DNA from: a virus
Reading direction: 5' to 3' (one strand)
IMG/VR virus record: IMGVR_UViG_3300036823_000160
Coordinates: 1 to 64,000 of that record
DNA length: 64,000 nt
Part shown: positions 1-64,000 of the stretch, one piece after another
Layout of the letters: every line of letters begins with the position of its first letter
Numbering within the stretch: position 1 is the stretch's first letter
Made by a program: the position numbers and the translations under genes
The notes under the pieces: model-generated
Database searches by the model: none
What the model was told of the DNA's origin: nothing
The model's input: only the letters and a program-made list of their open reading frames with translations

Positions 1-165
1 GGCACCGCGAGCGCGGGCCCCCGCGGCACCGCGAGCGCGGGCGACGGCGGCACCGCGAGCGCGGGCGACGGCGGCACCGCGAGCGCGGGCGACGGCGGCA
101 CCGCGAGCGCGGGCGACGGCGGCACCGCGAGCGCGGGCGACGGCGGCACCGCGAGCGCGGGCGAG
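1..165 (+). repeat. 24-base tandem repeat coding for an octapeptide
   Basis: About seven head-to-tail copies of a 24-base unit; the five copies from 25 to 144 are identical. The first copy differs in its last bases and the last is truncated. Each unit encodes the octapeptide G-T-A-S-A-G-D-G, so the repeat lies in frame inside the partial gene that ends at 306. Near-perfect DNA identity between copies points to recent expansion by slippage or recombination, or to homogenisation. Confidence 0.95.
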
Positions 166-306
166 AAAGGCTCTGTCCTCTTTCGACAGTGGGACGAGAA
201 GGCCGACCGCTATCGGTTGGTCACAGGCTACGTCGGCGAGGATGGGATCGAGGCGAACGTCCCGTACGAGCTCAACCGCGACGGCAAGCTGGTTCGCAAG
301 TCGTGA
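1..306 (+). CDS. C-terminal part of a GTASAGDG-repeat protein (DUF7666-like, partial)
   Basis: The 5' end lies outside the window. The visible 101 residues are about 55 residues of G-T-A-S-A-G-D-G repeats followed by a non-repeated tail (SVLFRQWDEKADRYRLVTGYVGEDG). From memory, similar proteins with long GTA-x-AG-x-x repeats and a tail containing 'GYVGEDGI' occur in phages and some bacteria, with no assigned biochemical function. The repeats could form a beta-solenoid-like rod; this is inference. The stop overlaps the GTG start of the next gene by three bases of a GTGA. Confidence 0.75.
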   Translation, partial: GTASAGPRGTASAGDGGTASAGDGGTASAGDGGTASAGDGGTASAGDGGTASAGEKGSVLFRQWDEKADRYRLVTGYVGEDGIEANVPYELNRDGKLVRKS

Positions 307-1109
307 TCGTCGACGGCTGCCAGCGCTGGACCACCGGCCGCGAGTCTCGCCGGCCACCCGGCGAGACGATCAACCCGAGCGAGTACGACGTGCACCCGAT
401 CGCGCTCGCGTCCGAGGCCCGCGGCTTCGTCGAGACCCACCACTACGCGCGGTCGTGCTCGTCGCTCGCGCACCGCCTCGGCTTGTATCGACGTGGCGCA
501 CTGGTCGGCGTGGCCGCGTTCGGTCCGCCTGCGAGCGTGAACGCACACAACGCGGTGTGGCCGACGCTCGGATACGACGAGGCCGTCACGCTCGGCCGGT
601 TCGTGCTCGTGGACGAGGTACCCGGCAACGGCGAGTCATGGTTCATCGCGCGGTGCTTCGCGCTCCTGCGCGTCTCGGGCGTGGTCGCGGTCGAGTCCTG
701 CGCCGATCCGGTGCGCCGCATCGCCGACGACGGGACTGTTCGCCATCGAGGCCACGTCGGCACGATCTACCAGGGCACGAACGGGCTCTACGTTGGGCGC
801 ACGAACGCGACCTCTCTGCGCATCCTGCCCGACGGCACGTGCTTGTCGAACCGCGCGCAAGGCAAGCTCGTGCGCGGCGTGCGCGGCGCCGGCGGCCCCG
901 TGCGCCAGCTCGAGACCGCCGGCGCCGACACGCTGCGCGAGGGCGACAACCCGCTCGAGTGGCTGCGCCGATGGCGCGCCGCTCTCACGCGTCCGATGCG
1001 TCACCCGGGCTGCTATCGCTACCTCTGGTGTCTCGACAAGCGCCGCCGCCGCGAGGTCATGAGTGCGCGTGTGTCGCTGCCCTACCCGAAGGTCTCTCTC
1101 ACGTCGTGA
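303..1109 (+). CDS. mom-like: Mom-like adenine modification protein (GNAT fold)
   Basis: A 268-residue protein resembling the Mom family, whose phage Mu member converts adenine in DNA to a methylcarbamoyl derivative and so protects phage DNA from restriction. Visible family traits are 'VETHHYARSC' near the N-terminus, then 'YRRGALVGVAAFG', 'TLGRFVLVDEVPGN' and 'GHVGTIYQGTNGLYVG'. The GTG at 303 was chosen because it overlaps the upstream stop (GTGA), the standard junction in this genome. No com-like regulator is visible beside it. The chemistry is inferred from family; this member could use another modification. Confidence 0.8.
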   Translation: MIVDGCQRWTTGRESRRPPGETINPSEYDVHPIALASEARGFVETHHYARSCSSLAHRLGLYRRGALVGVAAFGPPASVNAHNAVWPTLGYDEAVTLGRFVLVDEVPGNGESWFIARCFALLRVSGVVAVESCADPVRRIADDGTVRHRGHVGTIYQGTNGLYVGRTNATSLRILPDGTCLSNRAQGKLVRGVRGAGGPVRQLETAGADTLREGDNPLEWLRRWRAALTRPMRHPGCYRYLWCLDKRRRREVMSARVSLPYPKVSLTS

Positions 1110-1159
1110 TTACTTGTGGTTCAAGGTAGCGTTGCGGCTCCGGATCCCGCTTCGCGTTC

Positions 1160-1435
1160 GTGCCGCCGTTCAACCACCGCCCTCTCGACGCGCTCTGCGA
1201 CGCGTGCGCCGACTCATGGTTCGCGCAGCTGCGCGGCGTCGCCGCGTCCCGCTACCAGTGGGCGCTCGACGTTGCCGCGCGCGTGCCGCGAGCTCGCCCG
1301 TGGCCCTCCGACTCGCCGCGGTCTCGCGTCATCGCGCGGCGGCGCGTCGCCGACCTCGCCCGTGATCCGCGGCTGCGGGAGCGGCTCGCCGCCGAGGCCG
1401 AGCGCGCAGCGGCTGAGTGCTGGGACGCCAGCTAG
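1160..1435 (+). CDS. small hypothetical protein
   Basis: A 91-residue Arg/Ala-rich protein beginning at GTG 1160 with the segment 'LDALCDACADSWFAQL', containing one C-x2-C pair, and ending in a charged helical tail. It lies 50 bases after the Mom-like gene and is followed at 1465 by a gene on the opposite strand. No family recognised. The high GC of this genome makes short open frames common, so this is only a moderately supported gene. Confidence 0.45.
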   Translation: MPPFNHRPLDALCDACADSWFAQLRGVAASRYQWALDVAARVPRARPWPSDSPRSRVIARRRVADLARDPRLRERLAAEAERAAAECWDAS

Positions 1436-1464
1436 CGCTCATGGACTAGCCCGTAACGGGATGG

Positions 1465-1746
1465 CTACGCCGCCTCGCGCGCCCGCGCCCTCAGCGCCGC
1501 CACGAGCACGACCTGCGCCTCGGGTAGCACGGCCACGTCATCATCGGTCACGAGGCCCGAGTACATGTTCGCGATCGCACACTCGTCACAGATCTGGATC
1601 TCGTAGCTCTCGCTCACGATCCAGCCCGGGCAGTCGGTGCAGCAACGGCGCCTGCTCGGACGCGCGGCCAGGAGCGCGCGAACCGCGACGAGGTAGGGGC
1701 CGCGCGCGGCCTCGATTGCGGTCGTGAACACGAGGATCTTGGACAT
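1465..1746 (-). CDS. small Cys-rich protein, paralogue of the gene at 7963
   Basis: A 93-residue protein with 'CCTDCPGWIVSES' and 'ICDECAIA', then 'DDDVAVLPEAQVVLVAALR'. The same order appears in the rightward gene at 7963 (CPGWIVSES, EICDECSKA, QDVAMLPEAERALDQAL), so the two are paralogues; the paired cysteines suggest a small zinc-binding fold. The ATG at 1746 directly abuts a copy of the CTGGTCA motif. It is divergent from the gene at 1946 across a 199-base control region. Function unknown. Confidence 0.8.
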   Translation of the reverse strand: MSKILVFTTAIEAARGPYLVAVRALLAARPSRRRCCTDCPGWIVSESYEIQICDECAIANMYSGLVTDDDVAVLPEAQVVLVAALRARAREAA

Positions 1747-1755
1747 GACCAGGTT
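1746..1755. promoter_or_regulatory. CTGGTCA operator-like site
   Basis: TGACCAGGTT; on the minus strand AACCTGGTCA overlaps the ATG of the leftward gene. One of the recurrent sites with core CTGGTCA found at gene starts. Confidence 0.45.
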
Positions 1756-1831
1756 CCGTGCATGTCGCGCGCCCGCACCGACGTCGCAGCAGGGACCCGG
1801 ATCCGCGTTGACCCACGCCACGGATCGTGGT

Positions 1832-1841
1832 TCCCTGGTCA
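1832..1841. promoter_or_regulatory. CTGGTCA operator-like site
   Basis: TCCCTGGTCA in the middle of the divergent region 1747-1945; identical to the copies at 1934, 7793, 11627 and 61071. Confidence 0.55.
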
Positions 1842-1933
1842 CGGTGTTGCTGATGGACCACGGGATCGCCAGCGAGTCGCGCGCGCGGTCGCGCACTTGG
1901 CCGCGTTCGTTACCTGGCACACCACGCGCAATA

Positions 1934-1943
1934 TCCCTGGTCA
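1934..1943. promoter_or_regulatory. CTGGTCA operator-like site at a gene start
   Basis: TCCCTGGTCA ending two bases before the ATG at 1946. A CAATAT hexamer sits just upstream (1929-1934) and could be a -10 box, which would place this site over the start of transcription. This is inference. Confidence 0.55.
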
Positions 1944-1945
1944 CG

Positions 1946-2140
1946 ATGCGAATCAAGCTCCCAACTGCTCTTGTCCCGCCGCGGCGCGTGGTCCCGAACG
2001 GGACCGAGCTCACCAGGTGCTCGCTCACGCTTGCGACCCTCGACTCGATCGACTCGGGCGTTCCATTCCACATGACGCGCGCGGCCGACATCGCGTCGTA
2101 CCGCACGTACTTCCACAACATCCCGAGCGTGCTGTCGTGA
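1946..2140 (+). CDS. small hypothetical protein
   Basis: A 64-residue protein (MRIKLPTALVPPRRVV...) whose ATG follows the TCCCTGGTCA site by two bases and has no Shine-Dalgarno sequence. Its stop overlaps the GTG of the next gene (GTGA), so the two are likely co-transcribed and translationally coupled. No family recognised. Longer upstream starts in this frame would run through the divergent control region and were not used. Confidence 0.65.
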   Translation: MRIKLPTALVPPRRVVPNGTELTRCSLTLATLDSIDSGVPFHMTRAADIASYRTYFHNIPSVLS

Positions 2141-3183
2141 TCCTGGCCATCGAGGCAGCGCTCGCGAAAGCTCGTGGACTCGGCCACGACCCAGAGATCT
2201 GGGTCTCGGGTCTGAACCAGTACAAATGCATGCGTTGTGGGCAGATCGAGTTCGTCGGGCGGTGCTTGCTCGCGTACACCGATGACGAGACCTATGCACT
2301 CGTGTCGAGACAGGCCGGGCTCACGGCCATGCTCGAGTGCGGGCGCGATGTCGAGATTGCGAACGAGATCGACGCCCTGAACGCATTGCTCGGCGAGCAC
2401 GAGATCGACGTCGATCCCGACACGGCGCGCGACGCGTTCCTGGCCGCGCCGGGACTCGGCACCGCCACCGACTACTGGACCGCGGCCAGTGGACTGTTCG
2501 CCGATCGCGAGCTGCTCAACGTCGAGCGCATGGTCGCGCCGCATCTCGCTCCCGTGCTGGAGGAGGCCGTCGCGTCGCACGGCGACGAGATCGAGGTCGA
2601 GCTCGACGTCGCGGACGAGATCGTCACGCTGACCGAGGACGGCTGGCTCGTGACTGTGATCGATCGCGTGCCCGTTGTGGGCGAACGCGGCTGGTGTGTG
2701 CCCGCCGATCTCGAGCTCGACGCCGCGCTGGCCGATATCGTGCGCGAACGCGGCTCGGCCGAGAACGAGTTCGGCTGGTCGTTCGCGGCCGAGATGACCC
2801 AGCCCACCGAGAAGGGCGAGCGCATCATCACGGTGCTGGTCGATCGCGAGACCGCATCCACCGACGACACCAATGACACCGGGTCGCATTCGCTAAAGGA
2901 ACTCGTCCGCCGCGAGGTCGAGAGTCTGGCCAGCGTGTTCGAGATCGCAGAGGGTCACGACGAGCACGAGGACGCTGCGGACTGGCTCGCAAGCGGTGAC
3001 TCGATCGATACCCTGCACCACACCGACCGGCTCGACACCTGTGGTTATACCGACGCGATCGAGTCGCTCGGGTACCTGCGCGGTGCCGCGGACGCGCTCG
3101 ACGTCACGATTCTGGAGCTGGTTGAGCACTGCGATCAGATCCCAGTGCTGCGCGCGGCGCGCACGCCGAAGGACGCATCGTGA
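2137..3183 (+). CDS. hypothetical acidic protein
   Basis: A 348-residue strongly acidic protein starting at GTG 2137 in a GTGA overlap. Near the N-terminus is one C-x2-C pair ('KCMRCGQIEF'), possibly half of a zinc site. The middle is rich in Asp/Glu and Val (EVELDVADEIVTLTEDGW...), and the C-terminus is helical. The acidic character could suit a DNA mimic or an intracellular regulator, but nothing in the sequence decides this. No family recognised. Confidence 0.7.
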   Translation: MILAIEAALAKARGLGHDPEIWVSGLNQYKCMRCGQIEFVGRCLLAYTDDETYALVSRQAGLTAMLECGRDVEIANEIDALNALLGEHEIDVDPDTARDAFLAAPGLGTATDYWTAASGLFADRELLNVERMVAPHLAPVLEEAVASHGDEIEVELDVADEIVTLTEDGWLVTVIDRVPVVGERGWCVPADLELDAALADIVRERGSAENEFGWSFAAEMTQPTEKGERIITVLVDRETASTDDTNDTGSHSLKELVRREVESLASVFEIAEGHDEHEDAADWLASGDSIDTLHHTDRLDTCGYTDAIESLGYLRGAADALDVTILELVEHCDQIPVLRAARTPKDAS

Positions 3184-3386
3184 CCCCGTCCGGGCTCGAC
3201 AGCGCGTCCGTGTGCGCGACCTGTAACGATGAGGGCATCGTCACGATCGAGGTCCTGCGCGGGCGCATCGATGTCGACTACGTCGACGAGCCGTGCCCGG
3301 ACTGCAACGCGGACGACGCCGAGGACTGGCGCGAGGACACCGCGCGCACCTGTCAGGACCCGAGCATCACGGGGGTTCACCCGTGA
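3180..3386 (+). CDS. small two-knuckle zinc-ribbon-like protein
   Basis: A 68-residue protein with 'CATCNDEG' and 'CPDCNADD', two C-x2-C knuckles about 20 residues apart as in one half of a DnaJ-type zinc finger. GTG start in a GTGA overlap with the preceding gene. A role in nucleic acid or protein binding is plausible but not shown. Confidence 0.65.
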   Translation: MTPSGLDSASVCATCNDEGIVTIEVLRGRIDVDYVDEPCPDCNADDAEDWREDTARTCQDPSITGVHP

Positions 3387-3436
3387 CGCGCCACCACGAA
3401 CAGCACAACAACAAGATCACGAACAAGGAAACGAAT

Positions 3437-3799
3437 ATGAAGCACAAGACGCTGATCCCGATCCTGCTCGTGGCGCTGGCCGCGTGCACCACCAACACCG
3501 AGGAGGTCGGGGACTACGAGGGCTCCGACGTCGCCTGGACCTGCACGACCACGGCCTCGTGCCAGGGCGTGACCCAGACCCTCACCCATGATCTCTGCCT
3601 CCGACCGTCCGACGAGGACATCGAGCAGGCCGGAGACTCCGCCGCCGGCGACTTCGAGAAGCTCTGGCACGCGGCCTGCGACGCGGATCAGGGCCTGCTC
3701 GACGACGAGGGCCACGTCTGCCTCGGCATGAACGGCGCGCCCGCGAACTGGGGCTGCTCGGTCGAGTGCGAGGCCGCGAACCGGCGGTGCACGCCGTGA
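3437..3799 (+). CDS. small lipoprotein
   Basis: A 120-residue protein with a clear lipoprotein signal: basic start MKHK, a hydrophobic stretch and the lipobox L-A-A-C at about residue 17, followed by a Thr/Glu/Asp-rich linker. The mature part carries about nine cysteines, suggesting a disulfide-bonded domain at the outer membrane or periplasm. A Shine-Dalgarno-like AAGGAA lies upstream. Phage lipoproteins of this kind are often superinfection-exclusion or surface-changing factors; here that is inference. Confidence 0.75.
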   Translation: MKHKTLIPILLVALAACTTNTEEVGDYEGSDVAWTCTTTASCQGVTQTLTHDLCLRPSDEDIEQAGDSAAGDFEKLWHAACDADQGLLDDEGHVCLGMNGAPANWGCSVECEAANRRCTP

Positions 3800-3808
3800 A
3801 TGCAGCGC

Positions 3809-3836
3809 GGAAGGACGAGAGCGAGCTCGCGGGTTC
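3809..3836 (+). promoter_or_regulatory. bipartite phage promoter element (leaderless type)
   Basis: GGAAGG, 16 bases, GGGTTC, then 7 bases to the ATG at 3844. A slightly degenerate first box (consensus GAAAGC) with an exact second box. Confidence 0.6.
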
Positions 3837-3843
3837 GGACGCG

Positions 3844-5265
3844 ATGACCACGACCATCGCCAGCGACGCGCGCGACGACTACCAGAACATGCTCAACGCC
3901 TTGCGCGACAACTTCGCGGCGCTCACCGGTCCGCTGTTCGAGACTGACGCCGAGGGCTTGTGGAAGGCGTGGCTCGGCGCGCTGCCCGAGTCCGAGCGAC
4001 AGCACCACAACTGCCACGCGTGCCGGCGCTTCATCGAGAAGTACCTCGGCCTCGTGACCATCGACGAGAAGGGGATCGTGCACGTCAGCTTCCCCTGGAT
4101 GTCGAACGACTACGCGCGCTCGTTCATCGCCGCCGCCAAGATCGTGGAGTCCGCACGAGTCACCGGCGTGCACGTGTCCTCGGATAAGATCTACGGGCTG
4201 GCCGCGAACACCGACAAGAAGAACGGCTGCACGCGCCACCACATGCACGTGATCCCGCCGGCGGCGATGATCTTCACGGGCAAGATTCTGAACGCTAGCC
4301 AGCGCGCCGCCGAGCTTCGTGCGGACCGGGCCACGCTCTCGAACGCGCTCGCCGAGTTCAAGTCCGAGACCGTGAAGCAAGCGCTGGCGATCGCCGAGGC
4401 CGAGTCACTCTACCGCGGCGAGAAGATCGAGGACCGGCTCCGGTGGCTCGTGGAGCTCCACGAGCGTCGCGCGGCGACCGCGAACATGCGCACGAAGGAG
4501 AACCTGACGTGGCTCGCGGTGGCGACCGCGCCGGTCGGCTACTGCCACATCAAGTCCTCGGTCGTCGGCTCGCTCCTCGGTGACATCGAGGCTGGCAAGC
4601 CGTTCGCCGAGGTCAAGCGCGCGTTCAACGCGAAGATGCACCCGCTCCAGTACCAGCGCCCGACCGCGCCACCGAGCGAGGGCAACATCAAGCAAGCCGA
4701 GGCGCTCGTCGAGAAGCTCGGGATCGCGCCGTCTCTGCGCCGGCGCTACGCGCGGCTCGAGGACGTGATCGCTCACGCGGTCTGGACGCCGCGCGAGGCC
4801 GAGATCGAGAAGAAGGGTGGCGTGTTCAATCACCTGCGCGACCAGCCCAAGGGCGCGCTCGTGGTCGTGCAAGGGGCGACGATGACGTGGGACAAGTTCG
4901 CACGCACGGTGTTAACCACGGCCGAGCTCGCCGCCGGCACGCGTGTGAAGGTGACCGCGATCGTGCCGATGCCGAACCAGTGGCAGCCTGGGTTCGATCA
5001 CCACGGCAACGGCGTGCTTCTGATCTTGGACGGCTGCCGCGACACGCGCGACGTGGCGCTGTCTCTGTTCCCGGAGTTCCTCAAGAGCGAGCTGCACGCG
5101 GTGCGTTCGACGATCGAGGCGCACTCGCGCAAGGGTGTGATCGAGGGCAAGGAGCAGGCGAGCGCGTGTGGCATTCCGGTGCGCGCGGGTTCGAGCGCCA
5201 ACGTGAGGGTCCGTGTGACCTCGCGCGGCACGTTGACCGACTACACCATCGACCGGTGGGACTAG
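3844..5265 (+). CDS. conserved phage protein of unknown function
   Basis: A 473-residue protein preceded by the bipartite element, so ATG 3844 is the likely start. The N-terminal part has 'LPESERQHHNCHACRRFIEKYLGLVTID', a Cys/His cluster that could bind metal. The centre is a helical region, and the C-terminus is richer in beta strands (VRVRVTSRGTLTDYTIDRWD). From memory, similar proteins with the 'CxACRRFxExYxGLVTID' segment occur in several phages of Proteobacteria without a known role. Confidence 0.75.
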   Translation: MTTTIASDARDDYQNMLNALRDNFAALTGPLFETDAEGLWKAWLGALPESERQHHNCHACRRFIEKYLGLVTIDEKGIVHVSFPWMSNDYARSFIAAAKIVESARVTGVHVSSDKIYGLAANTDKKNGCTRHHMHVIPPAAMIFTGKILNASQRAAELRADRATLSNALAEFKSETVKQALAIAEAESLYRGEKIEDRLRWLVELHERRAATANMRTKENLTWLAVATAPVGYCHIKSSVVGSLLGDIEAGKPFAEVKRAFNAKMHPLQYQRPTAPPSEGNIKQAEALVEKLGIAPSLRRRYARLEDVIAHAVWTPREAEIEKKGGVFNHLRDQPKGALVVVQGATMTWDKFARTVLTTAELAAGTRVKVTAIVPMPNQWQPGFDHHGNGVLLILDGCRDTRDVALSLFPEFLKSELHAVRSTIEAHSRKGVIEGKEQASACGIPVRAGSSANVRVRVTSRGTLTDYTIDRWD

Positions 5266-5274
5266 GTCGCGAGC

Positions 5275-5562
5275 GTGAGCCGGCTCAAGAGTTTGGCGGA
5301 GATCGCGAGGCGCACCGTCCGACGCGAGTACCAACGCAACTGGTTCGCGAACCGGACACCCGAGCAGCGCGAGGCCGACCGCGAGCGCCAACGTAACTGG
5401 TTAGCGAATCGGACGCCCGAGGTTGTGGACGTGCGCACGCACAACCAGGCGGTCGCAAGCGCACGGTTCGAAGGTGTCATGGAGGAGCGCAAGCGGGTCG
5501 CGCGCCTTCCGCACCCCTTCTCTAACGTTCCGAACGCGATCCACTCGCTTGTCGAGCGCTGA
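5275..5562 (+). CDS. small protein with an internal NW-x-ANRTPE repeat
   Basis: A 95-residue basic protein starting at GTG 5275. It contains two copies of a unit (QRNWFANRTPE and QRNWLANRTPE) separated by 'QREADRER', with matching duplication in the DNA. A related 'QREADREADREAG' and 'DWTPERE' segment appears in the gene at 8738. Its end overlaps the end of the leftward gene at 5522 by 41 bases, a convergent overlap. Function unknown. Confidence 0.65.
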   Translation: MSRLKSLAEIARRTVRREYQRNWFANRTPEQREADRERQRNWLANRTPEVVDVRTHNQAVASARFEGVMEERKRVARLPHPFSNVPNAIHSLVER

Positions 5563-6166
5563 TCGCGGCTGATCGCGCCGTGTTCGGGGGCTTGTCTGAG
5601 TCCTCGCACGCGAGCTCGGCGCTGGTCGAGTCCGCGTTCGCGACGTCGATCACCGACGCGGGCGCGGGTAGCGCCGGCCGCGCAGCGGACTGGAACGCGT
5701 TCGCAAGCCTGGTCACAAGGGCCATATCAGCCATCGACGGCGTGACAGCGCCCCCGTGCGCGTTGTGCATCTGGATCGCCGCCTCGACCTGTACCGATTG
5801 CATGGGCATGCCGTACCCGCGCTGCTCGAGTCGGATCATGGCCTGCGTGCGTTGCTCGAGCGTTGGCAGGATCGACCCCCGTTCATCGATCGTCACCACG
5901 ATCTCGCCGTCCTCGAGCTCGACCAGAATCGGGCTCTTACCAGCTGCGATCGCGAGCTGGAAATCGACGAATAGATCAGGATCGAGACGCTGGCGGATCG
6001 CGAGCGATAGCGACCGCGCCGCGCGCGCCGCGTCCTTAGTCCGCGTCGTTCCCTTGCGCCCCTTGATGAACCGCCCGTTCGAGATGTCCCGGCCCGTGAT
6101 CTCGGTCCCGCCGATGGCCGGCTTAGGCTGGCCGGCCCGGGGGGCCGAGGCAAATAGTGACTCCAT
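5522..6166 (-). CDS. hypothetical protein, possibly terminase small subunit-like
   Basis: A 214-residue protein starting at ATG 6166. The N-terminus has a flexible basic stretch ('NGRFIKGRKGTTRTKDAA') like the N-termini of some phage DNA-packaging small subunits. It is followed by helices and an Ala/Ser-rich tail. It is transcribed leftward out of the AT-richer non-coding region 6167-6642. The small-terminase idea rests only on this resemblance and is weak. Confidence 0.6.
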   Translation of the reverse strand: MESLFASAPRAGQPKPAIGGTEITGRDISNGRFIKGRKGTTRTKDAARAARSLSLAIRQRLDPDLFVDFQLAIAAGKSPILVELEDGEIVVTIDERGSILPTLEQRTQAMIRLEQRGYGMPMQSVQVEAAIQMHNAHGGAVTPSMADMALVTRLANAFQSAARPALPAPASVIDVANADSTSAELACEDSDKPPNTARSAAISARQASGSRSER

Positions 6167-6642
6167 GTTTCAGTTTAGAACCGGAAAAGCCTCGAACCAA
6201 ATCCGGGATGGCCAAGGCCGCGGGGCGCACCCGAGCCCTGCCAGGTCCGGCGCACACAAAATCCAACACTTACCAGATGCCCTCCGCACCTAGACCCTCA
6301 GGTGAGGCTTCCTAATTCGGGTGCAGATACGACCACTTATAACCCGTTTCGGCCTCAAAAACCAGACCCCTCCGCTCCGCCGCACGGGGATCAACATTTC
6401 CCAGTACTGGTGTGTGCGTAACGGCCGCTGTATGCGTCCCTACAATACGGCCTGTCCATGCTACTCCCCTACAGTACGGCCGGCACACACCATTATGAGC
6501 TGATCTTTAACCCCTCTTTAGGTCTGGTAGAGGAACTAGGTAAGGTATGAACACAGAATCACTGACGTTCTGGCTGCCTCACCACCCGCCACACCCCATC
6601 CCCACCTAATCTGGTCCGGCGCCATGCACCCGCCAGCCCTGG
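6167..6642. other. long non-coding region, candidate control region or replication origin
   Basis: A 476-base stretch without a credible gene and visibly richer in A+T than the rest of the window. It contains two near-identical 15-base boxes (CCCTACAATACGGCC at 6438-6452 and CCCTACAGTACGGCC at 6467-6481) and a weaker third (GTAACGGCC ending 6425), spaced 27-29 bases apart. TTATAA (about 6334) and an AT-rich tract (about 6500-6560) are also present. Leftward genes lie on both sides, and a CCCTGGTTA half-site lies at about 6636, just beyond the gap's edge. Iteron-like spacing fits an origin or a regulator-binding array; neither is proven. Confidence 0.5.
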
Positions 6643-7164
6643 TTACTCGCCTTCGCCTCCGCCGGTCTTGACCCGCCGGCGCCGTTCGCGCGTGCGCGTC
6701 CTCGGTAGGCCCTCCGCGAGCGCGCGACACTCGGGGCACGTCACGAGTGCGGGGTCGACATCGGCGCCCCCATCGGAGTCCGGCGCGGCCCCGCATGCGG
6801 TCATGTTCGGTCGCGACTCCTGGCCGGGGATGAGTCGGTGCACGTAATCGGTAGAGCCTGTGTCGGGGTTGTCATCGCCCGGTGGCACGTGTCCGTGTTC
6901 CTCGACCCGGCGCTCGCGAGCTCGTTCGATGACGGCGTCACTGATCGCGACCAGGATGGCATCTCGGACCCCGGGTAGGCACGCGATCTGCTCGCCGGTC
7001 AGCTCCGAGATCAGGTCATCGGCCGCGCGTGCGAATTCCTCGGGGGTGATGTTCGCCCGCTCGACCACGATCCCGCCACCGTCCCCATCCCCGTCACCCC
7101 CCGCTCCATCACCAGTCCCGTCACCAGTCCCGTCACCAGTCCCGTCACCACCGGGCGCCGTCAT
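6643..7164 (-). CDS. hypothetical protein with Gly/Asp-rich repeat N-terminus
   Basis: A 173-residue protein. The first 30 residues are a low-complexity G-D-G-T repeat encoded by a 12-base tandem DNA repeat. The middle is helical (ITPEEFARAADDLISEL...), and the C-terminal third has 'TCPECRALAEGL' plus a basic tail. It overlaps the upstream leftward gene by four bases (ATGA). No family recognised. Confidence 0.65.
   Translation of the reverse strand: MTAPGGDGTGDGTGDGTGDGAGGDGDGDGGGIVVERANITPEEFARAADDLISELTGEQIACLPGVRDAILVAISDAVIERARERRVEEHGHVPPGDDNPDTGSTDYVHRLIPGQESRPNMTACGAAPDSDGGADVDPALVTCPECRALAEGLPRTRTRERRRRVKTGGGEGE
7107..7150. repeat. 12-base tandem repeat in a coding region
   Basis: Three to four copies of a 12-base unit (CCAGTCCCGTCA on the plus strand) encode the G-D-G-T run at the N-terminus of the leftward gene at 6643. 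Confidence 0.8.
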
Positions 7165-7580
7165 GGCTTGATCCTACGCGAGCGCGCCTCAGAGCTTCCC
7201 TGGCTTAATGTTAGCCTCACGTGTGCTCGGCCGCGCGTGTGCGTTCGCGCGCGCCTCACGATACCGCCGCTTCTTGACGAGCACGTGTAGACGCGGAACG
7301 GCACGCGCTTGTGGATCGCTCTGCCGCTTCGCCTCGGCCGCGCGGCGCTCGTAGTACGCACGGTCGTTCGCGACCACACACCGTACGGGCCCGTCATCAG
7401 GAGCCATCGTATCGGGTCCATACGCGCACGTAGCGCTTGCAGGTCCTCGGCCCACATGGTCCGGCACGTGGTGTGCGTGCTTTCCGCGGCGCGCGTGGCC
7501 CGCGTACGCGCGTTCCAGATCTTCACGTAGCCATCGAGGAGCGCCGCGAGGTCGGGCTCCAGAGCGATCGATTTGGACAT
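7161..7580 (-). CDS. hypothetical protein; possible frameshift in its second half
   Basis: A 139-residue frame starting at ATG 7580, which directly abuts a TCCCTGGTCA site. The first 60 residues (MSKSIALEPDLAALLDGYVK...) look coding. After about 7405 the codon pattern is more natural in another frame (the alternative entry at 7189), so the gene may be shifted there or two genes may overlap. The start resembles the leftward gene at 1746 (CTGGTCATGTCCAA in both). No family recognised. Confidence 0.5.
   Translation of the reverse strand: MSKSIALEPDLAALLDGYVKIWNARTRATRAAESTHTTCRTMWAEDLQALRARMDPIRWLLMTGPYGVWSRTTVRTTSAARPRRSGRAIHKRVPFRVYTCSSRSGGIVRRARTHTRGRAHVRLTLSQGSSEARSRRIKP
7189..7407 (-). CDS. 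alternative overlapping frame, basic C-terminal segment
   Basis: A 72-residue frame (MAPDDGPVRCVVANDRAYYERRAAEAKRQ...) inside the preceding leftward gene, with the GC-rich third-position pattern typical of real genes here. It may be an overlapping gene or the true continuation of the 7580 gene after a frameshift near 7405. Basic and helical; function unknown. Confidence 0.4.
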   Translation of the reverse strand: MAPDDGPVRCVVANDRAYYERRAAEAKRQSDPQARAVPRLHVLVKKRRYREARANAHARPSTREANIKPGKL

Positions 7581-7589
7581 GACCAGGGA
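7580..7589. promoter_or_regulatory. CTGGTCA operator-like site at a leftward start
   Basis: TGACCAGGGA; read leftward it is TCCCTGGTCA running into the ATG at 7580. It pairs with the copy at 7793 across the divergent region. Confidence 0.55.
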
Positions 7590-7792
7590 TGTTGCTCGTC
7601 GCATGCCGAACGTCGCGCGCGCGTCCAAGCTCGCGGACCTGCGTCACACCTGCGCGTGAAGCGTCGCTTCGTCGCCACACTCGAGGTCGCGAACGTGGTG
7701 CGCGCGATACAGTGGACACCTGGTCATCGCGTGATTGCGCCCTTATTCGAGCACTTGGGACGCGATCGCGAGCTGGCGCGGTTCCCGCAAAG

Positions 7793-7802
7793 TCCCTGGT
7801 CA
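7793..7802. promoter_or_regulatory. CTGGTCA operator-like site at a rightward start
   Basis: TCCCTGGTCA whose last base is the A of the ATG at 7802. The same arrangement, mirrored, occurs at 7580, so both divergent genes begin exactly at this sequence. Confidence 0.55.
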
Positions 7803-7966
7803 TGACCACGAATAACGAGGGCAGTTCGCGATGGTTCGTCACGTACGAAACCGCGCGTGTCGGTCGGGGTTACGACACCGAGCGCGCCGCGTGGTGTCAG
7901 CACGACGCGATGGTGTGCCGGGGGCTTAACCCGGACGCGCTCGCCGTGATCGAGGTGCGCTCGTGA
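7802..7966 (+). CDS. small hypothetical protein
   Basis: A 54-residue protein (MTTNNEGSSRWFVTYETARVG...) whose ATG overlaps the TCCCTGGTCA site. There is no Shine-Dalgarno sequence. The stop overlaps the next start (GTGA). First gene of the long rightward block. Confidence 0.6.
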   Translation: MTTNNEGSSRWFVTYETARVGRGYDTERAAWCQHDAMVCRGLNPDALAVIEVRS

Positions 7967-8385
7967 TCGGCAAGCTCGCGCGCCGCGAGCGCGCCGTGTC
8001 CAACGCGCGCGATGCGTTCCTGACCGCGATCCGGATCGAGCTCGACAACCTCCGACCATCGATGCGCTGCGCGCCCACGTGCCCCGGCTGGATCGTGTCC
8101 GAGTCCGACAAGTACGGGACTCGGATCGAGATCTGCGACGAGTGCTCGAAGGCGCGCAAGGCAGACGGTGGCGCGGTCCTCTTCGATCAGGACGTGGCGA
8201 TGTTGCCCGAGGCCGAGCGCGCGCTTGATCAAGCGCTGGCCGAGATTCGCGAGTTCGAGAACGCGCGGAACCTCCCCACGGTCGCGAAGGTGCTGGCCGA
8301 GATCGAGCACGCGTCGAAGGTGGCTCCGTTCGTGAACGAGGACACGCTCGCGCGCTGGTCGCGCGTGCTCGGGGGCGACTCGTGA
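7963..8385 (+). CDS. Cys-rich protein, paralogue of the leftward gene at 1465
   Basis: A 140-residue protein with 'CAPTCPGWIVSES' and 'EICDECSKA', then 'QDVAMLPEAERALDQALAEI' and an extra helical C-terminus. Its core matches the 93-residue leftward protein at 1465. The paired cysteines suggest zinc binding. It starts at GTG in a GTGA overlap and ends in a GTGA overlap with the next gene. Confidence 0.75.
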   Translation: MIGKLARRERAVSNARDAFLTAIRIELDNLRPSMRCAPTCPGWIVSESDKYGTRIEICDECSKARKADGGAVLFDQDVAMLPEAERALDQALAEIREFENARNLPTVAKVLAEIEHASKVAPFVNEDTLARWSRVLGGDS

Positions 8386-8741
8386 ACGCGCGCTGCGACC
8401 TGGCCGAGCTGCGCGGCCCAATGATCGACGCGCTCCCACGCATCGAGCGTGCGCTCGCGCAGCATGTTCGCGCGCCGGGCTCGGTCGGGATCCTGCTCTC
8501 TGGTCCGCCGGGCACGGGTAAGACCATGATCGCGCGTCGGCTGGCCGGAGCGTTGCCCGCGATGAACGAGCACGCGCGGCGCTGGCTCGCACCCTACCAG
8601 CCGCGGTGCGGCTGCAAGGTGAACGCGCTCGAGGCCGATGCGAAGCTCTACGCGTGCCCGTGCGGCGACCACTGCACGGACGCGAAGTGCATCGCCGAGA
8701 ACGCCCGTAGGGGCCCTCGCACTGGTCAGGGGTCGTCGTGA
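8382..8741 (+). CDS. small P-loop protein with a C-terminal Cys cluster
   Basis: A 119-residue protein with a textbook Walker A motif, 'GPPGTGKTMIARRLAGALP', as in AAA+ ATPases of the Mg-chelatase/ComM type. The frame stops about 65 residues later without Walker B or sensor motifs. The C-terminal part instead has several cysteines ('CGCKV...CPCGDHCTDAKC'). It may be a truncated ATPase, a nucleotide-binding adaptor, or part of a longer gene broken by the stop at 8739. In the same frame after that stop, coding-like sequence continues (see the next gene). Confidence 0.6.
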   Translation: MNARCDLAELRGPMIDALPRIERALAQHVRAPGSVGILLSGPPGTGKTMIARRLAGALPAMNEHARRWLAPYQPRCGCKVNALEADAKLYACPCGDHCTDAKCIAENARRGPRTGQGSS

Positions 8742-9040
8742 GCGCGGCGCGAGGACTTCGCGGCGCGGAGCTTAGCGCTGGTCGCGGATCGCTACCCGAC
8801 CACGGTCAGGATCGAGGACAGGCTCGCGGCCGTGTTCGACATGGTCGAGGCATCGACCACGGAACAAGAGCGGACCGCGAGGCCGAGCAGCGCGAGGCCG
8901 ACCGCGAGGCCGACCGCGAGGCCGGACGACAGCGGCGCGCGGACTGGACGCCCGAGCGCGAACTCATGCAGCTCAAGGAAGCGGCCAAGAAGCTCGCGAA
9001 TTCTAACAAGACCAAACCCGTCAGGAAGAAGCCCAAGTGA
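8738..9040 (+). CDS. hypothetical helical protein with apparently shifted middle segment
   Basis: The 100-residue frame begins at GTG 8738 (GTGA overlap) and ends with a charged helix (ADREAEQREADREAD..., DWTPEREL). Between about 8748 and 8868 the natural-looking frame is a different one, reading 'EDFAARSLALVADRYPTTVR' and onward to 'VFDMVEASTTEQER'. Outside that segment the annotated frame is natural. Two compensating indels would restore one continuous protein. The repeat unit GAGGCCGACCGC near 8890-8930 could favour slippage. Function unknown. Confidence 0.5.
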   Translation: MSAARGLRGAELSAGRGSLPDHGQDRGQARGRVRHGRGIDHGTRADREAEQREADREADREAGRQRRADWTPERELMQLKEAAKKLANSNKTKPVRKKPK

Positions 9041-9618
9041 CCACCTACGACGACAACAACACGTTCCAGAAGAACCTCACCAAAGCCAAGAAGGCGCTCT
9101 CCGAGATCGAAGTCCGTGCCGGCCAGGTCCGTTTCGATCTGGCCGTATGGGCGCGTGAGTTTCGATCCACGTTCAAGTACGGGACCGCGTCCGAGATCCG
9201 CCAGGGTGACGAGGACTTCATCGATTGTCTTCAACGGCACTTCGACAAGGGCGTGCACGAGGCCCACGGGATGCTCACGCGCGCGATCGCGGGATCGGTG
9301 TTTCGTGACATACACAAGTTCCAGGCCGCCGGCCTACATCGGACCGACTTCCAGATCGTTCAGCTCCGGTTCAAGTCTCGACAGGAGCAGACCGAGATCA
9401 TGATGACCGCCGCGACCAGGAGCCTGACCGTGTCCTCGATCCTGTCGCCGAGACAGCCCCGGCGGCCAACAGCCGCCGATCAGGCGACCACCGACGCGGC
9501 CGAGTTCGCCGAGATCATCCTTCGTGCGTGCTTGAAGGTGCCGCCCGAGATCAAGGCCAAGATCGCGCGCTACATCAAGTCCGAGAACGTGAAGCGTCCG
9601 CTCAAAAGTGTGGCCTAG
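9037..9618 (+). CDS. hypothetical protein
   Basis: A 193-residue helical protein starting at GTG in a GTGA overlap. It has a charged N-terminal helix (NLTKAKKALSEIEVR), a central part with 'DEDFIDCLQRHFDKG', and a basic Ser/Pro-rich linker (SPRQPRRP) before a C-terminal helical domain. No family recognised; the position before helicase and terminase is compatible with a DNA-related role. Confidence 0.65.
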   Translation: MTTYDDNNTFQKNLTKAKKALSEIEVRAGQVRFDLAVWAREFRSTFKYGTASEIRQGDEDFIDCLQRHFDKGVHEAHGMLTRAIAGSVFRDIHKFQAAGLHRTDFQIVQLRFKSRQEQTEIMMTAATRSLTVSSILSPRQPRRPTAADQATTDAAEFAEIILRACLKVPPEIKAKIARYIKSENVKRPLKSVA

Positions 9619-9620
9619 CC

Positions 9621-9695
9621 GTGGCCTCGATCAGGCCCACCTATATCGAGACCTATCCGGCAAACTGGACGTTCACGCACGAGCCGCGGTCGTGA
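9621..9695 (+). CDS. 24-residue leader-like peptide
   Basis: A very short frame from GTG 9621 (VASIRPTYIETYPANW...) ending in a GTGA overlap with the next gene. It fills the gap between two genes exactly, which suggests a translated coupling peptide, although its size makes the call uncertain. Confidence 0.35.
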   Translation: MASIRPTYIETYPANWTFTHEPRS

Positions 9696-10144
9696 GCGAG
9701 ACCGAGGATCAACGCGCGTCGCGACGGCGCCGCGAGGGCGTGGCCAAGGCGAAGAAGACGCGCGAGCGCAAGGCCGCGGCGGACAAGCAGCTCCAGAAGG
9801 ACCAGGAATGGCTCGCGACCTGGCCTAAGGTCGCCGAGACGTACGAGGACCCGTCGCGGGCAATGCACAGACAGGGCTTTAGTAGTGTGCTGCTCCTGCA
9901 CGAACAACCGTCGTGTGTGAACGCTGATCTGCGCCTGCGCCGGTATCGGATCACGGCCGAACTGATCGAGGAGTCGATCGAGGTGTTGCGCGAGCGCTTG
10001 CGCAAGCTCTGGCGCGAGACCGATCGCAACACTCACTACTGGGACACGATGCGCGAGGCCGCGGTCGAGCTCGGCATGTCCTTGAACGAGCTGAGGTATG
10101 AGGATCAGGGATGCGACCACCCGAGGTACAAGAGCGGCTCGTGA
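9692..10144 (+). CDS. hypothetical protein with basic coiled-coil N-terminus
   Basis: A 150-residue protein with a highly charged N-terminal helix (RASRRRREGVAKAKKTRERKA), then 'WLATWPKVAETYEDPSR' and 'ELIEESIEVLRERLRKLWRE'. GTG start in a GTGA overlap with the short frame before it, and GTGA overlap with the next. Likely DNA- or RNA-binding by charge only; no family recognised. Confidence 0.6.
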   Translation: MSETEDQRASRRRREGVAKAKKTRERKAAADKQLQKDQEWLATWPKVAETYEDPSRAMHRQGFSSVLLLHEQPSCVNADLRLRRYRITAELIEESIEVLRERLRKLWRETDRNTHYWDTMREAAVELGMSLNELRYEDQGCDHPRYKSGS

Positions 10145-10263
10145 TCGACCGCTCGCGTTGCCCGATCGAAGGCTTCGACGCCGAGTCCTTCCCGGACTCG
10201 TGGCGTAGCGACGACACCGTCTCGCGCACGCCACGCCCCGTCTTCGCGTGTTCGCGTACTTGA
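10141..10263 (+). CDS. 40-residue hypothetical protein
   Basis: A short frame from GTG 10141 (VIDRSRCPIEGFDAESFPDSW...) overlapping the preceding stop as GTGA. Its stop codon is the first TGA of the CTGGTCA-type site at 10261. Small size, so moderate confidence. Confidence 0.45.
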   Translation: MIDRSRCPIEGFDAESFPDSWRSDDTVSRTPRPVFACSRT

Positions 10264-10270
10264 CCAGGGG
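10261..10270. promoter_or_regulatory. CTGGTCA operator-like site
   Basis: TGACCAGGGG, in opposite orientation to the copy at 10295, 24 bases away, upstream of the helicase gene. Confidence 0.45.
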
Positions 10271-10294
10271 ATGCCCATGGCACGCGTCGCGCAC

Positions 10295-10304
10295 TCACTG
10301 GTCA
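10295..10304. promoter_or_regulatory. CTGGTCA operator-like site at the helicase start
   Basis: TCACTGGTCA ending one base before the GTG at 10306; same sequence as the left arm of the inverted repeat before the sigma factor gene. Confidence 0.55.
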
Positions 10305-10305
10305 C

Positions 10306-11622
10306 GTGACCGAGCTTCGCCCGTACCAACAGATCGCCGTCGAGTCCGCGCTTCGCGAACTCGGCTACCTCGCCGGCGCGGTCGCGGCGCGCCGCTCAAC
10401 CCTGATCGAGGCGGCCACCGGTACGGGCAAGACGACCTCGTTTGCGGAGATCGTTCGACGCGCGTTCGAGCTCGGCGCGCGCCGCGCGCTTGTCCTCGCA
10501 CACCGTCGTGAGCTCGTCGACCAGGCGCTCGCGCGGCTGCTTGCGGCCGGGCTCGACGCGGCGATCGAGCGCGGCGCGCGCTCGGCCGCTGGCGCGCGTG
10601 TGGTCGTGTCGTCGGTGCAGACGATCACGCGCCGGCTCGATAAGTACGGCCCGGGCGCGTTCGACGTCATCGTCATCGACGAGTGTCATCACGCACCCGC
10701 TCCCGGCTACCTCGGCGTATTGGGGCACTTCTCATCCGCGCGCGTACTCGGCGTGACGGCGACGCCAGACCGCGCTGACGGTGCCGCGCTCGGCGCCGTG
10801 TTCGAGAGCGTGGCCGCGCGCTACGGCATCTCGGAGGCCGCGCGCGACGGCTACCTCGCGCGTGCGATCGGGCTCCGCGTCGAGGTCCCTGGGATGGACC
10901 TGTCGAAGGTGCGCCGGCGCGTGCTCGCGCCGCGCGAGACTTCGAGCCTGCATGCCATGCGCGACGCGGTCGACCTGCACCCAGGTGACCTCGGCCGCGC
11001 GGCGCTCTCGCCCGAGGCCGTCGAAGGCGTGGCTGGTCCGCTGCTTGATCTTGCCAGCGACCGCCGAACGATCCTGTTCGCCGTCAACCGCGCGCATGCC
11101 GCCGCGATCGCGGTCGCGCTCTGCGCTCGGCGCGCCGGCTGCGCGCGCGCAGTCTGGGGCTCGAGCCCGACCCGCGCCGATGATATCGCGGCGCACCAGG
11201 CTGGCGAGTTCCAGTTCCTGGTCAACGTGATGGTGCTGACCGAGGGCTACGACGACCCGGCGATCGCGTGCGTTGCGATGGCGCGCCCGACCCAGTCGCG
11301 CGCGCTCTACGCACAGGCGTGCGGACGGGGCCTGCGCCTGCACCCCAGCAAGGTCAACTGCCTGATCCTCGACTTCGTTGGTGTCAGCTGCGAGCACGAC
11401 CTGGTAGGGCCCGAGGACGTGCTCGGCGGTGCGCTCCTCGGACCGGTCACGCGCCCGTCCTCGAGCTCTGCGCCTGACGCGGCACCGATACCCTACGCGC
11501 CGGCGCCGACCTGGCGCGCGCGGTTCAAGGCGGCTGCGGTGAAGCTCCTGCGTGGCGGAGTGCGCGCCGCACGGCGCGCGGGCCAGTTCCTGTCCGAGCT
11601 CGTGGCCCTCATCGGCAAGTAG
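10306..11622 (+). CDS. SF2 helicase (DEAD/DEAH, type III restriction-helicase like)
   Basis: A 438-residue protein with the full SF2 set: Q-like 'LRPYQQIAVE', Walker A 'ATGTGKT' (about 43-49), motif Ia 'VLAHRRELV', Walker B 'IDECHH' (about 124-129), motif III 'VTATP', and motif VI 'QACGRGLR' near 340. It is expected to unwind or translocate on duplex DNA using ATP, in phage replication or recombination. The C-terminal 60 residues are Pro/Arg-rich and outside the helicase core. GTG start follows a TCACTGGTCA site by one base. A 42-base gap with another such site separates it from terminase. Confidence 0.88.
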   Translation: MTELRPYQQIAVESALRELGYLAGAVAARRSTLIEAATGTGKTTSFAEIVRRAFELGARRALVLAHRRELVDQALARLLAAGLDAAIERGARSAAGARVVVSSVQTITRRLDKYGPGAFDVIVIDECHHAPAPGYLGVLGHFSSARVLGVTATPDRADGAALGAVFESVAARYGISEAARDGYLARAIGLRVEVPGMDLSKVRRRVLAPRETSSLHAMRDAVDLHPGDLGRAALSPEAVEGVAGPLLDLASDRRTILFAVNRAHAAAIAVALCARRAGCARAVWGSSPTRADDIAAHQAGEFQFLVNVMVLTEGYDDPAIACVAMARPTQSRALYAQACGRGLRLHPSKVNCLILDFVGVSCEHDLVGPEDVLGGALLGPVTRPSSSSAPDAAPIPYAPAPTWRARFKAAAVKLLRGGVRAARRAGQFLSELVALIGK

Positions 11623-11626
11623 GCAT

Positions 11627-11636
11627 TCCCTGGTCA
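11627..11636. promoter_or_regulatory. CTGGTCA operator-like site
   Basis: TCCCTGGTCA just after the helicase stop and 28 bases before the terminase GTG. Confidence 0.5.
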
Positions 11637-11664
11637 CCCGGCGGGATCCCGGCCACACTCCGAG

Positions 11665-13569
11665 GTGGCCTGCAAGTGCCCATTCCCTGGTCTTGGTACG
11701 TGTCTGTGCCCGATCGAGCCTGCGATCATCACTGCGCCTGCAGCCGCGCCCGCGAAACCCGCGCGTGTCGTCGTGTTGGTCCCGGTGGCCCCGGTGCCGG
11801 TCTCGGTTCCCGTATCCGTTGCGGCACTCGCGCCGGATCCCGACCCGGTCGCCGAACCGGAGCCGGTCGAGCACCAGGTCTCATTCGAGGCGTGGGCGCG
11901 CGAGAAGATGCTCACGGCCGAGGGTCGCGCCGAGCTCGAGCGTGTTGTCGCCGCGGCGCGCGCGCGCTGGAGCTTTGCTGAGTTCTTCCGACAAGCGTGG
12001 AACGTCGTCGAGCCCAGCACCGAGCTCGTGTGGAACTGGCACCACCTACTGCTGTGCACCGTGCTCCAGGTCCTGTTCATGGACTGGCTCTCAGCGAAGA
12101 CGCACCGCAACTACATCAACCTTGTCAGGAACGTCATCGTCAACATCCCTCCCGGGACGTCAAAAAGTAAGGTGATTTCCGTTTGCTTCATGGCGTGGTG
12201 CTGGATCCACGCGCCGGGGATGAAGTTCATCGCGCTCTCGGTCAACGACGACGCGACGATGCGAGACGCGCGCGACGCTCGCATGCTGATCCAGTCGCCG
12301 TGGTTCCGAGCCTCGTTCGGAATCCAGTGGATGCTCAAGGCCGATCAGGACGCGATTTCGAACTTTGGAAACACGGCCGGCGGAGAGCGCCTGTCGATGC
12401 CATCGAAGTCAGAGATCGTAGGACTTCGGGCAGATTGCCTGATCAACGACGACCCGAACAACCCAAAGAAGTCCGAGAGCAAGAAGGAGCGCGACGAGGT
12501 CAACGAGCTCTGGACCACGAACCAGTACAACCGCGTCAACGACGCGGCGCGATCGCTTCGCATCGGTGTCCAGCAGCGCACGAACGACGGGGACTGGACC
12601 GGGTTCGTGCTCGAGCAACAGCTCGCGTGGTCCCCCGAGAACCCGCACGGGTGGCTGCACGTGATCATCCCGGCCGAGCTCGAGCTCGACCGGAAGTTCC
12701 GGCTGCCCGAACCGATTCGCGCGCTGGTCGCGGAGTACATGCCCAACATCGAGGTCCTGCTCGAGGACCCGCGGACGATCGAGGGTGAGACCCTCGACAA
12801 GGAACGCCTGCCCAGTGACGTTCTCGCCTCGTACCGGAAGCTCTGGGACGGCACCGGAAACTACGCCGGCCAGATGCAACAGCGGCCCACGATGGTCGCG
12901 GGCGGTGCCGTACAGCGCACCTGGTTCAACTTCTGCCGGCTTGCTGCTGGCGTGCGTGACCATGTAGATGAGGTCGAGACCGGACGCCCGCGGCCCGCAC
13001 ACTGCCACGACGGCGATGCGCAGGTGGTTCATGCGGCTCCCCTCACCCCCGATCGCTGGCACTTCGATTGGATCACGATCTCGATTGATCCCGCGCTCAA
13101 GAAGACGGACCGCGGTTCAAACTGGGGTCTGCTCGTCGTCGCCGGAAGGGGCGGTCGGCGGTACGTGCTTGATGATCGGACGAGGCGCGGCGCGCTCCAC
13201 GAGATTATCGGAGTGCTCAAGGAGATGATCCGGTTCTGGGAACCGGACACAATCCTGATCGAAGCCAAGGCCGCCGGCGACAGTGCGATGGACACACTAC
13301 GAGAGGCGATGGGAGACGGTGATCTCCCGATGGTCTCGATCGAGATGGTCGACACCGGGAGCGAGGACAAGGAGCAGCGGCTGACCGCCGTGACTCCGTA
13401 CCTCAAGAACGGGATGGTCTACCTGCTCGATGGCGCGACCTGGCTCGAGGCGTTCGTCGAGGAGCTCGCGATGTTCCCAAACGGCAAGCGCGACGATCGC
13501 GTGGACGCGCTGTCGCAGGTGCTCTCGCACTCGCGCCCGGTGGACGACGGCGGTCTTCCAGGCTGGTGA
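11665..13569 (+). CDS. terL: terminase large subunit
   Basis: A 634-residue packaging motor and nuclease. The ATPase domain has 'NIPPGTSKSK' (about 159-168), the usual deviant Walker A of phage terminases, and the Walker B-like 'CLINDDPNN' (about 256-264). The nuclease domain has acidic residues in 'ISIDPALKK' (about 472) and 'KRDDRVDALSQV' (about 608-619). The first 75 residues are an unusual Cys- and Pro/Val-rich extension. A second TCCCTGGTC site lies inside the 5' coding region, so a start downstream of GTG 11665 is possible. Portal and capsid genes are not nearby. Confidence 0.9.
   Translation: MACKCPFPGLGTCLCPIEPAIITAPAAAPAKPARVVVLVPVAPVPVSVPVSVAALAPDPDPVAEPEPVEHQVSFEAWAREKMLTAEGRAELERVVAAARARWSFAEFFRQAWNVVEPSTELVWNWHHLLLCTVLQVLFMDWLSAKTHRNYINLVRNVIVNIPPGTSKSKVISVCFMAWCWIHAPGMKFIALSVNDDATMRDARDARMLIQSPWFRASFGIQWMLKADQDAISNFGNTAGGERLSMPSKSEIVGLRADCLINDDPNNPKKSESKKERDEVNELWTTNQYNRVNDAARSLRIGVQQRTNDGDWTGFVLEQQLAWSPENPHGWLHVIIPAELELDRKFRLPEPIRALVAEYMPNIEVLLEDPRTIEGETLDKERLPSDVLASYRKLWDGTGNYAGQMQQRPTMVAGGAVQRTWFNFCRLAAGVRDHVDEVETGRPRPAHCHDGDAQVVHAAPLTPDRWHFDWITISIDPALKKTDRGSNWGLLVVAGRGGRRYVLDDRTRRGALHEIIGVLKEMIRFWEPDTILIEAKAAGDSAMDTLREAMGDGDLPMVSIEMVDTGSEDKEQRLTAVTPYLKNGMVYLLDGATWLEAFVEELAMFPNGKRDDRVDALSQVLSHSRPVDDGGLPGW
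11684..11693. promoter_or_regulatory. CTGGTCA-like site (variant)
   Basis: TCCCTGGTCT, 57 bases after and in the same orientation as the copy at 11627, within the first codons of the annotated terminase. Confidence 0.4.
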
Positions 13570-13570
13570 T

Positions 13571-13592
13571 GGTGTCGCCGCGTGGCGACACC
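13571..13592 (+). terminator. hairpin after terminase
   Basis: GGTGTCGCC, GCGT loop, GGCGACACC: a perfect 9-bp stem starting two bases after the terminase stop. No T-run follows, so it may slow or stabilise transcripts, or act with Rho, rather than be a classical intrinsic terminator. Confidence 0.6.
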
Positions 13593-13615
13593 GTATAACG
13601 AACAGCACGCGATCA

Positions 13616-13625
13616 TGACCAGTGA
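13616..13625. promoter_or_regulatory. CTGGTCA operator-like site with local dyad
   Basis: TGACCAGTGA overlapping the GTG at 13622. Together with the following bases it forms ACCAGT-GATCA-ACTGGT (13618-13634), a 6-bp inverted repeat with a 5-base centre. Confidence 0.5.
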
Positions 13626-14443
13626 TCAACTGGTTCGCGCGGCACGCATCGCGCAGTAGCGCCTGGGACATGCAGATTCAGACCGACGTCCTCCAAGTGC
13701 TGTCCACCGTCTCGATCAACGGGAACCTCGCTCGCATCACCGCAGGTGACCTCGATCTCAGGCTCTACCAGCGCGTCGACAAGGTGCTCCAGGCCCTCGG
13801 CGGGAAGTGGGACCGGCGCCAGCGCGCGCATGTGTTCCCGGACTCGCCGAGCCAACGGTTCGAGCTCGCGCTCGCGACGGCCGAGGTCACGACGGACCAG
13901 GAACTCGGCTGGTTCCCGACGCCCGACAAGGTCGCGGACCAGGTCGTGAAGCTCGCGCAGATCGAGGACCGGCACGAGGTACTCGAGCCGAGTGCCGGTC
14001 GCGGCGCGCTCCTGGAAGCGATCGCACGCTCGGGCAAGAAGCCTAACGTCGCCCTGATCGAGTTCGATGATTGTCGATGTGGGTATCTGCTGGGGCTCGT
14101 CGGCCCTTCGCGCCGGATTACCGTCAAGAACAGAGACTTCCTCGCGGTCAAGTTCATGCACGACTTCGATCGCGTCGTGATGAACCCGCCGTTCTGCAAG
14201 GTCGGACGCGGCGACCACCTCGACCATGTGCGGCGCGCGTTCGAGCTCCTGGTCTTCGGTCGCGACGCGCGCCTGGTCGCCGTGCTGCCGCGCTCGATCA
14301 CGTTCCGCCAGGACCGGCGGCACATCGAGTTCCGCACCTGGTACGAGCAGCTCGGCGGCGAGGTCAGCACGCTGCCGGAGGGCGCATTCAAGGAGTCGGG
14401 TACTGGCGTGCATGCCGTCATCCTCGTCCTGGTCAAGCGCTAG
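13622..14443 (+). CDS. DNA adenine methyltransferase-like protein
   Basis: A 273-residue class I methyltransferase. 'VLEPSAGRGALLEAI' (about 121-135) is the AdoMet-binding motif I, and 'DRVVMNPPFCKVGRGDH' carries the catalytic N-P-P-F of amino-methyltransferases (adenine N6 or cytosine N4). The N-terminal 110 residues ('GKWDRRQRAHVFPD', 'GWFPTPDKVADQVV') are typical of phage adenine methyltransferases that lack an attached nuclease. ATG 13670 is an alternative start. It likely protects phage DNA from host restriction. Confidence 0.82.
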   Translation: MINWFARHASRSSAWDMQIQTDVLQVLSTVSINGNLARITAGDLDLRLYQRVDKVLQALGGKWDRRQRAHVFPDSPSQRFELALATAEVTTDQELGWFPTPDKVADQVVKLAQIEDRHEVLEPSAGRGALLEAIARSGKKPNVALIEFDDCRCGYLLGLVGPSRRITVKNRDFLAVKFMHDFDRVVMNPPFCKVGRGDHLDHVRRAFELLVFGRDARLVAVLPRSITFRQDRRHIEFRTWYEQLGGEVSTLPEGAFKESGTGVHAVILVLVKR

Positions 14444-14454
14444 TGCGGCGCCCG

Positions 14455-14481
14455 AGAAGCGAGGGACTGGGTCAGGGGTTC
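14455..14481 (+). promoter_or_regulatory. bipartite phage promoter element (leaderless type)
   Basis: AGAAGC, 15 bases, GGGTTC, then 8 bases to GTG 14490. This spacing fixes the start of the cytosine methyltransferase. Confidence 0.65.
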
Positions 14482-14489
14482 GCTCTAGG

Positions 14490-16766
14490 GTGTCGAACAA
14501 GAAATCGCGGCCTGAACGGCGCGCCGGCGGTCCCAAGGTCGACGACCGCGAGCCAGTCCTGCGCGTGTACTTCGGAGAGGACGAGATCCACGTCGACCTG
14601 TTCGCTGGCGGTGGTGGCGCGTCGGTCGGCGCCGCGCTCGCGACCGGCCGCTCCCCCGACGTCGCGGTGAACCACTCGCCAGTCGCGATCGCGATGCATC
14701 GCGCAAACCATCCCACGACCCGGCACTACATCGAGGACGTGTACGAGGTCGACCCGCGTGTTGCGACTCGCGGTCGGCAGGTCGCGTTACTTTGGCTATC
14801 CCCGACCTGCACGCACCATTCGAAGGCCAAGGGTGCCGCACTCGTCGACCGCAAGATCCGCGGCTTGTGCTGGTCTGCGTTGCCGTGGATCAAACACTGC
14901 CGCCCGCGCGTGATCATCCTCGAGAACGTCGAGGAATTCGCCAAGTGGGGACCGCTCCATCGCCAGCACACGGACGGGTGCGAAGGCGTGAAGTGTGCCA
15001 AGGGGTGTCGATTCGGCACGATGCCCAAGAACCGTCGTGGCAAGGGTCGCATCAAGCACCACGACAAGGGCTGTCCCGGCGTCGAGTGCTCATCCAGGTG
15101 CCGCATCGATCGCCCAATCAAAGCGCGCGAGGCCGAGACCTTCAACGCGTTCGTCGCGAAGATCCGCTCGAAGGGTTACTCGGTCGAGTGGAAGTTCCTG
15201 CGCGCGTGTGACTACGGGGCGCCCACCACGCGCCGGCGCTTGTACATGGTAATGCGCGCGGACGGCCAGCCCGCGAGTTGGCCCGAGGTCACACACGGCC
15301 CGGGACTCGTGCCCTATCGCACCGCGGCCGAGTGCATCGACTGGTCGATCCCGTGCCCGTCGATCTTCGACCGTGAGCGGGCGCTCGCGGACAAGACGAT
15401 GGCGCGGATCGCGCGCGGCGTCCGCAAGTTCGTGATGGAGAGCGAGCGCCCATTCATCGTGCCGGTGAACCACGGCGGTGTCGGACGTCGCGACCTACGC
15501 GTTCACGATTCGGCCGCGCCGATGCCCACGATCACCGGTGGTCAGCGCGGCGGACACGCGGTCGTGGTGCCGATCGTGACGAAGGCCAAGACCCACGGCG
15601 GCGGCAACGGCGTGCACTCGGGCGCAGAGCCGCTAGGAACCGTGACCGCGTCGAAGCGAGGGGAGTTCGCGCTTGCGTCCGCGACGCTTGTTCGCGCCGG
15701 CGCCACGGGTAATTTCCTCGTGTCCCCGGTCGTGGTCCCGGCCACGCACGGCGACTCGCGCGGCCAGCCTGACTCGCGCACGCACGGTGTCGACGAGCCG
15801 CTCCGCACGATCACGACGCTCGGCGCGCAGTTCTCGATCGCGTCTGCCGTTCTGGTTCGCACTGCTCATGGCGATGTCGACGCGTCCGGTAAGCGACGTG
15901 GTCCCGGCGAGCACACGGTCGAAGCTCCGCTCGGTACCGTGTGCGCCGGCGGCACCGATCACGCGATCGCCGCCGCGTATATGGTCCACCGTTCGAACGG
16001 CGAGCGACCGGGTCAGGCGCCGCGCGTCTACGACGTCGAGGACCCACACCCGACCGTTGTCGCCGAGGGGCTCAAGACCGCTGTGTGCGCAGCGTTCCTC
16101 GCCAAGCACAACGGCGGATCGCACGAGAGCAAGAAGGGCGGCCAGGCGGTCACCGCGCCCGCAGATACGATCTCGGCACAGGATCAGAAAGCGGTCACGG
16201 TCGCGCACCTCGTTCGCTACAACAGCGAGAACTCGGCCGCGTCCGCGCGCGGTCAGAGCGCCGACACGCCGGTCTCGACTCTCGATACCGCGAACCGGGT
16301 CGCGGTCGCGACCTCGCACCTGATGAAGCTCCGCGGCACGAGCCCTGCGCACGTCGCATCAAGTTCGCAAGCGGTGGACGCGCCCGCGCCGACGATCTCG
16401 GCCGAGGGCACGCATGTCGCCGAGGTGCGTGCGTTCCTGGTCCGGTACAACGGGCAGTCCGGCCCGCAGAACGTGGACGCGCCCCTCGGCACGCTCGACG
16501 CGACGGATCGGTATGGGCTCGCGACCGTGGTCATCGGCGGGGAGCTGTACGAAATCGTCGACATCGGGATGCGAATGCTCACGCCGCGCGAGCTGTTCGC
16601 TGCACAGGGGTTCCCTCCCACATACCAGATCGACCCCGTCGGCCCGAAGGGTAAGCGCCTGACCAAGACCGAGCAGATCCGCGCGTGCGGGAACTCGGTG
16701 TGTCCGCCGGTAGCTCGCGCGCTCGTCGAAGCCCAGTTCGCGCCGCAGCGCACCGTGGCTGCGTGA
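14490..16766 (+). CDS. C5-cytosine DNA methyltransferase with repeat-expanded recognition region
   Basis: A 758-residue enzyme. Motif I 'VDLFAGGGGASVG' (about 34-46), motif IV 'LSPTCTHHSKAKG' (catalytic Cys near 107), motif VI 'ENVEEF' (about 146), 'TTRRRLYMV' (motif VIII), then motif IX-X-like 'TPRELFAAQGFP' and 'GNSVCPPVARAL' at the end. Between about residues 330 and 690 are some ten degenerate copies of a 30-50 residue unit of the form 'V(D/E)xPLxTIxxxxxxxxAxAxLV', far longer than usual recognition domains. It has S-P-T-C where most enzymes have P-C, a variant seen in phage members. It likely hypermethylates phage DNA against restriction. Confidence 0.88.
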   Translation: MSNKKSRPERRAGGPKVDDREPVLRVYFGEDEIHVDLFAGGGGASVGAALATGRSPDVAVNHSPVAIAMHRANHPTTRHYIEDVYEVDPRVATRGRQVALLWLSPTCTHHSKAKGAALVDRKIRGLCWSALPWIKHCRPRVIILENVEEFAKWGPLHRQHTDGCEGVKCAKGCRFGTMPKNRRGKGRIKHHDKGCPGVECSSRCRIDRPIKAREAETFNAFVAKIRSKGYSVEWKFLRACDYGAPTTRRRLYMVMRADGQPASWPEVTHGPGLVPYRTAAECIDWSIPCPSIFDRERALADKTMARIARGVRKFVMESERPFIVPVNHGGVGRRDLRVHDSAAPMPTITGGQRGGHAVVVPIVTKAKTHGGGNGVHSGAEPLGTVTASKRGEFALASATLVRAGATGNFLVSPVVVPATHGDSRGQPDSRTHGVDEPLRTITTLGAQFSIASAVLVRTAHGDVDASGKRRGPGEHTVEAPLGTVCAGGTDHAIAAAYMVHRSNGERPGQAPRVYDVEDPHPTVVAEGLKTAVCAAFLAKHNGGSHESKKGGQAVTAPADTISAQDQKAVTVAHLVRYNSENSAASARGQSADTPVSTLDTANRVAVATSHLMKLRGTSPAHVASSSQAVDAPAPTISAEGTHVAEVRAFLVRYNGQSGPQNVDAPLGTLDATDRYGLATVVIGGELYEIVDIGMRMLTPRELFAAQGFPPTYQIDPVGPKGKRLTKTEQIRACGNSVCPPVARALVEAQFAPQRTVAA

Positions 16767-16792
16767 AAGCTCGCGCGCGCCGATCGGGGTTC
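16765..16792 (+). promoter_or_regulatory. bipartite phage promoter element (leaderless type)
   Basis: GAAAGC, 16 bases, GGGTTC, then 8 bases to GTG 16801. The first box overlaps the upstream stop codon (TGAAAGC). Confidence 0.7.
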
Positions 16793-16800
16793 TGAGCCAG

Positions 16801-17103
16801 GTGAGGATCGACTTCGTCGTGTACGCACAGTTCATGGCGCGCTGGACGCGCGCTGAGCAGGCTCGGCTTGCCGAGCTCGAGCGCGGTCACACGCTTACGC
16901 AGTGTCCTTTCGTGGACGCGATCCTGTCCGGCGTGATCACGGATCCGCTTCAGGCGAGCGCCATCAAGATGCGCGAGGATCGGATCGCCGCTGATGCGAG
17001 CCACGGGAGCGCCATCGAGCGCTATACGTACCGTGGTGGTCGGCTCCAGGTCTCGCCCGACAGCGTGCTGTGGGGCGAACTTGTAGTGGCCGGGACGATC
17101 TAG
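16801..17103 (+). CDS. hypothetical protein
   Basis: A 100-residue protein (VRIDFVVYAQFMARWTRAEQARLAELERG...) whose GTG start is set by the promoter element 8 bases upstream. It has a helical first half and a beta-rich second half. No family recognised. A 161-base gap follows, holding only the CTGGTCA-type site at 17249. Confidence 0.6.
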   Translation: MRIDFVVYAQFMARWTRAEQARLAELERGHTLTQCPFVDAILSGVITDPLQASAIKMREDRIAADASHGSAIERYTYRGGRLQVSPDSVLWGELVVAGTI

Positions 17104-17248
17104 AGCCACTAGGACATCTAGGTGCGCGCCCGCATTCGAGGTTTGCGCAGGAAGTGGCAGTAGCCCGGCGCGGTTCAGGGTCTGGCCCGTGCTCGGAAAC
17201 CGCCGCTCCTTCGTCCGCTCCCCGGACGCGCGCTACGGTGACCGGCTG

Positions 17249-17258
17249 TGACCAGGGA
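17249..17258. promoter_or_regulatory. CTGGTCA operator-like site
   Basis: TGACCAGGGA, seven bases before the ATG at 17265. In this orientation the AGGGA part could also act as a weak ribosome-binding site. Confidence 0.5.
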
Positions 17259-17264
17259 CGACGC

Positions 17265-17915
17265 ATGACCATGCCCCCGGCGCGTATCCCAGCCATCCCG
17301 ACGACGTACAACGGGGTCAACTTCCGATCACGGCTCGAGAGCCGCTGGGCCGCGTTCTTCGACCTGGTGGGATGGCGCTGGTCATACGAGCCGCTCGACC
17401 TCCCTGGTCGCATCCCAGACTTCGTCATGCACTTCGTCGACCCGACGATCATCGAGTGCAAGCCGGCGTTCTCGGTGTCCGAGCTCGCCGAGCAACGGCG
17501 GGCGATGGTTCGGTCGGCGGCGGGCTGGTTGACCGTCGAGGCCGAGCGCGAGCTCCGTCAGCTTGACCGAGCCCCCTATCGCGAGGGCGATCTCACCAGG
17601 ATCGACGCGCTCGTGGAGCACCTGAGCGCCGTCCGCGACCGTGGCGAGAACCCCCGCACGGGGCGGCGGGCGCTGGTTGTCGGTTCCCGCTTGTTTTCGA
17701 CCGGTCCGGGTGACGAGTTCATCTCGCCCGACGGCGAGTGCGTGTTCGCGCGTTGTCACGGTTCGGACGGTCACGTAGCTCTCATGCTTCACACCAGGAC
17801 CTGCATCGCCTGTGGGCGCGATGTCGATTTCGCCCGCCGACATCACGATGTCCCGCGTGACGTGAACGCGTGGTGGACCGAGGCAGGTAACAAGGTGCAG
17901 TGGAAGCCCTCGTGA
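17265..17915 (+). CDS. PD-(D/E)XK nuclease-like phage protein
   Basis: A 216-residue protein. The N-terminal half matches a phage family recognised by 'YNGVNFRSRLESRWAAFFD', 'GWRWSYEP', 'LPGRIPDFVMHF' and 'IIECKPAF'. The E in 'FRSRLE', the D of 'IPDF' and 'ECK' make a plausible PD-(D/E)XK catalytic set. The C-terminal half has 'CIACGRDVDF' and His residues that could bind zinc. It could trim replication or recombination intermediates. ATG 17265 (or 17271) follows the CTGGTCA-type site, and the end overlaps the primase gene (GTGA). Confidence 0.75.
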   Translation: MTMPPARIPAIPTTYNGVNFRSRLESRWAAFFDLVGWRWSYEPLDLPGRIPDFVMHFVDPTIIECKPAFSVSELAEQRRAMVRSAAGWLTVEAERELRQLDRAPYREGDLTRIDALVEHLSAVRDRGENPRTGRRALVVGSRLFSTGPGDEFISPDGECVFARCHGSDGHVALMLHTRTCIACGRDVDFARRHHDVPRDVNAWWTEAGNKVQWKPS

Positions 17916-20854
17916 ACGAGATCGCCCACAGCCCAGACATCGGGGCGGCGATGGGGTTCTTGCGCTCCTGGATCCCAGGAGGGCCGTGGAGCCTTGGCGC
18001 GATCGATCCCGATGATCGCCAGGGCCTTGCTTGGATCACTACCGAGAGCGAGGTCGAGGCCGAACGGTTCCTCGTCGAGCAGTCGGCGCTCCGGCGCGGG
18101 ATCTACTACCAGCCGAACGTGTGCCGAGACGACCTCGGTCCACGCCGTGCGAAGAAGGAGCACGTCGCGGTCGCGCTCTGTCTCCACGCCGATGTGGACC
18201 CGCCGGCTGTCGCGTCCGCGGCCGAGCTTGCCGCGTGGCAGGTGACGACGATGGAGCGGCTCGCCGACGGTGAGCACTGGCGCGCGAGCGAGCTTCCGGC
18301 GCCGACCGCGATCGTGTTCTCTGGCTCCGGCTTCCAGCTGCTATGGCGGCTGGCAGAGCCGGTGCTGCTCTGGTCCGACACGAACGGAAGCACGGAGCAA
18401 GACCCCGCGCTCGTCGACTCGGTCGAGGGCCGCTGCTACTCCATCATCCGGCGCGTGGACCCGTCGCACGTTGGGACGCACAACGTCGATCGGCTTCTCC
18501 GTCTGCCAGGGACGCTCAACTGGCCGAACGAGAAGAAGCGCGCGAACGGGCGCACGATCCCGGAGCTCGCGGCGGTCGAGTGGATCGGCAACGACCACAC
18601 GCTCGAAGCGTTCCCGTACGAGCAGCCGCCCGAGTCAGCCGAGGCAGCTCCACGCTCCGAGGGCGCGGCTGCGCTCGCCCGTGAAGGCCGGGTAGCACCG
18701 GCCGCGCTCGCGGCCGCGCTTCCGCCGTGGCTGCACGAGGCTGTGGTCGAGGGTCCCGAGAAGGGCGCAGACCGGAGCAAGGCCGCGTTCGCGGCCATCT
18801 GCGGGCTGATCCGTTGCGTCGACGACGACACGATCGAGGCGATTCTCGGCGACCCTGCATTCGCCGTGAGCGGGCACTTCCTAGATCAAGCTGACGTCGA
18901 GCGAGCGATCGGTCGCGCGATCGATGCCGCGCACCTGGAAGTGGACGTAAAGATTGCACAAGGGCGACGGCTACTGGAGGCCATGCAGCGCGAGCTCGCC
19001 CGGCGCGCGCCGGTCCTCGCGGTCCCGGTCACGCCCCCTCCGGCGCCCTCGCCTCCGCCACTGGTTCTGGAACTCGAGGTCGCGCCTCCGAACCCGCTCG
19101 CGTTCGTGTTGCCCTCGCCGAGCGAGCCCGCGTCCACAGGCGCTCCTTCGATCCCGACGACGATCGAGTTCGAGGCCGCGCTGCGATCCGTTCAACGTCG
19201 CCTGAGTCGCCGTGTGGATCCCGATGCGATCCAGGACGCCGAGTTGCTGAAGCGCGTTCTGGAAGGCGAGTTCCTGACGGCGGCAACGGACGCCGAGGAC
19301 GATCGACAGGGCACGCTAGCGCGCGCCGTGCTCGCAGTCGCGCGCGCGGCTCCTCCGGGGGCGACCTCGGACCAGATCCATCGCCAGCTTCTCGCCAGCT
19401 CAGGAGCACTTGCGTGTGATCTGCCGGAGGTGATCCAAGAGGCTCTCGTGGTCGCCATCGAGCTCGGCCCGATTGGTCTGCCGGTTCGAAAGGAATCCGC
19501 GACCCTCGCGGCGCGCGCGAGCGATCCCGATGATTTCGACATCGAGCTGAGCGGTCCGCGTGCGGGGCGCCCCGCGAGCGCGAACCAGCGCAACGTGCGC
19601 CTCGCACTGCGCAAGCTCGGCGTCGAGCTCCGCTACAACGACTTCGCGCGCCAGGAGGAGATCGTTCGCGGCGGTCGCGTCGATGTCGTCGAAGATCCGC
19701 ACGTGAAGGCGTTGCGCGCTGAGATGGAGTCCGCGCACGACTTCCGTCCCGGCAAGGACGACCTGTTCGACATGTGCGAGGTGATCGCGCGCGAGAATGC
19801 GTATCACCCTATCCGCGACTACCTGGCGTCGCTCCCCGAGGACGCGCCCGCTGGATCGCCCGCGAAGTTGACCGAGCGCTGGCTGATCGACTGTGCCGGC
19901 GCCGAGGACACCCCATATGTGCGCGCGGTCTCGCGCCTCGTGCTGGTCGCCGCGGTGCGGCGCGTGCGCCATCCGGGATGCAAGTTCGATGAGATGCTGG
20001 TCCTGGAGACGCCAATCCAGGGCAAGGACAAGTCCAAGGCTCTCGCCGCGCTCGCGGTTCGCGACGAGTGGTTCACCGACGATTTCAACTTCAAGAACGT
20101 CGACGACACCAAGAAGATGATGGAGACCACGACCGGTCGCTGGATCGTCGAGGCCGGCGAGCTAAAGGGCATGAACGAGGGTCGCTACAACGACCTCAAG
20201 GCGTACCTGTCCCGTCGCAAGGACGCCGCACGCGCCGCGTACGGACGAAAAACCACGACGGTGTTTCGCGAGTTCATCATCATCGGAACGACCAACGAGC
20301 AAAAGTACCTGCTCGATCCCACGGGCAACCGTCGAATCTGGCCGGTTCGTGTGGTGCGCTTCGACGTCCTCGCACTGCTCGCGATGCGCGATCAACTGTG
20401 GGCGGAGGCTTCGCGCCTGGAGCTCGAGCACCCCGAGCCGGAGTATATCCGGCTCGATCCCGAGCTCTATGCGGCGGCGGCCGAACAGCAGGCCGCGCGC
20501 GAGGTCGATGATCCGATCCGCGAACGCCTGGATCGGGTCCTCGCCGACATCACCGGGCGGATCCGTGTCGAGGACGCGTGGAAAATCGTTGGCTACGAAG
20601 ACGAGATCCCAAACCGCAGGGACAGCATGGCGATCTCCTCTGCGATGCAGTCGCTCGGGTTCGCACAGAGGCGAATCACGCAGGCTGGGGATCGTGGGAC
20701 CTGGTACCGCCGCGGCGCGACCGAAGAGGAGCGTGACCAGATCCTCGGCTTGACCGGCGGTGCCGCTGCGGGCTGGCGCGTCGGTCCAAAAGCAGGTGTC
20801 TATGGCGCGCGCCGATCCGGCCCATTGTCCGGTCCTGACCGGCGCGCGAACTAG
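17912..20854 (+). CDS. primase-helicase: RepB/AEP-like primase plus VapE-like helicase
   Basis: A 980-residue replication protein. The N-terminal third has the archaeo-eukaryotic primase-like pattern 'LCLHADVDPP' (about 90), 'FSGSGFQLLWRL' (about 135-146) and 'VDRLLRLPGTLNWPNEKK' (about 192-209). A Pro-rich linker lies near 370-400. The C-terminal half is VapE/virulence-E-like: 'PIQGKDKSKALAALA', 'EWFTDDF', 'WIVEAGEL' and 'FIIIGTTNE...LLDPTGNRRIWPV'. The Walker A region reads G-K-D-K-S rather than G-x-G-K-S. GTG 17912 is chosen for its GTGA overlap; GTG 17900 is also open. Likely the phage replicative primase-helicase. Confidence 0.85.
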   Translation: MNEIAHSPDIGAAMGFLRSWIPGGPWSLGAIDPDDRQGLAWITTESEVEAERFLVEQSALRRGIYYQPNVCRDDLGPRRAKKEHVAVALCLHADVDPPAVASAAELAAWQVTTMERLADGEHWRASELPAPTAIVFSGSGFQLLWRLAEPVLLWSDTNGSTEQDPALVDSVEGRCYSIIRRVDPSHVGTHNVDRLLRLPGTLNWPNEKKRANGRTIPELAAVEWIGNDHTLEAFPYEQPPESAEAAPRSEGAAALAREGRVAPAALAAALPPWLHEAVVEGPEKGADRSKAAFAAICGLIRCVDDDTIEAILGDPAFAVSGHFLDQADVERAIGRAIDAAHLEVDVKIAQGRRLLEAMQRELARRAPVLAVPVTPPPAPSPPPLVLELEVAPPNPLAFVLPSPSEPASTGAPSIPTTIEFEAALRSVQRRLSRRVDPDAIQDAELLKRVLEGEFLTAATDAEDDRQGTLARAVLAVARAAPPGATSDQIHRQLLASSGALACDLPEVIQEALVVAIELGPIGLPVRKESATLAARASDPDDFDIELSGPRAGRPASANQRNVRLALRKLGVELRYNDFARQEEIVRGGRVDVVEDPHVKALRAEMESAHDFRPGKDDLFDMCEVIARENAYHPIRDYLASLPEDAPAGSPAKLTERWLIDCAGAEDTPYVRAVSRLVLVAAVRRVRHPGCKFDEMLVLETPIQGKDKSKALAALAVRDEWFTDDFNFKNVDDTKKMMETTTGRWIVEAGELKGMNEGRYNDLKAYLSRRKDAARAAYGRKTTTVFREFIIIGTTNEQKYLLDPTGNRRIWPVRVVRFDVLALLAMRDQLWAEASRLELEHPEPEYIRLDPELYAAAAEQQAAREVDDPIRERLDRVLADITGRIRVEDAWKIVGYEDEIPNRRDSMAISSAMQSLGFAQRRITQAGDRGTWYRRGATEEERDQILGLTGGAAAGWRVGPKAGVYGARRSGPLSGPDRRAN

Positions 20855-20880
20855 GAAGCGCCGGTTCGAGCGGCAGGTTC
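20854..20880 (+). promoter_or_regulatory. bipartite phage promoter element (leaderless type)
   Basis: GGAAGC, 15 bases, AGGTTC, then 7 bases to ATG 20888. One mismatch to consensus in each box. Confidence 0.55.
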
Positions 20881-20887
20881 GGGTTCC

Positions 20888-21214
20888 ATGCCCGACCTCC
20901 CCGACGACGTAGTCGCGCTAAAGGAGCACATCCGGCGGCTCGAGAGCCGGCTCGAAGAAGCGCTGCGCGAGCGCGCCGAGTCCGATGAGATCCGAACCGC
21001 AGTCGCGGATTCGGCCGCGTCTGCAGCGGGAACGACGGTCCGCGCACTCGACGAACTCGTGGTCCTTCAGATCGTCGTGGACGCGGCCGTCGAATGGCGC
21101 AAGGCCGCCGCGCGCCGCAGCAGCGACGTGAACCAGGTCGAGTTCCGATCCAGGATCGTGAATCTGCGGGCCGTTGTCGACGGCTACCTCGCACGCACCG
21201 CGGTGCGTTCGTGA
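20888..21214 (+). CDS. coiled-coil hypothetical protein
   Basis: A 108-residue protein. The first half is a charged heptad-like helix (LKEHIRRLESRLEEALRERAE), and the second half is helical with 'AVEWRKAAARRSSDVNQVEF'. Its start follows the promoter element by 7 bases. It begins the operon that carries the nuclease, second helicase and DUF669-like genes. No family recognised. Confidence 0.65.
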   Translation: MPDLPDDVVALKEHIRRLESRLEEALRERAESDEIRTAVADSAASAAGTTVRALDELVVLQIVVDAAVEWRKAAARRSSDVNQVEFRSRIVNLRAVVDGYLARTAVRS

Positions 21215-21537
21215 GCCAGCTTGACACGAGCCAGCTCGAGCAGTTCCCGGTCGTGTGGTTGACCAGGGACCTCGTCTTCGGCGTGCTCGACACCGAGGTC
21301 GATGTCTGGTGCGAGCGGCCGGCGCCACGTCATCTCGACGACGGGGACGTGCTCTGGGGGATGCCGCCCGAGGGCGAGCGAGTGGTGTTCGCGGCCGACG
21401 GTGTCGCGGATGACGAACCCGCATGCCTGGGGTCCTTGTCGCTCGAGGACGCCCTGCGGTTCGCAGGGCCGGGCGTGCCCGCGACCTCTCGTGAATGCCT
21501 CCGGGTCGGCCCGGCGCCGGCCAGGACCGCTGCTTGA
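21211..21537 (+). CDS. hypothetical protein
   Basis: A 108-residue acidic protein (VSQLDTSQLEQFPVVWLTRDLVFG...), with GTG in a GTGA overlap and a TTGA overlap at its end with the nuclease gene. A TGACCAGGGA sequence lies inside its coding region at 21260. No family recognised. Confidence 0.6.
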   Translation: MSQLDTSQLEQFPVVWLTRDLVFGVLDTEVDVWCERPAPRHLDDGDVLWGMPPEGERVVFAADGVADDEPACLGSLSLEDALRFAGPGVPATSRECLRVGPAPARTAA

Positions 21538-23528
21538 GCGGAGCGACCGAGAACCTCGACGGCTCAAAGAGGGACTGGATCCACGGACCCGCGATCGCGG
21601 AGGGCGAGTGGCGCTACGGGTCCGTCTCGCAGGCGGAGAAGGCCGACGCGAACGGCAACCCGTCGAGCGGGTGCCTGCGTAAGTGGCACTTTGACAAGCG
21701 TAACGGGATCAAGGAAGGCCCGACGCCCGCGACCGAGCGCGGCGAGCGGTGCCACGGCGAGACCGCCCATTTCTTGCGCACCGGTGATCGCTCGCGGTTG
21801 ACCCAGCTCTCGATGGCCGCGATCGGGAACCTCCCCGATCCCGGGCCGGATCTGCTCGTCGAGCACGACATCGTGCCGCGCATGCCGGATGGATCATCTG
21901 GGCTCGCGTTCGCGAAGCTACGCGCTGCCGGGGTCCCGTTCACAGGAGCGATCGATCTCATCCACGCGCGCCCCGAGAACCGCGGTGTGGCCGAGGTTCT
22001 CGAGACGATCGACGAGCCGAACGTGCTCAAGGTCATCGATCACAAGTTCCCGAGCAGTCTAGACAATGCGAAGTGGGGGTTCGATCTCCTCACCCGCACG
22101 ATCCAGATGCCGGGCTACGCCACGTGGGCGTTCCTGGAGTTCCCGGACATCGAGCGCGTTCGGCTGTTCCACAACTACTCGCCGGTTCGCGGCCGAGCTC
22201 GCCTGTCGACCTGCATCGTCGACCGATCCCAGGTCGATCGCGAATGGAAGCGGGTCGAAGTGCTCGCGGTTTCGATGCGTGACGCCGCTCGCGAACATGA
22301 CTCGAACAAGGTCGATGCCAACACGGATGCCTGCCATGCGTTCCACAAGAACTGCCCGGCACTCGAGCACTGCACCGCGCGTGCACGTCACTCCCTCTCG
22401 GCCGCTATCGGGCGCACGGCCGCCGACAGGTTCATCAACCGCCAACGCCTACCCGTGATCCAGACCTCTCTAGGAGCTCCGCAGAACATGTCCTCCCTCA
22501 TCGACCAGCTCAAGGCCAAGTCCGCCGCGCTATCTGCCGCCCCCATTCCTGCACCCGTGCAGGCCGCGCCGGCAGTCGCTTCTCCGTCGACCTCCGTCGA
22601 GGCCGAGGTCGCACGCCTGACCGCAGAGGCGTCAGCGGCGCGCGGCGAAGTCGCGCCAGCGCCGGCTCTCACGCTGAGCGGACCGCAGCCCAGCGCGGAC
22701 GCGATCGCATCCATGGCCGCGGCCCAGTTGCTCGGCCAGATCGAGTCCCTGGGCATCGGGTCCCCAACGCTCGGTGGCGAGCTCGCACGGCTGATCGGGA
22801 TCGCACGCGGTTATCCGGTAGCCATCGGCTACGCGGGCTCCGGCGAACTGGCGGGCCACACGCTCATGGATCCGGCCGTGCTTCCAGCAGCGCTGATCCA
22901 GGTCGAGAACTATGTCGCGGCCAAGAACAAGGCGGCCGCCGAGACTGCCGCTGCCGACGCTGCCAAGGTCACGGCTGCGATCGTCACGCTTCGCGTCGTG
23001 CCTGCAACCGCCCCCGCGGGACCGTCCCCATCCGCGCTGCTGCCCCCCGATGCACCAGCGTCGACGCCGTCGCTGGCTTCGGTCAAGCCCGACGAGGACA
23101 AGACCAAGAACAAGCGCAAGAAGAAGGATGCGCCGGCGCCGGGCGTTCCGGCGAACACGGCGGCGCCGATGGCCACGCCCCAGACGGACGGCGGCAGCGC
23201 GATCGACTTCTACGTCGACTGCGTTCGCGACGGGGTCACGACAACGCCGTTCTGGCCCGTGGTCCATGACGTCATGACGTTCATGACCTCGGACTCGAAC
23301 GCGCCCGACTACCGGTGTGCCGATCCCGATGGCAAGTACGGGTACGCGCGCTGGAAGGGGATCCTGGCTTCGTGCCTGCACGAGGCGCGCTCGAACGGAA
23401 CGATCGTACCGGGCTCGTATTCGTTCGAGACCAACACGATGTCGATGGACATCGCGCAACTCGTCGTCGAAACCATGCGCGTGATCGTCGCCGAGTCTGG
23501 TGGCGCGTTCATCCGGGGGACGCGGTGA
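21534..23528 (+). CDS. PD-(D/E)XK nuclease fused to an Ala/Pro-rich second protein
   Basis: A 664-residue frame from TTG 21534 (TTGA overlap). Residues 1-310 form a Cas4/RecB-type nuclease: 'SSGCLRKWHFDKRNG', 'HGETAHFLRTG', 'TGAIDLIHA' and 'LKVIDHKFPS', with a C-terminal Cys set 'DACHAFHKNCPALEHC' that could hold an iron-sulfur cluster. Residue 319 is an ATG (22488) preceded by AGGAG at a good distance, starting 'MSSLIDQLKAKSAAL'. The following part is an Ala/Pro-rich linker plus an unknown C-terminal domain. The second part may therefore also be made alone. Probably acts in recombination or end processing. Confidence 0.75.
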   Translation: MSGATENLDGSKRDWIHGPAIAEGEWRYGSVSQAEKADANGNPSSGCLRKWHFDKRNGIKEGPTPATERGERCHGETAHFLRTGDRSRLTQLSMAAIGNLPDPGPDLLVEHDIVPRMPDGSSGLAFAKLRAAGVPFTGAIDLIHARPENRGVAEVLETIDEPNVLKVIDHKFPSSLDNAKWGFDLLTRTIQMPGYATWAFLEFPDIERVRLFHNYSPVRGRARLSTCIVDRSQVDREWKRVEVLAVSMRDAAREHDSNKVDANTDACHAFHKNCPALEHCTARARHSLSAAIGRTAADRFINRQRLPVIQTSLGAPQNMSSLIDQLKAKSAALSAAPIPAPVQAAPAVASPSTSVEAEVARLTAEASAARGEVAPAPALTLSGPQPSADAIASMAAAQLLGQIESLGIGSPTLGGELARLIGIARGYPVAIGYAGSGELAGHTLMDPAVLPAALIQVENYVAAKNKAAAETAAADAAKVTAAIVTLRVVPATAPAGPSPSALLPPDAPASTPSLASVKPDEDKTKNKRKKKDAPAPGVPANTAAPMATPQTDGGSAIDFYVDCVRDGVTTTPFWPVVHDVMTFMTSDSNAPDYRCADPDGKYGYARWKGILASCLHEARSNGTIVPGSYSFETNTMSMDIAQLVVETMRVIVAESGGAFIRGTR

Positions 23529-23896
23529 GCCGCCTCGATCACATCGTCGCGCGTCGGCGCGAGGACCCGCGCGCGCCTCGAGTGCAGTACACGCAGTCGA
23601 GCGCGCGCGGCTACCGGTTCTCGGTGAAGAACTGGACCTCGAAGTGGCACAAGCAGGGCTCGTCCTGGGGGCGCACGCGCGTCGCCGACCTCGCCGAGCG
23701 CCGCGCTGGTCGCGCACCCCAGCGCGTGCAGACCCCGAGCCCGAGCGCCGCGAAGATCGGCGCCGCTACCGAGCGCGCGATCGCTCGGATTCGCGCGATG
23801 CCGGCGCCCGAAGGCATGTCCCGCCAGGTCCGGCGCGCGCTCACTCGGCGTGCCGAGACCACCGCGCGCGCCGCCCTGTCTCGGGCGGGGGCGTAG
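23525..23896 (+). CDS. basic hypothetical protein
   Basis: A 123-residue strongly basic protein (Arg/Ala-rich, 'KNWTSKWHKQGSSWGRTRVADLAERR...'), GTG in a GTGA overlap. Basic charge suggests nucleic-acid binding; no family recognised. Confidence 0.6.
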   Translation: MSRLDHIVARRREDPRAPRVQYTQSSARGYRFSVKNWTSKWHKQGSSWGRTRVADLAERRAGRAPQRVQTPSPSAAKIGAATERAIARIRAMPAPEGMSRQVRRALTRRAETTARAALSRAGA

Positions 23897-23900
23897 CAAG

Positions 23901-24302
23901 ATGCGGCTCGGCGGCGACAACCAGTTCGACACCTCGGAGCTCGAGCTCGCGGATGTCGACGACCTCGACGGCGCGCTCAACGTTGCGGTCGAGGTACTGG
24001 GGGAATACGGCGTCGAGCCCGATGGGCACACGAGGATCGAGCGACTCGCACGGTTCGTGGCCTTCAACCTGGGAGACGACGTTCGGGTCGTCACTGCGGG
24101 GCTCGTCTCTCTCGCCAAGTTCGAGTGGGAGGCCGAAGATGATTGGGGCGGACAGCCCATGCCGTGCCTGGGCGTGGTCGAGCGCGTCGGCTCGAAGATC
24201 GGCGTGCGCCGGATCGCCCTCCCACTCACGTCGAACGGGGCACGCAAGCTCGCAGCCGCGCTGATTCGCATCGCGCACATCGTCGACAACGACGGGGACT
24301 AG
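23901..24302 (+). CDS. acidic hypothetical protein
   Basis: A 133-residue acidic protein from ATG 23901 ('LELADVDDLDGALNVAVEVLGEYG', 'KFEWEAEDDWGGQPMPCLGVV'). Between the basic protein before it and the helicase after it, it could be a small replication accessory factor; this is position only. No family recognised. Confidence 0.6.
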   Translation: MRLGGDNQFDTSELELADVDDLDGALNVAVEVLGEYGVEPDGHTRIERLARFVAFNLGDDVRVVTAGLVSLAKFEWEAEDDWGGQPMPCLGVVERVGSKIGVRRIALPLTSNGARKLAAALIRIAHIVDNDGD

Positions 24303-24305
24303 CCC

Positions 24306-26255
24306 GTGGCCGACGACTGGCGCCCCATCAACCCGAAGTTCACGAACGGGAACGGGATCCTAGGTCCACGCAGATTGCCCGTCGCATCGTCGCCCGATCT
24401 CACACGCGTTCTCGCACTTCCCAGGCGCGCCCCTGTGCGAGGGGGCACCGCGACCGCTCAGGCGCTCGTGGAGATCGGGATGCAACGCTACTCGCTTGGA
24501 GAGCGGACGTGCGCATGCCGAGCCATCGATCCCGAGCGGGCGCGCGCAGCTGACGAGGAGGGTCGGTCGCCGTGCGTGTCGCGCCTGCTCTGGCTGCAGG
24601 GCTGGCTGCTTCACGAGATCACGGTCGCGAACGGCGTTATCGCGAACGCTGCGGTAGGCGGCGGCAAGGGCCTCGTGAACATCCTGGCGCCGCTCGCACT
24701 CCGTGACTGCCCCGTCTGCCTACTACTGGTCCCGCCTTCCCTCCTCGACCAGATCACGACCGAGTACCAGCTCTACGCCGAGCACTTCCGCGTTCCGGGT
24801 CTCGTTGTTCATCTGCCTGGAAGGCAGACCTGGTCGCGACCGCCTCGCGGCGACGAACCGATGCTGCACGTGGTCGGCTACTCGAAGTTGAGCGGGATCG
24901 ACAACTCGGAGCTCATCGAGCGCCTGCGGCCGGACGCGATCATCGCTGACGAGTGCGACGCGCTCGGGTCGCTCGAGAGCGCCCGCGTCCTTCGCTTCGC
25001 GCGGTTCATGATGGAGAACGAGCGCGTGCGGTTCTGCGGGTGGACGGGCTCGCTCACCGATAGGAAGCTGCTCGAGTTCGCCCATCTCTCGGCGTTCGCG
25101 CTGCGCGAGAACTCGCCGCTCCCTCTGGATCGCGAGGTGACCGAGGACTGGGGCCGGTGCATCGATGACTCGGTGAATCCTGCGCCCGCTGGCGCGTTGG
25201 CCAGGATGCTCGAGCCGAACGAGCATCAGTCGCAGATCCGCCAAGCGTTCCGCCGGCGGCTGTCTCAGACAGCAGGCTTCGTCCTCGTTGAGGGCGAGCA
25301 GGTGATCACGAACTCGAGCGGACGGGTCGAACTGGTCGTACGCGAAAAGGAATCCCCCCTGATCCCGGAGATCGTCGATGACGCGCTCAAGAAGGTCCGG
25401 GACTTCATTCGCCCCGATACCCTCGGCGGCAGCGACCAGGACGAGATCCTCGTGGACCCCCTCGAGCAAGCACGATGCGCGCGCGAGGTCGCGACCGGCG
25501 TGTTCTATCGCTGGATCTTCCCGCGTGGCGAGAAGCGCGAGGTGATCTACGAGTGGTACGAGGCACGGAAATCGTGGAACTCCGAGCTCCGGCACAAGAT
25601 GCTACGTGGCGAGGTCAACCTCGACTCGCCAAAGCTATGCGAGAACGCCGCGCGCCGCGCGTGGGGTGATGCTCCCAAGGACGCGAACCTGCCCGAGTGG
25701 GAGGCAGAGTGCTGGCCGCGCTGGCGCGACATCTCCCCCCAGGTCGAGCCCAAGACCGAGGCGGTCCGACTGCACCCGTTCCTGGCCGAGGACGCGGCGC
25801 GGTGGGGGCTCGAGCACAGCGGCCAAGGCAACGCGGGGATCATCTGGTACACGATGGTCGAGCTGGCGCAGTGGATCGCCGAGCTCTCCGGTCATGCCCT
25901 GCCCGTGCACGGCGGAGGCCCCAACGCCGGCAAGGCGATCGCGCGCGAGGACGGATCACGGACGATCATCGCCTCGATCAAGTCGCACGGTCGCGGTCGC
26001 GACAGGCTCCAGTACTCGTTCGCGCGCCAGCTCCTGGTGAACATGCCGTCATCCGACCGCGTGATCACCCAGTTGCTGGGCCGACTACACCGTCGCGGCC
26101 AGCCCAAGCCGCTGGTGGACACGGAGGCGTATCTGCACACGGACGAGCTCCGGTCCTCCATGCGGCAGGCGCTGCGTCGCGGCGAGTACGTAGAGGAGAT
26201 CACCGGCGAGAAACGGAAGCTTCTGTCTGCCTGGACCGGTGATCTCGACGATTGA
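24306..26255 (+). CDS. SF2 (SNF2-like) helicase
   Basis: A 649-residue protein. Motif I 'AAVGGGKGLVN' (about 118-128) is a relaxed Walker A without the usual GK[ST]. It is followed by 'LLLVPPSLLDQ', Walker B-like 'IIADECDAL' (about 213-221), motif III 'GWTGS', and motif VI 'QLLGRLHRRGQ' near 595. The layout is that of phage SNF2-type ATPases found beside DNA polymerase genes. The weak Walker A leaves ATPase activity uncertain. Starts at GTG 24306, four bases after the preceding stop. Confidence 0.78.
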   Translation: MADDWRPINPKFTNGNGILGPRRLPVASSPDLTRVLALPRRAPVRGGTATAQALVEIGMQRYSLGERTCACRAIDPERARAADEEGRSPCVSRLLWLQGWLLHEITVANGVIANAAVGGGKGLVNILAPLALRDCPVCLLLVPPSLLDQITTEYQLYAEHFRVPGLVVHLPGRQTWSRPPRGDEPMLHVVGYSKLSGIDNSELIERLRPDAIIADECDALGSLESARVLRFARFMMENERVRFCGWTGSLTDRKLLEFAHLSAFALRENSPLPLDREVTEDWGRCIDDSVNPAPAGALARMLEPNEHQSQIRQAFRRRLSQTAGFVLVEGEQVITNSSGRVELVVREKESPLIPEIVDDALKKVRDFIRPDTLGGSDQDEILVDPLEQARCAREVATGVFYRWIFPRGEKREVIYEWYEARKSWNSELRHKMLRGEVNLDSPKLCENAARRAWGDAPKDANLPEWEAECWPRWRDISPQVEPKTEAVRLHPFLAEDAARWGLEHSGQGNAGIIWYTMVELAQWIAELSGHALPVHGGGPNAGKAIAREDGSRTIIASIKSHGRGRDRLQYSFARQLLVNMPSSDRVITQLLGRLHRRGQPKPLVDTEAYLHTDELRSSMRQALRRGEYVEEITGEKRKLLSAWTGDLDD

Positions 26256-26280
26256 AAGCGACCACGCGAGCTCCGGGTTC
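26254..26280 (+). promoter_or_regulatory. bipartite phage promoter element
   Basis: GAAAGC, 15 bases, GGGTTC; both boxes perfect. Unlike most copies the gene starts 35 bases downstream and has a strong AGGAGA ribosome-binding site, so this transcript would carry a leader. Confidence 0.7.
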
Positions 26281-26315
26281 TGGTCTCGCTCTCAACGAGC
26301 AGGAGAACGAAGAAC

Positions 26316-27035
26316 ATGGGTAAGTACGGACACATTCTCAAGGGCATCAAGGACTCCAAGCCGATGGGGGGGTTCATCGACAAGTTCCCCGAAGGTACCT
26401 ACCTCCTAGCGCTCAAGCGCTACGAGCCGGTTCAATCGGCCAAGAGCAAGAACGACTGGCGCATCGAGTCCGAGTGGCTCGTGATCGAGTCGTCGCTTCC
26501 CGAGTTCCTCGGCAAGACGCGCGGCTGGCCATGGTTCATCAACTCGCGGACGAGCGAGCACTCGGCCGAGTACGAGCAGGACCGCGCGAACCAGTTCCTC
26601 AGCGAGGCCATGAAGACGTTCACGTCCGATGGCGACGTCGCGGCACTTGTTGCGTTCGCGCAGCAGGTCTCCGGGCCTGGAGCACCGTTCGATCAGGACT
26701 CGTTCGCCGAGCTCCTGTCCGACGCGTCCCAGCCGCTTCGCGGGATGAAAATCCGCCTCGACGTCACCGAGCGCGCGGCGAAGGATAACCCGGCGAAGAA
26801 GTACCAGAACGCGAAGTGGACCGCGGTCTCGCAAACCCTTACCGAGGTCGCCGCGTACGGCAGTCAGATGGCCATGTTCGAGGCCAAGAACGCGCACCCG
26901 AACGCGCCGAACGCCGCGGCGTCGGCCCCGCGCGCCTCCGGGGTCGCTGCACCTGTTCCGCTCACGCTAGGAACCGCGTCGGCGCCGTTGGCGCTCAGTG
27001 GTGCGCCGACGCTCACGATCCCCGGAGCTCGCTAG
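26316..27035 (+). CDS. DUF669-like single-strand DNA-binding protein
   Basis: A 239-residue protein with a leadered start (AGGAGAACGAAGAACATG). 'FPEGTYLLALKRYEPVQSAKSKNDWRI' and 'ESEWLVIESSLPEFLGKTRGW' resemble phage DUF669/SSB-like proteins of replication operons. The C-terminal 50 residues are Ala/Pro-rich and disordered-looking, like an SSB tail. The strong RBS suggests high expression, as expected for a stoichiometric DNA-binding protein. Family assignment is by resemblance. Confidence 0.6.
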   Translation: MGKYGHILKGIKDSKPMGGFIDKFPEGTYLLALKRYEPVQSAKSKNDWRIESEWLVIESSLPEFLGKTRGWPWFINSRTSEHSAEYEQDRANQFLSEAMKTFTSDGDVAALVAFAQQVSGPGAPFDQDSFAELLSDASQPLRGMKIRLDVTERAAKDNPAKKYQNAKWTAVSQTLTEVAAYGSQMAMFEAKNAHPNAPNAAASAPRASGVAAPVPLTLGTASAPLALSGAPTLTIPGAR

Positions 27036-27037
27036 TT

Positions 27038-27430
27038 GTGCTGACCACGATCAGCACCGCGTTGGACATCGCCGCGTTCGTGTTTGTGGCCATGCTGCTC
27101 ACGTTCACGTTGCGGACGCCGTCTGTGCGCTCCGGCCCGATCATCACGATGTTGATGACCGTGATCACCGCCATCGTGATCGGCGCGTTCGCATTGCTTG
27201 CGGGGTGCAGTAACGCGAGCACGAACTCGCCGCTCATCTGGCGGACGCCACTTCCTGATGGCGACCAGGTATGCCGCTGGGACGATTCACGGACACGCGC
27301 CGGCTGCATCGCGGAGGGTCGCGTGTTCCTGTGCGCGCGCACGTCAGGCGCCTTCGTCGACTGCATGGAGGTGGCACGCCCTCTCGAGGATACGCCGGCA
27401 GATGGAAGCGCGAAGGGTGGTCACCCGTGA
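27038..27430 (+). CDS. membrane or lipoprotein-like protein with Cys-rich C-terminal domain
   Basis: A 130-residue protein from GTG 27038. It has two hydrophobic segments (about 10-26 and 33-56), the second ending in 'ALLAGCSN', a lipobox-like site. The outer domain 'PDGDQVCRWDDSRTRAGCIAEGRVFLC' is related to the lipoprotein at 27648 (C-x-W-x-D-x-R, C, xLC, DC/AC), so the two genes flanking the Acb2-like gene are paralogues. Confidence 0.65.
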   Translation: MLTTISTALDIAAFVFVAMLLTFTLRTPSVRSGPIITMLMTVITAIVIGAFALLAGCSNASTNSPLIWRTPLPDGDQVCRWDDSRTRAGCIAEGRVFLCARTSGAFVDCMEVARPLEDTPADGSAKGGHP

Positions 27431-27651
27431 GTGTGCGCGCCGAGTTCCAGACCCACCTCCTGAACGAGCGCGGGCTCGCCGCCGCGAGCGCGATTGGCCA
27501 GGTGTTCTCGGACGCGCTCGACAAGATCGAGGCGCTCGTCCCCTCGGGCCGCGAGCGCGCGCTCGTCACTACCAAGTTGCAGGAGGCGGCTTTCTTTGCC
27601 AAGCGCGCGATCGCGGTCGACCCCGCGAACCAGATCAAGGACGAGTCGTGA
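27427..27651 (+). CDS. acb2-like: Acb2/Tad1-type cyclic-nucleotide sponge (anti-CBASS)
   Basis: A 74-residue all-helical protein: 'FQTHLLNERGLAAASAIGQ', 'DALDKIEALVPSGRERALVTTKLQEAAFFAKRAIAVDPAN'-type content, with the hallmark order 'GRExALVxTKLEEAxFFAxxAI' recalled from the Acb2/Tad1 hairpin family. Acb2 proteins bind and sequester the cyclic nucleotides that activate CBASS and Thoeris defences. Length fits the family. It starts at GTG in a GTGA overlap and is flanked by two related envelope proteins. The assignment is from sequence pattern memory; ligand preference is not predictable here. Confidence 0.68.
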   Translation: MSVRAEFQTHLLNERGLAAASAIGQVFSDALDKIEALVPSGRERALVTTKLQEAAFFAKRAIAVDPANQIKDES

Positions 27652-27893
27652 TCAAGCTCGTCATCGCCGCAGCCCTCGTGCTGTCCGGGTGCAGGCACGC
27701 CGTGCCGCGCGAGTGGCGCGGCATTCCAGCGGGCCAGCGCTCGTGCTCGTGGCAAGACCACCGGGGTACCTGCGTCACGGACAGTCGCGCGTACCTGTGC
27801 ATCGACGACTGGCAGGAGAACCTGGTCGCGTGCGCGCCGATCGTCTCGCCGCCGTTGCCGCCCCCATCCTCACCACCGGCGGAACAGCCGTGA
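27648..27893 (+). CDS. small lipoprotein, paralogue of the 27038 protein
   Basis: An 81-residue lipoprotein: 'VIKLVIAAALVLSGC' carries the lipobox L-S-G-C at about residues 12-15. The mature part 'WRGIPAGQRSCSWQDHRGTC...YLC...VAC' is homologous to the outer domain of the 27038 protein. Ends in a Pro-rich tail. GTGA overlaps on both sides. Confidence 0.7.
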   Translation: MIKLVIAAALVLSGCRHAVPREWRGIPAGQRSCSWQDHRGTCVTDSRAYLCIDDWQENLVACAPIVSPPLPPPSSPPAEQP

Positions 27894-28732
27894 CCGCGCG
27901 TCTACCGGTCATCGGCTCGACCGCGAAGTCGACCGCGTTCGTGAGCGAGCGCCTCGACGGGCTCAATGGAACGTACCTGTTCCTCGACGGGAACGACAAG
28001 ATCACCGCGGGCAACGGGACACCCGGCGAGCCGAAGGCGAACGCGTTATCGCTCGTCCAGATCCAGGACTGTCCGGGCTCGACAGAGACGTGCCGCAAGA
28101 GCTGCTACGTTCATCCGCTCCAGAGCGCGCAGCCGGATCTACACGCACTCTATACGCACAACAGCACCGAGATCCGGCGCATCCTCGCGGACAAGCACCT
28201 CGCCGACGACTGGTCGAGGCGCCTCGCGAGCTGGATCTCGGCGAACGCTAGCGCGGGCTTTCGCTGGCATGTGAGCGGCGACGTGTTCTCGCTCGAGTAC
28301 GCCGAGTGGATCGCGGACGTGTGCCGCGAGAGCGCGAGCGTGCGCTCGTGGATCTACACGCGCTCGTTCCAATTCCTCGAGCCGCTTGTCGAAGTGTCCA
28401 CCACTCGCGGCGGCAACCTCGCGCTTAACCTGTCGGCGGACCAGGACAATTACCTCAACGCGTTCCAGGCGGTGGCGGCGCATCGCGTCCTCGGCCAATC
28501 CGTGCTGCGGATCTGCTACCTCACGACGGATGGCGAGATCCCGTTGTCGCTGCCGTTCGACTCGGTCGTGTTCCCGGACTACGCGCTGCGTCCGCGCCAG
28601 CACGCGACCCTCGCCGATAGCGAGTGGTGGCAGGGGCTCGAGCCGCGCCAACGCGCGATGGTCTGTCCGGTCGATGCGCACGGCAAGGCAGAGAAGCGGC
28701 GCTGTGGGCCCTGTCGTAAGTGCATGGACTAG
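27890..28732 (+). CDS. GP88-like phage protein
   Basis: A 280-residue protein similar in layout to the mycobacteriophage GP88 family: an N-terminal Cys group 'DCPGSTETCRKSCYVH', a TIM-barrel-like middle ('FRWHVSGDVFSLEYAEWIADVCR', 'SWIYTRSFQF', 'LALNLSADQDNY'), and a C-terminal Cys group 'RRCGPCRKCMD'. The Cys clusters suggest a metal or Fe-S site, and some relatives resemble radical SAM barrels. Biochemical role unknown. GTG start in a GTGA overlap. Confidence 0.65.
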   Translation: MTARLPVIGSTAKSTAFVSERLDGLNGTYLFLDGNDKITAGNGTPGEPKANALSLVQIQDCPGSTETCRKSCYVHPLQSAQPDLHALYTHNSTEIRRILADKHLADDWSRRLASWISANASAGFRWHVSGDVFSLEYAEWIADVCRESASVRSWIYTRSFQFLEPLVEVSTTRGGNLALNLSADQDNYLNAFQAVAAHRVLGQSVLRICYLTTDGEIPLSLPFDSVVFPDYALRPRQHATLADSEWWQGLEPRQRAMVCPVDAHGKAEKRRCGPCRKCMD

Positions 28733-28735
28733 CCC

Positions 28736-28981
28736 ATGGCGCAACCGATCACACCAGCCCAGGCGCACAATGCGTGCCTCGAAACCGCGTACGTGAGCCA
28801 CGTCGAGCGCGTGAACACGTTCCTGCGCAACACCCCGCCGAACACCGTAGGAGCGCGCTGGTTCTCCGTCGATGGGATCGCCTACAGCCATCTCTGGCGT
28901 CTGCAGCGCGAGTTCCAGGCCGCCGGTTGGACGGTCCGGCACATAGCGGACAGCGCGTCGTTCGTGTTCGAGGGGACCTAG
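28736..28981 (+). CDS. small hypothetical protein
   Basis: An 81-residue protein from ATG 28736 ('ARWFSVDGIAYSHLWRLQREFQAAGWTVRHIAD'), an alpha/beta pattern reminiscent of small phage proteins with no known role. Three bases after the GP88-like stop. Confidence 0.6.
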   Translation: MAQPITPAQAHNACLETAYVSHVERVNTFLRNTPPNTVGARWFSVDGIAYSHLWRLQREFQAAGWTVRHIADSASFVFEGT

Positions 28982-28982
28982 C

Positions 28983-29300
28983 GTGGCGCGCGACGCAGCC
29001 CGTATCCCCGATGTCATTGACGCACTTCGCGAGTATTGGCTCGCGAACCCGGATCTGCGCCTGTGCCAGGTCATCGGCAACCTCGTCAACGACGTGTGCG
29101 CGACCAAGCTCGGGCTCCAACGCGAGGTCCCGGACATGTCCTTGCGCGCGTACAACATCGAGGAGGGCGCGGTTCTCTCGTGGCTCGTGGCCCAACTCGG
29201 AGACGAATGCGATCGTTGCGGCGGCGCGCTCGCGTCGAACAGGCGCCAGACCGGTCAGCCGCTCTGGTGTTACCCGTGCCGCCCGATGATCGACCGATGA
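28983..29300 (+). CDS. hypothetical protein with N-terminal DUF1040-like segment and zinc knuckles
   Basis: A 105-residue protein. 'DAARIPDVIDALREYWLANPDLRLCQVIGNL' resembles a short phage family built around 'RDPARIxExLxxLxxxWxxNPDLRLGQLI'. The C-terminus has 'CDRCGGAL' and 'CYPC', a likely zinc ribbon. GTG start one base after the preceding stop; ATGA overlap at the end. Confidence 0.6.
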   Translation: MARDAARIPDVIDALREYWLANPDLRLCQVIGNLVNDVCATKLGLQREVPDMSLRAYNIEEGAVLSWLVAQLGDECDRCGGALASNRRQTGQPLWCYPCRPMIDR

Positions 29301-29533
29301 AGGTCTCGTTCGAGTTCGAGCTCGCGGGCACGGAGCTGACCCCGTACTACGGAGTCGTCGCCGAGTCCGATGGCAAGGTGCGCGCCAGCGGACGCTCGCG
29401 CAAGAACATCGCAAGCGCGTTCGATCTCGTGATCGCCGAACTCGTGGGCCGGAACGAGCCCGAGGACCGGTTGCTCGTCGTGTACGTGACCGCGCTGCGC
29501 AAGCAACTACCATCGGCGGCGGTGCCCTCGTGA
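29297..29533 (+). CDS. small hypothetical protein
   Basis: A 78-residue alpha/beta protein ('MKVSFEFELAGTELTPYYGVV', 'DRLLVVYVTALRKQL'). ATGA overlap with the previous gene and GTGA overlap with the next. No family recognised. Confidence 0.55.
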   Translation: MKVSFEFELAGTELTPYYGVVAESDGKVRASGRSRKNIASAFDLVIAELVGRNEPEDRLLVVYVTALRKQLPSAAVPS

Positions 29534-29769
29534 CCTTCCTCGTGACCTTCGGCGAGATCTGCGCCGCGCGCGACGATGCTCTTGCACGTTGGTCCACCTG
29601 GTGTGCGATCCAGCTCGTGCTGGCGGGCACTGCGCTGCCACACATTCGGCTCTGGCCATGCGGGTTCCTGCCTGGTATGGGTCAGGTTCACGACGCTTTG
29701 CTCGGGGAGGTTTCGCACTTTGGCCGACTCGAGATCGCCGAGATCCGTCGACGACAGGGATGGACATGA
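29530..29769 (+). CDS. small hypothetical protein
   Basis: A 79-residue protein ('VTFLVTFGEICAARDDALARWSTWCAIQ', 'VHDALLGEVSHFGRLEI'), GTG in a GTGA overlap. No family recognised. Confidence 0.55.
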   Translation: MTFLVTFGEICAARDDALARWSTWCAIQLVLAGTALPHIRLWPCGFLPGMGQVHDALLGEVSHFGRLEIAEIRRRQGWT

Positions 29770-29969
29770 GCCTCATCGGTCGCGCCGCCAGGTTCCTGGC
29801 GAAGGAACTCGCCGCCGGCGTCGTGCAGGAGTTCGGCAAGGAGCTCGGTCGACACATCGGCGACGCGCTCGGGACCGTCGCGGGTCGCCAGATCGATCCC
29901 GAACACGAGCGCGACGACAAGAAGCGCGAGGGTGCGAACGATGGCGAAACTGACGGGATCAAACCATGA
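29766..29969 (+). CDS. small hypothetical protein with amphipathic N-terminus
   Basis: A 67-residue protein: an amphipathic helix ('SLIGRAARFLAKELAAGVVQEFGKEL') followed by a highly charged tail. It could associate with membranes. ATGA overlaps both sides. Confidence 0.5.
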   Translation: MSLIGRAARFLAKELAAGVVQEFGKELGRHIGDALGTVAGRQIDPEHERDDKKREGANDGETDGIKP

Positions 29970-30325
29970 CACACCTGCGCTGGCTCGTGGATCGTTTGGT
30001 GTCTCGGGTGTGGTTCTGGCGCCATCACATCGAGGCCGTGATGCCGACCGACCAGGTTGGTCAGTACATGGCCGAGTGCTCGTGCGGTGGCGGGGTGCAG
30101 TTCGTGGCGCACTGGTCGCACGCGTCCGTGATCACGGTCTCGACGTGCGCGCTCGGCTCATGGTTGATGTGCCGCGGTCACGGTGTCGCGTTGTCACCCG
30201 CACGCATCGATCGATCGAGCGCTGAAAGCGCTCGCCCGATCTCGCGGTTCCTCGTCGAGTGCAGCTCGACCGCGTCGCCTCGTTTAGTACGACCGCGCTT
30301 GCGTTCGACCTCGAGACCCACGTAG
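29966..30325 (+). CDS. hypothetical protein overlapping the polymerase start
   Basis: A 119-residue protein with 'AECSCGGGVQFVAHW' and further Cys/His residues. The frame runs 67 bases into the DNA polymerase gene and covers its promoter element. A competing frame ends exactly at the TGA of TGAAAGC (30223), as at most other such promoters, so the true C-terminus is uncertain. Confidence 0.5.
   Translation: MTHLRWLVDRLVSRVWFWRHHIEAVMPTDQVGQYMAECSCGGGVQFVAHWSHASVITVSTCALGSWLMCRGHGVALSPARIDRSSAESARPISRFLVECSSTASPRLVRPRLRSTSRPT
30224..30250 (+). promoter_or_regulatory. bipartite phage promoter element (leaderless type)
   Basis: GAAAGC, 15 bases, CGGTTC, then 8 bases to GTG 30259 of the polymerase gene. 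Confidence 0.6.
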
Positions 30326-31728
30326 TACAGCCAGGGCTTCTAGTCCCGCCTGTCGTGTGCGGGTCGGCGGCGTGGCTCGAACCCGGACCGACGATCGCGG
30401 GTGCCCTCCTGGCCAAACAAGACGCGCTCGAGGCGTTCGCGAACGCGATCGAGGACCCGAACGTCGTCATCGTGGGCGCGAATATCGCCTACGACCTCGC
30501 GTGCTGTGTCGTCGAGCTCGCTCGGCTGGGCGTCGACGCGATACCTCAGGTGTTCGGCGCGCTCGAGGACGGCCGCGTGTTCGACGTGCAGATTGCCGAG
30601 GCGCTCAACGCGATCGCGTGCGGTCACCTTGGCAAGGATCCAAGGACGATGCAGCCGATCGTCACGCCGGGCACGAAGAAGCGTGGCCGGTACTCACTCT
30701 CGACCTGCGTCCTTCACGTGCTAGGACGCAGCGACGCGAAGGCGAACGACGAGTGGCGACTGCGCTACGCCGAGCTCGAGCACGTGCCGATCGCGGACTG
30801 GCCTACGGCCGCGCGCGACTACCCCATCGACGACGCGAAGAACACGCTTGAGGTCGGGCTAGCTCAGACAGGGCAGTTGCCGAAGGTCTATTCTAAGCAC
30901 TCGTTCGTCGACGTCGAAGGGCCCGAGAACCAGATCACGAGCGCGTGCCAGAACTGCGGCTCGACTCGGCACGCGATCGAATGCGTCGGTCGCGGGCCAC
31001 ACGCCAATCTCGTCGACCACGCGCGCCAGGTCCATACCGCGTTCTGTCTCCACCTCGGCGCGATGTGGGGGTTCCATGTCGATCAGGACGCGGTCGACAT
31101 CATCGAGCGTCACGCGATCCGTGATCGCGACAACGGTGTGACCCCGTTCCGCGAGGCCGGGATCGTGCGCGAGGACGGATCCGAGGACCAGTCGCTCCTC
31201 AAGAAACTTGTCCTGCTCGCATACGCACCGGACAGCGCCCCGTGCCCGTGCTGTGCCGGGACCGGCAGGATCCCCAGCCCGACGCAGAAACCCCTCCGGT
31301 GCCCGGCCTGTCGAGGCCGCTGCCAGCCCTGGAAGGGCGGCGGCAAGATCAAGGAGCCGACGGTCGAGTACTGCGCTACGTGCGCGACCGAGCAGTGCCC
31401 CACGGGATCGGGAAAGGTCCCCCACCCGAGGCCCGAGTTGATCGGCTGTGTCCTGCCCGAGAAGGTCAAGACCTGCGACGGAACCGGGTACGCGCTGACC
31501 GAGAGCGTTCCCAAGACGAACACCGGCGGCGTGGGCAAGGGCCGCAGCGTGCTGCACGAGTCCGGGGACGAGTTCCTGATGCGGCTCGGCGACTACAAGA
31601 AAAACGCGAAGGTCCTGCGCGTATACGTGCCGTACTTGCGCGGCGTCTTGATCGAGGACGACGAACACGGGGACGGCGCCGCCGTGGCTCCCGTAGAGGA
31701 ACCGGAGGAGGCCAGCGATGCTGAGTGA
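30259..31728 (+). CDS. polA-N: DNA polymerase A, N-terminal part (3'-5' exonuclease and thumb)
   Basis: A 489-residue first half of a family A polymerase. Exo I 'AFDLETHVV' (D17, E19), Exo II-like 'VGANIAYDLACC' and Exo III 'ARDYPIDDAKNT' form a DnaQ-like exonuclease. 'LVDHARQVHTAFCLHLGAMWGFHVDQDAV' and 'SVPKTNTGGVGKGRSVL...YKKNAKVLRVYVPYL' correspond to the region leading into the thumb. A DnaJ-like cysteine-rich insertion (CPCCAGTG, CPACRGRC, CATC) lies between. The palm is encoded two genes downstream. The start is set by the promoter 8 bases upstream. Confidence 0.85.
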   Translation: MQLDRVASFSTTALAFDLETHVVQPGLLVPPVVCGSAAWLEPGPTIAGALLAKQDALEAFANAIEDPNVVIVGANIAYDLACCVVELARLGVDAIPQVFGALEDGRVFDVQIAEALNAIACGHLGKDPRTMQPIVTPGTKKRGRYSLSTCVLHVLGRSDAKANDEWRLRYAELEHVPIADWPTAARDYPIDDAKNTLEVGLAQTGQLPKVYSKHSFVDVEGPENQITSACQNCGSTRHAIECVGRGPHANLVDHARQVHTAFCLHLGAMWGFHVDQDAVDIIERHAIRDRDNGVTPFREAGIVREDGSEDQSLLKKLVLLAYAPDSAPCPCCAGTGRIPSPTQKPLRCPACRGRCQPWKGGGKIKEPTVEYCATCATEQCPTGSGKVPHPRPELIGCVLPEKVKTCDGTGYALTESVPKTNTGGVGKGRSVLHESGDEFLMRLGDYKKNAKVLRVYVPYLRGVLIEDDEHGDGAAVAPVEEPEEASDAE

Positions 31729-31969
31729 CTTAGATAGCGAGTGCCCGAACGACTGCTGGTGCCGCTTTGTGCGCGTGGACGGTGTTCCCATCGAGATCGA
31801 GGAAGACAAACCGTTCACGGACCCTCGCTCGATCGCGTGCCCCGAAGCGGCCTGTGTGGGTACGCTTCGCTCCGGCGGACGCAACGTTCCCAACACACTC
31901 ACGTTCCTGATCTGCGACGTGTGCGCGTGCGCGTATGTCGCCGAGGACCGGCCGGGGATCTCGACGTGA
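31718..31969 (+). CDS. small Cys-rich protein inserted between the polymerase halves
   Basis: An 83-residue protein with several Cys pairs ('CPNDCWC', 'CPEAACVG', 'CDVCACAY'), likely zinc binding. ATG overlaps the end of the first polymerase part by 11 bases and follows a strong GGAGGAGG. The stop overlaps the start of the second part (GTGA). Its position suggests a linker or assembly factor for the split polymerase; that is inference. Confidence 0.65.
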   Translation: MLSDLDSECPNDCWCRFVRVDGVPIEIEEDKPFTDPRSIACPEAACVGTLRSGGRNVPNTLTFLICDVCACAYVAEDRPGIST

Positions 31970-33243
31970 CGCGCACGGTCCCGCTCACGCTGCGGCCGAA
32001 CGTGATCGTCGATACCGGACGCGTCTCGTATGACGGCGTGGTCCAGCTGTTCCCACGCAAGGGTGGCTATCGGGATCGCCAGAGCAAGGAGTGGGTCCCG
32101 TCGCTGCGCGAGTGTATCGTCGCTCGTCCCGGCTACGTGTTCTCGAGCGAGGACTACACGGCCGGCGAACTGTTCACGCATGCACAGTCGTGCCTGTGGT
32201 TGCTCGGGTACTCCGATCTCGCCAAGACCCTACTCGCGGGCATCAATCCGCACGCCGAGCTCGCGTCGCGCGTGCTCGGGATCGCCTACGAGCAGTTCGA
32301 CAAGAAGATCAAGCAGCACGCCGACACGCGCCAGGCCGCCAAGCCCGTCGTGTTCGGCAAGCCGGGAGGCATGGGTGACGCGAAGATGGTCATCCAGCAG
32401 CGCTCGCAAGGCCCGGACACGCCGTGCCCCGACGGGCCGTCCGAGGTCGACGACGGTAACGGCGACAAGGTCCCCGGCTATACGGGGTTGCGGTTCTGCG
32501 TTCTGATGAACGGTGCGCGCCGGTGTGGCGAGCACCCGGACGGCCGGCCGAACCGGACCACGCGCTGGGGCGGCAAGTACTCGAAGCCGATCGCGCCGAC
32601 GTGCGTAGCGTGTCTTGAGTGCGCGGCCCAGATCAGCCGGATCTGGAAGGACTCGGGTCGAGAGAACCAGCCCTACTTCAACCTCGTCGAGGAATTCGGC
32701 GAGTACGGCATGACCATCACGCCGGACATGATCGCGCGCTGGCCGTGGATCGGCGAGTGGTACGAGCCCGGCCAGCAGTTGGCGCCTGGCCAGGTGATGC
32801 AGCACTGGTCGGGGAGGCTTCGCGGCGGCCTCGATTTCTGCGACATGGCGAACGGGTTCTTTCAGGCGCTGCTCGCGGACGCGACGAAGTCCGCGCTGCG
32901 CCGCATCGTGCGCGAGTGCTACGTCCACACGATTGTTCCCGAGTTCGCGCACGAGAACTCGCGGCGCTCGCAGTTCGCAGGCTGTCCGTCACCGTTACTG
33001 GGTTCGCGCGCGATCGGGTTCTTCCATGATGAACTCTTTATGGAGCATCCCGAGTCGATCGCACACGAGGCCGCGACGCGCGTGTCCGAGATCATGGTCG
33101 AGGAGCTCGTGTGGATCTGCCCCGACGTCGGGCCGAAGGTATCCGCGGAACCGACGCTGATGCGCCGCTGGAGCAAGAGCGCGGAGAAGGTCACGGACGC
33201 CAACGGGCGCCTGATCCCGTGGGAGCCGCGGATCGCGGCGTAG
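31966..33243 (+). CDS. polA-C: DNA polymerase A, C-terminal part (palm and fingers)
   Basis: A 425-residue second half. 'RPNVIVDTGRVSYDGVVQLFPR' is the usual lead-in to the palm, motif A 'SEDYTAGELFTHA' has D63, motif B 'RQAAKPVVFGKPGG' has R122, K126 and F130, and motif C 'FFHDELFME' has H354-D355-E356. All three catalytic motifs are intact. An 80-residue Cys-containing insertion (about 145-220) lies between motifs B and C. The GTG start is in a GTGA overlap, so it must join the first part in trans. Confidence 0.88.
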   Translation: MTRTVPLTLRPNVIVDTGRVSYDGVVQLFPRKGGYRDRQSKEWVPSLRECIVARPGYVFSSEDYTAGELFTHAQSCLWLLGYSDLAKTLLAGINPHAELASRVLGIAYEQFDKKIKQHADTRQAAKPVVFGKPGGMGDAKMVIQQRSQGPDTPCPDGPSEVDDGNGDKVPGYTGLRFCVLMNGARRCGEHPDGRPNRTTRWGGKYSKPIAPTCVACLECAAQISRIWKDSGRENQPYFNLVEEFGEYGMTITPDMIARWPWIGEWYEPGQQLAPGQVMQHWSGRLRGGLDFCDMANGFFQALLADATKSALRRIVRECYVHTIVPEFAHENSRRSQFAGCPSPLLGSRAIGFFHDELFMEHPESIAHEAATRVSEIMVEELVWICPDVGPKVSAEPTLMRRWSKSAEKVTDANGRLIPWEPRIAA

Positions 33244-33244
33244 C

Positions 33245-33271
33245 GAAAGCGCAAGAACGAGTTCGCGGTTG
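33245..33271 (+). promoter_or_regulatory. bipartite phage promoter element (leaderless type)
   Basis: GAAAGC, 15 bases, CGGTTG, then 8 bases to ATG 33280. Confidence 0.6.
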
Positions 33272-33279
33272 CGGGCCGC

Positions 33280-33819
33280 ATGAGCCAGAAGACGACCACG
33301 ACCTGCGACCACTGCAAGGCACACACGGGCACGTACGTGACCGCGTTCGGAAACTCGACCAGTTTGATATCCGAGACGCGGCACTACTGCGAGATGTGCT
33401 GGAATGGGTTCGCGGCCGCGATTGCGCTCGGTCCCGACGACGCACTGACTCGCGCACTGCACAAGCTAGAGTCCGCCGAGCGCGACTGCCGTACGGCCGA
33501 GACTTCGGCCACAACCGAGAAGGCTCGGGTCGAGTATCTGTCGAAAGAGGGTGCGGCAGCGGCCCAGCGTGCGTCCGTGGCCGAGCGGCGCGTTGCCGAG
33601 CTCGAGGCACGTTTCAAGGACGCGTGCGCAGCGCAGGGGCAGCTTCAGGGTCAGCTGCAGACCTTCGAGCTTGCGGCGCGCACCGTGTCGAGTGCCGCCG
33701 ATCAGCTCCTGGTCGAGATGCGCGGGAAGGACCGGCGCCGTTACCAGGACCTCATTGACGGACTCGCGGAAGCGATCGACAAGTGGTCCGAAGTCGTGGG
33801 CGCGGAGGGCGTCCAGTGA
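33280..33819 (+). CDS. zinc-knuckle and coiled-coil protein
   Basis: A 179-residue protein. Two C-x2-C pairs (CDHC, CEMC) near the N-terminus form a probable zinc site. Residues 60-140 are a long charged coiled coil ('RALHKLESAERDCRTAETSATTEKARVEYL...'). It begins at ATG 33280 behind a promoter element and overlaps the next gene (GTGA). Function unknown. Confidence 0.65.
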   Translation: MSQKTTTTCDHCKAHTGTYVTAFGNSTSLISETRHYCEMCWNGFAAAIALGPDDALTRALHKLESAERDCRTAETSATTEKARVEYLSKEGAAAAQRASVAERRVAELEARFKDACAAQGQLQGQLQTFELAARTVSSAADQLLVEMRGKDRRRYQDLIDGLAEAIDKWSEVVGAEGVQ

Positions 33820-34316
33820 TCCTCGTCAGGCTCGCCGCCGCCGCCGCGTTCGCGATCCTGATCGCACTCGCCGCCCCTTTCCCGTCGCCGACAGCGGACC
33901 GCGTTCGTGCGCTGCCCGACACGGCGCTCACGAGCGAGGCGGCGGACGAGAACGTCGCCGCGGCGCGGATCGCGGGCATGCTCACGGGTGAGCGGCCCGA
34001 GATCCTGCTCGCGCTCGCATGGCACGAGTCGCGCTTCATCTCGAACGCGGTCTCACGGGAGGCGAACGGCCTGGTTAGCTGCGGAATCGCGACCCCAGAA
34101 CCACAGGCCAAGTGCGAGGACGAGCCGCTCGTGATCCAGTACCAGCGCGGCGCCGAGCACCTCGCGGGCTGGCGGCGCGCACTCGGCGATCGAGCGCTGT
34201 TTGGATACGCGGGTGGGTACCGACTCAACAAGGCGTGCCTCGCCGGCTCGACGGTGCGCGGGTGCACTTTCCCGGCGTGGATGGAGTCGCTCGCGAACCG
34301 GATCGCGGGTCTCTGA
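33816..34316 (+). CDS. secreted lysozyme/transglycosylase-like protein
   Basis: A 166-residue protein with an N-terminal hydrophobic signal (VRLAAAAAFAILIALAAPFPSP). The mature part has 'LLALAWHESRFISNAVS', a typical SLT/lysozyme-like core with the catalytic Glu in 'HES', then 'FGYAGGYRLNKAC' and three or four cysteines. It would act on peptidoglycan in the periplasm or assist infection or lysis. It is separate from the GH25 endolysin in the late region. Confidence 0.65.
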   Translation: MILVRLAAAAAFAILIALAAPFPSPTADRVRALPDTALTSEAADENVAAARIAGMLTGERPEILLALAWHESRFISNAVSREANGLVSCGIATPEPQAKCEDEPLVIQYQRGAEHLAGWRRALGDRALFGYAGGYRLNKACLAGSTVRGCTFPAWMESLANRIAGL

Positions 34317-34343
34317 AAAGCGGACCTGTCAGCGCGCGGGTTC
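34316..34343 (+). promoter_or_regulatory. bipartite phage promoter element (leaderless type)
   Basis: AAAAGC, 16 bases, GGGTTC, then 9 bases to ATG 34353. Confidence 0.6.
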
Positions 34344-34352
34344 GGGTGCTCG

Positions 34353-34586
34353 ATGTTCCACAAGGTATCGGATATCGAGGCGAAGCCGCTGCCGGCCAAA
34401 CAGTTCAACGTCAGCACGTCGGGCGGCTGGTTCGCGCCAAGCAGCTCGGGCAAGCAGACGTCCACCTCCACGGTTGGGCACACGACCTGGCGCTGCAACA
34501 ACTGCCGCGCGCTCGCGGTAGGACCGATCGGGTGTGCGCCACCGACCGAGTGCGGGAAATGCCACAGCAAGGGAGGTGCCGGGTGA
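34353..34586 (+). CDS. small zinc-ribbon-like protein
   Basis: A 77-residue protein with a Ser/Thr-rich centre and C-terminal 'WRCNNCRALAVG' plus 'CGKCHSKGG', two C-x2-C knuckles typical of a zinc ribbon. Promoter element 9 bases upstream; GTGA overlap with the next gene. Confidence 0.6.
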   Translation: MFHKVSDIEAKPLPAKQFNVSTSGGWFAPSSSGKQTSTSTVGHTTWRCNNCRALAVGPIGCAPPTECGKCHSKGGAG

Positions 34587-34858
34587 AGTCCAAGCTATCG
34601 AAGTCACAGGTTCGCAAACAGGCCGTGTTCATCTGCCAGACCGCGGCGATTAACCCCGTAGCATACCACGGCGAGTTCTACGACCGTGTCGTCGATACGT
34701 TTGGGCTCTCCAAGCCAGCTCGGCACCTCGCGGTCGCGGCTTGGGTTGCCGTCGTACACGGGAGTTCTTGGACGATCGAGACCGACGGCGAGGCGGCGGC
34801 CTTGCTCGCTACCGGATGGTCGCCCGGGGTAGCGATTAAGCGGAGGCGTAGCGAGTGA
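34583..34858 (+). CDS. small hypothetical protein
   Basis: A 91-residue protein ('VKSKLSKSQVRKQAVFICQTAAINP', 'LAVAAWVAVVHGSSW'). GTG in a GTGA overlap; its stop lies at the first box of the next promoter. No family recognised. Confidence 0.55.
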   Translation: MKSKLSKSQVRKQAVFICQTAAINPVAYHGEFYDRVVDTFGLSKPARHLAVAAWVAVVHGSSWTIETDGEAAALLATGWSPGVAIKRRRSE

Positions 34859-34883
34859 ACGCGGTCGTCCCACTCCGGGGTTC
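34857..34883 (+). promoter_or_regulatory. bipartite phage promoter element (leaderless type)
   Basis: GAACGC, 15 bases, GGGTTC, then 9 bases to ATG 34893 of the beta-helix lipoprotein. Confidence 0.6.
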
Positions 34884-34892
34884 GACCGTTCG

Positions 34893-36317
34893 ATGATCAG
34901 AATTCAAGCACTCCTCGTGTTCGCACTCGTGACCACCCTCGCGTGCGAACGCGGCCCACTCCAGTCCGCGGACTCGGCCGAACTGGTCACCGGCGCTCTC
35001 GGGAATTGTGCTGTCCCGGCGGCAATTCCCGACGACGGTTTCGATGACCTGGGTGCGATCCAGGCCGCGCTCGACGGCCAAGGCTGCGCCGAGCTCGGAA
35101 CCGGCCGATACGACATCTTCACGCCATCCGAGCCCAAGACGGGGCGCCGACCGATCGCGATGCTGGTCGTGTCGTCAGGAGAGCGCCTCTCCGGCGCAGG
35201 TCCCGGGACCACGCTTGCGTTCTCGGGTTCCGCGCAGCTCGCGGACTGGTACGGCGTCGAGGTGACCGGCTCGGGCGCCGAGATCGAGGACCTCACCATC
35301 GACTCGACCGAGGTCACTGGCGCGTCCGAGCAGACGCACGCGGTGCAGGTGACCGGGCCCGCGACCGCCGTCTCCGTGCGCAGCGTGTGGTTCGATCATG
35401 CGCCGGCGCCGAACGGCGGCGACTGCATCAAGGTGGTGGGCTACCCGGCCACGGAGGTCGTCGGTCTAGATCTCGAGCACGACGAGTTCATGCACTGTCC
35501 GCGCTCCGGCGTGGACGTCCACTCCGGCCTTCACGGCCTGCGCCTCACCGATAGCGGGTTCTACGGCGTGGCCAAGGTCGACATCACGAGCGAGGACGGC
35601 TCCGACAAGTCGGGGTGGGTGATCGCGAACAATGTGATGACCGAAGTCGGGATCGGTGACGCGATCGACCTCGAGTACGTCGACGGTGTCACGATCGCGA
35701 ACAACACGATGCTGGGACGCGGCTTTTTCGCGTTCGACACGTCGCATCTGTCGTTCACCGGGAACTACGTAGCCGAGACCGCGGGCACCGCCTCCGGGGG
35801 CGTCGTGTACCTCGAACGTAACGTCACCGACGCGGTGCTGACCGGTAACGTGATCCTCCGCGGACCAGGCGCGCCGGCCGGTCCTGCGGTCGAGCTCGCG
35901 GCCGACAACGGGGGCTGGCCCCAGCGCGTGAGCCTCTACGCGAACCAGGTCTATCAAGGCGGTGCGTCATCGGCGATCGTGATCGCGACCGGGATCGACA
36001 TCACGGTCGCCGGCAACGACGTGTACCTCGCGGACAGCGACAGCACCGCAATGGGTATCTCGATCACCGGTGTGTCCGCTCGCTCGGACTCGATCGCGAT
36101 CGCAAACAACCGCATCCGCGGCGTCTCGATCGCGGCCGCCCTTCGCATCTCGGGCTCGTACGACGGCCTCGGCGCAATCACCGCGACCGGTAACACCGCG
36201 CGCGGCGCGGCCACGGGCCTGCGCTGCGAAACCCCCAGCGGGATCGCCGGCCCCGTCGTCAGCACGGGCAACAACTGGCCGGCGAGCGGCTGCACGATCG
36301 CAACCGCGGGGCTGTAA
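34893..36317 (+). CDS. right-handed beta-helix lipoprotein
   Basis: A 474-residue protein with a lipoprotein signal ('LLVFALVTTLACERG', lipobox T-L-A-C). The body shows parallel beta-helix rungs: repeated short strands such as 'GVTIANNTMLGRG', 'LSFTGNYVAETAG', 'DSIAIANNRIRGVS' and 'GAITATGNTARG', as in pectate-lyase-like and tail-spike folds. An initial 'PDDGFDDLGAIQAALD' is the common start of such domains. It would be anchored at the host outer membrane and so may change the surface or block superinfection. No catalytic set is evident. Confidence 0.75.
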   Translation: MIRIQALLVFALVTTLACERGPLQSADSAELVTGALGNCAVPAAIPDDGFDDLGAIQAALDGQGCAELGTGRYDIFTPSEPKTGRRPIAMLVVSSGERLSGAGPGTTLAFSGSAQLADWYGVEVTGSGAEIEDLTIDSTEVTGASEQTHAVQVTGPATAVSVRSVWFDHAPAPNGGDCIKVVGYPATEVVGLDLEHDEFMHCPRSGVDVHSGLHGLRLTDSGFYGVAKVDITSEDGSDKSGWVIANNVMTEVGIGDAIDLEYVDGVTIANNTMLGRGFFAFDTSHLSFTGNYVAETAGTASGGVVYLERNVTDAVLTGNVILRGPGAPAGPAVELAADNGGWPQRVSLYANQVYQGGASSAIVIATGIDITVAGNDVYLADSDSTAMGISITGVSARSDSIAIANNRIRGVSIAAALRISGSYDGLGAITATGNTARGAATGLRCETPSGIAGPVVSTGNNWPASGCTIATAGL

Positions 36318-36832
36318 TGGACGCGTTCGCCCCTACCCTGCCCGAGCCCGTGCTCCTGACCTCGATCTGTCGCTGCGCGTCGCCGCACGAGCATGCGAGC
36401 CGAGCCGTGGACAACGCCACGAGCTCACACGCCTCCGAGATCGCGCACCAGCGCAGGGAAGCTGACGTCGTGCTCGCGACCGCGAACAAGCGCATCGCCG
36501 AGCTCCGCGCGAACACCCCAAACCCGGACGACTACGAGGTCGTGCGGTTCAACCGCGTCGGCGGTCATGTCGTGATGCAGGTCCGCTACCCGAGCTGCGC
36601 CAAGTGCGCGTTCGAGGGCCTGAAGACGATGGTGTTCCTGAACGTCGACGAGGCGAAGATCATGCGCTGGCGTCGGATCGATCCGCACTTCCGCAACGAG
36701 ATCAAGACCACGCTCCTGGACGTGACCGGGAAGAACGCACCATCGCCGGCGGCGCGCTTCCCAGGTAACGACACCGGGTGGGCGGACGCGATCGAGTACG
36801 CGGAGCGCAAGCGCGCCGGGACTATCCGATGA
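36317..36832 (+). CDS. hypothetical protein
   Basis: A 171-residue protein from ATG 36317 (TAATG overlap). 'YEVVRFNRVGGHVVMQVRYPSCAKCAFEG' combines beta strands with a C-x2-C knuckle; 'NVDEAKIMRWRRIDPHF' follows. From memory, phage proteins with 'VGxHLVVKVxYPxCxxCxYEGxKVxVFxxxS' are common and uncharacterised. Confidence 0.65.
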   Translation: MDAFAPTLPEPVLLTSICRCASPHEHASRAVDNATSSHASEIAHQRREADVVLATANKRIAELRANTPNPDDYEVVRFNRVGGHVVMQVRYPSCAKCAFEGLKTMVFLNVDEAKIMRWRRIDPHFRNEIKTTLLDVTGKNAPSPAARFPGNDTGWADAIEYAERKRAGTIR

Positions 36833-37251
36833 ACGGCGCTGCGATCTTCAGCCCGTGCGGGACCTGGCGCTTCCGCCTGACCCGCGAGTGGGATACGAGC
36901 GCGCCGCCTGCGGTGATCATCGGCGCGAACCCGTCCACGGCGACGGGCGAAGAGGATGACGCGACGATCCGACTCGAGACCAGTATCCTGAAGCGCTGGG
37001 GCTTCGGCTCGTATGTGAAGCTCAATGCGTACGCGTTCAAGGCCACGCTACGCGACGTGCCGTACGCAATCGCGATCGCGGCTTGGGGCGCGATCCCGAA
37101 GCTACCGTGCGTGAACATGATCTTGGCGGTCGCCCGACTGGCTGGTGTGGACCTACACGCATTCGGGATCAACCCGTCCGGCACGCCATGGCACCCGCTC
37201 TACAAGCCGATCGCGGCGCGGCCGGTGCTGTGGAAGGGGGCCGCGTCATGA
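36829..37251 (+). CDS. DUF1643 family protein
   Basis: A 140-residue protein matching DUF1643: 'WRFRLTREWD', 'AVIIGANPSTATGEEDDATIR', 'RWGFGSYVKLNAYAFKATLRD' and C-terminal 'GTPWHPLYKPI'. DUF1643 proteins occur in phages and bacteria, often beside DNA modification genes; activity unknown. ATGA overlaps on both sides. Confidence 0.8.
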   Translation: MNGAAIFSPCGTWRFRLTREWDTSAPPAVIIGANPSTATGEEDDATIRLETSILKRWGFGSYVKLNAYAFKATLRDVPYAIAIAAWGAIPKLPCVNMILAVARLAGVDLHAFGINPSGTPWHPLYKPIAARPVLWKGAAS

Positions 37252-37433
37252 TGCCGTTTCGACACACGCTCTATATCCAGGCGCTGCTCGTGTGTGCGTA
37301 CGCGGCCGGGATCCGCCAGAACGGCCGCGACTACACCGGGATCCCGTGGTGGGGTGATCTGCTGTTCGGGGTCGTACTGTTCGCGATCGCGATCGGGCTC
37401 GAGTGGCGTGCGCTCGGCAAGGCGAGACGATGA
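37248..37433 (+). CDS. small membrane protein
   Basis: A 61-residue protein with one or two hydrophobic helices ('YIQALLVCAYAAGI', 'WGDLLFGVVLFAIAIGLEW') and a basic C-terminus. ATGA overlaps on both sides. Function unknown. Confidence 0.6.
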   Translation: MMPFRHTLYIQALLVCAYAAGIRQNGRDYTGIPWWGDLLFGVVLFAIAIGLEWRALGKARR

Positions 37434-37675
37434 AGCGCGTACTCGAGCTTCCCGAGGGCTGGGTCACCCAGGAACTCTGGCTTGGCAAATCCGATTGCGT
37501 GGTCCTACACGCGCCCAACCTCGGGTACGTGACCATCGACTTCACCAGGCGCAATTTCGCTATCGGCTCGTCCGCGTATGTACCTTGGGTCAGCGAGACC
37601 AAGCGACTCAAGGGGCGCGGCTGGTTGCAGAAGTTAGTCGCGGACGCGGTCGCGACGCTGCGTAAGGCGTCGTGA
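37430..37675 (+). CDS. small hypothetical protein
   Basis: An 81-residue protein ('MKRVLELPEGWVTQELWLGKSDCVVLHAPN', 'GYVTIDFTRRNFAIG'). A phage-like small alpha/beta protein; no family recognised. ATGA overlap before, GTGA overlap after. Confidence 0.55.
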   Translation: MKRVLELPEGWVTQELWLGKSDCVVLHAPNLGYVTIDFTRRNFAIGSSAYVPWVSETKRLKGRGWLQKLVADAVATLRKAS

Positions 37676-38025
37676 GCCAGCGCGGCGCCGTGTTCACGAT
37701 CTCGGTCCGGCTCGACGACGAGTCGCCGGACACCGCGACGCGGTTCGCGACCTGCGACAAGTGCGGTCAGGAGCTGACCGCGGCGATGCACGATCCCGTG
37801 TCGGTGATCAGTATCCCGAACCTGGAGAGAATGGTGGCTCGGGAACCAGCACGCGTCGTCGCGATCAGGAAGCTGGTCGACACCGCGTTCGAGCGGGCGC
37901 GCTCGACCCGGATGCCGATCGTTATCGACAGTGCGTACGAGGTCCGGCAACTCAACTCCGCCGGGCTCATGCAGGAAATCCTGCGCGAGCACGCGGTGAA
38001 GTGCTCGGTCCCCGTCGCGGGTTGA
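37672..38025 (+). CDS. hypothetical protein
   Basis: A 117-residue protein with an early C-x2-C ('TCDKCGQEL') and a second half of mixed helices ('LVDTAFERARSTRMPIVIDSAYEVRQL'). GTG in a GTGA overlap. No family recognised. Confidence 0.55.
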   Translation: MSQRGAVFTISVRLDDESPDTATRFATCDKCGQELTAAMHDPVSVISIPNLERMVAREPARVVAIRKLVDTAFERARSTRMPIVIDSAYEVRQLNSAGLMQEILREHAVKCSVPVAG

Positions 38026-38032
38026 GGCCGCG

Positions 38033-38152
38033 ATGCCCAAGCAAGACTGGACCGTGCTGCCCTACTCGTTCGCCCTCCCGTTCAGAGGTGAACGCATCGA
38101 GATCGTGTTCAACCAGGCCCGTGAGCTGCTCGCCGTGCACGAGGTCGCGTGA
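38033..38152 (+). CDS. 39-residue hypothetical protein
   Basis: A short frame from ATG 38033 (MPKQDWTVLPYSFALPF...) that ends in a GTGA overlap with the next gene and fills the gap between neighbours exactly. Codon use matches the surroundings. Confidence 0.5.
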   Translation: MPKQDWTVLPYSFALPFRGERIEIVFNQARELLAVHEVA

Positions 38153-38376
38153 CCGTACGCGACAAGTCCCTATCCGTCGCCGAGCTTCTCGAACTGGTCA
38201 GAGCACTCCCCGAGCCCACGCCGCGCGAACGTGAGCAGCAGGCGCTCTCGTTCGCGTACGGTAACCTGGCTGCCAGCACGAATCACAAGCCGTCGCGCGC
38301 CGCCTTTGCCAAGCTCGCGAGCGAGCGCTACGGCTGGTCGGAGTGGGCGGCGGACCTGACCTGGCCGGATCTCTGA
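38149..38376 (+). CDS. small hypothetical protein
   Basis: A 75-residue protein ('LSVAELLELVRALPEPTPREREQQALSFAYGNLA', 'AFAKLASERYGWSEW'). From memory, 'REQRxxSFAYGNxxxxN' is a common small phage motif without known role. GTG in a GTGA overlap; TGATG junction with the next gene. Confidence 0.6.
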   Translation: MTVRDKSLSVAELLELVRALPEPTPREREQQALSFAYGNLAASTNHKPSRAAFAKLASERYGWSEWAADLTWPDL

Positions 38377-38741
38377 TGGGTCGCTCCATCCTCAAATTCG
38401 ACACGCCAGCGGGTCCTCGCTACCTAGAGTGGTCATCTATCGTGGACGCGCCGATCACGTCCGGCATGACGCTCGCGATGTTCCGCCGCTACTACAAGGC
38501 CGAGTACGGGAACGAGGGCATGCGGACGCTCGATGAACGCCTCGCGCGCGCGAACAAGAACGGCACCAGCGCGTTCGGTTACGACGACGAGCCATCGCTT
38601 GAGTCCACGGTCCTGTGCAATCGCGCAGGCGCAGGCGAGTCACGTATGACCGTGCAGCAGATCGCGGACTGGTACTGCGTCAATCGCGACGATTACACCA
38701 GGGACCTTCCCGTCGGCGAGTGGCCGTACGAGGACGAGTAA
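38376..38741 (+). CDS. hypothetical protein
   Basis: A 121-residue protein beginning at ATG 38376 in a TGATG junction ('SILKFDTPAGPRYLEWSSIVDAPITSGM', 'EEYG..LDERLARANKNG'-like). It resembles a recurrent small phage family seen near replication genes; function unknown. Confidence 0.6.
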   Translation: MGRSILKFDTPAGPRYLEWSSIVDAPITSGMTLAMFRRYYKAEYGNEGMRTLDERLARANKNGTSAFGYDDEPSLESTVLCNRAGAGESRMTVQQIADWYCVNRDDYTRDLPVGEWPYEDE

Positions 38742-38762
38742 CCTCGATCGTCGTGGTCTGGC

Positions 38763-38790
38763 GAAAGCGCTGGCCCGCGCCCTGGGGTTC
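38763..38790 (+). promoter_or_regulatory. bipartite phage promoter element (leaderless type)
   Basis: GAAAGC, 16 bases, GGGTTC, then 8 bases to GTG 38799. Both boxes perfect; the spacing favours GTG 38799 over GTG 38793. Confidence 0.7.
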
Positions 38791-38798
38791 ACGTGCTC

Positions 38799-39032
38799 GT
38801 GGCCGACACCAAGAGCGATGACACGACCGAGCGCGGATGGCTGATCGAACGCGGCGACTCGGAGGAATCGCGCCCGAGATACTGGGCCGGTCCCGGTAAC
38901 TGGTGGACCTACGACTCGCTCCAGGCCGTGCGCTTCGCGCGCGCGGCCGACGCGCACCGGGTCGTGAAGCTGCTCACGACCGACGGGCCGGCGTATCGCG
39001 TGGCCGAGCACGTGTGGGGGCTCGCGCGATGA
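38799..39032 (+). CDS. small hypothetical protein
   Basis: A 77-residue protein ('GWLIERGDSEESRPRYWAGPGNWWTYDSLQAVRFARAADA'), a pattern recalled from many small phage proteins ('W.IE......YW....W..D...A..F....A') of unknown role. Start chosen from the promoter spacing. ATGA overlap with the next gene. Confidence 0.65.
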   Translation: MADTKSDDTTERGWLIERGDSEESRPRYWAGPGNWWTYDSLQAVRFARAADAHRVVKLLTTDGPAYRVAEHVWGLAR

Positions 39033-39523
39033 GGGCGCTCACCCTAATCCAGCCGATGTCTTGGGCGATCGTCTCGGGCACCAAGCGCATCGAGAACCGC
39101 CCAACGAACTTGCCGCGTGCGATGCGCAGCGGCGAGACCGTAGTCGTCGTTCACGCCGGCAAGAAGTGGAGCGACACGTACGCGAACGCGGTCGGCAGAA
39201 TCATGGGCGTGACCGAGGTCGGGTTTGTCGAGGGCGGCGGACTCGTTGGGCTCATGTTGCTCACGGGCCGCGTGTTCGACCGACACGAGGACCCGTGGTT
39301 CTCCGGCCCGTACGGATACGAGATCAAGCGGGCGATCGCGTTCGACGAACCGATCCCGTGCCGCGGCCTGCAGGGGTTTTGGCCGGTCCCCGATAGCATC
39401 GTCTGGGACAAGCGTGTCCAGCGCGCAGTTCATGAGCTCTGCGAGACCGTGTGGCCGTGCCCGGTATGCCACTCGCCCGAGTTATGTGAGTCGAAGTGTC
39501 CGGTCGCGCCGTGGAACACGTGA
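39029..39523 (+). CDS. ASCH/PUA-like domain protein
   Basis: A 164-residue protein. 'RALTLIQPMSWAIVSGTKRIENRPTN' is the typical N-terminus of phage ASCH-type (PUA superfamily) proteins, followed by 'VVVHAGKKW' and 'GLMLLTGRVFD'. Its C-terminus adds a Cys group ('CPVCHSPELCESKC'). ASCH domains bind RNA or modified bases and some act as ribonucleases or in nucleotide salvage. Specific role unknown. Confidence 0.75.
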   Translation: MRALTLIQPMSWAIVSGTKRIENRPTNLPRAMRSGETVVVVHAGKKWSDTYANAVGRIMGVTEVGFVEGGGLVGLMLLTGRVFDRHEDPWFSGPYGYEIKRAIAFDEPIPCRGLQGFWPVPDSIVWDKRVQRAVHELCETVWPCPVCHSPELCESKCPVAPWNT

Positions 39524-39645
39524 TGCGCTTCCTCGCGATCATCCCGCTCGCGCTGTTCGTCGTCGTGACCTCGGCGCTGGTCTGGGTCCTAGGGCTCGTC
39601 AGCACGCCCTATGGTGACCTCGACGGCTGGGACTGGTGGAAGTGA
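39523..39645 (+). CDS. 40-residue membrane peptide
   Basis: From ATG 39523 (TGATG junction): 'MRFLAIIPLALFVVVTSALVW' is a single hydrophobic helix, followed by a short acidic/Trp-rich tail (DLDGWDWWK). It ends in a GTGA overlap. Likely a real small membrane protein, missed easily because of size. Confidence 0.6.
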   Translation: MRFLAIIPLALFVVVTSALVWVLGLVSTPYGDLDGWDWWK

Positions 39646-39902
39646 CCTCGCGGCTGGCACCGATGCTCGTCGCGGGTCTCCGCGCGTGCGCCGCGTGGCC
39701 GAAGCGCCAGTCCGTGTACGACCCGAGCAACGTCACGTTCACGTTTAACGGCGTCGAGATCCAGGGATACCCTAGCGAGGGCTTCATCGGGGTCCAGCGC
39801 GGGTTCCAGCGCGTTGGTGACCTCGATCAGGCCGAGCGTGAGGGCCGGCAACGATTCACGTCCACGGTTGGGCGCCCCCAAAAGACCGGGCCGAGCTGTT
39901 AG
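39642..39902 (+). CDS. hypothetical protein, possibly continued by -1 frameshift
   Basis: An 86-residue protein from GTG 39642 (GTGA overlap). The last 15 or so codons look unnatural, and a better frame runs through the same bases into the following sequence. An A-AAG slip site (39881-39884) lies where a -1 shift would fuse it to the frame that ends at 40516. Function unknown. Confidence 0.55.
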   Translation: MTSRLAPMLVAGLRACAAWPKRQSVYDPSNVTFTFNGVEIQGYPSEGFIGVQRGFQRVGDLDQAEREGRQRFTSTVGRPQKTGPSC

Positions 39903-40516
39903 CGTGGCTGTTCGACTCGTCGTCCGTCTACGCGTATCAGGCTCTGGTCGGCACCGCGGCGCACGGTTTCCACAGCGGGCTGGTTGACCGATGGGCCTGC
40001 ACGTGCGTCGGCGCGACCTGGTGGGGTGACGAGCGCCGGTGCCTGTATTGCGGCGAGTCGCGTGCGACGAGTTGGCTGCGCTCGTTCAAGATCGATGGCC
40101 GGCACGCTATCACCGTCCAAGAGTATGACGAGAGCGCGTTCCTAAACGAGATCACGGCCGCGAAGGTGTACCTGGACGTTGGCGCGATCTCGGCCGACGA
40201 GGTCAGCGATTGGCAGTTCAAGGCCAGGTCCAAACCGAGCGCGGCCGGGAGTCGGTTCGACGCCTTGCAGGTCCGCGAGCTGCTCGACGTCGCTCTCGAG
40301 CTCGGCCGGCGCTGGCGCGCGCTCGCGGCGCGCCCGGTGTCGCGGCGCACATCCGCCTCGCGTTCGGCGCGACGCGCGCTTGAGGGTTGGTGCCGCGCGG
40401 CGCACACCGCACTTGTGCGCCGGTCCGTGGGCCTGACCGAACTCGTCGATGGGCAAAACGTGCCTGTGGACCTAACCATCGAGCTCGATCGGATGCTGAC
40501 CGAGGGCGCGGCGTGA
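39854..40516 (+). CDS. hypothetical protein lacking a standard start codon
   Basis: An open frame of about 220 codons with natural composition ('GWAPPKDRAELLAWLFDSSSVYAYQAL', 'WACTCVGATWW', 'RRCLYCGESRATSWL', 'DVALELGRRWRALAARP'). The only ATG/GTG/TTG start is GTG 40166, which would discard half of it. An in-frame stop at 39839 limits the upstream end. It is either read by -1 frameshift from the 39642 gene or starts at a rare codon (ATT 39854, CTG 39896). Contains two C-x2-C-like pairs (CTC, CLYC). The left boundary is approximate. Confidence 0.5.
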   Translation: MHVHGWAPPKDRAELLAWLFDSSSVYAYQALVGTAAHGFHSGLVDRWACTCVGATWWGDERRCLYCGESRATSWLRSFKIDGRHAITVQEYDESAFLNEITAAKVYLDVGAISADEVSDWQFKARSKPSAAGSRFDALQVRELLDVALELGRRWRALAARPVSRRTSASRSARRALEGWCRAAHTALVRRSVGLTELVDGQNVPVDLTIELDRMLTEGAA

Positions 40517-40773
40517 TCGGGGCACCCGGGAGGGCGCCCTGCGGACACCGCGGCGAGCACCTGACCACGAACTACGTCCGGTGCATCGAGGGCTGCGAGG
40601 ACCTGTCGAGCGGCGTCCCGCTAACCGCCAAGGACTCGACCACGCGCCCGATCTGTTCGCACTGTGGCTCCGGCGACGTCCTGGTCTACCGCGGGTTCAC
40701 CGTCGAGGGTATGGACCTGTGGCACTGCAAGGGGTGCCTCAAGTCGTTCAAGGTCAAGACGCGCGCGAGTTGA
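40513..40773 (+). CDS. small zinc-finger-like protein
   Basis: An 86-residue protein with 'CGHRGEH', 'CIEGC', 'PICSHCGSGDVLVYRGF' and 'WHCKGCLKSFKVKTRAS'. The last two form a zinc ribbon of the kind found in transposase- and TFIIB-like proteins. GTG in a GTGA overlap. Likely nucleic-acid binding. Confidence 0.6.
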   Translation: MIGAPGRAPCGHRGEHLTTNYVRCIEGCEDLSSGVPLTAKDSTTRPICSHCGSGDVLVYRGFTVEGMDLWHCKGCLKSFKVKTRAS

Positions 40774-40806
40774 GCAACCGCCGCGCGTCGCGGCCGATAC
40801 AGGCGC

Positions 40807-40950
40807 GTGATCGTGCTCCCGCTAGAGTCCGTGCTCTGGATCGCCGCGCTCGCCGCGTGTGTACACGACACCCGAGCGCACTTCGACGGTGAGCTCGCAC
40901 TCCTGGCCGAGCGGCTGCTCGGGCGGTGGAGACCGCGAGCACGGGCGTGA
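40807..40950 (+). CDS. 47-residue hypothetical protein
   Basis: From GTG 40807 (VIVLPLESVLWIAALAACVHDTRAHF...): a hydrophobic first half and a basic tail. Its TGA is part of the TGAAAGC box of the next promoter, as at other sites, which supports it being a real gene. Confidence 0.5.
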   Translation: MIVLPLESVLWIAALAACVHDTRAHFDGELALLAERLLGRWRPRARA

Positions 40951-40976
40951 AAGCCGCCGGCGGCGGGGACGGGTTC
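40949..40976 (+). promoter_or_regulatory. bipartite phage promoter element (leaderless type)
   Basis: GAAAGC, 16 bases, GGGTTC, then 8 bases to ATG 40985. Both boxes perfect. Confidence 0.7.
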
Positions 40977-40984
40977 GAGCGAGC

Positions 40985-41239
40985 ATGGGTGAATTGAACT
41001 TCGTCGTGTTCGTCGGTGCGCACGGCACCGGCAAGATCTGGCTCGCGAATTACGTCCAGTCCGAGTTCGTGGACATCATCGATGACTGGGACCCGGTGCT
41101 CGAGCTTCGCAATCCACGGACACGGACGCCCGGACACAGGGTGGTCGCGTGCACGAATGTGCCGATCTCGATGTGGCCGACCGATATCTACGAACGCGTC
41201 CGCGCGCAAGGCAAGATCTACGTCGTGGCCGAGGTCTGA
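40985..41239 (+). CDS. small P-loop protein
   Basis: An 84-residue protein with a Walker A-like 'VGAHGTGKIWLANYV' (residues about 10-24) and 'VDIIDDWDP', which could serve as Walker B. It ends 'RAQGKIYVVAEV'. Far shorter than complete P-loop NTPases, so it may be a minimal nucleotide-binding protein. Promoter 8 bases upstream. Confidence 0.6.
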   Translation: MGELNFVVFVGAHGTGKIWLANYVQSEFVDIIDDWDPVLELRNPRTRTPGHRVVACTNVPISMWPTDIYERVRAQGKIYVVAEV

Positions 41240-41264
41240 AAGCACACCTGCCACACGCGGGTTC
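41238..41264 (+). promoter_or_regulatory. bipartite phage promoter element
   Basis: GAAAGC, 15 bases, GGGTTC; both perfect. The ATG (41294) is 29 bases downstream with an AGGAG site, so the mRNA would have a leader. Confidence 0.7.
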
Positions 41265-41293
41265 TCGCTCCTGAATCAACCAGGAGCAGGATC

Positions 41294-41635
41294 ATGAGTT
41301 GGAGCGTGTACGCGACCGGGCCCAAGGCCACGGTCATCGAATCGATCACCAATAACTTCGACACTCAGGCCGCGAACTACACCGGCGAGCGCGAGCGGGA
41401 GGGCAAGGACATCCTCGCCTGCAAGGAGCGCGTGCTCGCGTTGATCGAGGACCTCGACCTCGAGCCGAACGAGTACTCGCCCCAGGGCTACGAGGTCGCC
41501 ATCTCGTGCCACGGCTCGCACTCGACGTCGTACACGCACAAGGGGCCGAACGACCCCGCGGACTCGAGCAAGCTGATGAGCGCGAGCTTCAACTGCGCGG
41601 TCGCGCGCAAGGCGATCCCACTCGTCGCCGACTGA
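41294..41635 (+). CDS. hypothetical protein
   Basis: A 113-residue protein with a good Shine-Dalgarno (CCAGGAGCAGGATCATG). 'ITNNFDTQAANYTGEREREGKDILACKERVLALIEDLDL' suggests helices with a lid-like second half. No family recognised. The combination of perfect promoter and strong RBS predicts high expression. Confidence 0.65.
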   Translation: MSWSVYATGPKATVIESITNNFDTQAANYTGEREREGKDILACKERVLALIEDLDLEPNEYSPQGYEVAISCHGSHSTSYTHKGPNDPADSSKLMSASFNCAVARKAIPLVAD

Positions 41636-41661
41636 AAGCGCGCGGGTACGCGAGCGGGTTC
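41634..41661 (+). promoter_or_regulatory. bipartite phage promoter element (leaderless type)
   Basis: GAAAGC, 16 bases, GGGTTC, then 7 bases to ATG 41669. Both boxes perfect; the first overlaps the upstream TGA. Confidence 0.7.
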
Positions 41662-41668
41662 GGTCGCG

Positions 41669-41893
41669 ATGAGCACCCAGCATCTGAACAACGCACTCGT
41701 CCTCGTCAATAACGACGCCAAGTGCGACCTGTCCCTGACCCCGAACGTCTTGGTCCCCGAGACGACGAATATCACGGTCTCGGACTTCACCCACGGCACG
41801 ACCGAGTTTTTCATCGCCGGGCCGTCGGATCTGATCAAGATCCGGGACTGGCTCGATGCTCGGATCACCGAACTCGATCTCGGGCCGGAGTAG
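41669..41893 (+). CDS. small hypothetical protein
   Basis: A 74-residue acidic protein ('LVLVNNDAKCDLSLTPNVLVPETTNITVSDF', 'LIKIRDWLDARITEL'). Promoter 7 bases upstream. No family recognised. Confidence 0.6.
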   Translation: MSTQHLNNALVLVNNDAKCDLSLTPNVLVPETTNITVSDFTHGTTEFFIAGPSDLIKIRDWLDARITELDLGPE

Positions 41894-41896
41894 CTC

Positions 41897-43207
41897 GTGG
41901 GCGAGCTCCGCGTACTTCTCGAACATGCGCGCTGCGCGTTGTTCACGGGCGACTCGGCCGACCTCGGCCAGGTGCTGCCCGATAACTCCGTCGACGCGTT
42001 GCTGACCGACCCACCCTCGGCCATGAGCTTCATGGCCCGGAAGTGGGATTCGGATCGCGGCGGCCGCGATGAGTGGGTGAGGTGGCTCGCGCGCACGCTC
42101 GAGCCCTCCTACCGCGCGCTCAAACCGGGCGCGCACGGCGCGTGCTGGGCGATCCCGCGGACCTCGCACTGGGCCGCGCTCGCACTCGAGTTCGTCGGAT
42201 TCGAGATCCGTGACGTGCACCACGACTTGCTCACGGTCGACGGCCTTGTCGACGCCTTCGTCGCGACGCTGGACGACACGCAGCGCGCCGCGTTCGATCG
42301 GCTGCTCTCGTCGCAGGTCGAGCCGATCGTCTATCACCTGTTTGGTCAAGGCTTCCCGAAGTCGCTCACGTCCGCGAGCGCGAACATCCCGAGCACGGAA
42401 GGGACCGCGCTCAAGCCTGCCGCCGAGCACTGGATCATCGTTCGGAAGCCGCTCGGCAAGCTGACGGTGGCCGAGTGCCGCGCGAAGTACGGGACCGGGA
42501 CGCTCGGCATTGACGCGTGCCGTGGTGCGTCGGAGCACAGCGCTGATCGCGGCGACGACGAGCGCACATACGCGAACGATGATCGCGCGCTCCACGTGAC
42601 ACCGGGACCGCGCGGTGGCGCGGCCGCGGGACGATGGCCGGCACACCTGTCCCTGGATGAGGGCGTGGCCGAGATCCTCGACGCACAGGCTGGCGAGCTG
42701 CGCAGCGGCGCGTTAGCGGCTGGAACACCCCGCGGCGAGAACCAGATCTTCGGGAAGGCACCGGGGACCGCCGCGACCCTGACCGACATCAAGTCGTCGC
42801 GCGGCGGCGCGAGCCGGTACTTCTACGTACGCAAACCGACGCGCAAGGAGAAGGAGTTCGGCCTCGAGCACCTGGTGCCCCGCGGCGGCGGCGAAGCCAC
42901 CGGCCGCCCCGAGGGCTCGGCCGGCACCAAGAACGCGCGCGCGGGCGCGGGCCGCACCGGCGGCGCACGCAATATTCATCCGACCGTCAAGAGCGTCGAA
43001 CTGATGCGGTGGCTGATCGAACTCATCGCACCTAACAAGGACGCCACGGTGATCGATCCGTTCGCTGGATCGGGATCGACCGCGGTCGCCGCGCTCGAGT
43101 CCGGGCGCTCGTTCGTCGGCTGCGAACTCGGTGGCGACAACGGTGAGTACCTACCCGTGCTCGAGGGTCGCGTTCGCCACGCGCTCGGGCTGCCGGCGAC
43201 GCTGTGA
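41897..43207 (+). CDS. N4/N6 DNA methyltransferase (beta class)
   Basis: A 436-residue enzyme. The catalytic motif 'VDALLTDPPSAMSFMARKWD' (about 30-49) comes first, and the AdoMet motif 'VIDPFAGSGSTAVAAL' is near residue 385. This is the beta-type order of site-specific phage methylases. 'GAHGACWAIPRTSHWAALALEFVGFEI' is typical of the family. The D-P-P-S replaces the usual D-P-P-Y/W. It likely methylates adenine N6 or cytosine N4 for self-protection. GTG start; GTGA overlap with the HNH gene. Confidence 0.85.
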   Translation: MGELRVLLEHARCALFTGDSADLGQVLPDNSVDALLTDPPSAMSFMARKWDSDRGGRDEWVRWLARTLEPSYRALKPGAHGACWAIPRTSHWAALALEFVGFEIRDVHHDLLTVDGLVDAFVATLDDTQRAAFDRLLSSQVEPIVYHLFGQGFPKSLTSASANIPSTEGTALKPAAEHWIIVRKPLGKLTVAECRAKYGTGTLGIDACRGASEHSADRGDDERTYANDDRALHVTPGPRGGAAAGRWPAHLSLDEGVAEILDAQAGELRSGALAAGTPRGENQIFGKAPGTAATLTDIKSSRGGASRYFYVRKPTRKEKEFGLEHLVPRGGGEATGRPEGSAGTKNARAGAGRTGGARNIHPTVKSVELMRWLIELIAPNKDATVIDPFAGSGSTAVAALESGRSFVGCELGGDNGEYLPVLEGRVRHALGLPATL

Positions 43208-43560
43208 CCTCGACCGAGCGAAGCCGGCGCCGGCGCGCGCTCATGACGCCGGCCCAGCGCACAGGGTACCAGTCCAAGTACGCGAAGAAGCGGCGCCTCG
43301 ATCTCGTGAAGCTACTCTCGTTGGACGGCAGGTGTGCGCGGTGCGGAGAAGTGTTCGAGCACGAGCACCTGACCGTGAACCACGTCGACGGGATCGACTG
43401 GGATCACAACGAGGTCAACCAGCAGCGCCGCTACGCGCGGTACTGGCGCGAGCACGCGAGCGGCGTCCGGCTCAACGCGCTGTGTGGCGCGTGCAACAGC
43501 TCCGACGGGAACAGGTTCCGCGACCAGAACGAGATCGCCACCGACGAGATCCCATTCTAG
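43204..43560 (+). CDS. HNH endonuclease
   Basis: A 118-residue protein with 'CARCGEVFEHEHLTVNHVDGIDWDHN' and 'NALCGACNSSDGNRF', the paired-Cys HNH fold with H-N catalytic segment 'LTVNHVDG'. It could be a restriction partner of the preceding methylase, a homing-type nuclease or a packaging factor; adjacency favours the first only weakly. GTG in a GTGA overlap. Confidence 0.8.
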   Translation: MTSTERSRRRRALMTPAQRTGYQSKYAKKRRLDLVKLLSLDGRCARCGEVFEHEHLTVNHVDGIDWDHNEVNQQRRYARYWREHASGVRLNALCGACNSSDGNRFRDQNEIATDEIPF

Positions 43561-43576
43561 GAATCGACCGCGACGT

Positions 43577-43603
43577 GAAAGCTCGCGAACCATCTCGGGG
43601 TTT
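43577..43603 (+). promoter_or_regulatory. bipartite phage promoter element (leaderless type)
   Basis: GAAAGC, 15 bases, GGGTTT, then 11 bases to ATG 43615. Confidence 0.6.
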
Positions 43604-43614
43604 TGCACCTCCGC

Positions 43615-43881
43615 ATGGACAAGTCCCTCCCCAAGCCCGCGACCCGCGAGGCGATCCTCATCTCCGCCGGCCTCACGATCCCCACGCCGACGAAGCACAG
43701 GTTCGTCGATTCGCGGCTCTGTGAACTTCCCGGTCCCGGTGGTGGTCGAGCCATCGAGTTCATCTACGAGTGCCAGGAGACGTTGATGCAGCGTCGGTGG
43801 GGCACGACCTTCGTCCCCGGTGACGATCCGGGAGCGGAGGACAAGGACGCGAACTCGCCCACGAACGGGGCGCTGCCGTGA
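43615..43881 (+). CDS. small hypothetical protein
   Basis: An 88-residue protein ('AILISAGLTIPTPTKHRFVDSRLCELPGPGG', 'AIEFIYECQETLMQRRWG'). Start placed by the promoter. GTGA overlap with the glycosyltransferase gene. The 'YECxxTxxxRRWG' end resembles other small phage proteins. Confidence 0.6.
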   Translation: MDKSLPKPATREAILISAGLTIPTPTKHRFVDSRLCELPGPGGGRAIEFIYECQETLMQRRWGTTFVPGDDPGAEDKDANSPTNGALP

Positions 43882-44972
43882 CCGCGCGCGTCCAGCCCCA
43901 CGCCCTTAACCCGTCGCCAGCCTCGGCGCACGTACTCATCTGCTACAAAAACTTCGCCGCGAACAAGGGCCTTAGCCACATCGGGCTCGGCGTCGCCGCG
44001 CTCAACACGTCGCGCACGCTGCGCTCGCTCGGGTATCGCGCCGACGTCGCTGCGGTCAAGTCCGCGGTCGATATCGAGGACCTGATCAAGGCCACCGACG
44101 CCGCAGCGCTCGCGCGCGGCGAACACCCGGTCTCGCACGTGGTGATCTCGGCGCCGTGGATCCCGACCCACGAGCTCCAGGGCCTGCTCATGCGGCACCC
44201 CGACGTCCACTTCGTCGTGGTCTCACACTCGAACGTCGGTTTTCTCATGGCCGATCCGAACGGGATCAAGCTCCTGCGCGACGGCATGGGGCTTTCGCTC
44301 GCACACCACAACTTCATCGTCGCGGGGAACTCGGAAAAGTTCGTGCGCGCGTGGACGGCGATGTACGGGCGCGGGATGCAATGGCTTCCGAATCTGTACG
44401 ACTGCTCGACCATCAAGACGGTCGGCCAGCGTCCGCCCTATCACCCCGGCGCGCCGCTGCGCGTCGGCGTGTTCGGGGCCACGCGCCCGCTCAAGAACAT
44501 GGTCACGAGCGTTGCCGCGTGTGTCGAGCTCGCGAGCGAGCTGCGGGCCGACGTCGAGGTGTGGATGAACACCGGTCGCGACGAGGGTGGAGGCACCGTG
44601 CGCAACGCGGTGAACCAGCTCGTGATCGGGCTCCCGACGGTGCGCATCGTCGAGAGCGGATGGCAGACCTGGCCGAGCTTCCGCTCGGTCGTCGCCAAGA
44701 TGAACGCGCTCATCTCGCCGAGCTACACCGAATCCTTCAACATGGTCACCGCCGACGGAGCCGCGGAGGGCGTCGCCTCGGTCGTGTCCGAGGCGATCGA
44801 CTGGGCGCCCAAGGACTGGGTCGCGAACTCCGACGACGTCGGCGACGTGGCGCGTGTGGTCCGGCGCCTGATCGTGGATCCCCACGCGGTTACCGAAGGT
44901 CAGACCGCGCTGCGCACGTACGTGTCCGCGGGCTCGAAGGAGTGGCGGGCGTACCTCGGCGGTGAGTCGTGA
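43878..44972 (+). CDS. glycosyltransferase (GT4-like)
   Basis: A 364-residue GT-B type enzyme: 'NKGLSHIGLGVAALNTSRTLRSLGYRADV' at the N-terminus, 'WIPTHELQGLLMRHPDVHFVVVSHSN', then the C-terminal domain 'LRVGVFGATRPLKNMVTSVAA' and 'ALISPSYTESFNMVTADGAAEGV', where the E of 'TESF' is the usual nucleotide-sugar contact. It may glucosylate DNA, virion protein or host surface. Together with the next cupin-like gene it forms a small module. Confidence 0.75.
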   Translation: MTARVQPHALNPSPASAHVLICYKNFAANKGLSHIGLGVAALNTSRTLRSLGYRADVAAVKSAVDIEDLIKATDAAALARGEHPVSHVVISAPWIPTHELQGLLMRHPDVHFVVVSHSNVGFLMADPNGIKLLRDGMGLSLAHHNFIVAGNSEKFVRAWTAMYGRGMQWLPNLYDCSTIKTVGQRPPYHPGAPLRVGVFGATRPLKNMVTSVAACVELASELRADVEVWMNTGRDEGGGTVRNAVNQLVIGLPTVRIVESGWQTWPSFRSVVAKMNALISPSYTESFNMVTADGAAEGVASVVSEAIDWAPKDWVANSDDVGDVARVVRRLIVDPHAVTEGQTALRTYVSAGSKEWRAYLGGES

Positions 44973-45772
44973 GCCTGCGCTCGCTCCTAGGCTGGGACGG
45001 GAACTCCCCGACCGCGCTCGGGATCTTGAACAAGATCCTGCGCCCGCTCGCCGGCCGCGCGACCGGGCACGAGACCGCGCGTGACGACACCTGGCACCCG
45101 TGGTGGCACGGTACGCATGCCGGTCGCTGGCACATCTTCGTCTCGCCCGACCAGCCGCTCCTCGCCCGCGCGCTCGGCGCGTTCGCGAACTGGGCGTTGT
45201 CCCAGAACGCGCCGGGGTCGTACGCTGGCGAGGATGATAAGCGCTGGGCGTACACGATCGAGACCGACGGCAACCCATACCTGACGCGGATCCTGTTCCC
45301 TCGCGTGTTCGGGTTCCGTCCGATGCTCCATCGCTTCCACCGCGCGGATCTCGACCGGCACATCCACAACCACCCGTGGGCCCTCGCCTTCTCGTTCATC
45401 CTGTGCGGCTCGTACGTCGAGACCAGGCTCGACGTCGAGGCCGACGCCCTGCTCCATCGGCTCGGTCGGCGCGCGGACCGCGACCCGACCATCACGCGTC
45501 GAGTGCGCTGGTTTAACGTCCTGACGGACGCGGACTACCACAAGGTCGACCGGCTCAACGGCGAGGTCTGGACCCTGTTCGTGACCGGGAAACGCATGCA
45601 GGATTGGGGCTTTCTCGTCGACGGCGAGCACGTGCCGTGGCGCGAATACTTCGCGAAGCGCGAAGGGATCGAGGACGCCAAGGACAAGGTCGAACAAGAG
45701 CGCTACGACCACAACAACGGGTGGTGCGAGGCCGACTGCAAGCTGTGCAGTCCGCAGCGCAAGGGCACCTGA
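44969..45772 (+). CDS. cupin-like phage protein
   Basis: A 267-residue protein. 'MLHRFHRADLDRHIHNHPWALAFSFILCGSYVE' and 'YHKVDRLNGEVWTLFVTGKRMQDWGF' match a phage cupin-like family with several conserved His residues for metal binding. C-terminal Cys residues ('CEADCKLC') are extra. Relatives sit beside glycosyltransferases in other phages; function unknown. Confidence 0.7.
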   Translation: MSLRSLLGWDGNSPTALGILNKILRPLAGRATGHETARDDTWHPWWHGTHAGRWHIFVSPDQPLLARALGAFANWALSQNAPGSYAGEDDKRWAYTIETDGNPYLTRILFPRVFGFRPMLHRFHRADLDRHIHNHPWALAFSFILCGSYVETRLDVEADALLHRLGRRADRDPTITRRVRWFNVLTDADYHKVDRLNGEVWTLFVTGKRMQDWGFLVDGEHVPWREYFAKREGIEDAKDKVEQERYDHNNGWCEADCKLCSPQRKGT

Positions 45773-45990
45773 TGTTCGGCGCAGCCTTGTTCCCAGGATC
45801 CCATTCTAGGCCCACGGTCTCGCTCGAGGACCTCGACACGCCCGCGACCGACGGTGAGATCCGCGTCGAGACCGACGAAGGGCTTAGCAAGCGCGTGCTC
45901 TACGTCGCCGATCCCACGAACGAGATCCACACCGCGTACGGGCGCCAGCTCGACGAGGTCGCCGAGCGCCAGTTACACGACGCGGCCTGA
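45772..45990 (+). CDS. small hypothetical protein
   Basis: A 72-residue acidic protein from ATG 45772 (TGATG junction). Its TGA is the TGA of the following TGAAAGC box. No family recognised. Confidence 0.55.
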   Translation: MFGAALFPGSHSRPTVSLEDLDTPATDGEIRVETDEGLSKRVLYVADPTNEIHTAYGRQLDEVAERQLHDAA

Positions 45991-46016
45991 AAGCGACCGT
46001 CGCCTCGTGCGGGTTC
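45989..46016 (+). promoter_or_regulatory. bipartite phage promoter element (leaderless type)
   Basis: GAAAGC, 16 bases, GGGTTC, then 9 bases to ATG 46026 (an ATG directly at 46017 is less likely). Both boxes perfect. Confidence 0.7.
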
Positions 46017-46025
46017 ATGGCCGCT

Positions 46026-46862
46026 ATGAAGCACGCCACCCTGCTCTGGATCGACCTCGAGACCACGGGCTTGAGTCCGTTCAACCACCAACTCCTCGAG
46101 GTCGCCGCGATCGCCACCGGCGATGACCTGGTCGAGCTCGGGCGCTTCCACGGGATCGTGGACACGGCGGTCAAGAAGCCTGCGAACAGCTGCGACAAGG
46201 CCGCGCTCGAGATGCACATCAGGTCGGGCCTCTGGAACGAGAGCATCACCTCGGGCTCGGACATCGCGGCGGTCGACAAGGGCCTGAGCGACTTCATCCA
46301 CCATTACCGCTACAGGGACCTGACCGACGCCGAGGAATCGCGGCTGACGCCGGACGAGCGTAAGGCGCGGCTCGTCAACATGGCCGGGAACTCGGTCTGG
46401 TTCGACGCCTCGTTCGTCGAGCGGCAGCTGCCGCTGTCCAAGCAGCACTTCCACCACCGGGTGCTCGACGTCACGTCCCTGCACGAGTGCGCGCGCCGGT
46501 GGTGGCCCGAGGCGTACTGCCGACCGGCGGCGGTCCCGCATCGCGCGATGGCGGACATCGAGAGCTCGCTCGCGTGCGCGCGCCGGTATCGCGCCGAGAT
46601 GAAGCCCTTCGCCACCTTCACCAATGGCGCGGTCGGGGCCGCCCTCACGAAGGGTCTCACGCTCGAGCCCGCGATGCCGCCCATCCCGAGCGACGCCATG
46701 TCCGGGCTGGTGTCGCTCGTGGTCATCCCCGCATCGTCACTCTCGAAGCCGCTACGGACCCCTGCGGTCGCGGCCGCGCTCGAGTGGATCAGGACGACGC
46801 TCGTCCCCGAGCAGGCCCCGGCGCTGGCCGTGGTCACGAACGAGAGCGAGGCGAGGCCGTGA
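46026..46862 (+). CDS. DEDDh exonuclease (oligoribonuclease/DnaQ-like)
   Basis: A 278-residue protein. 'LLWIDLETTGLSPFNHQLLEVAAIAT' carries D10 and E12 of Exo I. 'GNSVWFDASFVERQLP' is Exo II, and 'PHRAMADIESS' holds the H and D of Exo III. The N-terminal 200 residues match oligoribonuclease-type enzymes, which degrade short RNA or DNA. About 80 Ala/Pro-rich residues follow. Possible role in nucleotide recycling. Confidence 0.82.
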   Translation: MKHATLLWIDLETTGLSPFNHQLLEVAAIATGDDLVELGRFHGIVDTAVKKPANSCDKAALEMHIRSGLWNESITSGSDIAAVDKGLSDFIHHYRYRDLTDAEESRLTPDERKARLVNMAGNSVWFDASFVERQLPLSKQHFHHRVLDVTSLHECARRWWPEAYCRPAAVPHRAMADIESSLACARRYRAEMKPFATFTNGAVGAALTKGLTLEPAMPPIPSDAMSGLVSLVVIPASSLSKPLRTPAVAAALEWIRTTLVPEQAPALAVVTNESEARP

Positions 46863-47059
46863 CCGCATCCGCCTTCTCGTTGATGTTCGCGGGCTTCGGT
46901 ATCGCGCTCGGGATCGTGTTCACGATCTGCCTGATCGTGCTCGTGCTCGCCGCGGTGGTCGACGAGCTCAAGGACATGCCGAGGCTTCCGTTGATGGCCG
47001 CGATCTCGCTGCTGTTCGCGGTTGCCTTCTGGAGCCTCGCGTGGCCGGTGAACCCGTGA
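46859..47059 (+). CDS. small membrane protein
   Basis: A 66-residue protein with two hydrophobic helices ('AFSLMFAGFGIALGIVFTICLIVLVL' region and 'LMAAISLLFAVAFWSLAW') separated by a charged loop, a helical-hairpin topology. GTGA overlaps on both sides. It forms a pair with the next membrane protein. Confidence 0.6.
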   Translation: MTASAFSLMFAGFGIALGIVFTICLIVLVLAAVVDELKDMPRLPLMAAISLLFAVAFWSLAWPVNP

Positions 47060-47277
47060 CGGCGCAGGACGTGCTCTCGACCGGTCTCGCGGCGCTCGCG
47101 ATCCTGTTCGCGATCTCGCTCATCGGGATCGGCGTCACGATCGCGTTCGCCATCACGGCTGACGACCAGGCGTACGCGCGGCTGCGTGAGTCCGCCGGCG
47201 TCTTCGTCGTGTTCATGGTCGCGAGCGCGCTCGGCCTCGCCGCGGCGCTGTGCGCGGACTGGTGGCTGCTCTCGTGA
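47056..47277 (+). CDS. small membrane protein
   Basis: A 73-residue protein with two hydrophobic helices ('GLAALAILFAISLIGIGVTI' and 'VFVVFMVASALGLAAALCA'). GTGA overlaps on both sides. With the preceding gene it could form a membrane complex; a holin pair is possible but the position away from the lysis genes argues against it. Confidence 0.6.
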   Translation: MTAQDVLSTGLAALAILFAISLIGIGVTIAFAITADDQAYARLRESAGVFVVFMVASALGLAAALCADWWLLS

Positions 47278-47585
47278 GGTCCGCGAGCCAGGTCGCGGAA
47301 GATCTCGACACGCAGCTCCGGGAGGGCGAGTACTACGCGCTCGAAGCCATAGAGCGCGCGGTCGAGGACGTCCGCGACGCCGAGTTCAAGCTCACCGAGC
47401 AGAGCCAGATCATCGCGCAGCTCGAGCGAGACCTTGCCGAGCGCGACGCCGAGATCCTGCGCGTGACCGAGGACAACAAGGCGCTGCGCGCCGAGGTCGC
47501 GGTCCTGCACGCGATACAGGACGATCGGATCAGGACCTCGTTCGCGGACCACCTCCTCGATGACGCCGCCGAGGAGCACTGGTGA
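47274..47585 (+). CDS. coiled-coil protein
   Basis: A 103-residue, almost entirely heptad-patterned acidic protein ('LREGEYYALEAIERAVEDVRDAEFKLTEQ', 'IIAQLERDLAERDAEIL'). GTG in a GTGA overlap. Function unknown. Confidence 0.6.
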   Translation: MRSASQVAEDLDTQLREGEYYALEAIERAVEDVRDAEFKLTEQSQIIAQLERDLAERDAEILRVTEDNKALRAEVAVLHAIQDDRIRTSFADHLLDDAAEEHW

Positions 47586-47854
47586 GCGCGGTCCAGCGCC
47601 TACGCGAGCTCGTTGACGCGAACGAGCTAGGCTGGATCGACGACCGCGAGTGCGTGACCTGCGGCCAGATCTTAAACCTGCTCCCGGAGCTAGAACCGCG
47701 CGGCCTCTGTAACGCGTGCCTGGAGGAGCTGGCCGAACAGGTACCACTCGCGCTTGCCGAGCTCGAGGCCGAGGTCGCGCTCCTGACGCGCAAGAACGAG
47801 ATCCTGCGTGACGAGCTCGATCAGGCTCGCGGCGGCGAGGTCCCGTCGACATGA
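47582..47854 (+). CDS. zinc-knuckle and coiled-coil small protein
   Basis: A 90-residue protein with 'CVTCGQIL' and 'CNACLEEL' (two C-x2-C pairs) then a short coiled coil. Architecture resembles a smaller version of the 33280 protein. GTGA before, ATGA after. Confidence 0.6.
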   Translation: MSAVQRLRELVDANELGWIDDRECVTCGQILNLLPELEPRGLCNACLEELAEQVPLALAELEAEVALLTRKNEILRDELDQARGGEVPST

Positions 47855-48300
47855 GTATCCTCGACCTCCACCTAGGCTACACGGGTACACGTCGCGGTAT
47901 GGATCCCGCACAGGGCGCGGCCGTCGAGCGACTCGTCGACGGCTTGATCGCACGCGGCTGGAACTTGACCGCACACCACGGAGACTGCGTCGGCGGCGAC
48001 GCTGAGTTCCACGCGATCGCGATGGCGCGCGGGATCCCCGTCATCGTCCACCCACCGATCGACGACACCCTTCGCGCCGGCTGTATCGGCTGGACAGCGA
48101 TTCGGTCTCCGCTCGGTCACCTCATGCGTAACCGTGCCATCGTCACCGAGTGCGCGAGCCTGATCGCTGCGCCCTACGAGCTCACGCATCAGTCTCGCGG
48201 CGGGACCTGGTACACGTTCGACTACGCCATCAAGAACAAGCGCGACGTTGTCCTGGTGCTTCGTGGCGGTGTGATTGAGCACCCGAATGGCGGCCTGTGA
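47851..48300 (+). CDS. SLOG/DprA-like nucleotide-binding protein
   Basis: A 149-residue protein with the SLOG fold signature: 'GYTGTRRGMDPAQ', 'HHGDCVGGDAEFHAIAMARG', 'VIVHPPID', 'RNRAIVTECASLIAAP' and 'RGGTWYTFDYA'. SLOG proteins bind nucleotide-derived ligands, and some take part in cyclic or ADP-ribose signalling or in DNA recombination. Beside a RuvC-like gene here. Ligand unknown. Confidence 0.75.
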   Translation: MSILDLHLGYTGTRRGMDPAQGAAVERLVDGLIARGWNLTAHHGDCVGGDAEFHAIAMARGIPVIVHPPIDDTLRAGCIGWTAIRSPLGHLMRNRAIVTECASLIAAPYELTHQSRGGTWYTFDYAIKNKRDVVLVLRGGVIEHPNGGL

Positions 48301-48863
48301 CCCCCATCGGGCGACCCGCGCGCGCCGAGCTCCTCGCCGGTCGAGTCCTCGCGCTCGATCCTGGCGTCGAACACCCCGCGTGCGCGTGCTTCGTCAACGG
48401 CGTGCTGCAGGTGGCCGAGCGCGTGAAGGTGCCCAAGCACCGCGAGCTCGCGCGTCTCGATGAGGGCGAACGCTGCCGCCGGATCGCCGAGCTCGTGGAG
48501 GCGTGGGCCCTCGCGCGAGGGTGCCAGACCCTCGTCGCGTTCGTGTTCGAGCGCCCGCAGTGGTACCGGAACGATCGATCCAAGGGCGACCCGAACAAGC
48601 TCGCGTGCCTGGCCATGGTCGGGTCCGGCGTCGCGATGGCACTGCGCGCGCGCGTGGTCTCGCCTCAGCCGAGGGAGTGGAACTACGGCATCCCCAAGTC
48701 CGACATCGGGAACCCGTGGGACTCGCCGCGCGGGCTACTGATCAAGAGCCGTCTCAAGGACGAGGTCGTGCGCTGCGAGAGCACCCATGACGCCGTGGAC
48801 GCCGCCGGAATCGGCTTGTGGCTGCTGGGCCGGCTCGATCGCGTGTTCCCAGGATCTACCTAA
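48297..48863 (+). CDS. RuvC-like Holliday junction resolvase
   Basis: A 188-residue RNase H-fold nuclease. Acidic residues at 'VLALDPGVEHPACACF' (D21), 'VAFVFERPQWY' (E) and C-terminal 'STHDAVDAAGIGLWLL' (D-x3-D) match the RuvC-type catalytic set. It probably debranches DNA before packaging. Last gene of the rightward block; its stop is followed directly by a terminator hairpin. Confidence 0.75.
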   Translation: MTPIGRPARAELLAGRVLALDPGVEHPACACFVNGVLQVAERVKVPKHRELARLDEGERCRRIAELVEAWALARGCQTLVAFVFERPQWYRNDRSKGDPNKLACLAMVGSGVAMALRARVVSPQPREWNYGIPKSDIGNPWDSPRGLLIKSRLKDEVVRCESTHDAVDAAGIGLWLLGRLDRVFPGST

Positions 48864-48883
48864 GCCGCGTTACGCCGCTTTTT
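48863..48883 (+). terminator. intrinsic terminator between convergent blocks
   Basis: AGCCGCG, loop TTA, CGCCGCT followed by a run of five T: a 7-bp stem with one C-C mismatch. The TTA loop is also the (reverse) stop codon of the sigma factor gene, so both convergent genes end inside this short hairpin. Confidence 0.65.
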
Positions 48884-50255
48884 CGTCCGCAACGTCGCCC
48901 GAGGTTGCGTCCGCGCCGCGATACCCGTACTCGGTACGAGCGAACTTCGCCAGCACGGGCGCGAGTGCCATCCGCGCGCGCGCCAGCCGCGTGTGGACCG
49001 TGTTCTTGGGGATGCCGAGGTCGCGCGCGATCTCCTCGCAGCCCTGGCCCCAGGCGTAGAAGCGCTTCACCACCTCGCGCTTGTCGTGGTCGAGCTCAGC
49101 GATCGCGGCGAGCACCTCGTCCCCGAACGGCTCCTTGTCGTCGACGCGCACCGGCTGCGTGACCGCGACGATGTCCGGCGATCGCGATTCACCAGCGTCC
49201 TGGTACTGGATCGCGAGCGCGGTATCGGTGCCGTGGGCAGCCGCGACCAGGTCCTCCCGCCGTTCGCGCGCGGCTCGGCGTCGCACGTTCCGGTGGTGGT
49301 ACGTCTTCACGAATGTGTTGCAGACGATGCGGTACATCCATCCGCGCGCGGCGGCGATGGGGTCACCTTCGGGCACCCAGCGCGGCCACGCGCGGAAAGC
49401 CTTCGCGAACGCGTCCTGGACGACGTCCGCGGCTCGATCGGCGTCGCCATCACAGAGTCGTCGCGCGTAGGCGACGAGGTCCGGGCGCAGTGGTAGCACC
49501 AGCGTCTCGAAAGAGGGCGCGGCCGGCTCGACAAGCGCGCGGTCACCGAACTCGGCTGCGACCGCGGCCAGCATCGCCGCCGGCATCGCCGTAAGTCCGA
49601 CGGCGCGCACGACCTCACCTGGCTCGAACACGCCGCCGCGGGTCGCAAGCCCCCACACGCGCGCCAGGTCGTTGCCGGACAGTTCGGCTAGGATCGCGGG
49701 GTCGTCGTCGCGAAACCGCGCCTCGACCTCGCGTCGCGTCGCGATCCCGGTCGCGACCTGCAGCTCGACGAGAGACGCCAGAAACGTGCGGGTTTCGCAG
49801 GACGCCGCCGCGCCCGCGCGCTCGATCCCGTCGCGAACCGTCGGCCACGCGTCGCCGGCGACCAGCCGCTCGACGCCGATGACCGCGATCGCGTCCGAGA
49901 TCCAGAGTCGCCCGCTCGCTAGGCCGCGCGCCATCAGGCAGGCGGCGAGTTCGCGGTTCGCGACGAGGAACGTCGGGTCCGTGATCAGAGCGCGAGCGTG
50001 TCGCGTCAGATCCAGAATGCCGGCTTCGGCCTCCGCGGCGAGCGCGCGCGTGAGCCAGTCATCAGCCCCCGACGTTCGTGACCAGGCGTTTGCTGGTCGC
50101 TCGTCCGGCGCGTCCTCGACGGCCGGCTCGGCGGTGAGCTCGTTCAGCGGAGCGAGCTCGGGGAGTGAGGGCTGCGAGAGGATGACCGGCCGTGACGGGA
50201 CCGGTGGTAGAATTTCGTTCAGGGACGACGCAAGCGACGGGACAATGTGCAGCAT
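48870..50255 (-). CDS. ECF-type sigma factor with long N-terminal extension
   Basis: A 461-residue protein. Sigma region 2 spans about 255-325: 'VAYARRLCDGDADRAADVVQDAFAKAFRAWPRW' then 'GWMYRIVCNTFVKTYHHRNVRRR'. Region 4 spans about 380-440: 'VLAAIAELDHDKREVVKRFYAWGQGCEEIARDLGIPKNTVHTRLARARMAL', a clear HTH. Ahead lie about 250 residues of Pro-rich linker and helical domain, not part of normal ECF factors (about 180 residues). ATG 50255 has a GGAGG three bases upstream; a TTG at 50324 is open but lies in the operator-like dyad. Candidate activator of the GAAAGC/GGGTTC promoters; untested. Confidence 0.85.
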   Translation of the reverse strand: MLHIVPSLASSLNEILPPVPSRPVILSQPSLPELAPLNELTAEPAVEDAPDERPANAWSRTSGADDWLTRALAAEAEAGILDLTRHARALITDPTFLVANRELAACLMARGLASGRLWISDAIAVIGVERLVAGDAWPTVRDGIERAGAAASCETRTFLASLVELQVATGIATRREVEARFRDDDPAILAELSGNDLARVWGLATRGGVFEPGEVVRAVGLTAMPAAMLAAVAAEFGDRALVEPAAPSFETLVLPLRPDLVAYARRLCDGDADRAADVVQDAFAKAFRAWPRWVPEGDPIAAARGWMYRIVCNTFVKTYHHRNVRRRAARERREDLVAAAHGTDTALAIQYQDAGESRSPDIVAVTQPVRVDDKEPFGDEVLAAIAELDHDKREVVKRFYAWGQGCEEIARDLGIPKNTVHTRLARARMALAPVLAKFARTEYGYRGADATSGDVADEKAA

Positions 50256-50311
50256 GGACCTCCAGACGCTCGCCCACCGGCGTGCGTCAGGACCAGTCAT
50301 CCCATACGGGA

Positions 50312-50345
50312 GTTCACTGGTCAACCCGAATTGTGACCAGTGAAC
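50312..50345. promoter_or_regulatory. 12-base perfect inverted repeat upstream of the sigma factor gene
   Basis: GTTCACTGGTCA (50312-50323), ten-base centre ACCCGAATTG, TGACCAGTGAAC (50334-50345). Both arms contain the CTGGTCA core found singly elsewhere. It lies 57 bases before the likely sigma start, downstream of the endolysin gene. A dimeric regulator operator is the simplest reading; a recombinase site of similar geometry cannot be excluded. Confidence 0.7.
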
Positions 50346-50384
50346 GACCGAATCGTCACGATGGGGGGATCTCCTAGAACGAGA

Positions 50385-51344
50385 TCACACCGCGCAGAGG
50401 GCCGCGAACGTGACGACGTCGAGCACGCCATCCTGCGTCAAACCGCGCGACGCCTTGAACGCATCCAGCGCAGCTCGCGTGAGGGTGCCGTAGCCGCCGT
50501 CGATGTTGCCGATCGCCTTGCACGCGTCGAGGGACAGCGCCGCGAGCTTGCCCTGCATCCACGCGACGAGCGGGCCGGTGTCGCCCGGCAGTGTGCACGT
50601 GAACTCGTTGATGTCCGCGGTCTTGTTGTGGCCTTCGAGCCCGAGCGCGTCGCCCTGGATCTGGCGGATGCGCACGCCCTGCGCCTTCCACGGATCGGGT
50701 GCGCGGTGGTAGTCGCGCGGGTCCCAGGACGCCGGCCCGAAGTGGATCGTCGGCGGCTCGACGTGGTCGACCGGCTGATCGGCCGCGAGCCGATACGCGG
50801 TCTTGATCCACGGGATCGTCGTCGAGATCCAGGCCGCGTTCGGCAGCCCGAGGTCGTACCACTGCATGTACGACGAGTAGAGAACGGGCGCGACACCGAA
50901 CTGGTCCTGGAGCTCGAACACGAGCTGGCGGATCTGCTCGAGCAGGAACGCCTTCGAGGTTTTGGTCCAGATTGCGCTCGAGCCGGACTCGACATCGAGG
51001 GCCGGCGGCAGGTCCACGCCCTTGATGAAGTCGCCGGCGTTCTTGTTCACGGCGACCTGGGCCTTGGCCGCGGCGGCCGTCGTCCCCCATCCGGGGAACA
51101 AGTACCGGCCACCGACGATGCCGGCCTTGCGAAGGCGGTCGATGTCACGCGCGTAGTACGTGTCCGGGTACACGTGCTGGGACGCCTTCAGGTAGCCGAA
51201 CTCGTAGTCGGCGGCACGCGTCTTGTCGTAGTCGGGGGGCGCGTTCCCGTCGACAGCCGCGGTGTCGAAGCCGCGCCGGATCCGCTTCGGCGTGACCAGG
51301 TTCGGCGGAACCGGAGTCGTGTTCGGCGGCGCGTTGGCGGTCAC
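50385..51344 (-). CDS. endolysin: GH25-like muramidase with peptidoglycan-binding domain
   Basis: A 319-residue lysin. Catalytic GH25 features are 'RRGFDTAAVDG' (D27) and 'LPPALDVESG' (D117, E119), with 'WYDLGLPNAAWIS' and 'WKAQGVRIRQIQGD' lining the barrel. The last 55 residues ('GPLVAWMQGKLAALSLDACKAIGNIDGGYGTLTRAALDAFKASRG') are a PG_binding_1-type domain. GTG 51344 overlaps the previous stop (GTGA). It hydrolyses the glycan strands at lysis. Confidence 0.85.
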   Translation of the reverse strand: MTANAPPNTTPVPPNLVTPKRIRRGFDTAAVDGNAPPDYDKTRAADYEFGYLKASQHVYPDTYYARDIDRLRKAGIVGGRYLFPGWGTTAAAAKAQVAVNKNAGDFIKGVDLPPALDVESGSSAIWTKTSKAFLLEQIRQLVFELQDQFGVAPVLYSSYMQWYDLGLPNAAWISTTIPWIKTAYRLAADQPVDHVEPPTIHFGPASWDPRDYHRAPDPWKAQGVRIRQIQGDALGLEGHNKTADINEFTCTLPGDTGPLVAWMQGKLAALSLDACKAIGNIDGGYGTLTRAALDAFKASRGLTQDGVLDVVTFAALCAV

Positions 51345-52069
51345 GAGCGGCCTCCCTTCCGCTTCGCCGGCTCGGACACGCGTTGCGCTAGTTCGGCCTT
51401 GATCTGGCTTGTCGAAAGACCCGACTCTGCGAACGCGGCCGAGTTTTCGAAAAAGAACATGTACGCCTCCTCCCACGAGCTGAAACGACGCCCGACGAGG
51501 AATGGGGTAGATACCGACTTCGAGTACGGGACCGGAGCCGATGTGCGGCGGTCCGCGATGCGCCGGCGCTCGGCGGCGGGATCATCCTTCTGCGCGAGTT
51601 CCTCGCTGGTGGTAGCGGTCACGGCTTCGAGCTCCGCGGCCCACGGCTGCCCCGGGTCCGCGGGCAAGAGCCCGTCATCGACGGCACAGGTGACACCGAT
51701 CAGGAGCGACGCGATCGCGTGAGAAAGGTCGGGCAGCCCCGAGGCCGGGAAGTCCTTCTTGGCAACATCGTCAACCACGGACGCGGCCTCGGCAAGGTCG
51801 CCGCCCGTACCAAGCGCTCGGTTGATCTGGTCAGCGACCTTCGACAGGTGCCGCGCGGTCGCGTCGATGTACCCGAGCAGCCTCTTGGCCCCGGCGACGT
51901 CGGCAGTACCGAGTTCCTCTGGCGGCGGGTTATGGTAGTTCCCGCGGGCGTAGCAGTCCGCCCCGAACTCGATCGCGCGTGTGCCGTGGATCAGACCGTG
52001 ACGAGGTAGAATCGAGAGCTTGGGCCTGGCTCCTCCAACCAGGCCGGACTTCATGTCGCCGAGCTTCAT
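51341..52069 (-). CDS. DUF5664-like protein (dATP/dGTP diphosphohydrolase family)
   Basis: A 242-residue protein. 'RPKLSILPRHGLIHGTRAIEFGADCYARGNYHN' matches the N-terminal signature of DUF5664 ('KPxxxLIPxxAxxxxAxVxxYGAxKYxxxNW'), and 'GYIDATARHLSKVADQ' continues it. Some members hydrolyse purine dNTPs in phages with altered genomes; activity here is not established. ATG 52069 lies 8 bases after a bipartite promoter element on the minus strand. Confidence 0.65.
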   Translation of the reverse strand: MKLGDMKSGLVGGARPKLSILPRHGLIHGTRAIEFGADCYARGNYHNPPPEELGTADVAGAKRLLGYIDATARHLSKVADQINRALGTGGDLAEAASVVDDVAKKDFPASGLPDLSHAIASLLIGVTCAVDDGLLPADPGQPWAAELEAVTATTSEELAQKDDPAAERRRIADRRTSAPVPYSKSVSTPFLVGRRFSSWEEAYMFFFENSAAFAESGLSTSQIKAELAQRVSEPAKRKGGRS

Positions 52070-52077
52070 CGCATCCC

Positions 52078-52104
52078 GAACCCGATGAGGGTGGTCGCGC
52101 TTTC
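52078..52104 (-). promoter_or_regulatory. bipartite phage promoter element (leaderless type), minus strand
   Basis: Read leftward: GAAAGC (52104-52099), 15 bases, GGGTTC (52083-52078), then 8 bases to ATG 52069. Both boxes perfect, and on the late strand. Confidence 0.7.
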
Positions 52105-52114
52105 GCTGGCGCGA

Positions 52115-53506
52115 TCAGGCCGCGACCTGGCGCACGCCGACGGTGTTGCGCTGGATCCGACCGTGAACGCGATGGATCACGTCGCACTTCATGTCCTGGC
52201 CTGAACGGTACCCCTTGCTCGCGTGCCAGCCGTCCTTCGGTGCGAGCGTGCGGAGGGTCTCGACTATGACGCCCGGGAACTCCTTGAGCGAGTCGTGGTG
52301 TACGTGGCCGGTGTAGAAGTAGCGGAACTCGGTCTCGCCCCAGTCCTGTTTGCGATCGCAAGCCATGACCGCCGGTAGCTCCGTAGGCTTGCACGTGTCG
52401 CCGTGTGTGACGCCGATCAGGTTCGCGCCAAAGCGAAGCCAGTGGAACTTCGCGGGCGACGGGTCGATCGTCACGCGCGGCTCGCGCTCGTAGTACTGCT
52501 CGAGGCAGAGCGCGAGCATCACGCTCGCGTGCGTGTCGTGGTTCCCGATCTCGCAGATCACGCGCACGCTCTCGTGCTTCTCGAGCGCACGATCGATGCA
52601 CCGACGCATCGCGCGGATCCCGACGCGTAGCAGTTTCGCCCAGCGTGTGTCCGTGTCCACCCGCGTCCCCGCGGTCGTGGTCCCGAACATGTTATCTACG
52701 TGGAAGAAGTCGCCCAGGTTGATGATCAGTGCCTGCTTGGCTGCAGGTGCCGACGCGACGAGTGCATCAACGGCCGCGCACAGGTTGTGCTCGGCGATCG
52801 TGAGGTCGAAGTCCTCGCCGGTCTCCTTCCCCCACGCCATCATGCCGAGGTGCGGATCGCCCATCGGGTAGACGCACAGCAGGTCCTCATCGAGCGGCGG
52901 GCTCGGGGGCGAGGCAGGCTCGGCCACGCTCTGCCAGGCGTCCGCGATCCCTGCCATGGCCGCGAGCAGCGCCGCGATTGCGGCCTGCTCCTCGGACTTG
53001 GTCTTGACCCACTGCCCGATCGCGCGCGACTCGCCGGTGTCGGGGTCGATCTTGTAGTACGTCGAGGTGCCCTTGACCAAGAAGCCTTCGGGCGTCGACT
53101 TCGTCATGTCGTGCGCGGGCGAGTATCCGCGTGTCGCCGCGCGTCGCCGCAGCTCGGAGAGATGCGCGCGAACCTGCGTCGGCGTCAGGCCGAGCTCGAG
53201 GGCCGCGTCCACCACCGAGCAAAGGCGGCTGGTGGTCTCGGCGCACGCGCGCTCCATCTCGCCGCCGAACGAGAACAGGGCCTCGCCTCCGGCGGCGATC
53301 GCGGAGACCAGCACTTCATCGTGCTCGACGCGCGACGTGTTCGGGAAGCGCTCGGCGCGATAACCGCGTAGGTATTTGCGCTCGCACTCGCGGCAGCTGT
53401 TTCGCCAACCGCCATCGGCGCGCTTCCGATAGTGTTCGATATCGAGCAGCAGGTCCTGCTCGCACTTCGAACACCGCTTGTGGTCCGGGATCGGAATTTC
53501 CGCCAT
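52115..53506 (-). CDS. metallophosphoesterase with N-terminal zinc finger
   Basis: A 463-residue protein. N-terminal 'CSKCEQ' and 'CRECERKY' form a zinc finger, followed by a helical winged-helix-like region ('ALELGLTPTQVRAHLSELRR'). The phosphoesterase core has D-x-H 'GDPHLG' (216-221), 'NLGDFFHVDN' (263-272), 'GNHDTH' (321-326), 'THGD' (367-370) and 'GHVHH' (400-404), a complete two-metal set. Similar phage proteins are annotated as DNA-linked oxidoreductase or phosphoesterase without proof. Start lies 10 bases after a promoter element. Confidence 0.85.
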   Translation of the reverse strand: MAEIPIPDHKRCSKCEQDLLLDIEHYRKRADGGWRNSCRECERKYLRGYRAERFPNTSRVEHDEVLVSAIAAGGEALFSFGGEMERACAETTSRLCSVVDAALELGLTPTQVRAHLSELRRRAATRGYSPAHDMTKSTPEGFLVKGTSTYYKIDPDTGESRAIGQWVKTKSEEQAAIAALLAAMAGIADAWQSVAEPASPPSPPLDEDLLCVYPMGDPHLGMMAWGKETGEDFDLTIAEHNLCAAVDALVASAPAAKQALIINLGDFFHVDNMFGTTTAGTRVDTDTRWAKLLRVGIRAMRRCIDRALEKHESVRVICEIGNHDTHASVMLALCLEQYYEREPRVTIDPSPAKFHWLRFGANLIGVTHGDTCKPTELPAVMACDRKQDWGETEFRYFYTGHVHHDSLKEFPGVIVETLRTLAPKDGWHASKGYRSGQDMKCDVIHRVHGRIQRNTVGVRQVAA

Positions 53507-53516
53507 CAGGTCGTCC

Positions 53517-53543
53517 GAACCCGTAACACCTCCGGGACCTTCC
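53517..53543 (-). promoter_or_regulatory. bipartite phage promoter element (leaderless type), minus strand
   Basis: Read leftward: GGAAGG (53543-53538), 15 bases, GGGTTC (53522-53517), then 10 bases to ATG 53506. Confidence 0.6.
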
Positions 53544-53545
53544 GC

Positions 53546-54271
53546 TCAGCGCGCGAGACGAAGCGCGCGCAGCATCCGGCGCAGGATCCCCGGCTTCTTG
53601 CGATCCGCGCGTCGAGCGGGGCGCCCAAGGCCGGCGGTGGCGAGCGCGGCACGGTACAGACGCATACTGCCGACCATCGTCCAGCCCTTGGCAGGGTCGA
53701 AGCGCTGCGCATAGCCACCCGACCGCACTTCGTTGGGCTTCGTGGACAGGTCGAGGTGATCGAACTGTTCGCCCTTGGCGCCCGAGGGCTCGAACGCCTC
53801 CGGCGTGTTGAAGTTCGAGAGCGCGACACCGTCTAGCGTGTACACGTCCCCTTCGACGCGATCACAGACCTCGCGGTCCCAGACCGTCCCGTCATCGAGT
53901 TCGACGCACGCGTGCAGGCGGGGATCCCCGCGTAGCTCGAGCGCCTCGTGACTCGCCGGCACCGTCCACGGGTCGCCGGCCTGGCGCGCGAGCGCGACGT
54001 AGACGTGTGCGACCGGTGTACCGTCGGGAAGCCGATCGTGGATCGCGAGCGCGCCCTGCACGGTCGCGGGCGGCTGCGCGTGAAGCTGGATCTGGATCTC
54101 GCCCGCGAGCGCTGGCGTCGCTGGCGTCGCTGCGCGAACTTCATCGAGCAGCCCGAGACCGTCCCACGTAGGTGCGAAGTCCTCCCGGAGCTGTCGCTGC
54201 TGTGCGGCTGCGTACGCGGTGCGCTCCACGAGAGGCACACCTGCATCGATATCGACGACGACGAACTTCAC
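53546..54271 (-). CDS. HExxE-containing phage protein (putative peptidase-like)
   Basis: A 241-residue protein. 'VPASHEALELRGDPRLHACVELDDGTVWDREVCDRVEGDVYTLDGVALSNFNTPEAF' matches a phage family recalled as 'SHExxEMxxDPxxN...EVCDPVE...YxIDGVxVSDFxxPxxF'. The SHEALEL replaces the HExxH of zinc peptidases, so protease activity is doubtful. Basic C-terminus. GTG start overlaps the previous stop. Probably virion- or lysis-associated by position. Confidence 0.6.
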   Translation of the reverse strand: MKFVVVDIDAGVPLVERTAYAAAQQRQLREDFAPTWDGLGLLDEVRAATPATPALAGEIQIQLHAQPPATVQGALAIHDRLPDGTPVAHVYVALARQAGDPWTVPASHEALELRGDPRLHACVELDDGTVWDREVCDRVEGDVYTLDGVALSNFNTPEAFEPSGAKGEQFDHLDLSTKPNEVRSGGYAQRFDPAKGWTMVGSMRLYRAALATAGLGRPARRADRKKPGILRRMLRALRLAR

Positions 54272-54765
54272 TTGCCCCAGCCGCGGCGTGCCGCGAGCTC
54301 GACCAGCAGCAGGTGCTCGGGCGACGGATCCGCATGGATCGCGGGCGCCGACCCGGTGCCGGCACTACCGGCAGAGCCCGAACCGCTGCCCTGTCCGATC
54401 CCGAGCTTGTCCTTGACCACGCACGAGACGACGGGTTCGCCGTACTTCTCGATCAACGGCAGGATCGCGGCCTCGAGCGCCGCAACAACGCCGCCCGAAG
54501 CCGCGATCGCGGCGACCTCGGCCGCGATCTCCTCGGCGACCTGGAGCACGTCGATGCCCTTGGCCGCGGCCTGCTCCTCGGTTGCGGCGCAGGTGGAGAT
54601 CTGCGTGCCGGTGGTCTTGGCCTCGCTCGTGAACCACGCGCATGCGGCGGTCCCGCTGAGCCCCACGAACATGAACAGCGCCAGGGTGATCGACAAGGCG
54701 CCGACTTCCCGAGCGAGATGCCGAACAGCGTTGCGAACGAAGGATGATAGGGTGCGAGCGGTCAC
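54268..54765 (-). CDS. membrane-anchored protein of the lysis region
   Basis: A 165-residue protein from GTG 54765 with an AGGAGA site 7 bases upstream. One hydrophobic helix ('ALSITLALFMFVGLSGTAACAWF', about 24-46) is followed by a periplasmic Ala-rich helical domain and a Gly/Ser linker (GSGSGSAGSAGTGS). The topology (N-in, long helical outside part) resembles inner-membrane spanin subunits, but no outer partner is evident. Could also be a signal peptide with lipobox-like A-A-C. Confidence 0.6.
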   Translation of the reverse strand: MTARTLSSFVRNAVRHLAREVGALSITLALFMFVGLSGTAACAWFTSEAKTTGTQISTCAATEEQAAAKGIDVLQVAEEIAAEVAAIAASGGVVAALEAAILPLIEKYGEPVVSCVVKDKLGIGQGSGSGSAGSAGTGSAPAIHADPSPEHLLLVELAARRGWGK

Positions 54766-54782
54766 GTGCGGTCTCCTGGTTT

Positions 54783-55283
54783 TCAGTTCGCGGTCGGCGG
54801 CGCCGGCGCGACGGGGGTTGACGGAGTCGCGGTCGGAGCCGGAACCGCGCACGGCGCACCATCGGTGCGGTGACAGAACACCCAGAGCACGCACCGCAGC
54901 AGCATCTTCGTCCTCGGGCCGGCCTGGGCTTCCCATCGACAGAGGACCGGAGTCACGAGCAGGTTCTTGAGCATTCCGTAGCCGCCGGCCGCGATGACAG
55001 CGACACCCGCCGCGGTCTCCGCGATCGTAGGTGTCAGGGGCGTGCCACCAGACAGTGCCGTGACCAGTGCACCACCGAACGAACCGAGGAGGACCAGGAC
55101 GGCCGAGCCGGCGTCCGTGTGCAGGAACGGCCAACGCGGGCCGAGATAGCGCCGCGCGAGCGCGACGGCGAGTACGAGCACGAGGGCGCCTGCGTAAGCG
55201 TGGTGGCCGACGTGCCAGGCCGATTCGATGTCCTGGATCCCGGGGAGACCGGTATCCGTGGTGCTGAGCGAACTGGAACCCAT
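54783..55283 (-). CDS. holin-like membrane protein
   Basis: A 166-residue protein with three hydrophobic segments ('YAGALVLVLAVALARRYLG', 'AGSAVLVLLGSFGGALVTAL', 'TIAETAAGVAVIAAGGYGMLKNL') and a Pro-rich C-terminus. Phages of this type often carry such a protein next to the lysis module. Holin function is inferred from topology and position only. Confidence 0.6.
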   Translation of the reverse strand: MGSSSLSTTDTGLPGIQDIESAWHVGHHAYAGALVLVLAVALARRYLGPRWPFLHTDAGSAVLVLLGSFGGALVTALSGGTPLTPTIAETAAGVAVIAAGGYGMLKNLLVTPVLCRWEAQAGPRTKMLLRCVLWVFCHRTDGAPCAVPAPTATPSTPVAPAPPTAN

Positions 55284-55339
55284 CCTGGCGGAACCCTACC
55301 GCACGGCGCGGCCGATGCCCAGTCAATCACTGGTCTCGC

Positions 55340-55948
55340 TCAGAGCGATTGCGCGACCTGGTACCCGACAGCCCCCACGCCGTAGACCTGGGACGTGGTT
55401 GCCGGGTTGAGGTCGATGTCGAACCAGTATGCGACGCCGTCCAACACGGTCTCCGGGGTACCAAGGGTAAGTGTCGTCTTGAGGTGGCCAGGCGAGATCG
55501 AGCCGGTGAACTGGATCGTCGCGAGTGCGGTCGCGGCCGAGCCGTCGAGGGAGCCGCGCATGAGCTTGCACGTACACTCGGGCGTGTCAATGCCGGTGCC
55601 GTAGGTGAAATCGATCCCGATGTTCGTGATGACCTCGCCGGGCTTCGGGGAAATCGGGATTCCGCTGATCGTGCCTTCGTTGCCCGACGTGTTCGAGTAG
55701 AAGCCGGTGGAGCTCGACCGCACCACGTGCGAGTTGAGGTCGCCGCGCGGCGGCAGCCACGTCCAGTTCGCGGCACCGAGTACGGACAGCCACAGGATCC
55801 ACGCGGCGACAAGCGCCATCCAGCCGTTCATCTCCGTCGAGATCGGAATCTCGTCGACGGCGTAGCCGTCGGTCTTGTGCCCAGACGTCGTCGGGGTGGA
55901 GTTCGTGCCGTTCGTGTCCCAGGTAGGGACGGTGCTTGGTGCGCTCAT
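55340..55948 (-). CDS. tail fibre/structural protein
   Basis: A 202-residue protein beginning 'MSAPSTVPTWDTNGTNSTPTTSGHKTDGYAVDEIPISTEMNGWM', the usual start of short phage tail-fibre-associated proteins ('PTWDTNxTNxxxPSxxxxxxGWxxxxxPxSxxxNW'). The rest is beta-rich and Thr/Gly-rich. GGAGAA ribosome-binding site upstream. Likely part of the adhesion apparatus. Confidence 0.7.
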   Translation of the reverse strand: MSAPSTVPTWDTNGTNSTPTTSGHKTDGYAVDEIPISTEMNGWMALVAAWILWLSVLGAANWTWLPPRGDLNSHVVRSSSTGFYSNTSGNEGTISGIPISPKPGEVITNIGIDFTYGTGIDTPECTCKLMRGSLDGSAATALATIQFTGSISPGHLKTTLTLGTPETVLDGVAYWFDIDLNPATTSQVYGVGAVGYQVAQSL

Positions 55949-55960
55949 GATGTTCTCCGA

Positions 55961-56605
55961 TCAGCCAATGGCCCCGGCCAGGTGGCCGGTGTCCCAGCCG
56001 GGTCCCGAGTCGAAGCGAAACGTGTTCGCGGGCGGGCTCTCCGAGTACTCGAGGAGCAGTCGCACGCCCGCCGCGTGCGCCTGGTAGGCGAGGTCGTGCC
56101 CGATGATCGCGACCGCAGTCGTGATCGCGACCTCGGTCACGCGAATCACGAGTGTCGCGACGCCCTCGCGCTCGACCCGATAGACGGCGCCGGGTTCGTT
56201 GATGGCGAGTGTCGTGACGAGAATCAGATCCTCGGTCGTGCCGCGCGACCGGTTCACCGCGATGCGCGCGCGGCAGTAGCGCCGATAGTCGTCGTCGGAC
56301 ATCCCGTTGCGAACCTGGCCGACGATCTTGCCGACGAGATCGAGCTGGACGCCGATCGCGTCGTCGAGCGTGATTCCGGCGAGGAGCGCGCGGTACGCGG
56401 TCTCGATGTCGAGGAACGGCGTCACGACGGCCTGCGTGATCGCGGTCGTGATCGGGTTCTCTTTGCAGTACTCGCACAGCCGATTCAACGCCGCATCAAT
56501 TAGCGACCTGTCGACCATGACTGGAACAGGTGCCGGAGGAGTCGGTCCAGCGCCGTCGTCCCCGAAGATGGGGCCAAAGACACCGTCGAAAATGATGCCA
56601 AACAT
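55961..56605 (-). CDS. DUF2612-like tail/baseplate protein
   Basis: A 214-residue protein. 'AALNRLCEYCKENPITTAITQAVV', 'LDDAIGVQLDLVGKIVGQVRNGMSDDDYRRYCRARIAVNRSRGTTEDLI' is the signature of DUF2612/gpI-like tail proteins, which sit between the baseplate J wedge and the fibres. ATG 56605. Gene order (gp25, J, fibres, this) fits a contractile tail, though it lies after the fibre genes. Confidence 0.75.
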   Translation of the reverse strand: MFGIIFDGVFGPIFGDDGAGPTPPAPVPVMVDRSLIDAALNRLCEYCKENPITTAITQAVVTPFLDIETAYRALLAGITLDDAIGVQLDLVGKIVGQVRNGMSDDDYRRYCRARIAVNRSRGTTEDLILVTTLAINEPGAVYRVEREGVATLVIRVTEVAITTAVAIIGHDLAYQAHAAGVRLLLEYSESPPANTFRFDSGPGWDTGHLAGAIG

Positions 56606-56612
56606 TGATGTC

Positions 56613-57725
56613 TTAGCTCAGGTCGTTGTAAGTGACTGCGGTAACACCGTCCGCCGTGACGGTCATCGTGACCGCGTTCTTGGTATCCGCGGCGTCGCGC
56701 ACCACAACCGTGCCCGTCGAGTAACCGGACTTCTTAGCGAGTGCGAGCCGGAACACTCCACGAAGCACGTCCCCAAGCGTCTTCGATCCTTCGATGGCCG
56801 TTGCGACAACAGCGGCTGCAATTGTGGAAGCACTTGGCGCCGCGACCGCCGCTGCGATTGTGCCTGCTGAAGGGATATCGGTTGGCTGTGCGCGCGTGCT
56901 GACAGCCACGTCCAGATTTGCGATCACCTTGCCTGCACTGCCCGCTCCAAACGACCCAGGGACCGCCGTGCCAAGAACGGTGCTCGCCACAGTCGCGGCG
57001 CTTGGAACGTCCGACGGCTGTGCGCGCGATGACACGGAAGCATTGAGGTTCGTATTCAGTAGTGCTCCAAGCGTGCTTGCGGTCGTGTGTGCGCTGGCGA
57101 TCTCGTCCCAGACAGCGCCTAGGGCGTTCGCCGCGAAGGCTGCCGCGGTAAGGGCAGCGGCTCCAACCGATCCCATATTGGCATCCACACGACCACTGAC
57201 CAGCCCGTTGGGCGTGCCGCCGAGCCAGAGGTTCAGGTTCGCGCGCGCGTTACCGGCACCGTCCACACTGATCTGGCCGGTGCTCGTTCCGAGAGTAGGT
57301 AGGCCGCCGGCCGCCGACGCGTTGGCGTTCGGTAGTGCCGTTAGCCCGTTACGAACCGCGTCATAGTCGTCGGCCACAGCGACCTGCAGCGCGATTTCAC
57401 GCTGTTCCATCACCTTCGTTCCTCCGCTGCTCACGATGCTGATGTTCAGGACGCCGAGCGTGTCGACATCGCCGGCAGCGAGTTCGAGGTAGAACAGGCC
57501 CTTCTTCCTCGTCGAGTCGACTTCGGTGATCGTCCCCGTCGTCGAGAGCGCGGTCCCCGACCCCGTGGAGCCACCGGTCTTATAGAGCCAGACGGTGAAC
57601 GAGCCTGCGCCGCCGATCCCCATGTCCGAAGCAGAGATCCGGCTCTGGAGAGAGGTTGTATCGACAGCAGTGAAGTACACACGACGGCGGTTGGCCGTGG
57701 ACTGGTTCAGGAGAACGCGTTGCAT
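56613..57725 (-). CDS. tail fibre protein with Ala-rich repeats
   Basis: A 370-residue protein. The N-terminus ('RRVYFTAVDTTSLQSRISASDMGIGGAGSFTVWLYKTGGSTGSG') is a beta-sandwich attachment-like domain seen in phage tail appendages. The middle has two or three copies of a unit 'VSxRAQPxDIPSAxTxAxxVxxxAxx'. The C-terminus is a small beta domain. Presumably a trimeric fibre segment; receptor unknown. Confidence 0.7.
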   Translation of the reverse strand: MQRVLLNQSTANRRRVYFTAVDTTSLQSRISASDMGIGGAGSFTVWLYKTGGSTGSGTALSTTGTITEVDSTRKKGLFYLELAAGDVDTLGVLNISIVSSGGTKVMEQREIALQVAVADDYDAVRNGLTALPNANASAAGGLPTLGTSTGQISVDGAGNARANLNLWLGGTPNGLVSGRVDANMGSVGAAALTAAAFAANALGAVWDEIASAHTTASTLGALLNTNLNASVSSRAQPSDVPSAATVASTVLGTAVPGSFGAGSAGKVIANLDVAVSTRAQPTDIPSAGTIAAAVAAPSASTIAAAVVATAIEGSKTLGDVLRGVFRLALAKKSGYSTGTVVVRDAADTKNAVTMTVTADGVTAVTYNDLS

Positions 57726-57737
57726 GTTATTAGGTCC

Positions 57738-59516
57738 TCACCAAGTGACGTTGTCGCCGAGGGTCTTGAGTCGGTTCCTGACAACCACGTCGGTCATCTC
57801 GGCACCTGATCCAATCCATAGCTGGACCTGCGCGTACTTGCAGTTTGCTGACGAGTCGCCGCCCTTACCCCAACTAAAAAACGTCGCCGTGGACGTCGCC
57901 CACGGCACCGTTAGGCGCTGCCCCGGCGTGTAGACCATGTGACGACTGTTCGTAACGTCGTGAAGCATCAGAATACGTACGCGCGTGCCAACGATCGACT
58001 GCGTGCCGGTAATCGTGTTCGACCCGTTGACACACTTGAGCAGGCCGCCGGTCGTAACCCGGACGTCGAGGCCGCCGTAGCTCGCGATGCTGCGCTCGGC
58101 GCTCGGTGCCGTCGGAATCAGCACGTCGACCATGAACGCGATCGAGTTCGTGGACGCGCTCGGGCTGGAGTTGTATAGGAATCGTGCAGTCGAACTGCCA
58201 TCCGCGACCGTGAGCGCCTTGCGGTTTGCGCTACCGAAGGTGTCGCTGTAGGTCCACGACACGGCGCCGTTCACAACTGCTGCGTTTGAGCCGATACCGT
58301 CGGCCGCATTGCCGGTCGTGTCCTGACAGCCCCACTGATCCGTCGGCGTGGCGCCCCCATCGACCGCGTTGGCCGCAGCCCACTCGGTCGAGCTCGCCGG
58401 ATAACCGATCCCGTTCCCGGAGTCGACGGTCCATGCGGGCAGTACAGTCTTCGTAGCAGGAACGAGGTTCGCCTTACCGCTGTCATCCTCGACTGTAAGC
58501 GACACTGTGTACGGGCCACTGCTTGCGTAGGTATGAGAAGGGTTCTGTGATGTCGAGTGGTTGCCGTCTCCGAAGTCCCAGTTCCAGGCCGTGATCGTCC
58601 CGTCATCGTCGGTTGATGTATCGGTGAACGCCACGGTAAGGCCCGACGGCGCGATCGTGAACGACGCGACGGGGCGTACATCGATGCTGAGCGCCGATAG
58701 GATTTGCTTGCCAAATCGCCGCCCCAGCGTGACGAGACTGTCGGCCGTGAAGTGTACGCCCGTCCCGCCAACCATCGACAGATCATCGACGTTGAACATA
58801 TACACGTTGGTGTTCCCCGAGATGAACGACGCCTCTTGGGTCCTGACCGTTGACGTGAACGTCTGACCGGTAGAACTGCCGAGTTCGTAGATCACGAACG
58901 GTGCGCTTGGCCAGATCGCACGAAGTCCTGCCAGGATCGCGGACTGGTTCGCGTTGTAGTTCGCGGATAGTGTCGCGTCCTGTGAGTCGGTCTCGCCGGA
59001 GCAGGAGACGAACGCGACGATGTTCCCGTTGAGTGCGATCTCCTGCGCCTTCCAGAAGTTCACCGCCTGCGTGAATGCGTTCGGGCTGCCTCCTGGGCTT
59101 GTCGGATACGTGCTCGTCGGTAGCCATTGAGCGAGTGAACTCGATGCGATGGCGAACTTGCACATCGCCCACTCCGGCGTCGACTGTGCATCATTGAGAT
59201 AGCGTGAGAGCGAGAAGTCGGGGCCGAACTGGTCCGACCCGTTTGCACCGACGTACGACGCGATTGGTCCCGTCGTGAAGGGGCCTAGAAACGGAATAGG
59301 GTCCGTGTTCGACGATGCCGCGATCATCGCGAGCGTTACCGGCGTGAATGGGGTGTTGTAGGTCGAAGGAAGCAGTGTCGTCAGGAGACTAGTCTCCTGT
59401 GACGGGCCAAGTCCGTTGTTGGACTGCCCCATGAACGCGATCAGCTTCCGCCGGGGGACGAGCGACTCCTGATCGCGCAGGTAGCTGAAGCCGATGTCTG
59501 CCCCGAGGTAGTTCAA
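57738..59516 (-). CDS. tail fibre with SGNH/SASA esterase and PKD domain
   Basis: A 592-residue protein from TTG 59516 (TTGA overlap with the J gene, GGAGA upstream). Residues 20-280 form an SGNH-type carbohydrate esterase: 'KLIAFMGQSNNGLG' has the nucleophile Ser, 'VSCSGETDSQ' is block III-like, and 'GGTGVHFTADSLVTLGRRF' carries the D/H-like end. Residues 278-353 are a PKD domain ('PVASFTIAPSGLTVAFTDTS', 'WDFGDGNHSTSQNPSHTY'). The remainder is a lectin-like beta sandwich. It probably deacetylates host surface polysaccharide during adsorption. Confidence 0.78.
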   Translation of the reverse strand: MNYLGADIGFSYLRDQESLVPRRKLIAFMGQSNNGLGPSQETSLLTTLLPSTYNTPFTPVTLAMIAASSNTDPIPFLGPFTTGPIASYVGANGSDQFGPDFSLSRYLNDAQSTPEWAMCKFAIASSSLAQWLPTSTYPTSPGGSPNAFTQAVNFWKAQEIALNGNIVAFVSCSGETDSQDATLSANYNANQSAILAGLRAIWPSAPFVIYELGSSTGQTFTSTVRTQEASFISGNTNVYMFNVDDLSMVGGTGVHFTADSLVTLGRRFGKQILSALSIDVRPVASFTIAPSGLTVAFTDTSTDDDGTITAWNWDFGDGNHSTSQNPSHTYASSGPYTVSLTVEDDSGKANLVPATKTVLPAWTVDSGNGIGYPASSTEWAAANAVDGGATPTDQWGCQDTTGNAADGIGSNAAVVNGAVSWTYSDTFGSANRKALTVADGSSTARFLYNSSPSASTNSIAFMVDVLIPTAPSAERSIASYGGLDVRVTTGGLLKCVNGSNTITGTQSIVGTRVRILMLHDVTNSRHMVYTPGQRLTVPWATSTATFFSWGKGGDSSANCKYAQVQLWIGSGAEMTDVVVRNRLKTLGDNVTW

Positions 59517-61060
59517 GGGGTCTCCGGGGCCGAGTGCACGGTCACACGGCTGGTGCCGAAGGACGCGATCTGGCGCGTCGAGATCGCGACGGGGTTTCCG
59601 AGGAAGCACCAGTGCGCGGTGCCGTCGACGATGTCGGTTCCGGTCCCGACCGGTCCGCCGCTCCCAGCGCTGGTTCCTGCGATGGTGCAGATGTACTTGC
59701 GCCCGTCGTTCGAGACGACGCTCCGCGCGCCGGCCGTCGCGCTGTAGGCCGTGGTCGACGCCCAGGCTACGGCCGTGCCGATCACGTCGTTGAAAATCAA
59801 AACCTCGGTCACGTCGAGAACACCGTTGACCCCGAACGCGAGCGCCCCCGTCTTCGAGGCCACACCGTCGACACCAATCGTCCGAGTCGGCGACGCGATC
59901 GCCGCCTGGACCTCGACATCGCCGTCGCTCGGGTACGCGGTTGAGTCGTAGCCGAGCGTGATCACGACCCACACGTCGATGAGGGCCGGGTGCGTGAATT
60001 CGATCGTGTGCGGTACGCCCTGCGAGTCGGTCGACGTCGTGACCGTCGTCCCGTGCGTCGCGATCCCAGCGGCAACCTGCGCGAGCAGTAGATCCGCGAC
60101 CGCCTGGTTGTGCGTAGCGTCATCGGTGCACTGGACGAGCGCCTCGATCGCGTGCGGTGGAACACCATCGCTGTTCGTCGTGTCGGTCTCGTTTACGAAC
60201 ACGGTCACCGCAGAGGGCTGGCTCCCGTCGAAGAACTTGAGCTCGAGAAGGACGGCGCGAATCGCGTCCGCCGTGCCGGCACCGTCTCCGGCGAGCTCCT
60301 GCGCGCGCAGTAGCCGCAGTTCCTGATCCGTCGCGATGTCGCGGCCCGGCGTCGCGTCGCTCAGGTTGCGTACCCCAGAGAGCCCCGCGAGCGGCGTGTC
60401 GATATTGATGATGTCTCCCGCGATCGCCGTGACCGCGCCGGTCACCGTGCACTCGGCCTCGACGTCGACCGCTCCGGTACCGTCTCCGACGTACTCCCAG
60501 ACGAGCGCACCGAGGCCGTCCGAGATACTCGACAGGGTCGACGTCGGTCCCGATCCCGATACGGCCGACGTTCCTGCAGCGGTCGCCTGGTAAACGCGCC
60601 CCGAATTCGTGACGCGGTCGCCGACGGAGTACGCGTGTGATGTCACCCAGGCGGTCAGCGAACCGATCGTCGCGTCTGCCTCGGTCTCGAACTGCTTGTT
60701 CGAGCTCGACGCGTGCGCGAGCCGCCCGGCTGGAACCAGGGTAGTCGGCGTGCCCGTGAGCGTGAGTGGGGTCGTGCTCGGAGCCGCAGCCAGCCGTAGT
60801 GTGCCCGTGAGGGCGCAAACGGCGTCGAGTGATGCGCCCGTCGCCGAGTCGGGATCGAAGGCCGCGTAGAGCAGCTGTGCGAGGTCCCAGACGACGGACT
60901 CGCGCTCTGCGAACACGCCCACGACCTGTCCCAACCACGAAACATCTCCGAGGACGAGCGGGCCGATCAACGTCCTGAGCACGGACTCGACCTCCGTGCG
61001 CACGACGGTCAGCGGCTTCGGGGTGAAGCCGAGCGAGGTAAGGCCGTAGGTCGTAGCCAT
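59513..61060 (-). CDS. baseplate J-like protein
   Basis: A 515-residue baseplate wedge component. N-terminal 'YGLTSLGFTPKPLTVVRTEVESVLRTLIGPLVLG' and 'WDLAQLLYAAFDPDSATGASLDAVCALTGTLR' match phage J proteins. The middle has two carbohydrate-binding-like inserts ('WVTSHAYSVGDRVTNSGRVYQATAAGTS' and 'WASTTAYSATAGARSVVSNDGRKYICTIAGTS'). 'LSGVRNLSDATPGRDIATDQELRLLRAQEL' is the family core. ATG 61060 follows AGGGAG inside a TGACCAGGGA site. Confidence 0.88.
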   Translation of the reverse strand: MATTYGLTSLGFTPKPLTVVRTEVESVLRTLIGPLVLGDVSWLGQVVGVFAERESVVWDLAQLLYAAFDPDSATGASLDAVCALTGTLRLAAAPSTTPLTLTGTPTTLVPAGRLAHASSSNKQFETEADATIGSLTAWVTSHAYSVGDRVTNSGRVYQATAAGTSAVSGSGPTSTLSSISDGLGALVWEYVGDGTGAVDVEAECTVTGAVTAIAGDIINIDTPLAGLSGVRNLSDATPGRDIATDQELRLLRAQELAGDGAGTADAIRAVLLELKFFDGSQPSAVTVFVNETDTTNSDGVPPHAIEALVQCTDDATHNQAVADLLLAQVAAGIATHGTTVTTSTDSQGVPHTIEFTHPALIDVWVVITLGYDSTAYPSDGDVEVQAAIASPTRTIGVDGVASKTGALAFGVNGVLDVTEVLIFNDVIGTAVAWASTTAYSATAGARSVVSNDGRKYICTIAGTSAGSGGPVGTGTDIVDGTAHWCFLGNPVAISTRQIASFGTSRVTVHSAPETP

Positions 61061-61070
61061 GCCCGGTGAC

Positions 61071-61080
61071 TCCCTGGTCA
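61071..61080. promoter_or_regulatory. CTGGTCA-type site before baseplate J
   Basis: TCCCTGGTCA (TGACCAGGGA leftward). Here the leftward AGGGAG serves as the ribosome-binding site of the J gene, so it may be a coincidental match. Confidence 0.35.
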
Positions 61081-61114
61081 CCTTGGCACGAATGGTGCAC
61101 CAGGGCGACTCGGC

Positions 61115-61531
61115 TCAGGAGCCTGGCATCTTCGAGAGCGAGTCGGCGATCGAGTCCCCGAAGGCTGTGATCACGACCCAGCTGACGTAGAGGGTACGAG
61201 TACGGGGTTCGAACGACACGTCGAGCGTGTCCAGGCTCGCGACGCCCGGTACACCCAAGATCGCCGTCCTGAACGCCGCGCGTGTCTTTACGGGGTCGAA
61301 CCGCGGACCGAGCAACGCCTCGGACTCGTCGACGCTGGCATTCGCGAGATAGGGGATGCCCGCGAGCAGGTTCAAAAACCACTCGCCGGCGATCATCTGA
61401 ACGACAACCCGGATCAACTGGGCCACGGCGGGTACCCCGCGGGCGAACACGATGTCCCCGTTCACGATGACAGGGTCGTTGTTCGCATCCAGAAGGACGT
61501 CGAGAGGGTCGGTAACCAGTGGCGCGGCCAT
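61115..61531 (-). CDS. gp25-like baseplate wedge protein
   Basis: A 138-residue protein. 'DVLLDANNDPVIVNGDIVFARGVPAVAQLIRVVVQMIAGEWFLNLLAGIPYL' is typical of GPW/gp25-type wedge proteins (acidic strand, helix, 'EWFLNxxxGIPY'). 'LGPRFDPVKTRAAFRTAILGVPGVASLDTLDVSF' completes the fold. ATG 61531. Encoded directly before J, as in most contractile tails. Confidence 0.82.
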   Translation of the reverse strand: MAAPLVTDPLDVLLDANNDPVIVNGDIVFARGVPAVAQLIRVVVQMIAGEWFLNLLAGIPYLANASVDESEALLGPRFDPVKTRAAFRTAILGVPGVASLDTLDVSFEPRTRTLYVSWVVITAFGDSIADSLSKMPGS

Positions 61532-61607
61532 GGAGGAGGGTAGCTCGTGGATCGGGGTAAGCCGACAGTTGTCAATAGGGGGCGATTTCTGGCATCGTGG
61601 TTCGTAC
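61532..61607. promoter_or_regulatory. divergent intergenic region between gp25 and the lipoprotein
   Basis: 76 bases between two divergent starts. A TTGACA on the minus strand (61575-61570) could be a -35 box for the wedge gene. No GAAAGC/GGGTTC element is present, so the rightward lipoprotein probably uses a host-type promoter. Confidence 0.35.
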
Positions 61608-62582
61608 ATGCTGCGGATCTTCGTATTGTTGGGGCTCCTCACCGGATGCGGATCTCCTCGTTCAGCTGGGCCGGATGCACAACAAAAGGACGCCGCAGTT
61701 GTGGCGACCGACGCCGCTCAAGGCATCGACTCCCTAGTCCCCCGGGACGGTGCCATCGACGTGTTCTGGATGACGATGCCGCCCGTCGTGTTTGATGACC
61801 CTACCGGGCTCCATGCGCCGGTCACGCTCCACGCGCCTAGTGACTACGTGACGTCGCCGTGGGTCGCGCGGCCCCTCGTCATCTTCCTGCACGGCTACGC
61901 CGGCAACCTCTATGCGGGCTGGGATCAGATCGAGGCGCAGGAGATCCTCTATCTCGTTCCGCGCGGGCTCACCGACGCGCAAGGCGGTCACTTCTGGAAC
62001 GCGTCGGTCGCCTGCTGCGACCGCGACGGCAGGGGCAACGATGATGTCGCATTCCTCGGCGGTCTGATCGATGAGGTAGTCGCGGCGGGCTGGAACGTCG
62101 ACCGCTCGCGCGTCGCGGTCATCGGAGCTTCGAATGGAGGCTTCATGGCCGAGCGCATGGCCTGCGCTCGCGCCGACGTCGTGACGCAGATCGTCGACCT
62201 CGCCGGCGCCGGACAGGGCTCGGGGGACCCGGCATGCATGCCGGTGCTGCCCGTGGCAGCGATCGTCGATCACAGCGAGGGCGACAAGACCGTGCTCTTC
62301 GACGGCGGCCAGGTGTCGATCGTGAAGATGGCGCCGGCGCCGGCAGTACTCGGCGCCGGCGGCACGACGGACCGTGGCGACTGCCGGTCGTTAACTGCCG
62401 TCCCCGGCCTGCTCGATCACGATGCTACGGTCACCGGTGCCGAGACGACGGTAGAACAGACCAACTGCAACCGAGGATCGTTGATGTTCTGGTCGGAGCC
62501 GACGTCGGCTCACGTGTTCGAGCCGACCGCGGCCTGGGGCGACGATGTGTGGGCGTGGATGCAAGCACACCCACGAAGCTGA
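61608..62582 (+). CDS. lipoprotein alpha/beta hydrolase (LpqC/PHB-depolymerase-like esterase)
   Basis: A 324-residue protein. Signal 'MLRIFVLLGLLTGCGSP' with lipobox L-T-G-C, then an Asp/Ala-rich linker of the kind common in Myxococcota lipoproteins. The catalytic domain has 'RPLVIFLHGYAGNL' (oxyanion region), 'AVIGASNGGFMAERMAC' (nucleophile Ser in G-A-S-N-G), 'AIVDHSEGDKTV' and a late 'AHVF' His. It is the only rightward gene in the tail region and has no phage promoter element: a lysogeny- or infection-expressed moron acting at the host outer membrane, possibly an esterase altering the surface. Confidence 0.8.
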   Translation: MLRIFVLLGLLTGCGSPRSAGPDAQQKDAAVVATDAAQGIDSLVPRDGAIDVFWMTMPPVVFDDPTGLHAPVTLHAPSDYVTSPWVARPLVIFLHGYAGNLYAGWDQIEAQEILYLVPRGLTDAQGGHFWNASVACCDRDGRGNDDVAFLGGLIDEVVAAGWNVDRSRVAVIGASNGGFMAERMACARADVVTQIVDLAGAGQGSGDPACMPVLPVAAIVDHSEGDKTVLFDGGQVSIVKMAPAPAVLGAGGTTDRGDCRSLTAVPGLLDHDATVTGAETTVEQTNCNRGSLMFWSEPTSAHVFEPTAAWGDDVWAWMQAHPRS

Positions 62583-62597
62583 GAGCTTCGACTCGAG

Positions 62598-63272
62598 CTA
62601 CTCGATCTTGCCCTTGGCCGTGCCTGCGTCCCAGCCCTTGCCCGTGGTCGCGTTGATACCGAGTGCGGTCGCAAGCGCGGCGAGCGCCGCGGCCGACGGG
62701 TCTGCGCCGAGGCTGCTGATCGCGCTCACAAGCGCCGCCCCGAACGTGTCGAGCGCGCTCTGGCCCACGATCGCCTGGCTGGCGTTCGGCGATCCGATCC
62801 TGACCTCGATCTGTGTCGAGATCACGAGCGCGTCCGTGGGTGGCGCCGGCACGATCGGCGCGCCGTACGCGCGAAAGCCAGGCTGGAACACCGCGTCGTT
62901 GATGTCGTGGTGGTGCGAGAGCACCGGATCAATCGAGCGCGAAGCCGTCGTCGACAGCAGTCGATCGATCGAGGCATGGCAGAACACCAGCAGCCCGGTG
63001 TCTCCGACCGCGATCGGGAACGTGATCGAGCTCGGTCCGCTGCCGAGGAACTGCACGGGCACGTTCGAGACGATCGGGAAATCCTCGACCTGGCGGTTAC
63101 CGAACTCGTCGGGGTACTCGCGCTTGACGAGGATCTGTGCGTCGACTTGCTGCGTGACGGGATCGTACCGATTCACGCGCGCAGGAATCGCCACGAACAC
63201 CTTCGCGATCTGTGCGTCGATGGCGGCCGCGATAGCGTCTGCGAAACCTGGATCTGCGAGGGGCTCGATCAC
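62598..63272 (-). CDS. Gp138-like membrane-puncturing spike protein
   Basis: A 224-residue protein. 'VFVAIPARVNRYDPVTQQVDAQILVKREYPDEFGNRQVEDFPIVSNVPVQFLGSGPSSITFPIAVGDTGLLVFCHASID' matches the N-terminal OB domain of phage Gp138/gpV-like spikes, followed by 'HHHDINDAVFQPGFRAYG'. The C-terminus is Ala-rich rather than the usual beta-helix with metal-binding tip, so a separate tip protein may exist. GTG start overlaps the hub stop. Confidence 0.82.
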   Translation of the reverse strand: MIEPLADPGFADAIAAAIDAQIAKVFVAIPARVNRYDPVTQQVDAQILVKREYPDEFGNRQVEDFPIVSNVPVQFLGSGPSSITFPIAVGDTGLLVFCHASIDRLLSTTASRSIDPVLSHHHDINDAVFQPGFRAYGAPIVPAPPTDALVISTQIEVRIGSPNASQAIVGQSALDTFGAALVSAISSLGADPSAAALAALATALGINATTGKGWDAGTAKGKIE

Positions 63273-64000
63273 AGTTGCTTCGCCTGGATCTCGGAGAACC
63301 AGTCCGCCGTTCGCCCGTGAGTATCTCCGACGTTCTTAACGTCCTCGATGCGAAAGTTCCCGTTGATCGTCTCGCTGACGAGCTGCATCAGCCGGCCCGG
63401 AACGGCACGCGTGTCGATCTGGCTCTTGACCTTTAGGATCGGTGGTTTCCCTAGCGTCTTGGGGACGCTGTAGTCCGGTGCGCCGACCATGCCCGTCGCC
63501 TGTGAAACCACAATCGCAGGCAGTGTCCCCGACGTGGTCACGACGCCGTTGCCGTCGATGACATCGCGTTCGCCGAGGATCTGAAGCTGCTGGTCCTGGA
63601 TACTCCATCCGAGCCCGCTGGGATCGAGGACCTTGGTGAGCACGTCCTGCGCAGGCCCGTGAAACGTGAACCCGTTGTTGGCGATCGCGGCCACGAGCGC
63701 GGTCGCGCCCTTCGCGTTCTTCGGAACCACGAGCCCCATGGACGCCGCTGCGATCTGGAGCGCCTGCGTGCCCGTGACCGGACCACCCAGGCCCGCCGAC
63801 ACGCGCGCGTTGTCGATCGCACGCTGCCCGTCCGCGAGCTGGATCTTCGTCGTCCAGTTCGGGGGCTCGTGCTTGCTCTCGTCCTCGCGAACATCGCCCT
63901 GGAACAGGATCGCATAGCTGCCGGTGTCGTATGCGACCTCGAGTTGAACGTTGAGCGGCCGCTTCTTGAGAGCCGCGCGCGTCGCCTCGTTCAGGTTCGA
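63269..64000 (-). CDS. baseplate hub protein (gp27/gpD-like), N-terminus outside the window
   Basis: At least 243 residues are visible; the frame stays open to the window edge ('SNLNEATRAALKKRPLNVQLEVAYD', 'LFQGDVREDESKHEPPNWTTKIQL', 'DNARVSAGLGGPVTGTQALQIAAASMG'). These are features of phage hub proteins of the gp27/gpD superfamily, which sit on the spike. 'VLDPSGLGWSIQDQQLQIL' and 'LPAIVVSQATGMVGAPDYS' continue the pattern. GTGA overlap with the spike gene. Confidence 0.8.
   Translation of the reverse strand, partial: SNLNEATRAALKKRPLNVQLEVAYDTGSYAILFQGDVREDESKHEPPNWTTKIQLADGQRAIDNARVSAGLGGPVTGTQALQIAAASMGLVVPKNAKGATALVAAIANNGFTFHGPAQDVLTKVLDPSGLGWSIQDQQLQILGERDVIDGNGVVTTSGTLPAIVVSQATGMVGAPDYSVPKTLGKPPILKVKSQIDTRAVPGRLMQLVSETINGNFRIEDVKNVGDTHGRTADWFSEIQAKQL

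Follow-up and report, generated by a model that had tools for sequence, protein, structure and literature searches.

An ECF-type sigma factor with an N-terminal extension and a candidate cognate promoter class in an uncultured phage

The stretch of DNA analysed here (the window) comprises bases 1-64,000 of an IMG/VR record of 77,536 bp and carries, on its minus strand, a gene for an ECF-type sigma factor (Table 1). As a sequence-only reading of the window had observed, the gene lies at the junction between the rightward and leftward gene blocks: it is convergent with the last rightward gene, which ends at 48863, with 6 bp between the two. An alternative in-frame TTG start at 50324 would give a version of the protein of 484 aa. 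The remaining 13.5 kb of the record completes a leftward head and tail block with genes for a head protease, a major head protein, a tail sheath and a tape measure protein, so the phage is contractile-tailed.

Table 1. Positions of the sigma factor gene, its parts, the upstream dyad and the promoter-like elements in the window.
Feature	Position	Strand	Remarks
ECF-type sigma factor gene	48870..50255	-	461 aa, ATG start, stop codon within range
Sigma region 4	48963..49118	-	residues 380-431, PF08281 36.6 bits (cut-off 25.7)
Sigma region 2	49305..49499	-	residues 253-317, PF04542 36.3 bits (cut-off 24)
N-terminal extension, codons 1-246	49518..50255	-	coding, predicted helical, no detectable homolog
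Dyad upstream of sigma gene, candidate operator	50304..50353		20-nt arms 85% complementary, 10 nt apart; core CACTGGTCA/TGACCAGTG (CTGGTCA/TGACCAG)
Promoter match AGAAGC-N15-GGGTTC	14455..14481	+	upstream of DNA methyltransferase gene (14490)
Putative promoter GAAAGC-N16-GGGTTC	16765..16792	+	8 nt before GTG 16801
Putative promoter GAAAGC-N15-GGGTTC	26254..26280	+	35 nt before ATG 26316; Shine-Dalgarno sequence; ortholog in relative also with promoter
Putative promoter GAAAGC-N15-CGGTTC	30224..30250	+	8 nt before first DNA polymerase gene (30259); ortholog in relative also with promoter
Weaker promoter match GAAAGC-N15-CGGTTG	33245..33271	+	before ATG 33280
Promoter match AAAAGC-N16-GGGTTC	34316..34343	+	before ATG 34353; ortholog in relative also with promoter
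Promoter match GAACGC-N15-GGGTTC	34857..34883	+	before ATG 34893 (tail-spike-like gene)
Putative promoter GAAAGC-N16-GGGTTC	38763..38790	+	before GTG 38799
Putative promoter GAAAGC-N16-GGGTTC	40949..40976	+	8 nt before ATG 40985
Putative promoter GAAAGC-N15-GGGTTC	41238..41264	+	29 nt before ATG 41294; Shine-Dalgarno sequence
Putative promoter GAAAGC-N16-GGGTTC	41634..41661	+	7 nt before ATG 41669
Putative promoter GAAAGC-N15-GGGTTT	43577..43603	+	11 nt before ATG 43615
Putative promoter GAAAGC-N16-GGGTTC	45989..46016	+	9 nt before ATG 46026 (DnaQ-like exonuclease)
Putative promoter GAAAGC-N15-GGGTTC	52078..52104	-	8 nt before ATG 52069 (leftward gene)
Promoter match GGAAGG-N15-GGGTTC	53517..53543	-	10 nt before ATG 53506 (exonuclease); ortholog in relative also with promoter

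Both Pfam matches of the sigma protein exceed their curated cut-offs, as does its match to TIGR02937, the general ECF model of NCBIfam (65 bits, cut-off 42.9), which bears out the earlier view that regions 2 and 4 are clear and of the ECF type. PHROG 1740 ('RNA polymerase sigma factor') matches over the sigma part of the 461-aa protein, its closest solved chains are the ECF sigmas SigL, SigH and SigE, and in a structure search ECF initiation complexes ranked at the top with weak E-values. Regions 2 and 4 are joined by a linker of about 60 residues, and there is no Pfam match to sigma region 3 or region 1.1. With regions 2 and 4 and neither of the other two, the protein is an ECF (group IV) sigma-70 factor. 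The core-binding motifs VVQD and W-YRIV-NTF are conserved between it and the sigma factor of a related phage, G001, which is described below. Neither phage has a second sigma factor above cut-off or a gene for a multi-subunit RNA polymerase, the beta subunit included, and a search of both for a single-subunit RNA polymerase, made without a positive control, was empty. A tblastn search of phage and plasmid records found no relative of the sigma protein, nor did scans of viral contigs with this protein alone; scans with both sigmas aligned recovered only G001, and among bacteria nothing was reached but Verrucomicrobiota ECFs, at about 31%, which is uninformative.

The protein had also been said to carry an extra N-terminal domain, and some 245 coding residues without a match in the libraries searched are indeed found there. 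Residues 1-245 are truly coding: frame 0 has a positive codon score in each block of 50 codons, the two other frames of the same strand score negatively, and no internal start of the sigma ORF has a Shine-Dalgarno sequence. The extension matched nothing in Pfam, NCBIfam, PHROGs or PDB sequences, even at E-values up to 1 or 10, and tblastn against phage and plasmid records gave no relative. AlphaFold2 models of the full protein and of its N-terminal part (mean pLDDT 47 and 51) contain helices only, at low confidence; the structure prediction that had been proposed for residues 1-250 thus agrees with a helical domain, but the models are too poor to say more. Internal repeats, suspected by eye, were rejected when the best self-alignment did not exceed those of shuffled sequences.

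When we counted GAAAGC-N(8-25)-GGGTTC in the window phage, we found 8 exact copies where 0.11 would be expected. Each of them has a spacer of 15 or 16, and there is no copy with the two blocks in reverse order. The pattern also emerges from an unbiased count made with no prior motif, in which AAGC-N16-GGTT ranks first among all 4-mer dyads upstream of genes. Allowing one or two changes gave 16 good sites, of which 15 lie within the window and the last lies beyond its end. The two blocks are similar to those of ECF promoters in general, which have a GAA-containing -35 element, a short GC-rich -10 element and a spacer of about 16. Among the genes served are those for a DNA polymerase, a DNA methyltransferase and two exonucleases, one DnaQ-like and one SbcD-like; a dNTP-hydrolase-like gene, whose match falls below the Pfam cut-off, also belongs to them. 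This agrees with the earlier statement that the elements stand before replication genes and two leftward genes, at least two sites being leftward in the window (Table 1). Given the functions of these genes, a middle-gene regulon is the natural reading.

G001 (IMGVR_UViG_3300017791_000355, 135.7 kb), a distant relative, was found by a terminase scan, its terminase being 62% identical to that of the window phage. Its single ECF sigma (L014 17031-17765, 244 aa) is 37-41% identical to the window sigma over regions 2-4 and lacks the N-terminal extension. Its gene occupies the equivalent place, at the 3′ end of a gene block and with a convergent neighbour. In the same unbiased dyad count AAAG-N17-AGTT ranks first in G001, and GAAAGC/T or GGAAGC followed after N15/16 by GAGTTC or GGGTTC has 22 matches in this genome against 0-3 in simulated sequence; the -10 element is mostly GAGTTC, a one-base shift from GGGTTC. 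When a matrix trained on one genome was applied to the other, 15/111 and 24/244 genes scored >10, compared with about 1.2% of random positions. The element is present in both phages at four orthologous pairs (26316, 30259, 34353 and 53506 in the window). Over all orthologs the counts for its conservation were 4/4/2/38, which is significant (p=0.005) at a looser score threshold that was chosen afterwards and not significant (p=0.16) at the stricter one.

Phages lacking the sigma gene served as comparators. None of 27 further records with related terminases, including MW202816.1, has a region-4 match above cut-off, and only 1/17 records with related exonucleases has a hit, a marginal one. The motif is not enriched in the loci of these sigma-less relatives (related-terminase or related-exonuclease records and a few others, mostly distant and in many cases fragmentary), with 2.4 matches per 100 kb in contrast to about 16 in the two sigma phages, and MW202816.1 has 0 matches. 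A scan of the whole of IMG/VR for TGAAAGC-N15/16-GGGTTC-N7/9-ATG returned 61 stretches, and a repeated array was present only in G001. The pairing of sigma factor and motif suggested by the sequence-only reading therefore extends to a second phage with an ECF sigma and the same promoter class, while the sigma-less relatives are without the array (n=2 plus the sigma-less comparators). The case that would have spoken against it, a related phage with the motif and without such a sigma gene, was looked for and not seen among one close relative and many fragments.

The layout of the sites implies a promoter from which transcription would start at the start codon, or slightly upstream of it where a leader exists. 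Since the second block mostly ends only 7-11 nt before the start codon, most of the mRNAs are predicted to be leaderless; at sites 26254 and 41238, where the distances are 35 and 29 nt, each ATG has its own Shine-Dalgarno sequence. In calling the gene starts of the window phage, GGTTC was given a small bonus; those of the relative were called without the bonus or any knowledge of the motif. ATG starts are over-represented among genes of the leaderless type (p=0.02 and 0.009). A test for Shine-Dalgarno depletion did not reach significance, since GGRG is part of the -10 element. That same GGAG or GGGG of the second block, lying upstream of start codons, might be taken to mean that the element is no promoter and that GGGTTC/GGAGTTC acts as a ribosome-binding site or a repressor site, the more so as operator-like repeats are present in both phages. 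We regard this as very improbable. A block at a fixed spacing 15-16 nt further upstream is unexpected for a ribosome-binding site, the GGRG ends about 10-14 nt before the ATG, which is far for a Shine-Dalgarno sequence, and of the 8 sites at 27-58 nt from the start, 7 are accompanied by a Shine-Dalgarno sequence of their own. The element is also directional and not palindromic.

From the sigma family, the motif and its positions, and the co-occurrence of the two, all of which were computed directly, we infer that the phage ECF sigma very probably directs host core RNA polymerase to the phage promoter class and so switches on a middle regulon. The sigma factor would bind host core RNA polymerase, and the loaded polymerase would recognise a -35 element (T)GAAAGC and, after a spacer of 15-16, a -10 element GGGTTC. 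Transcription would begin about 7-11 nt beyond the -10 element, usually at the A of the start codon to give a leaderless mRNA, and would turn on, with middle timing, DNA-replication and nucleotide-metabolism genes and a few others on both strands. One could suppose instead that an alternative (ECF) sigma of the host reads the motif and that the phage sigma has some other target, such as host genes. Phages often use host promoters. Nevertheless, among the phages examined the array is found only in the two carrying an ECF gene, and between these two the -10 element has shifted (GGGTTC to GAGTTC) while the -35 element and the recognition helix of region 4 hardly differ (PKNTVHTRLARAR, PRNTVFTRLHRAR). 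This is what one would expect of an element read by the phage sigma. Reading of the motif by a host sigma is accordingly judged improbable.

The role of the N-terminal extension is a separate matter from the pairing of sigma and promoter, for which, judging from the sequences, it is not needed, because the sigma of the relative is without it. The N-terminal half has no match anywhere in the G001 genome; the gene upstream of the G001 sigma gene was considered as a detached N-terminal domain and rejected, its sequence looking deoxynucleotide kinase-like. We suppose the roughly 245 residues to be an added regulatory or protein-contact module. The idea that they form a built-in anti-sigma or sensor, which would hold the sigma off until a signal arrives, is an addition to the reading of the phage sigma as the recogniser and not an alternative to it. 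It can draw on at least 26 bacterial ECF groups that have a regulatory extension at the N or C terminus, in some cases a fused anti-sigma (PMC8999054), and on the predicted helical character of this half. No known anti-sigma or sensor domain, nor similarity to any other known domain, was found in the extension in Pfam, NCBIfam, PHROGs or PDB sequences. With the extension missing from the relative's sigma, with fold models of such low pLDDT, and with a module binding polymerase, DNA or a partner fitting equally well, an anti-sigma or sensor seems unlikely. More tentatively than the pairing itself, and at somewhat less than even confidence, we propose that a new lineage-specific N-terminal domain regulates the sigma or serves to tether it, either to host polymerase or to a further phage factor, and that the sigma runs a largely leaderless middle regulon from an ECF promoter class not described before.

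The sigma genes of both phages lack an upstream GAAAGC/GGGTTC site. In the window phage this region holds the dyad listed in Table 1, and in G001 a sister-motif dyad, GTCCAG/CTGGAC, is found upstream of its sigma gene (76878-76899). Lacking its own promoter class and having a dyad upstream, the sigma gene probably owes its first expression to a promoter that is host-type or operator-controlled. The dyad was also considered as an intrinsic terminator and rejected, since it has no T run and its fold score is unremarkable (z -1.6). It belongs to a second intergenic repeat, CCCTGGTCA/TGACCAGGG in the window phage and CCCTGGAC/GTCCAGGG in G001, which is enriched in the intergenic DNA of both; TCCAGGG occurs 49 times in G001 against 8.6 expected. 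The repeat is often found near start codons and as dyads, at 1835-1937, 7580-7796, 10261-10298, 50304-50353, 61074 and elsewhere in the window, and throughout G001. It looks like an operator system, and it is reasonable to infer that an operator-binding regulator acts before the sigma factor. An opposite-strand gene at 5522-6166 (minus strand), conserved in G001 (35%) and with no known domain, is a candidate for such a regulator. Beside the operator repeat we also noted elements resembling TGGCACG-N4-TTGC, a sigma-54-like pattern, at L005 11941 (genome 75941, minus strand) and at 1915 and 10278 in the window. We do not claim a sigma-54-like reading for them: the copy at 75941 is well placed before the structural block, and the other copies face away from genes.

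ECF sigmas had been called uncommon in phages, which is fair, but there are precedents in crAss-like phages and in phiEco32 and SU10 (PMC4281155). The sigma gp36 of phiEco32 and its SU10 copy gp32, annotated as an ECF sigma, go with the motif tAATGTATAtA (PMC4281155), and for phage 7-11 a similar line of reasoning led to the promoters (PMC4331800). The window phage would resemble all three in having a phage sigma that reads phage-specific middle and late promoters with the host core polymerase, and it has, like them, few conserved promoter copies per genome; as with phiEco32 gp36, a phage-specific motif co-occurs with the sigma. It differs in the motif itself, GAAAGC-N15/16-GGGTTC in place of tAATGTATAtA, and in the size of the protein, 461 aa compared with the 25.8 kDa of the SU10 sigma. 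The phiEco32, SU10 and 7-11 phages also encode a host polymerase inhibitor, whereas none was recognised among the genes of the window phage other than the small ones of unknown function. The 'RNA polymerase sigma-W factor' of crAss-like phages (PHROG 1740) belongs to the same PHROG family as the sigma part of the window protein, and these factors, from gut Crassvirales, have 185-187 aa and no extension. Among bacteria, ECF41, ECF42, ECF36 and ECF238 (PMC8999054) likewise join an ECF core to an added, potentially regulatory domain. Regulatory extensions are common in bacterial ECFs but fall into recognisable types; in these groups they are mostly C-terminal and of known kinds (SnoaL-like, TPR, cysteine-rich), while that of the window sigma is N-terminal with no recognisable domain; one ECF group with a named N-terminal extension carries transmembrane helices and DUF2275 (PMC8999054).

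Phage ECF sigmas with cognate phage promoters are thus already known, and the novelty here lies in the N-terminal domain, the promoter class and its predicted leaderless layout. For a group of uncultured GC-rich phages the locus offers a complete and testable sigma-promoter pair, namely the factor and some sixteen target sites, with G001 as a diverged second example that differs by one base in the -10 element, and with clearly predicted leaderless starts. Such a compact orthogonal set of sigma and promoters lends itself to studies of ECF promoter recognition. The lineage-specific N-terminal domain raises the question of how an ECF sigma is regulated in phages when the usual anti-sigma is missing.

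Other features of these genomes may be mentioned. The family-A DNA polymerase is apparently split over two genes (30259-31728 and 31966-33243) with small genes between them, and is split in G001 too (B175/B172). Under a motif promoter, the gene at 34893-36317 encodes a tail-spike-like protein with a start resembling a signal peptide or lipoprotein, and the SbcD-like exonuclease at 52115-53506 begins with a zinc-finger-like region similar to phage HNH/endonuclease VII proteins. Both phages carry tRNA clusters, of 9 tRNAs in the window phage (L005 11961-13533) and 23 in G001 (28496-37124).
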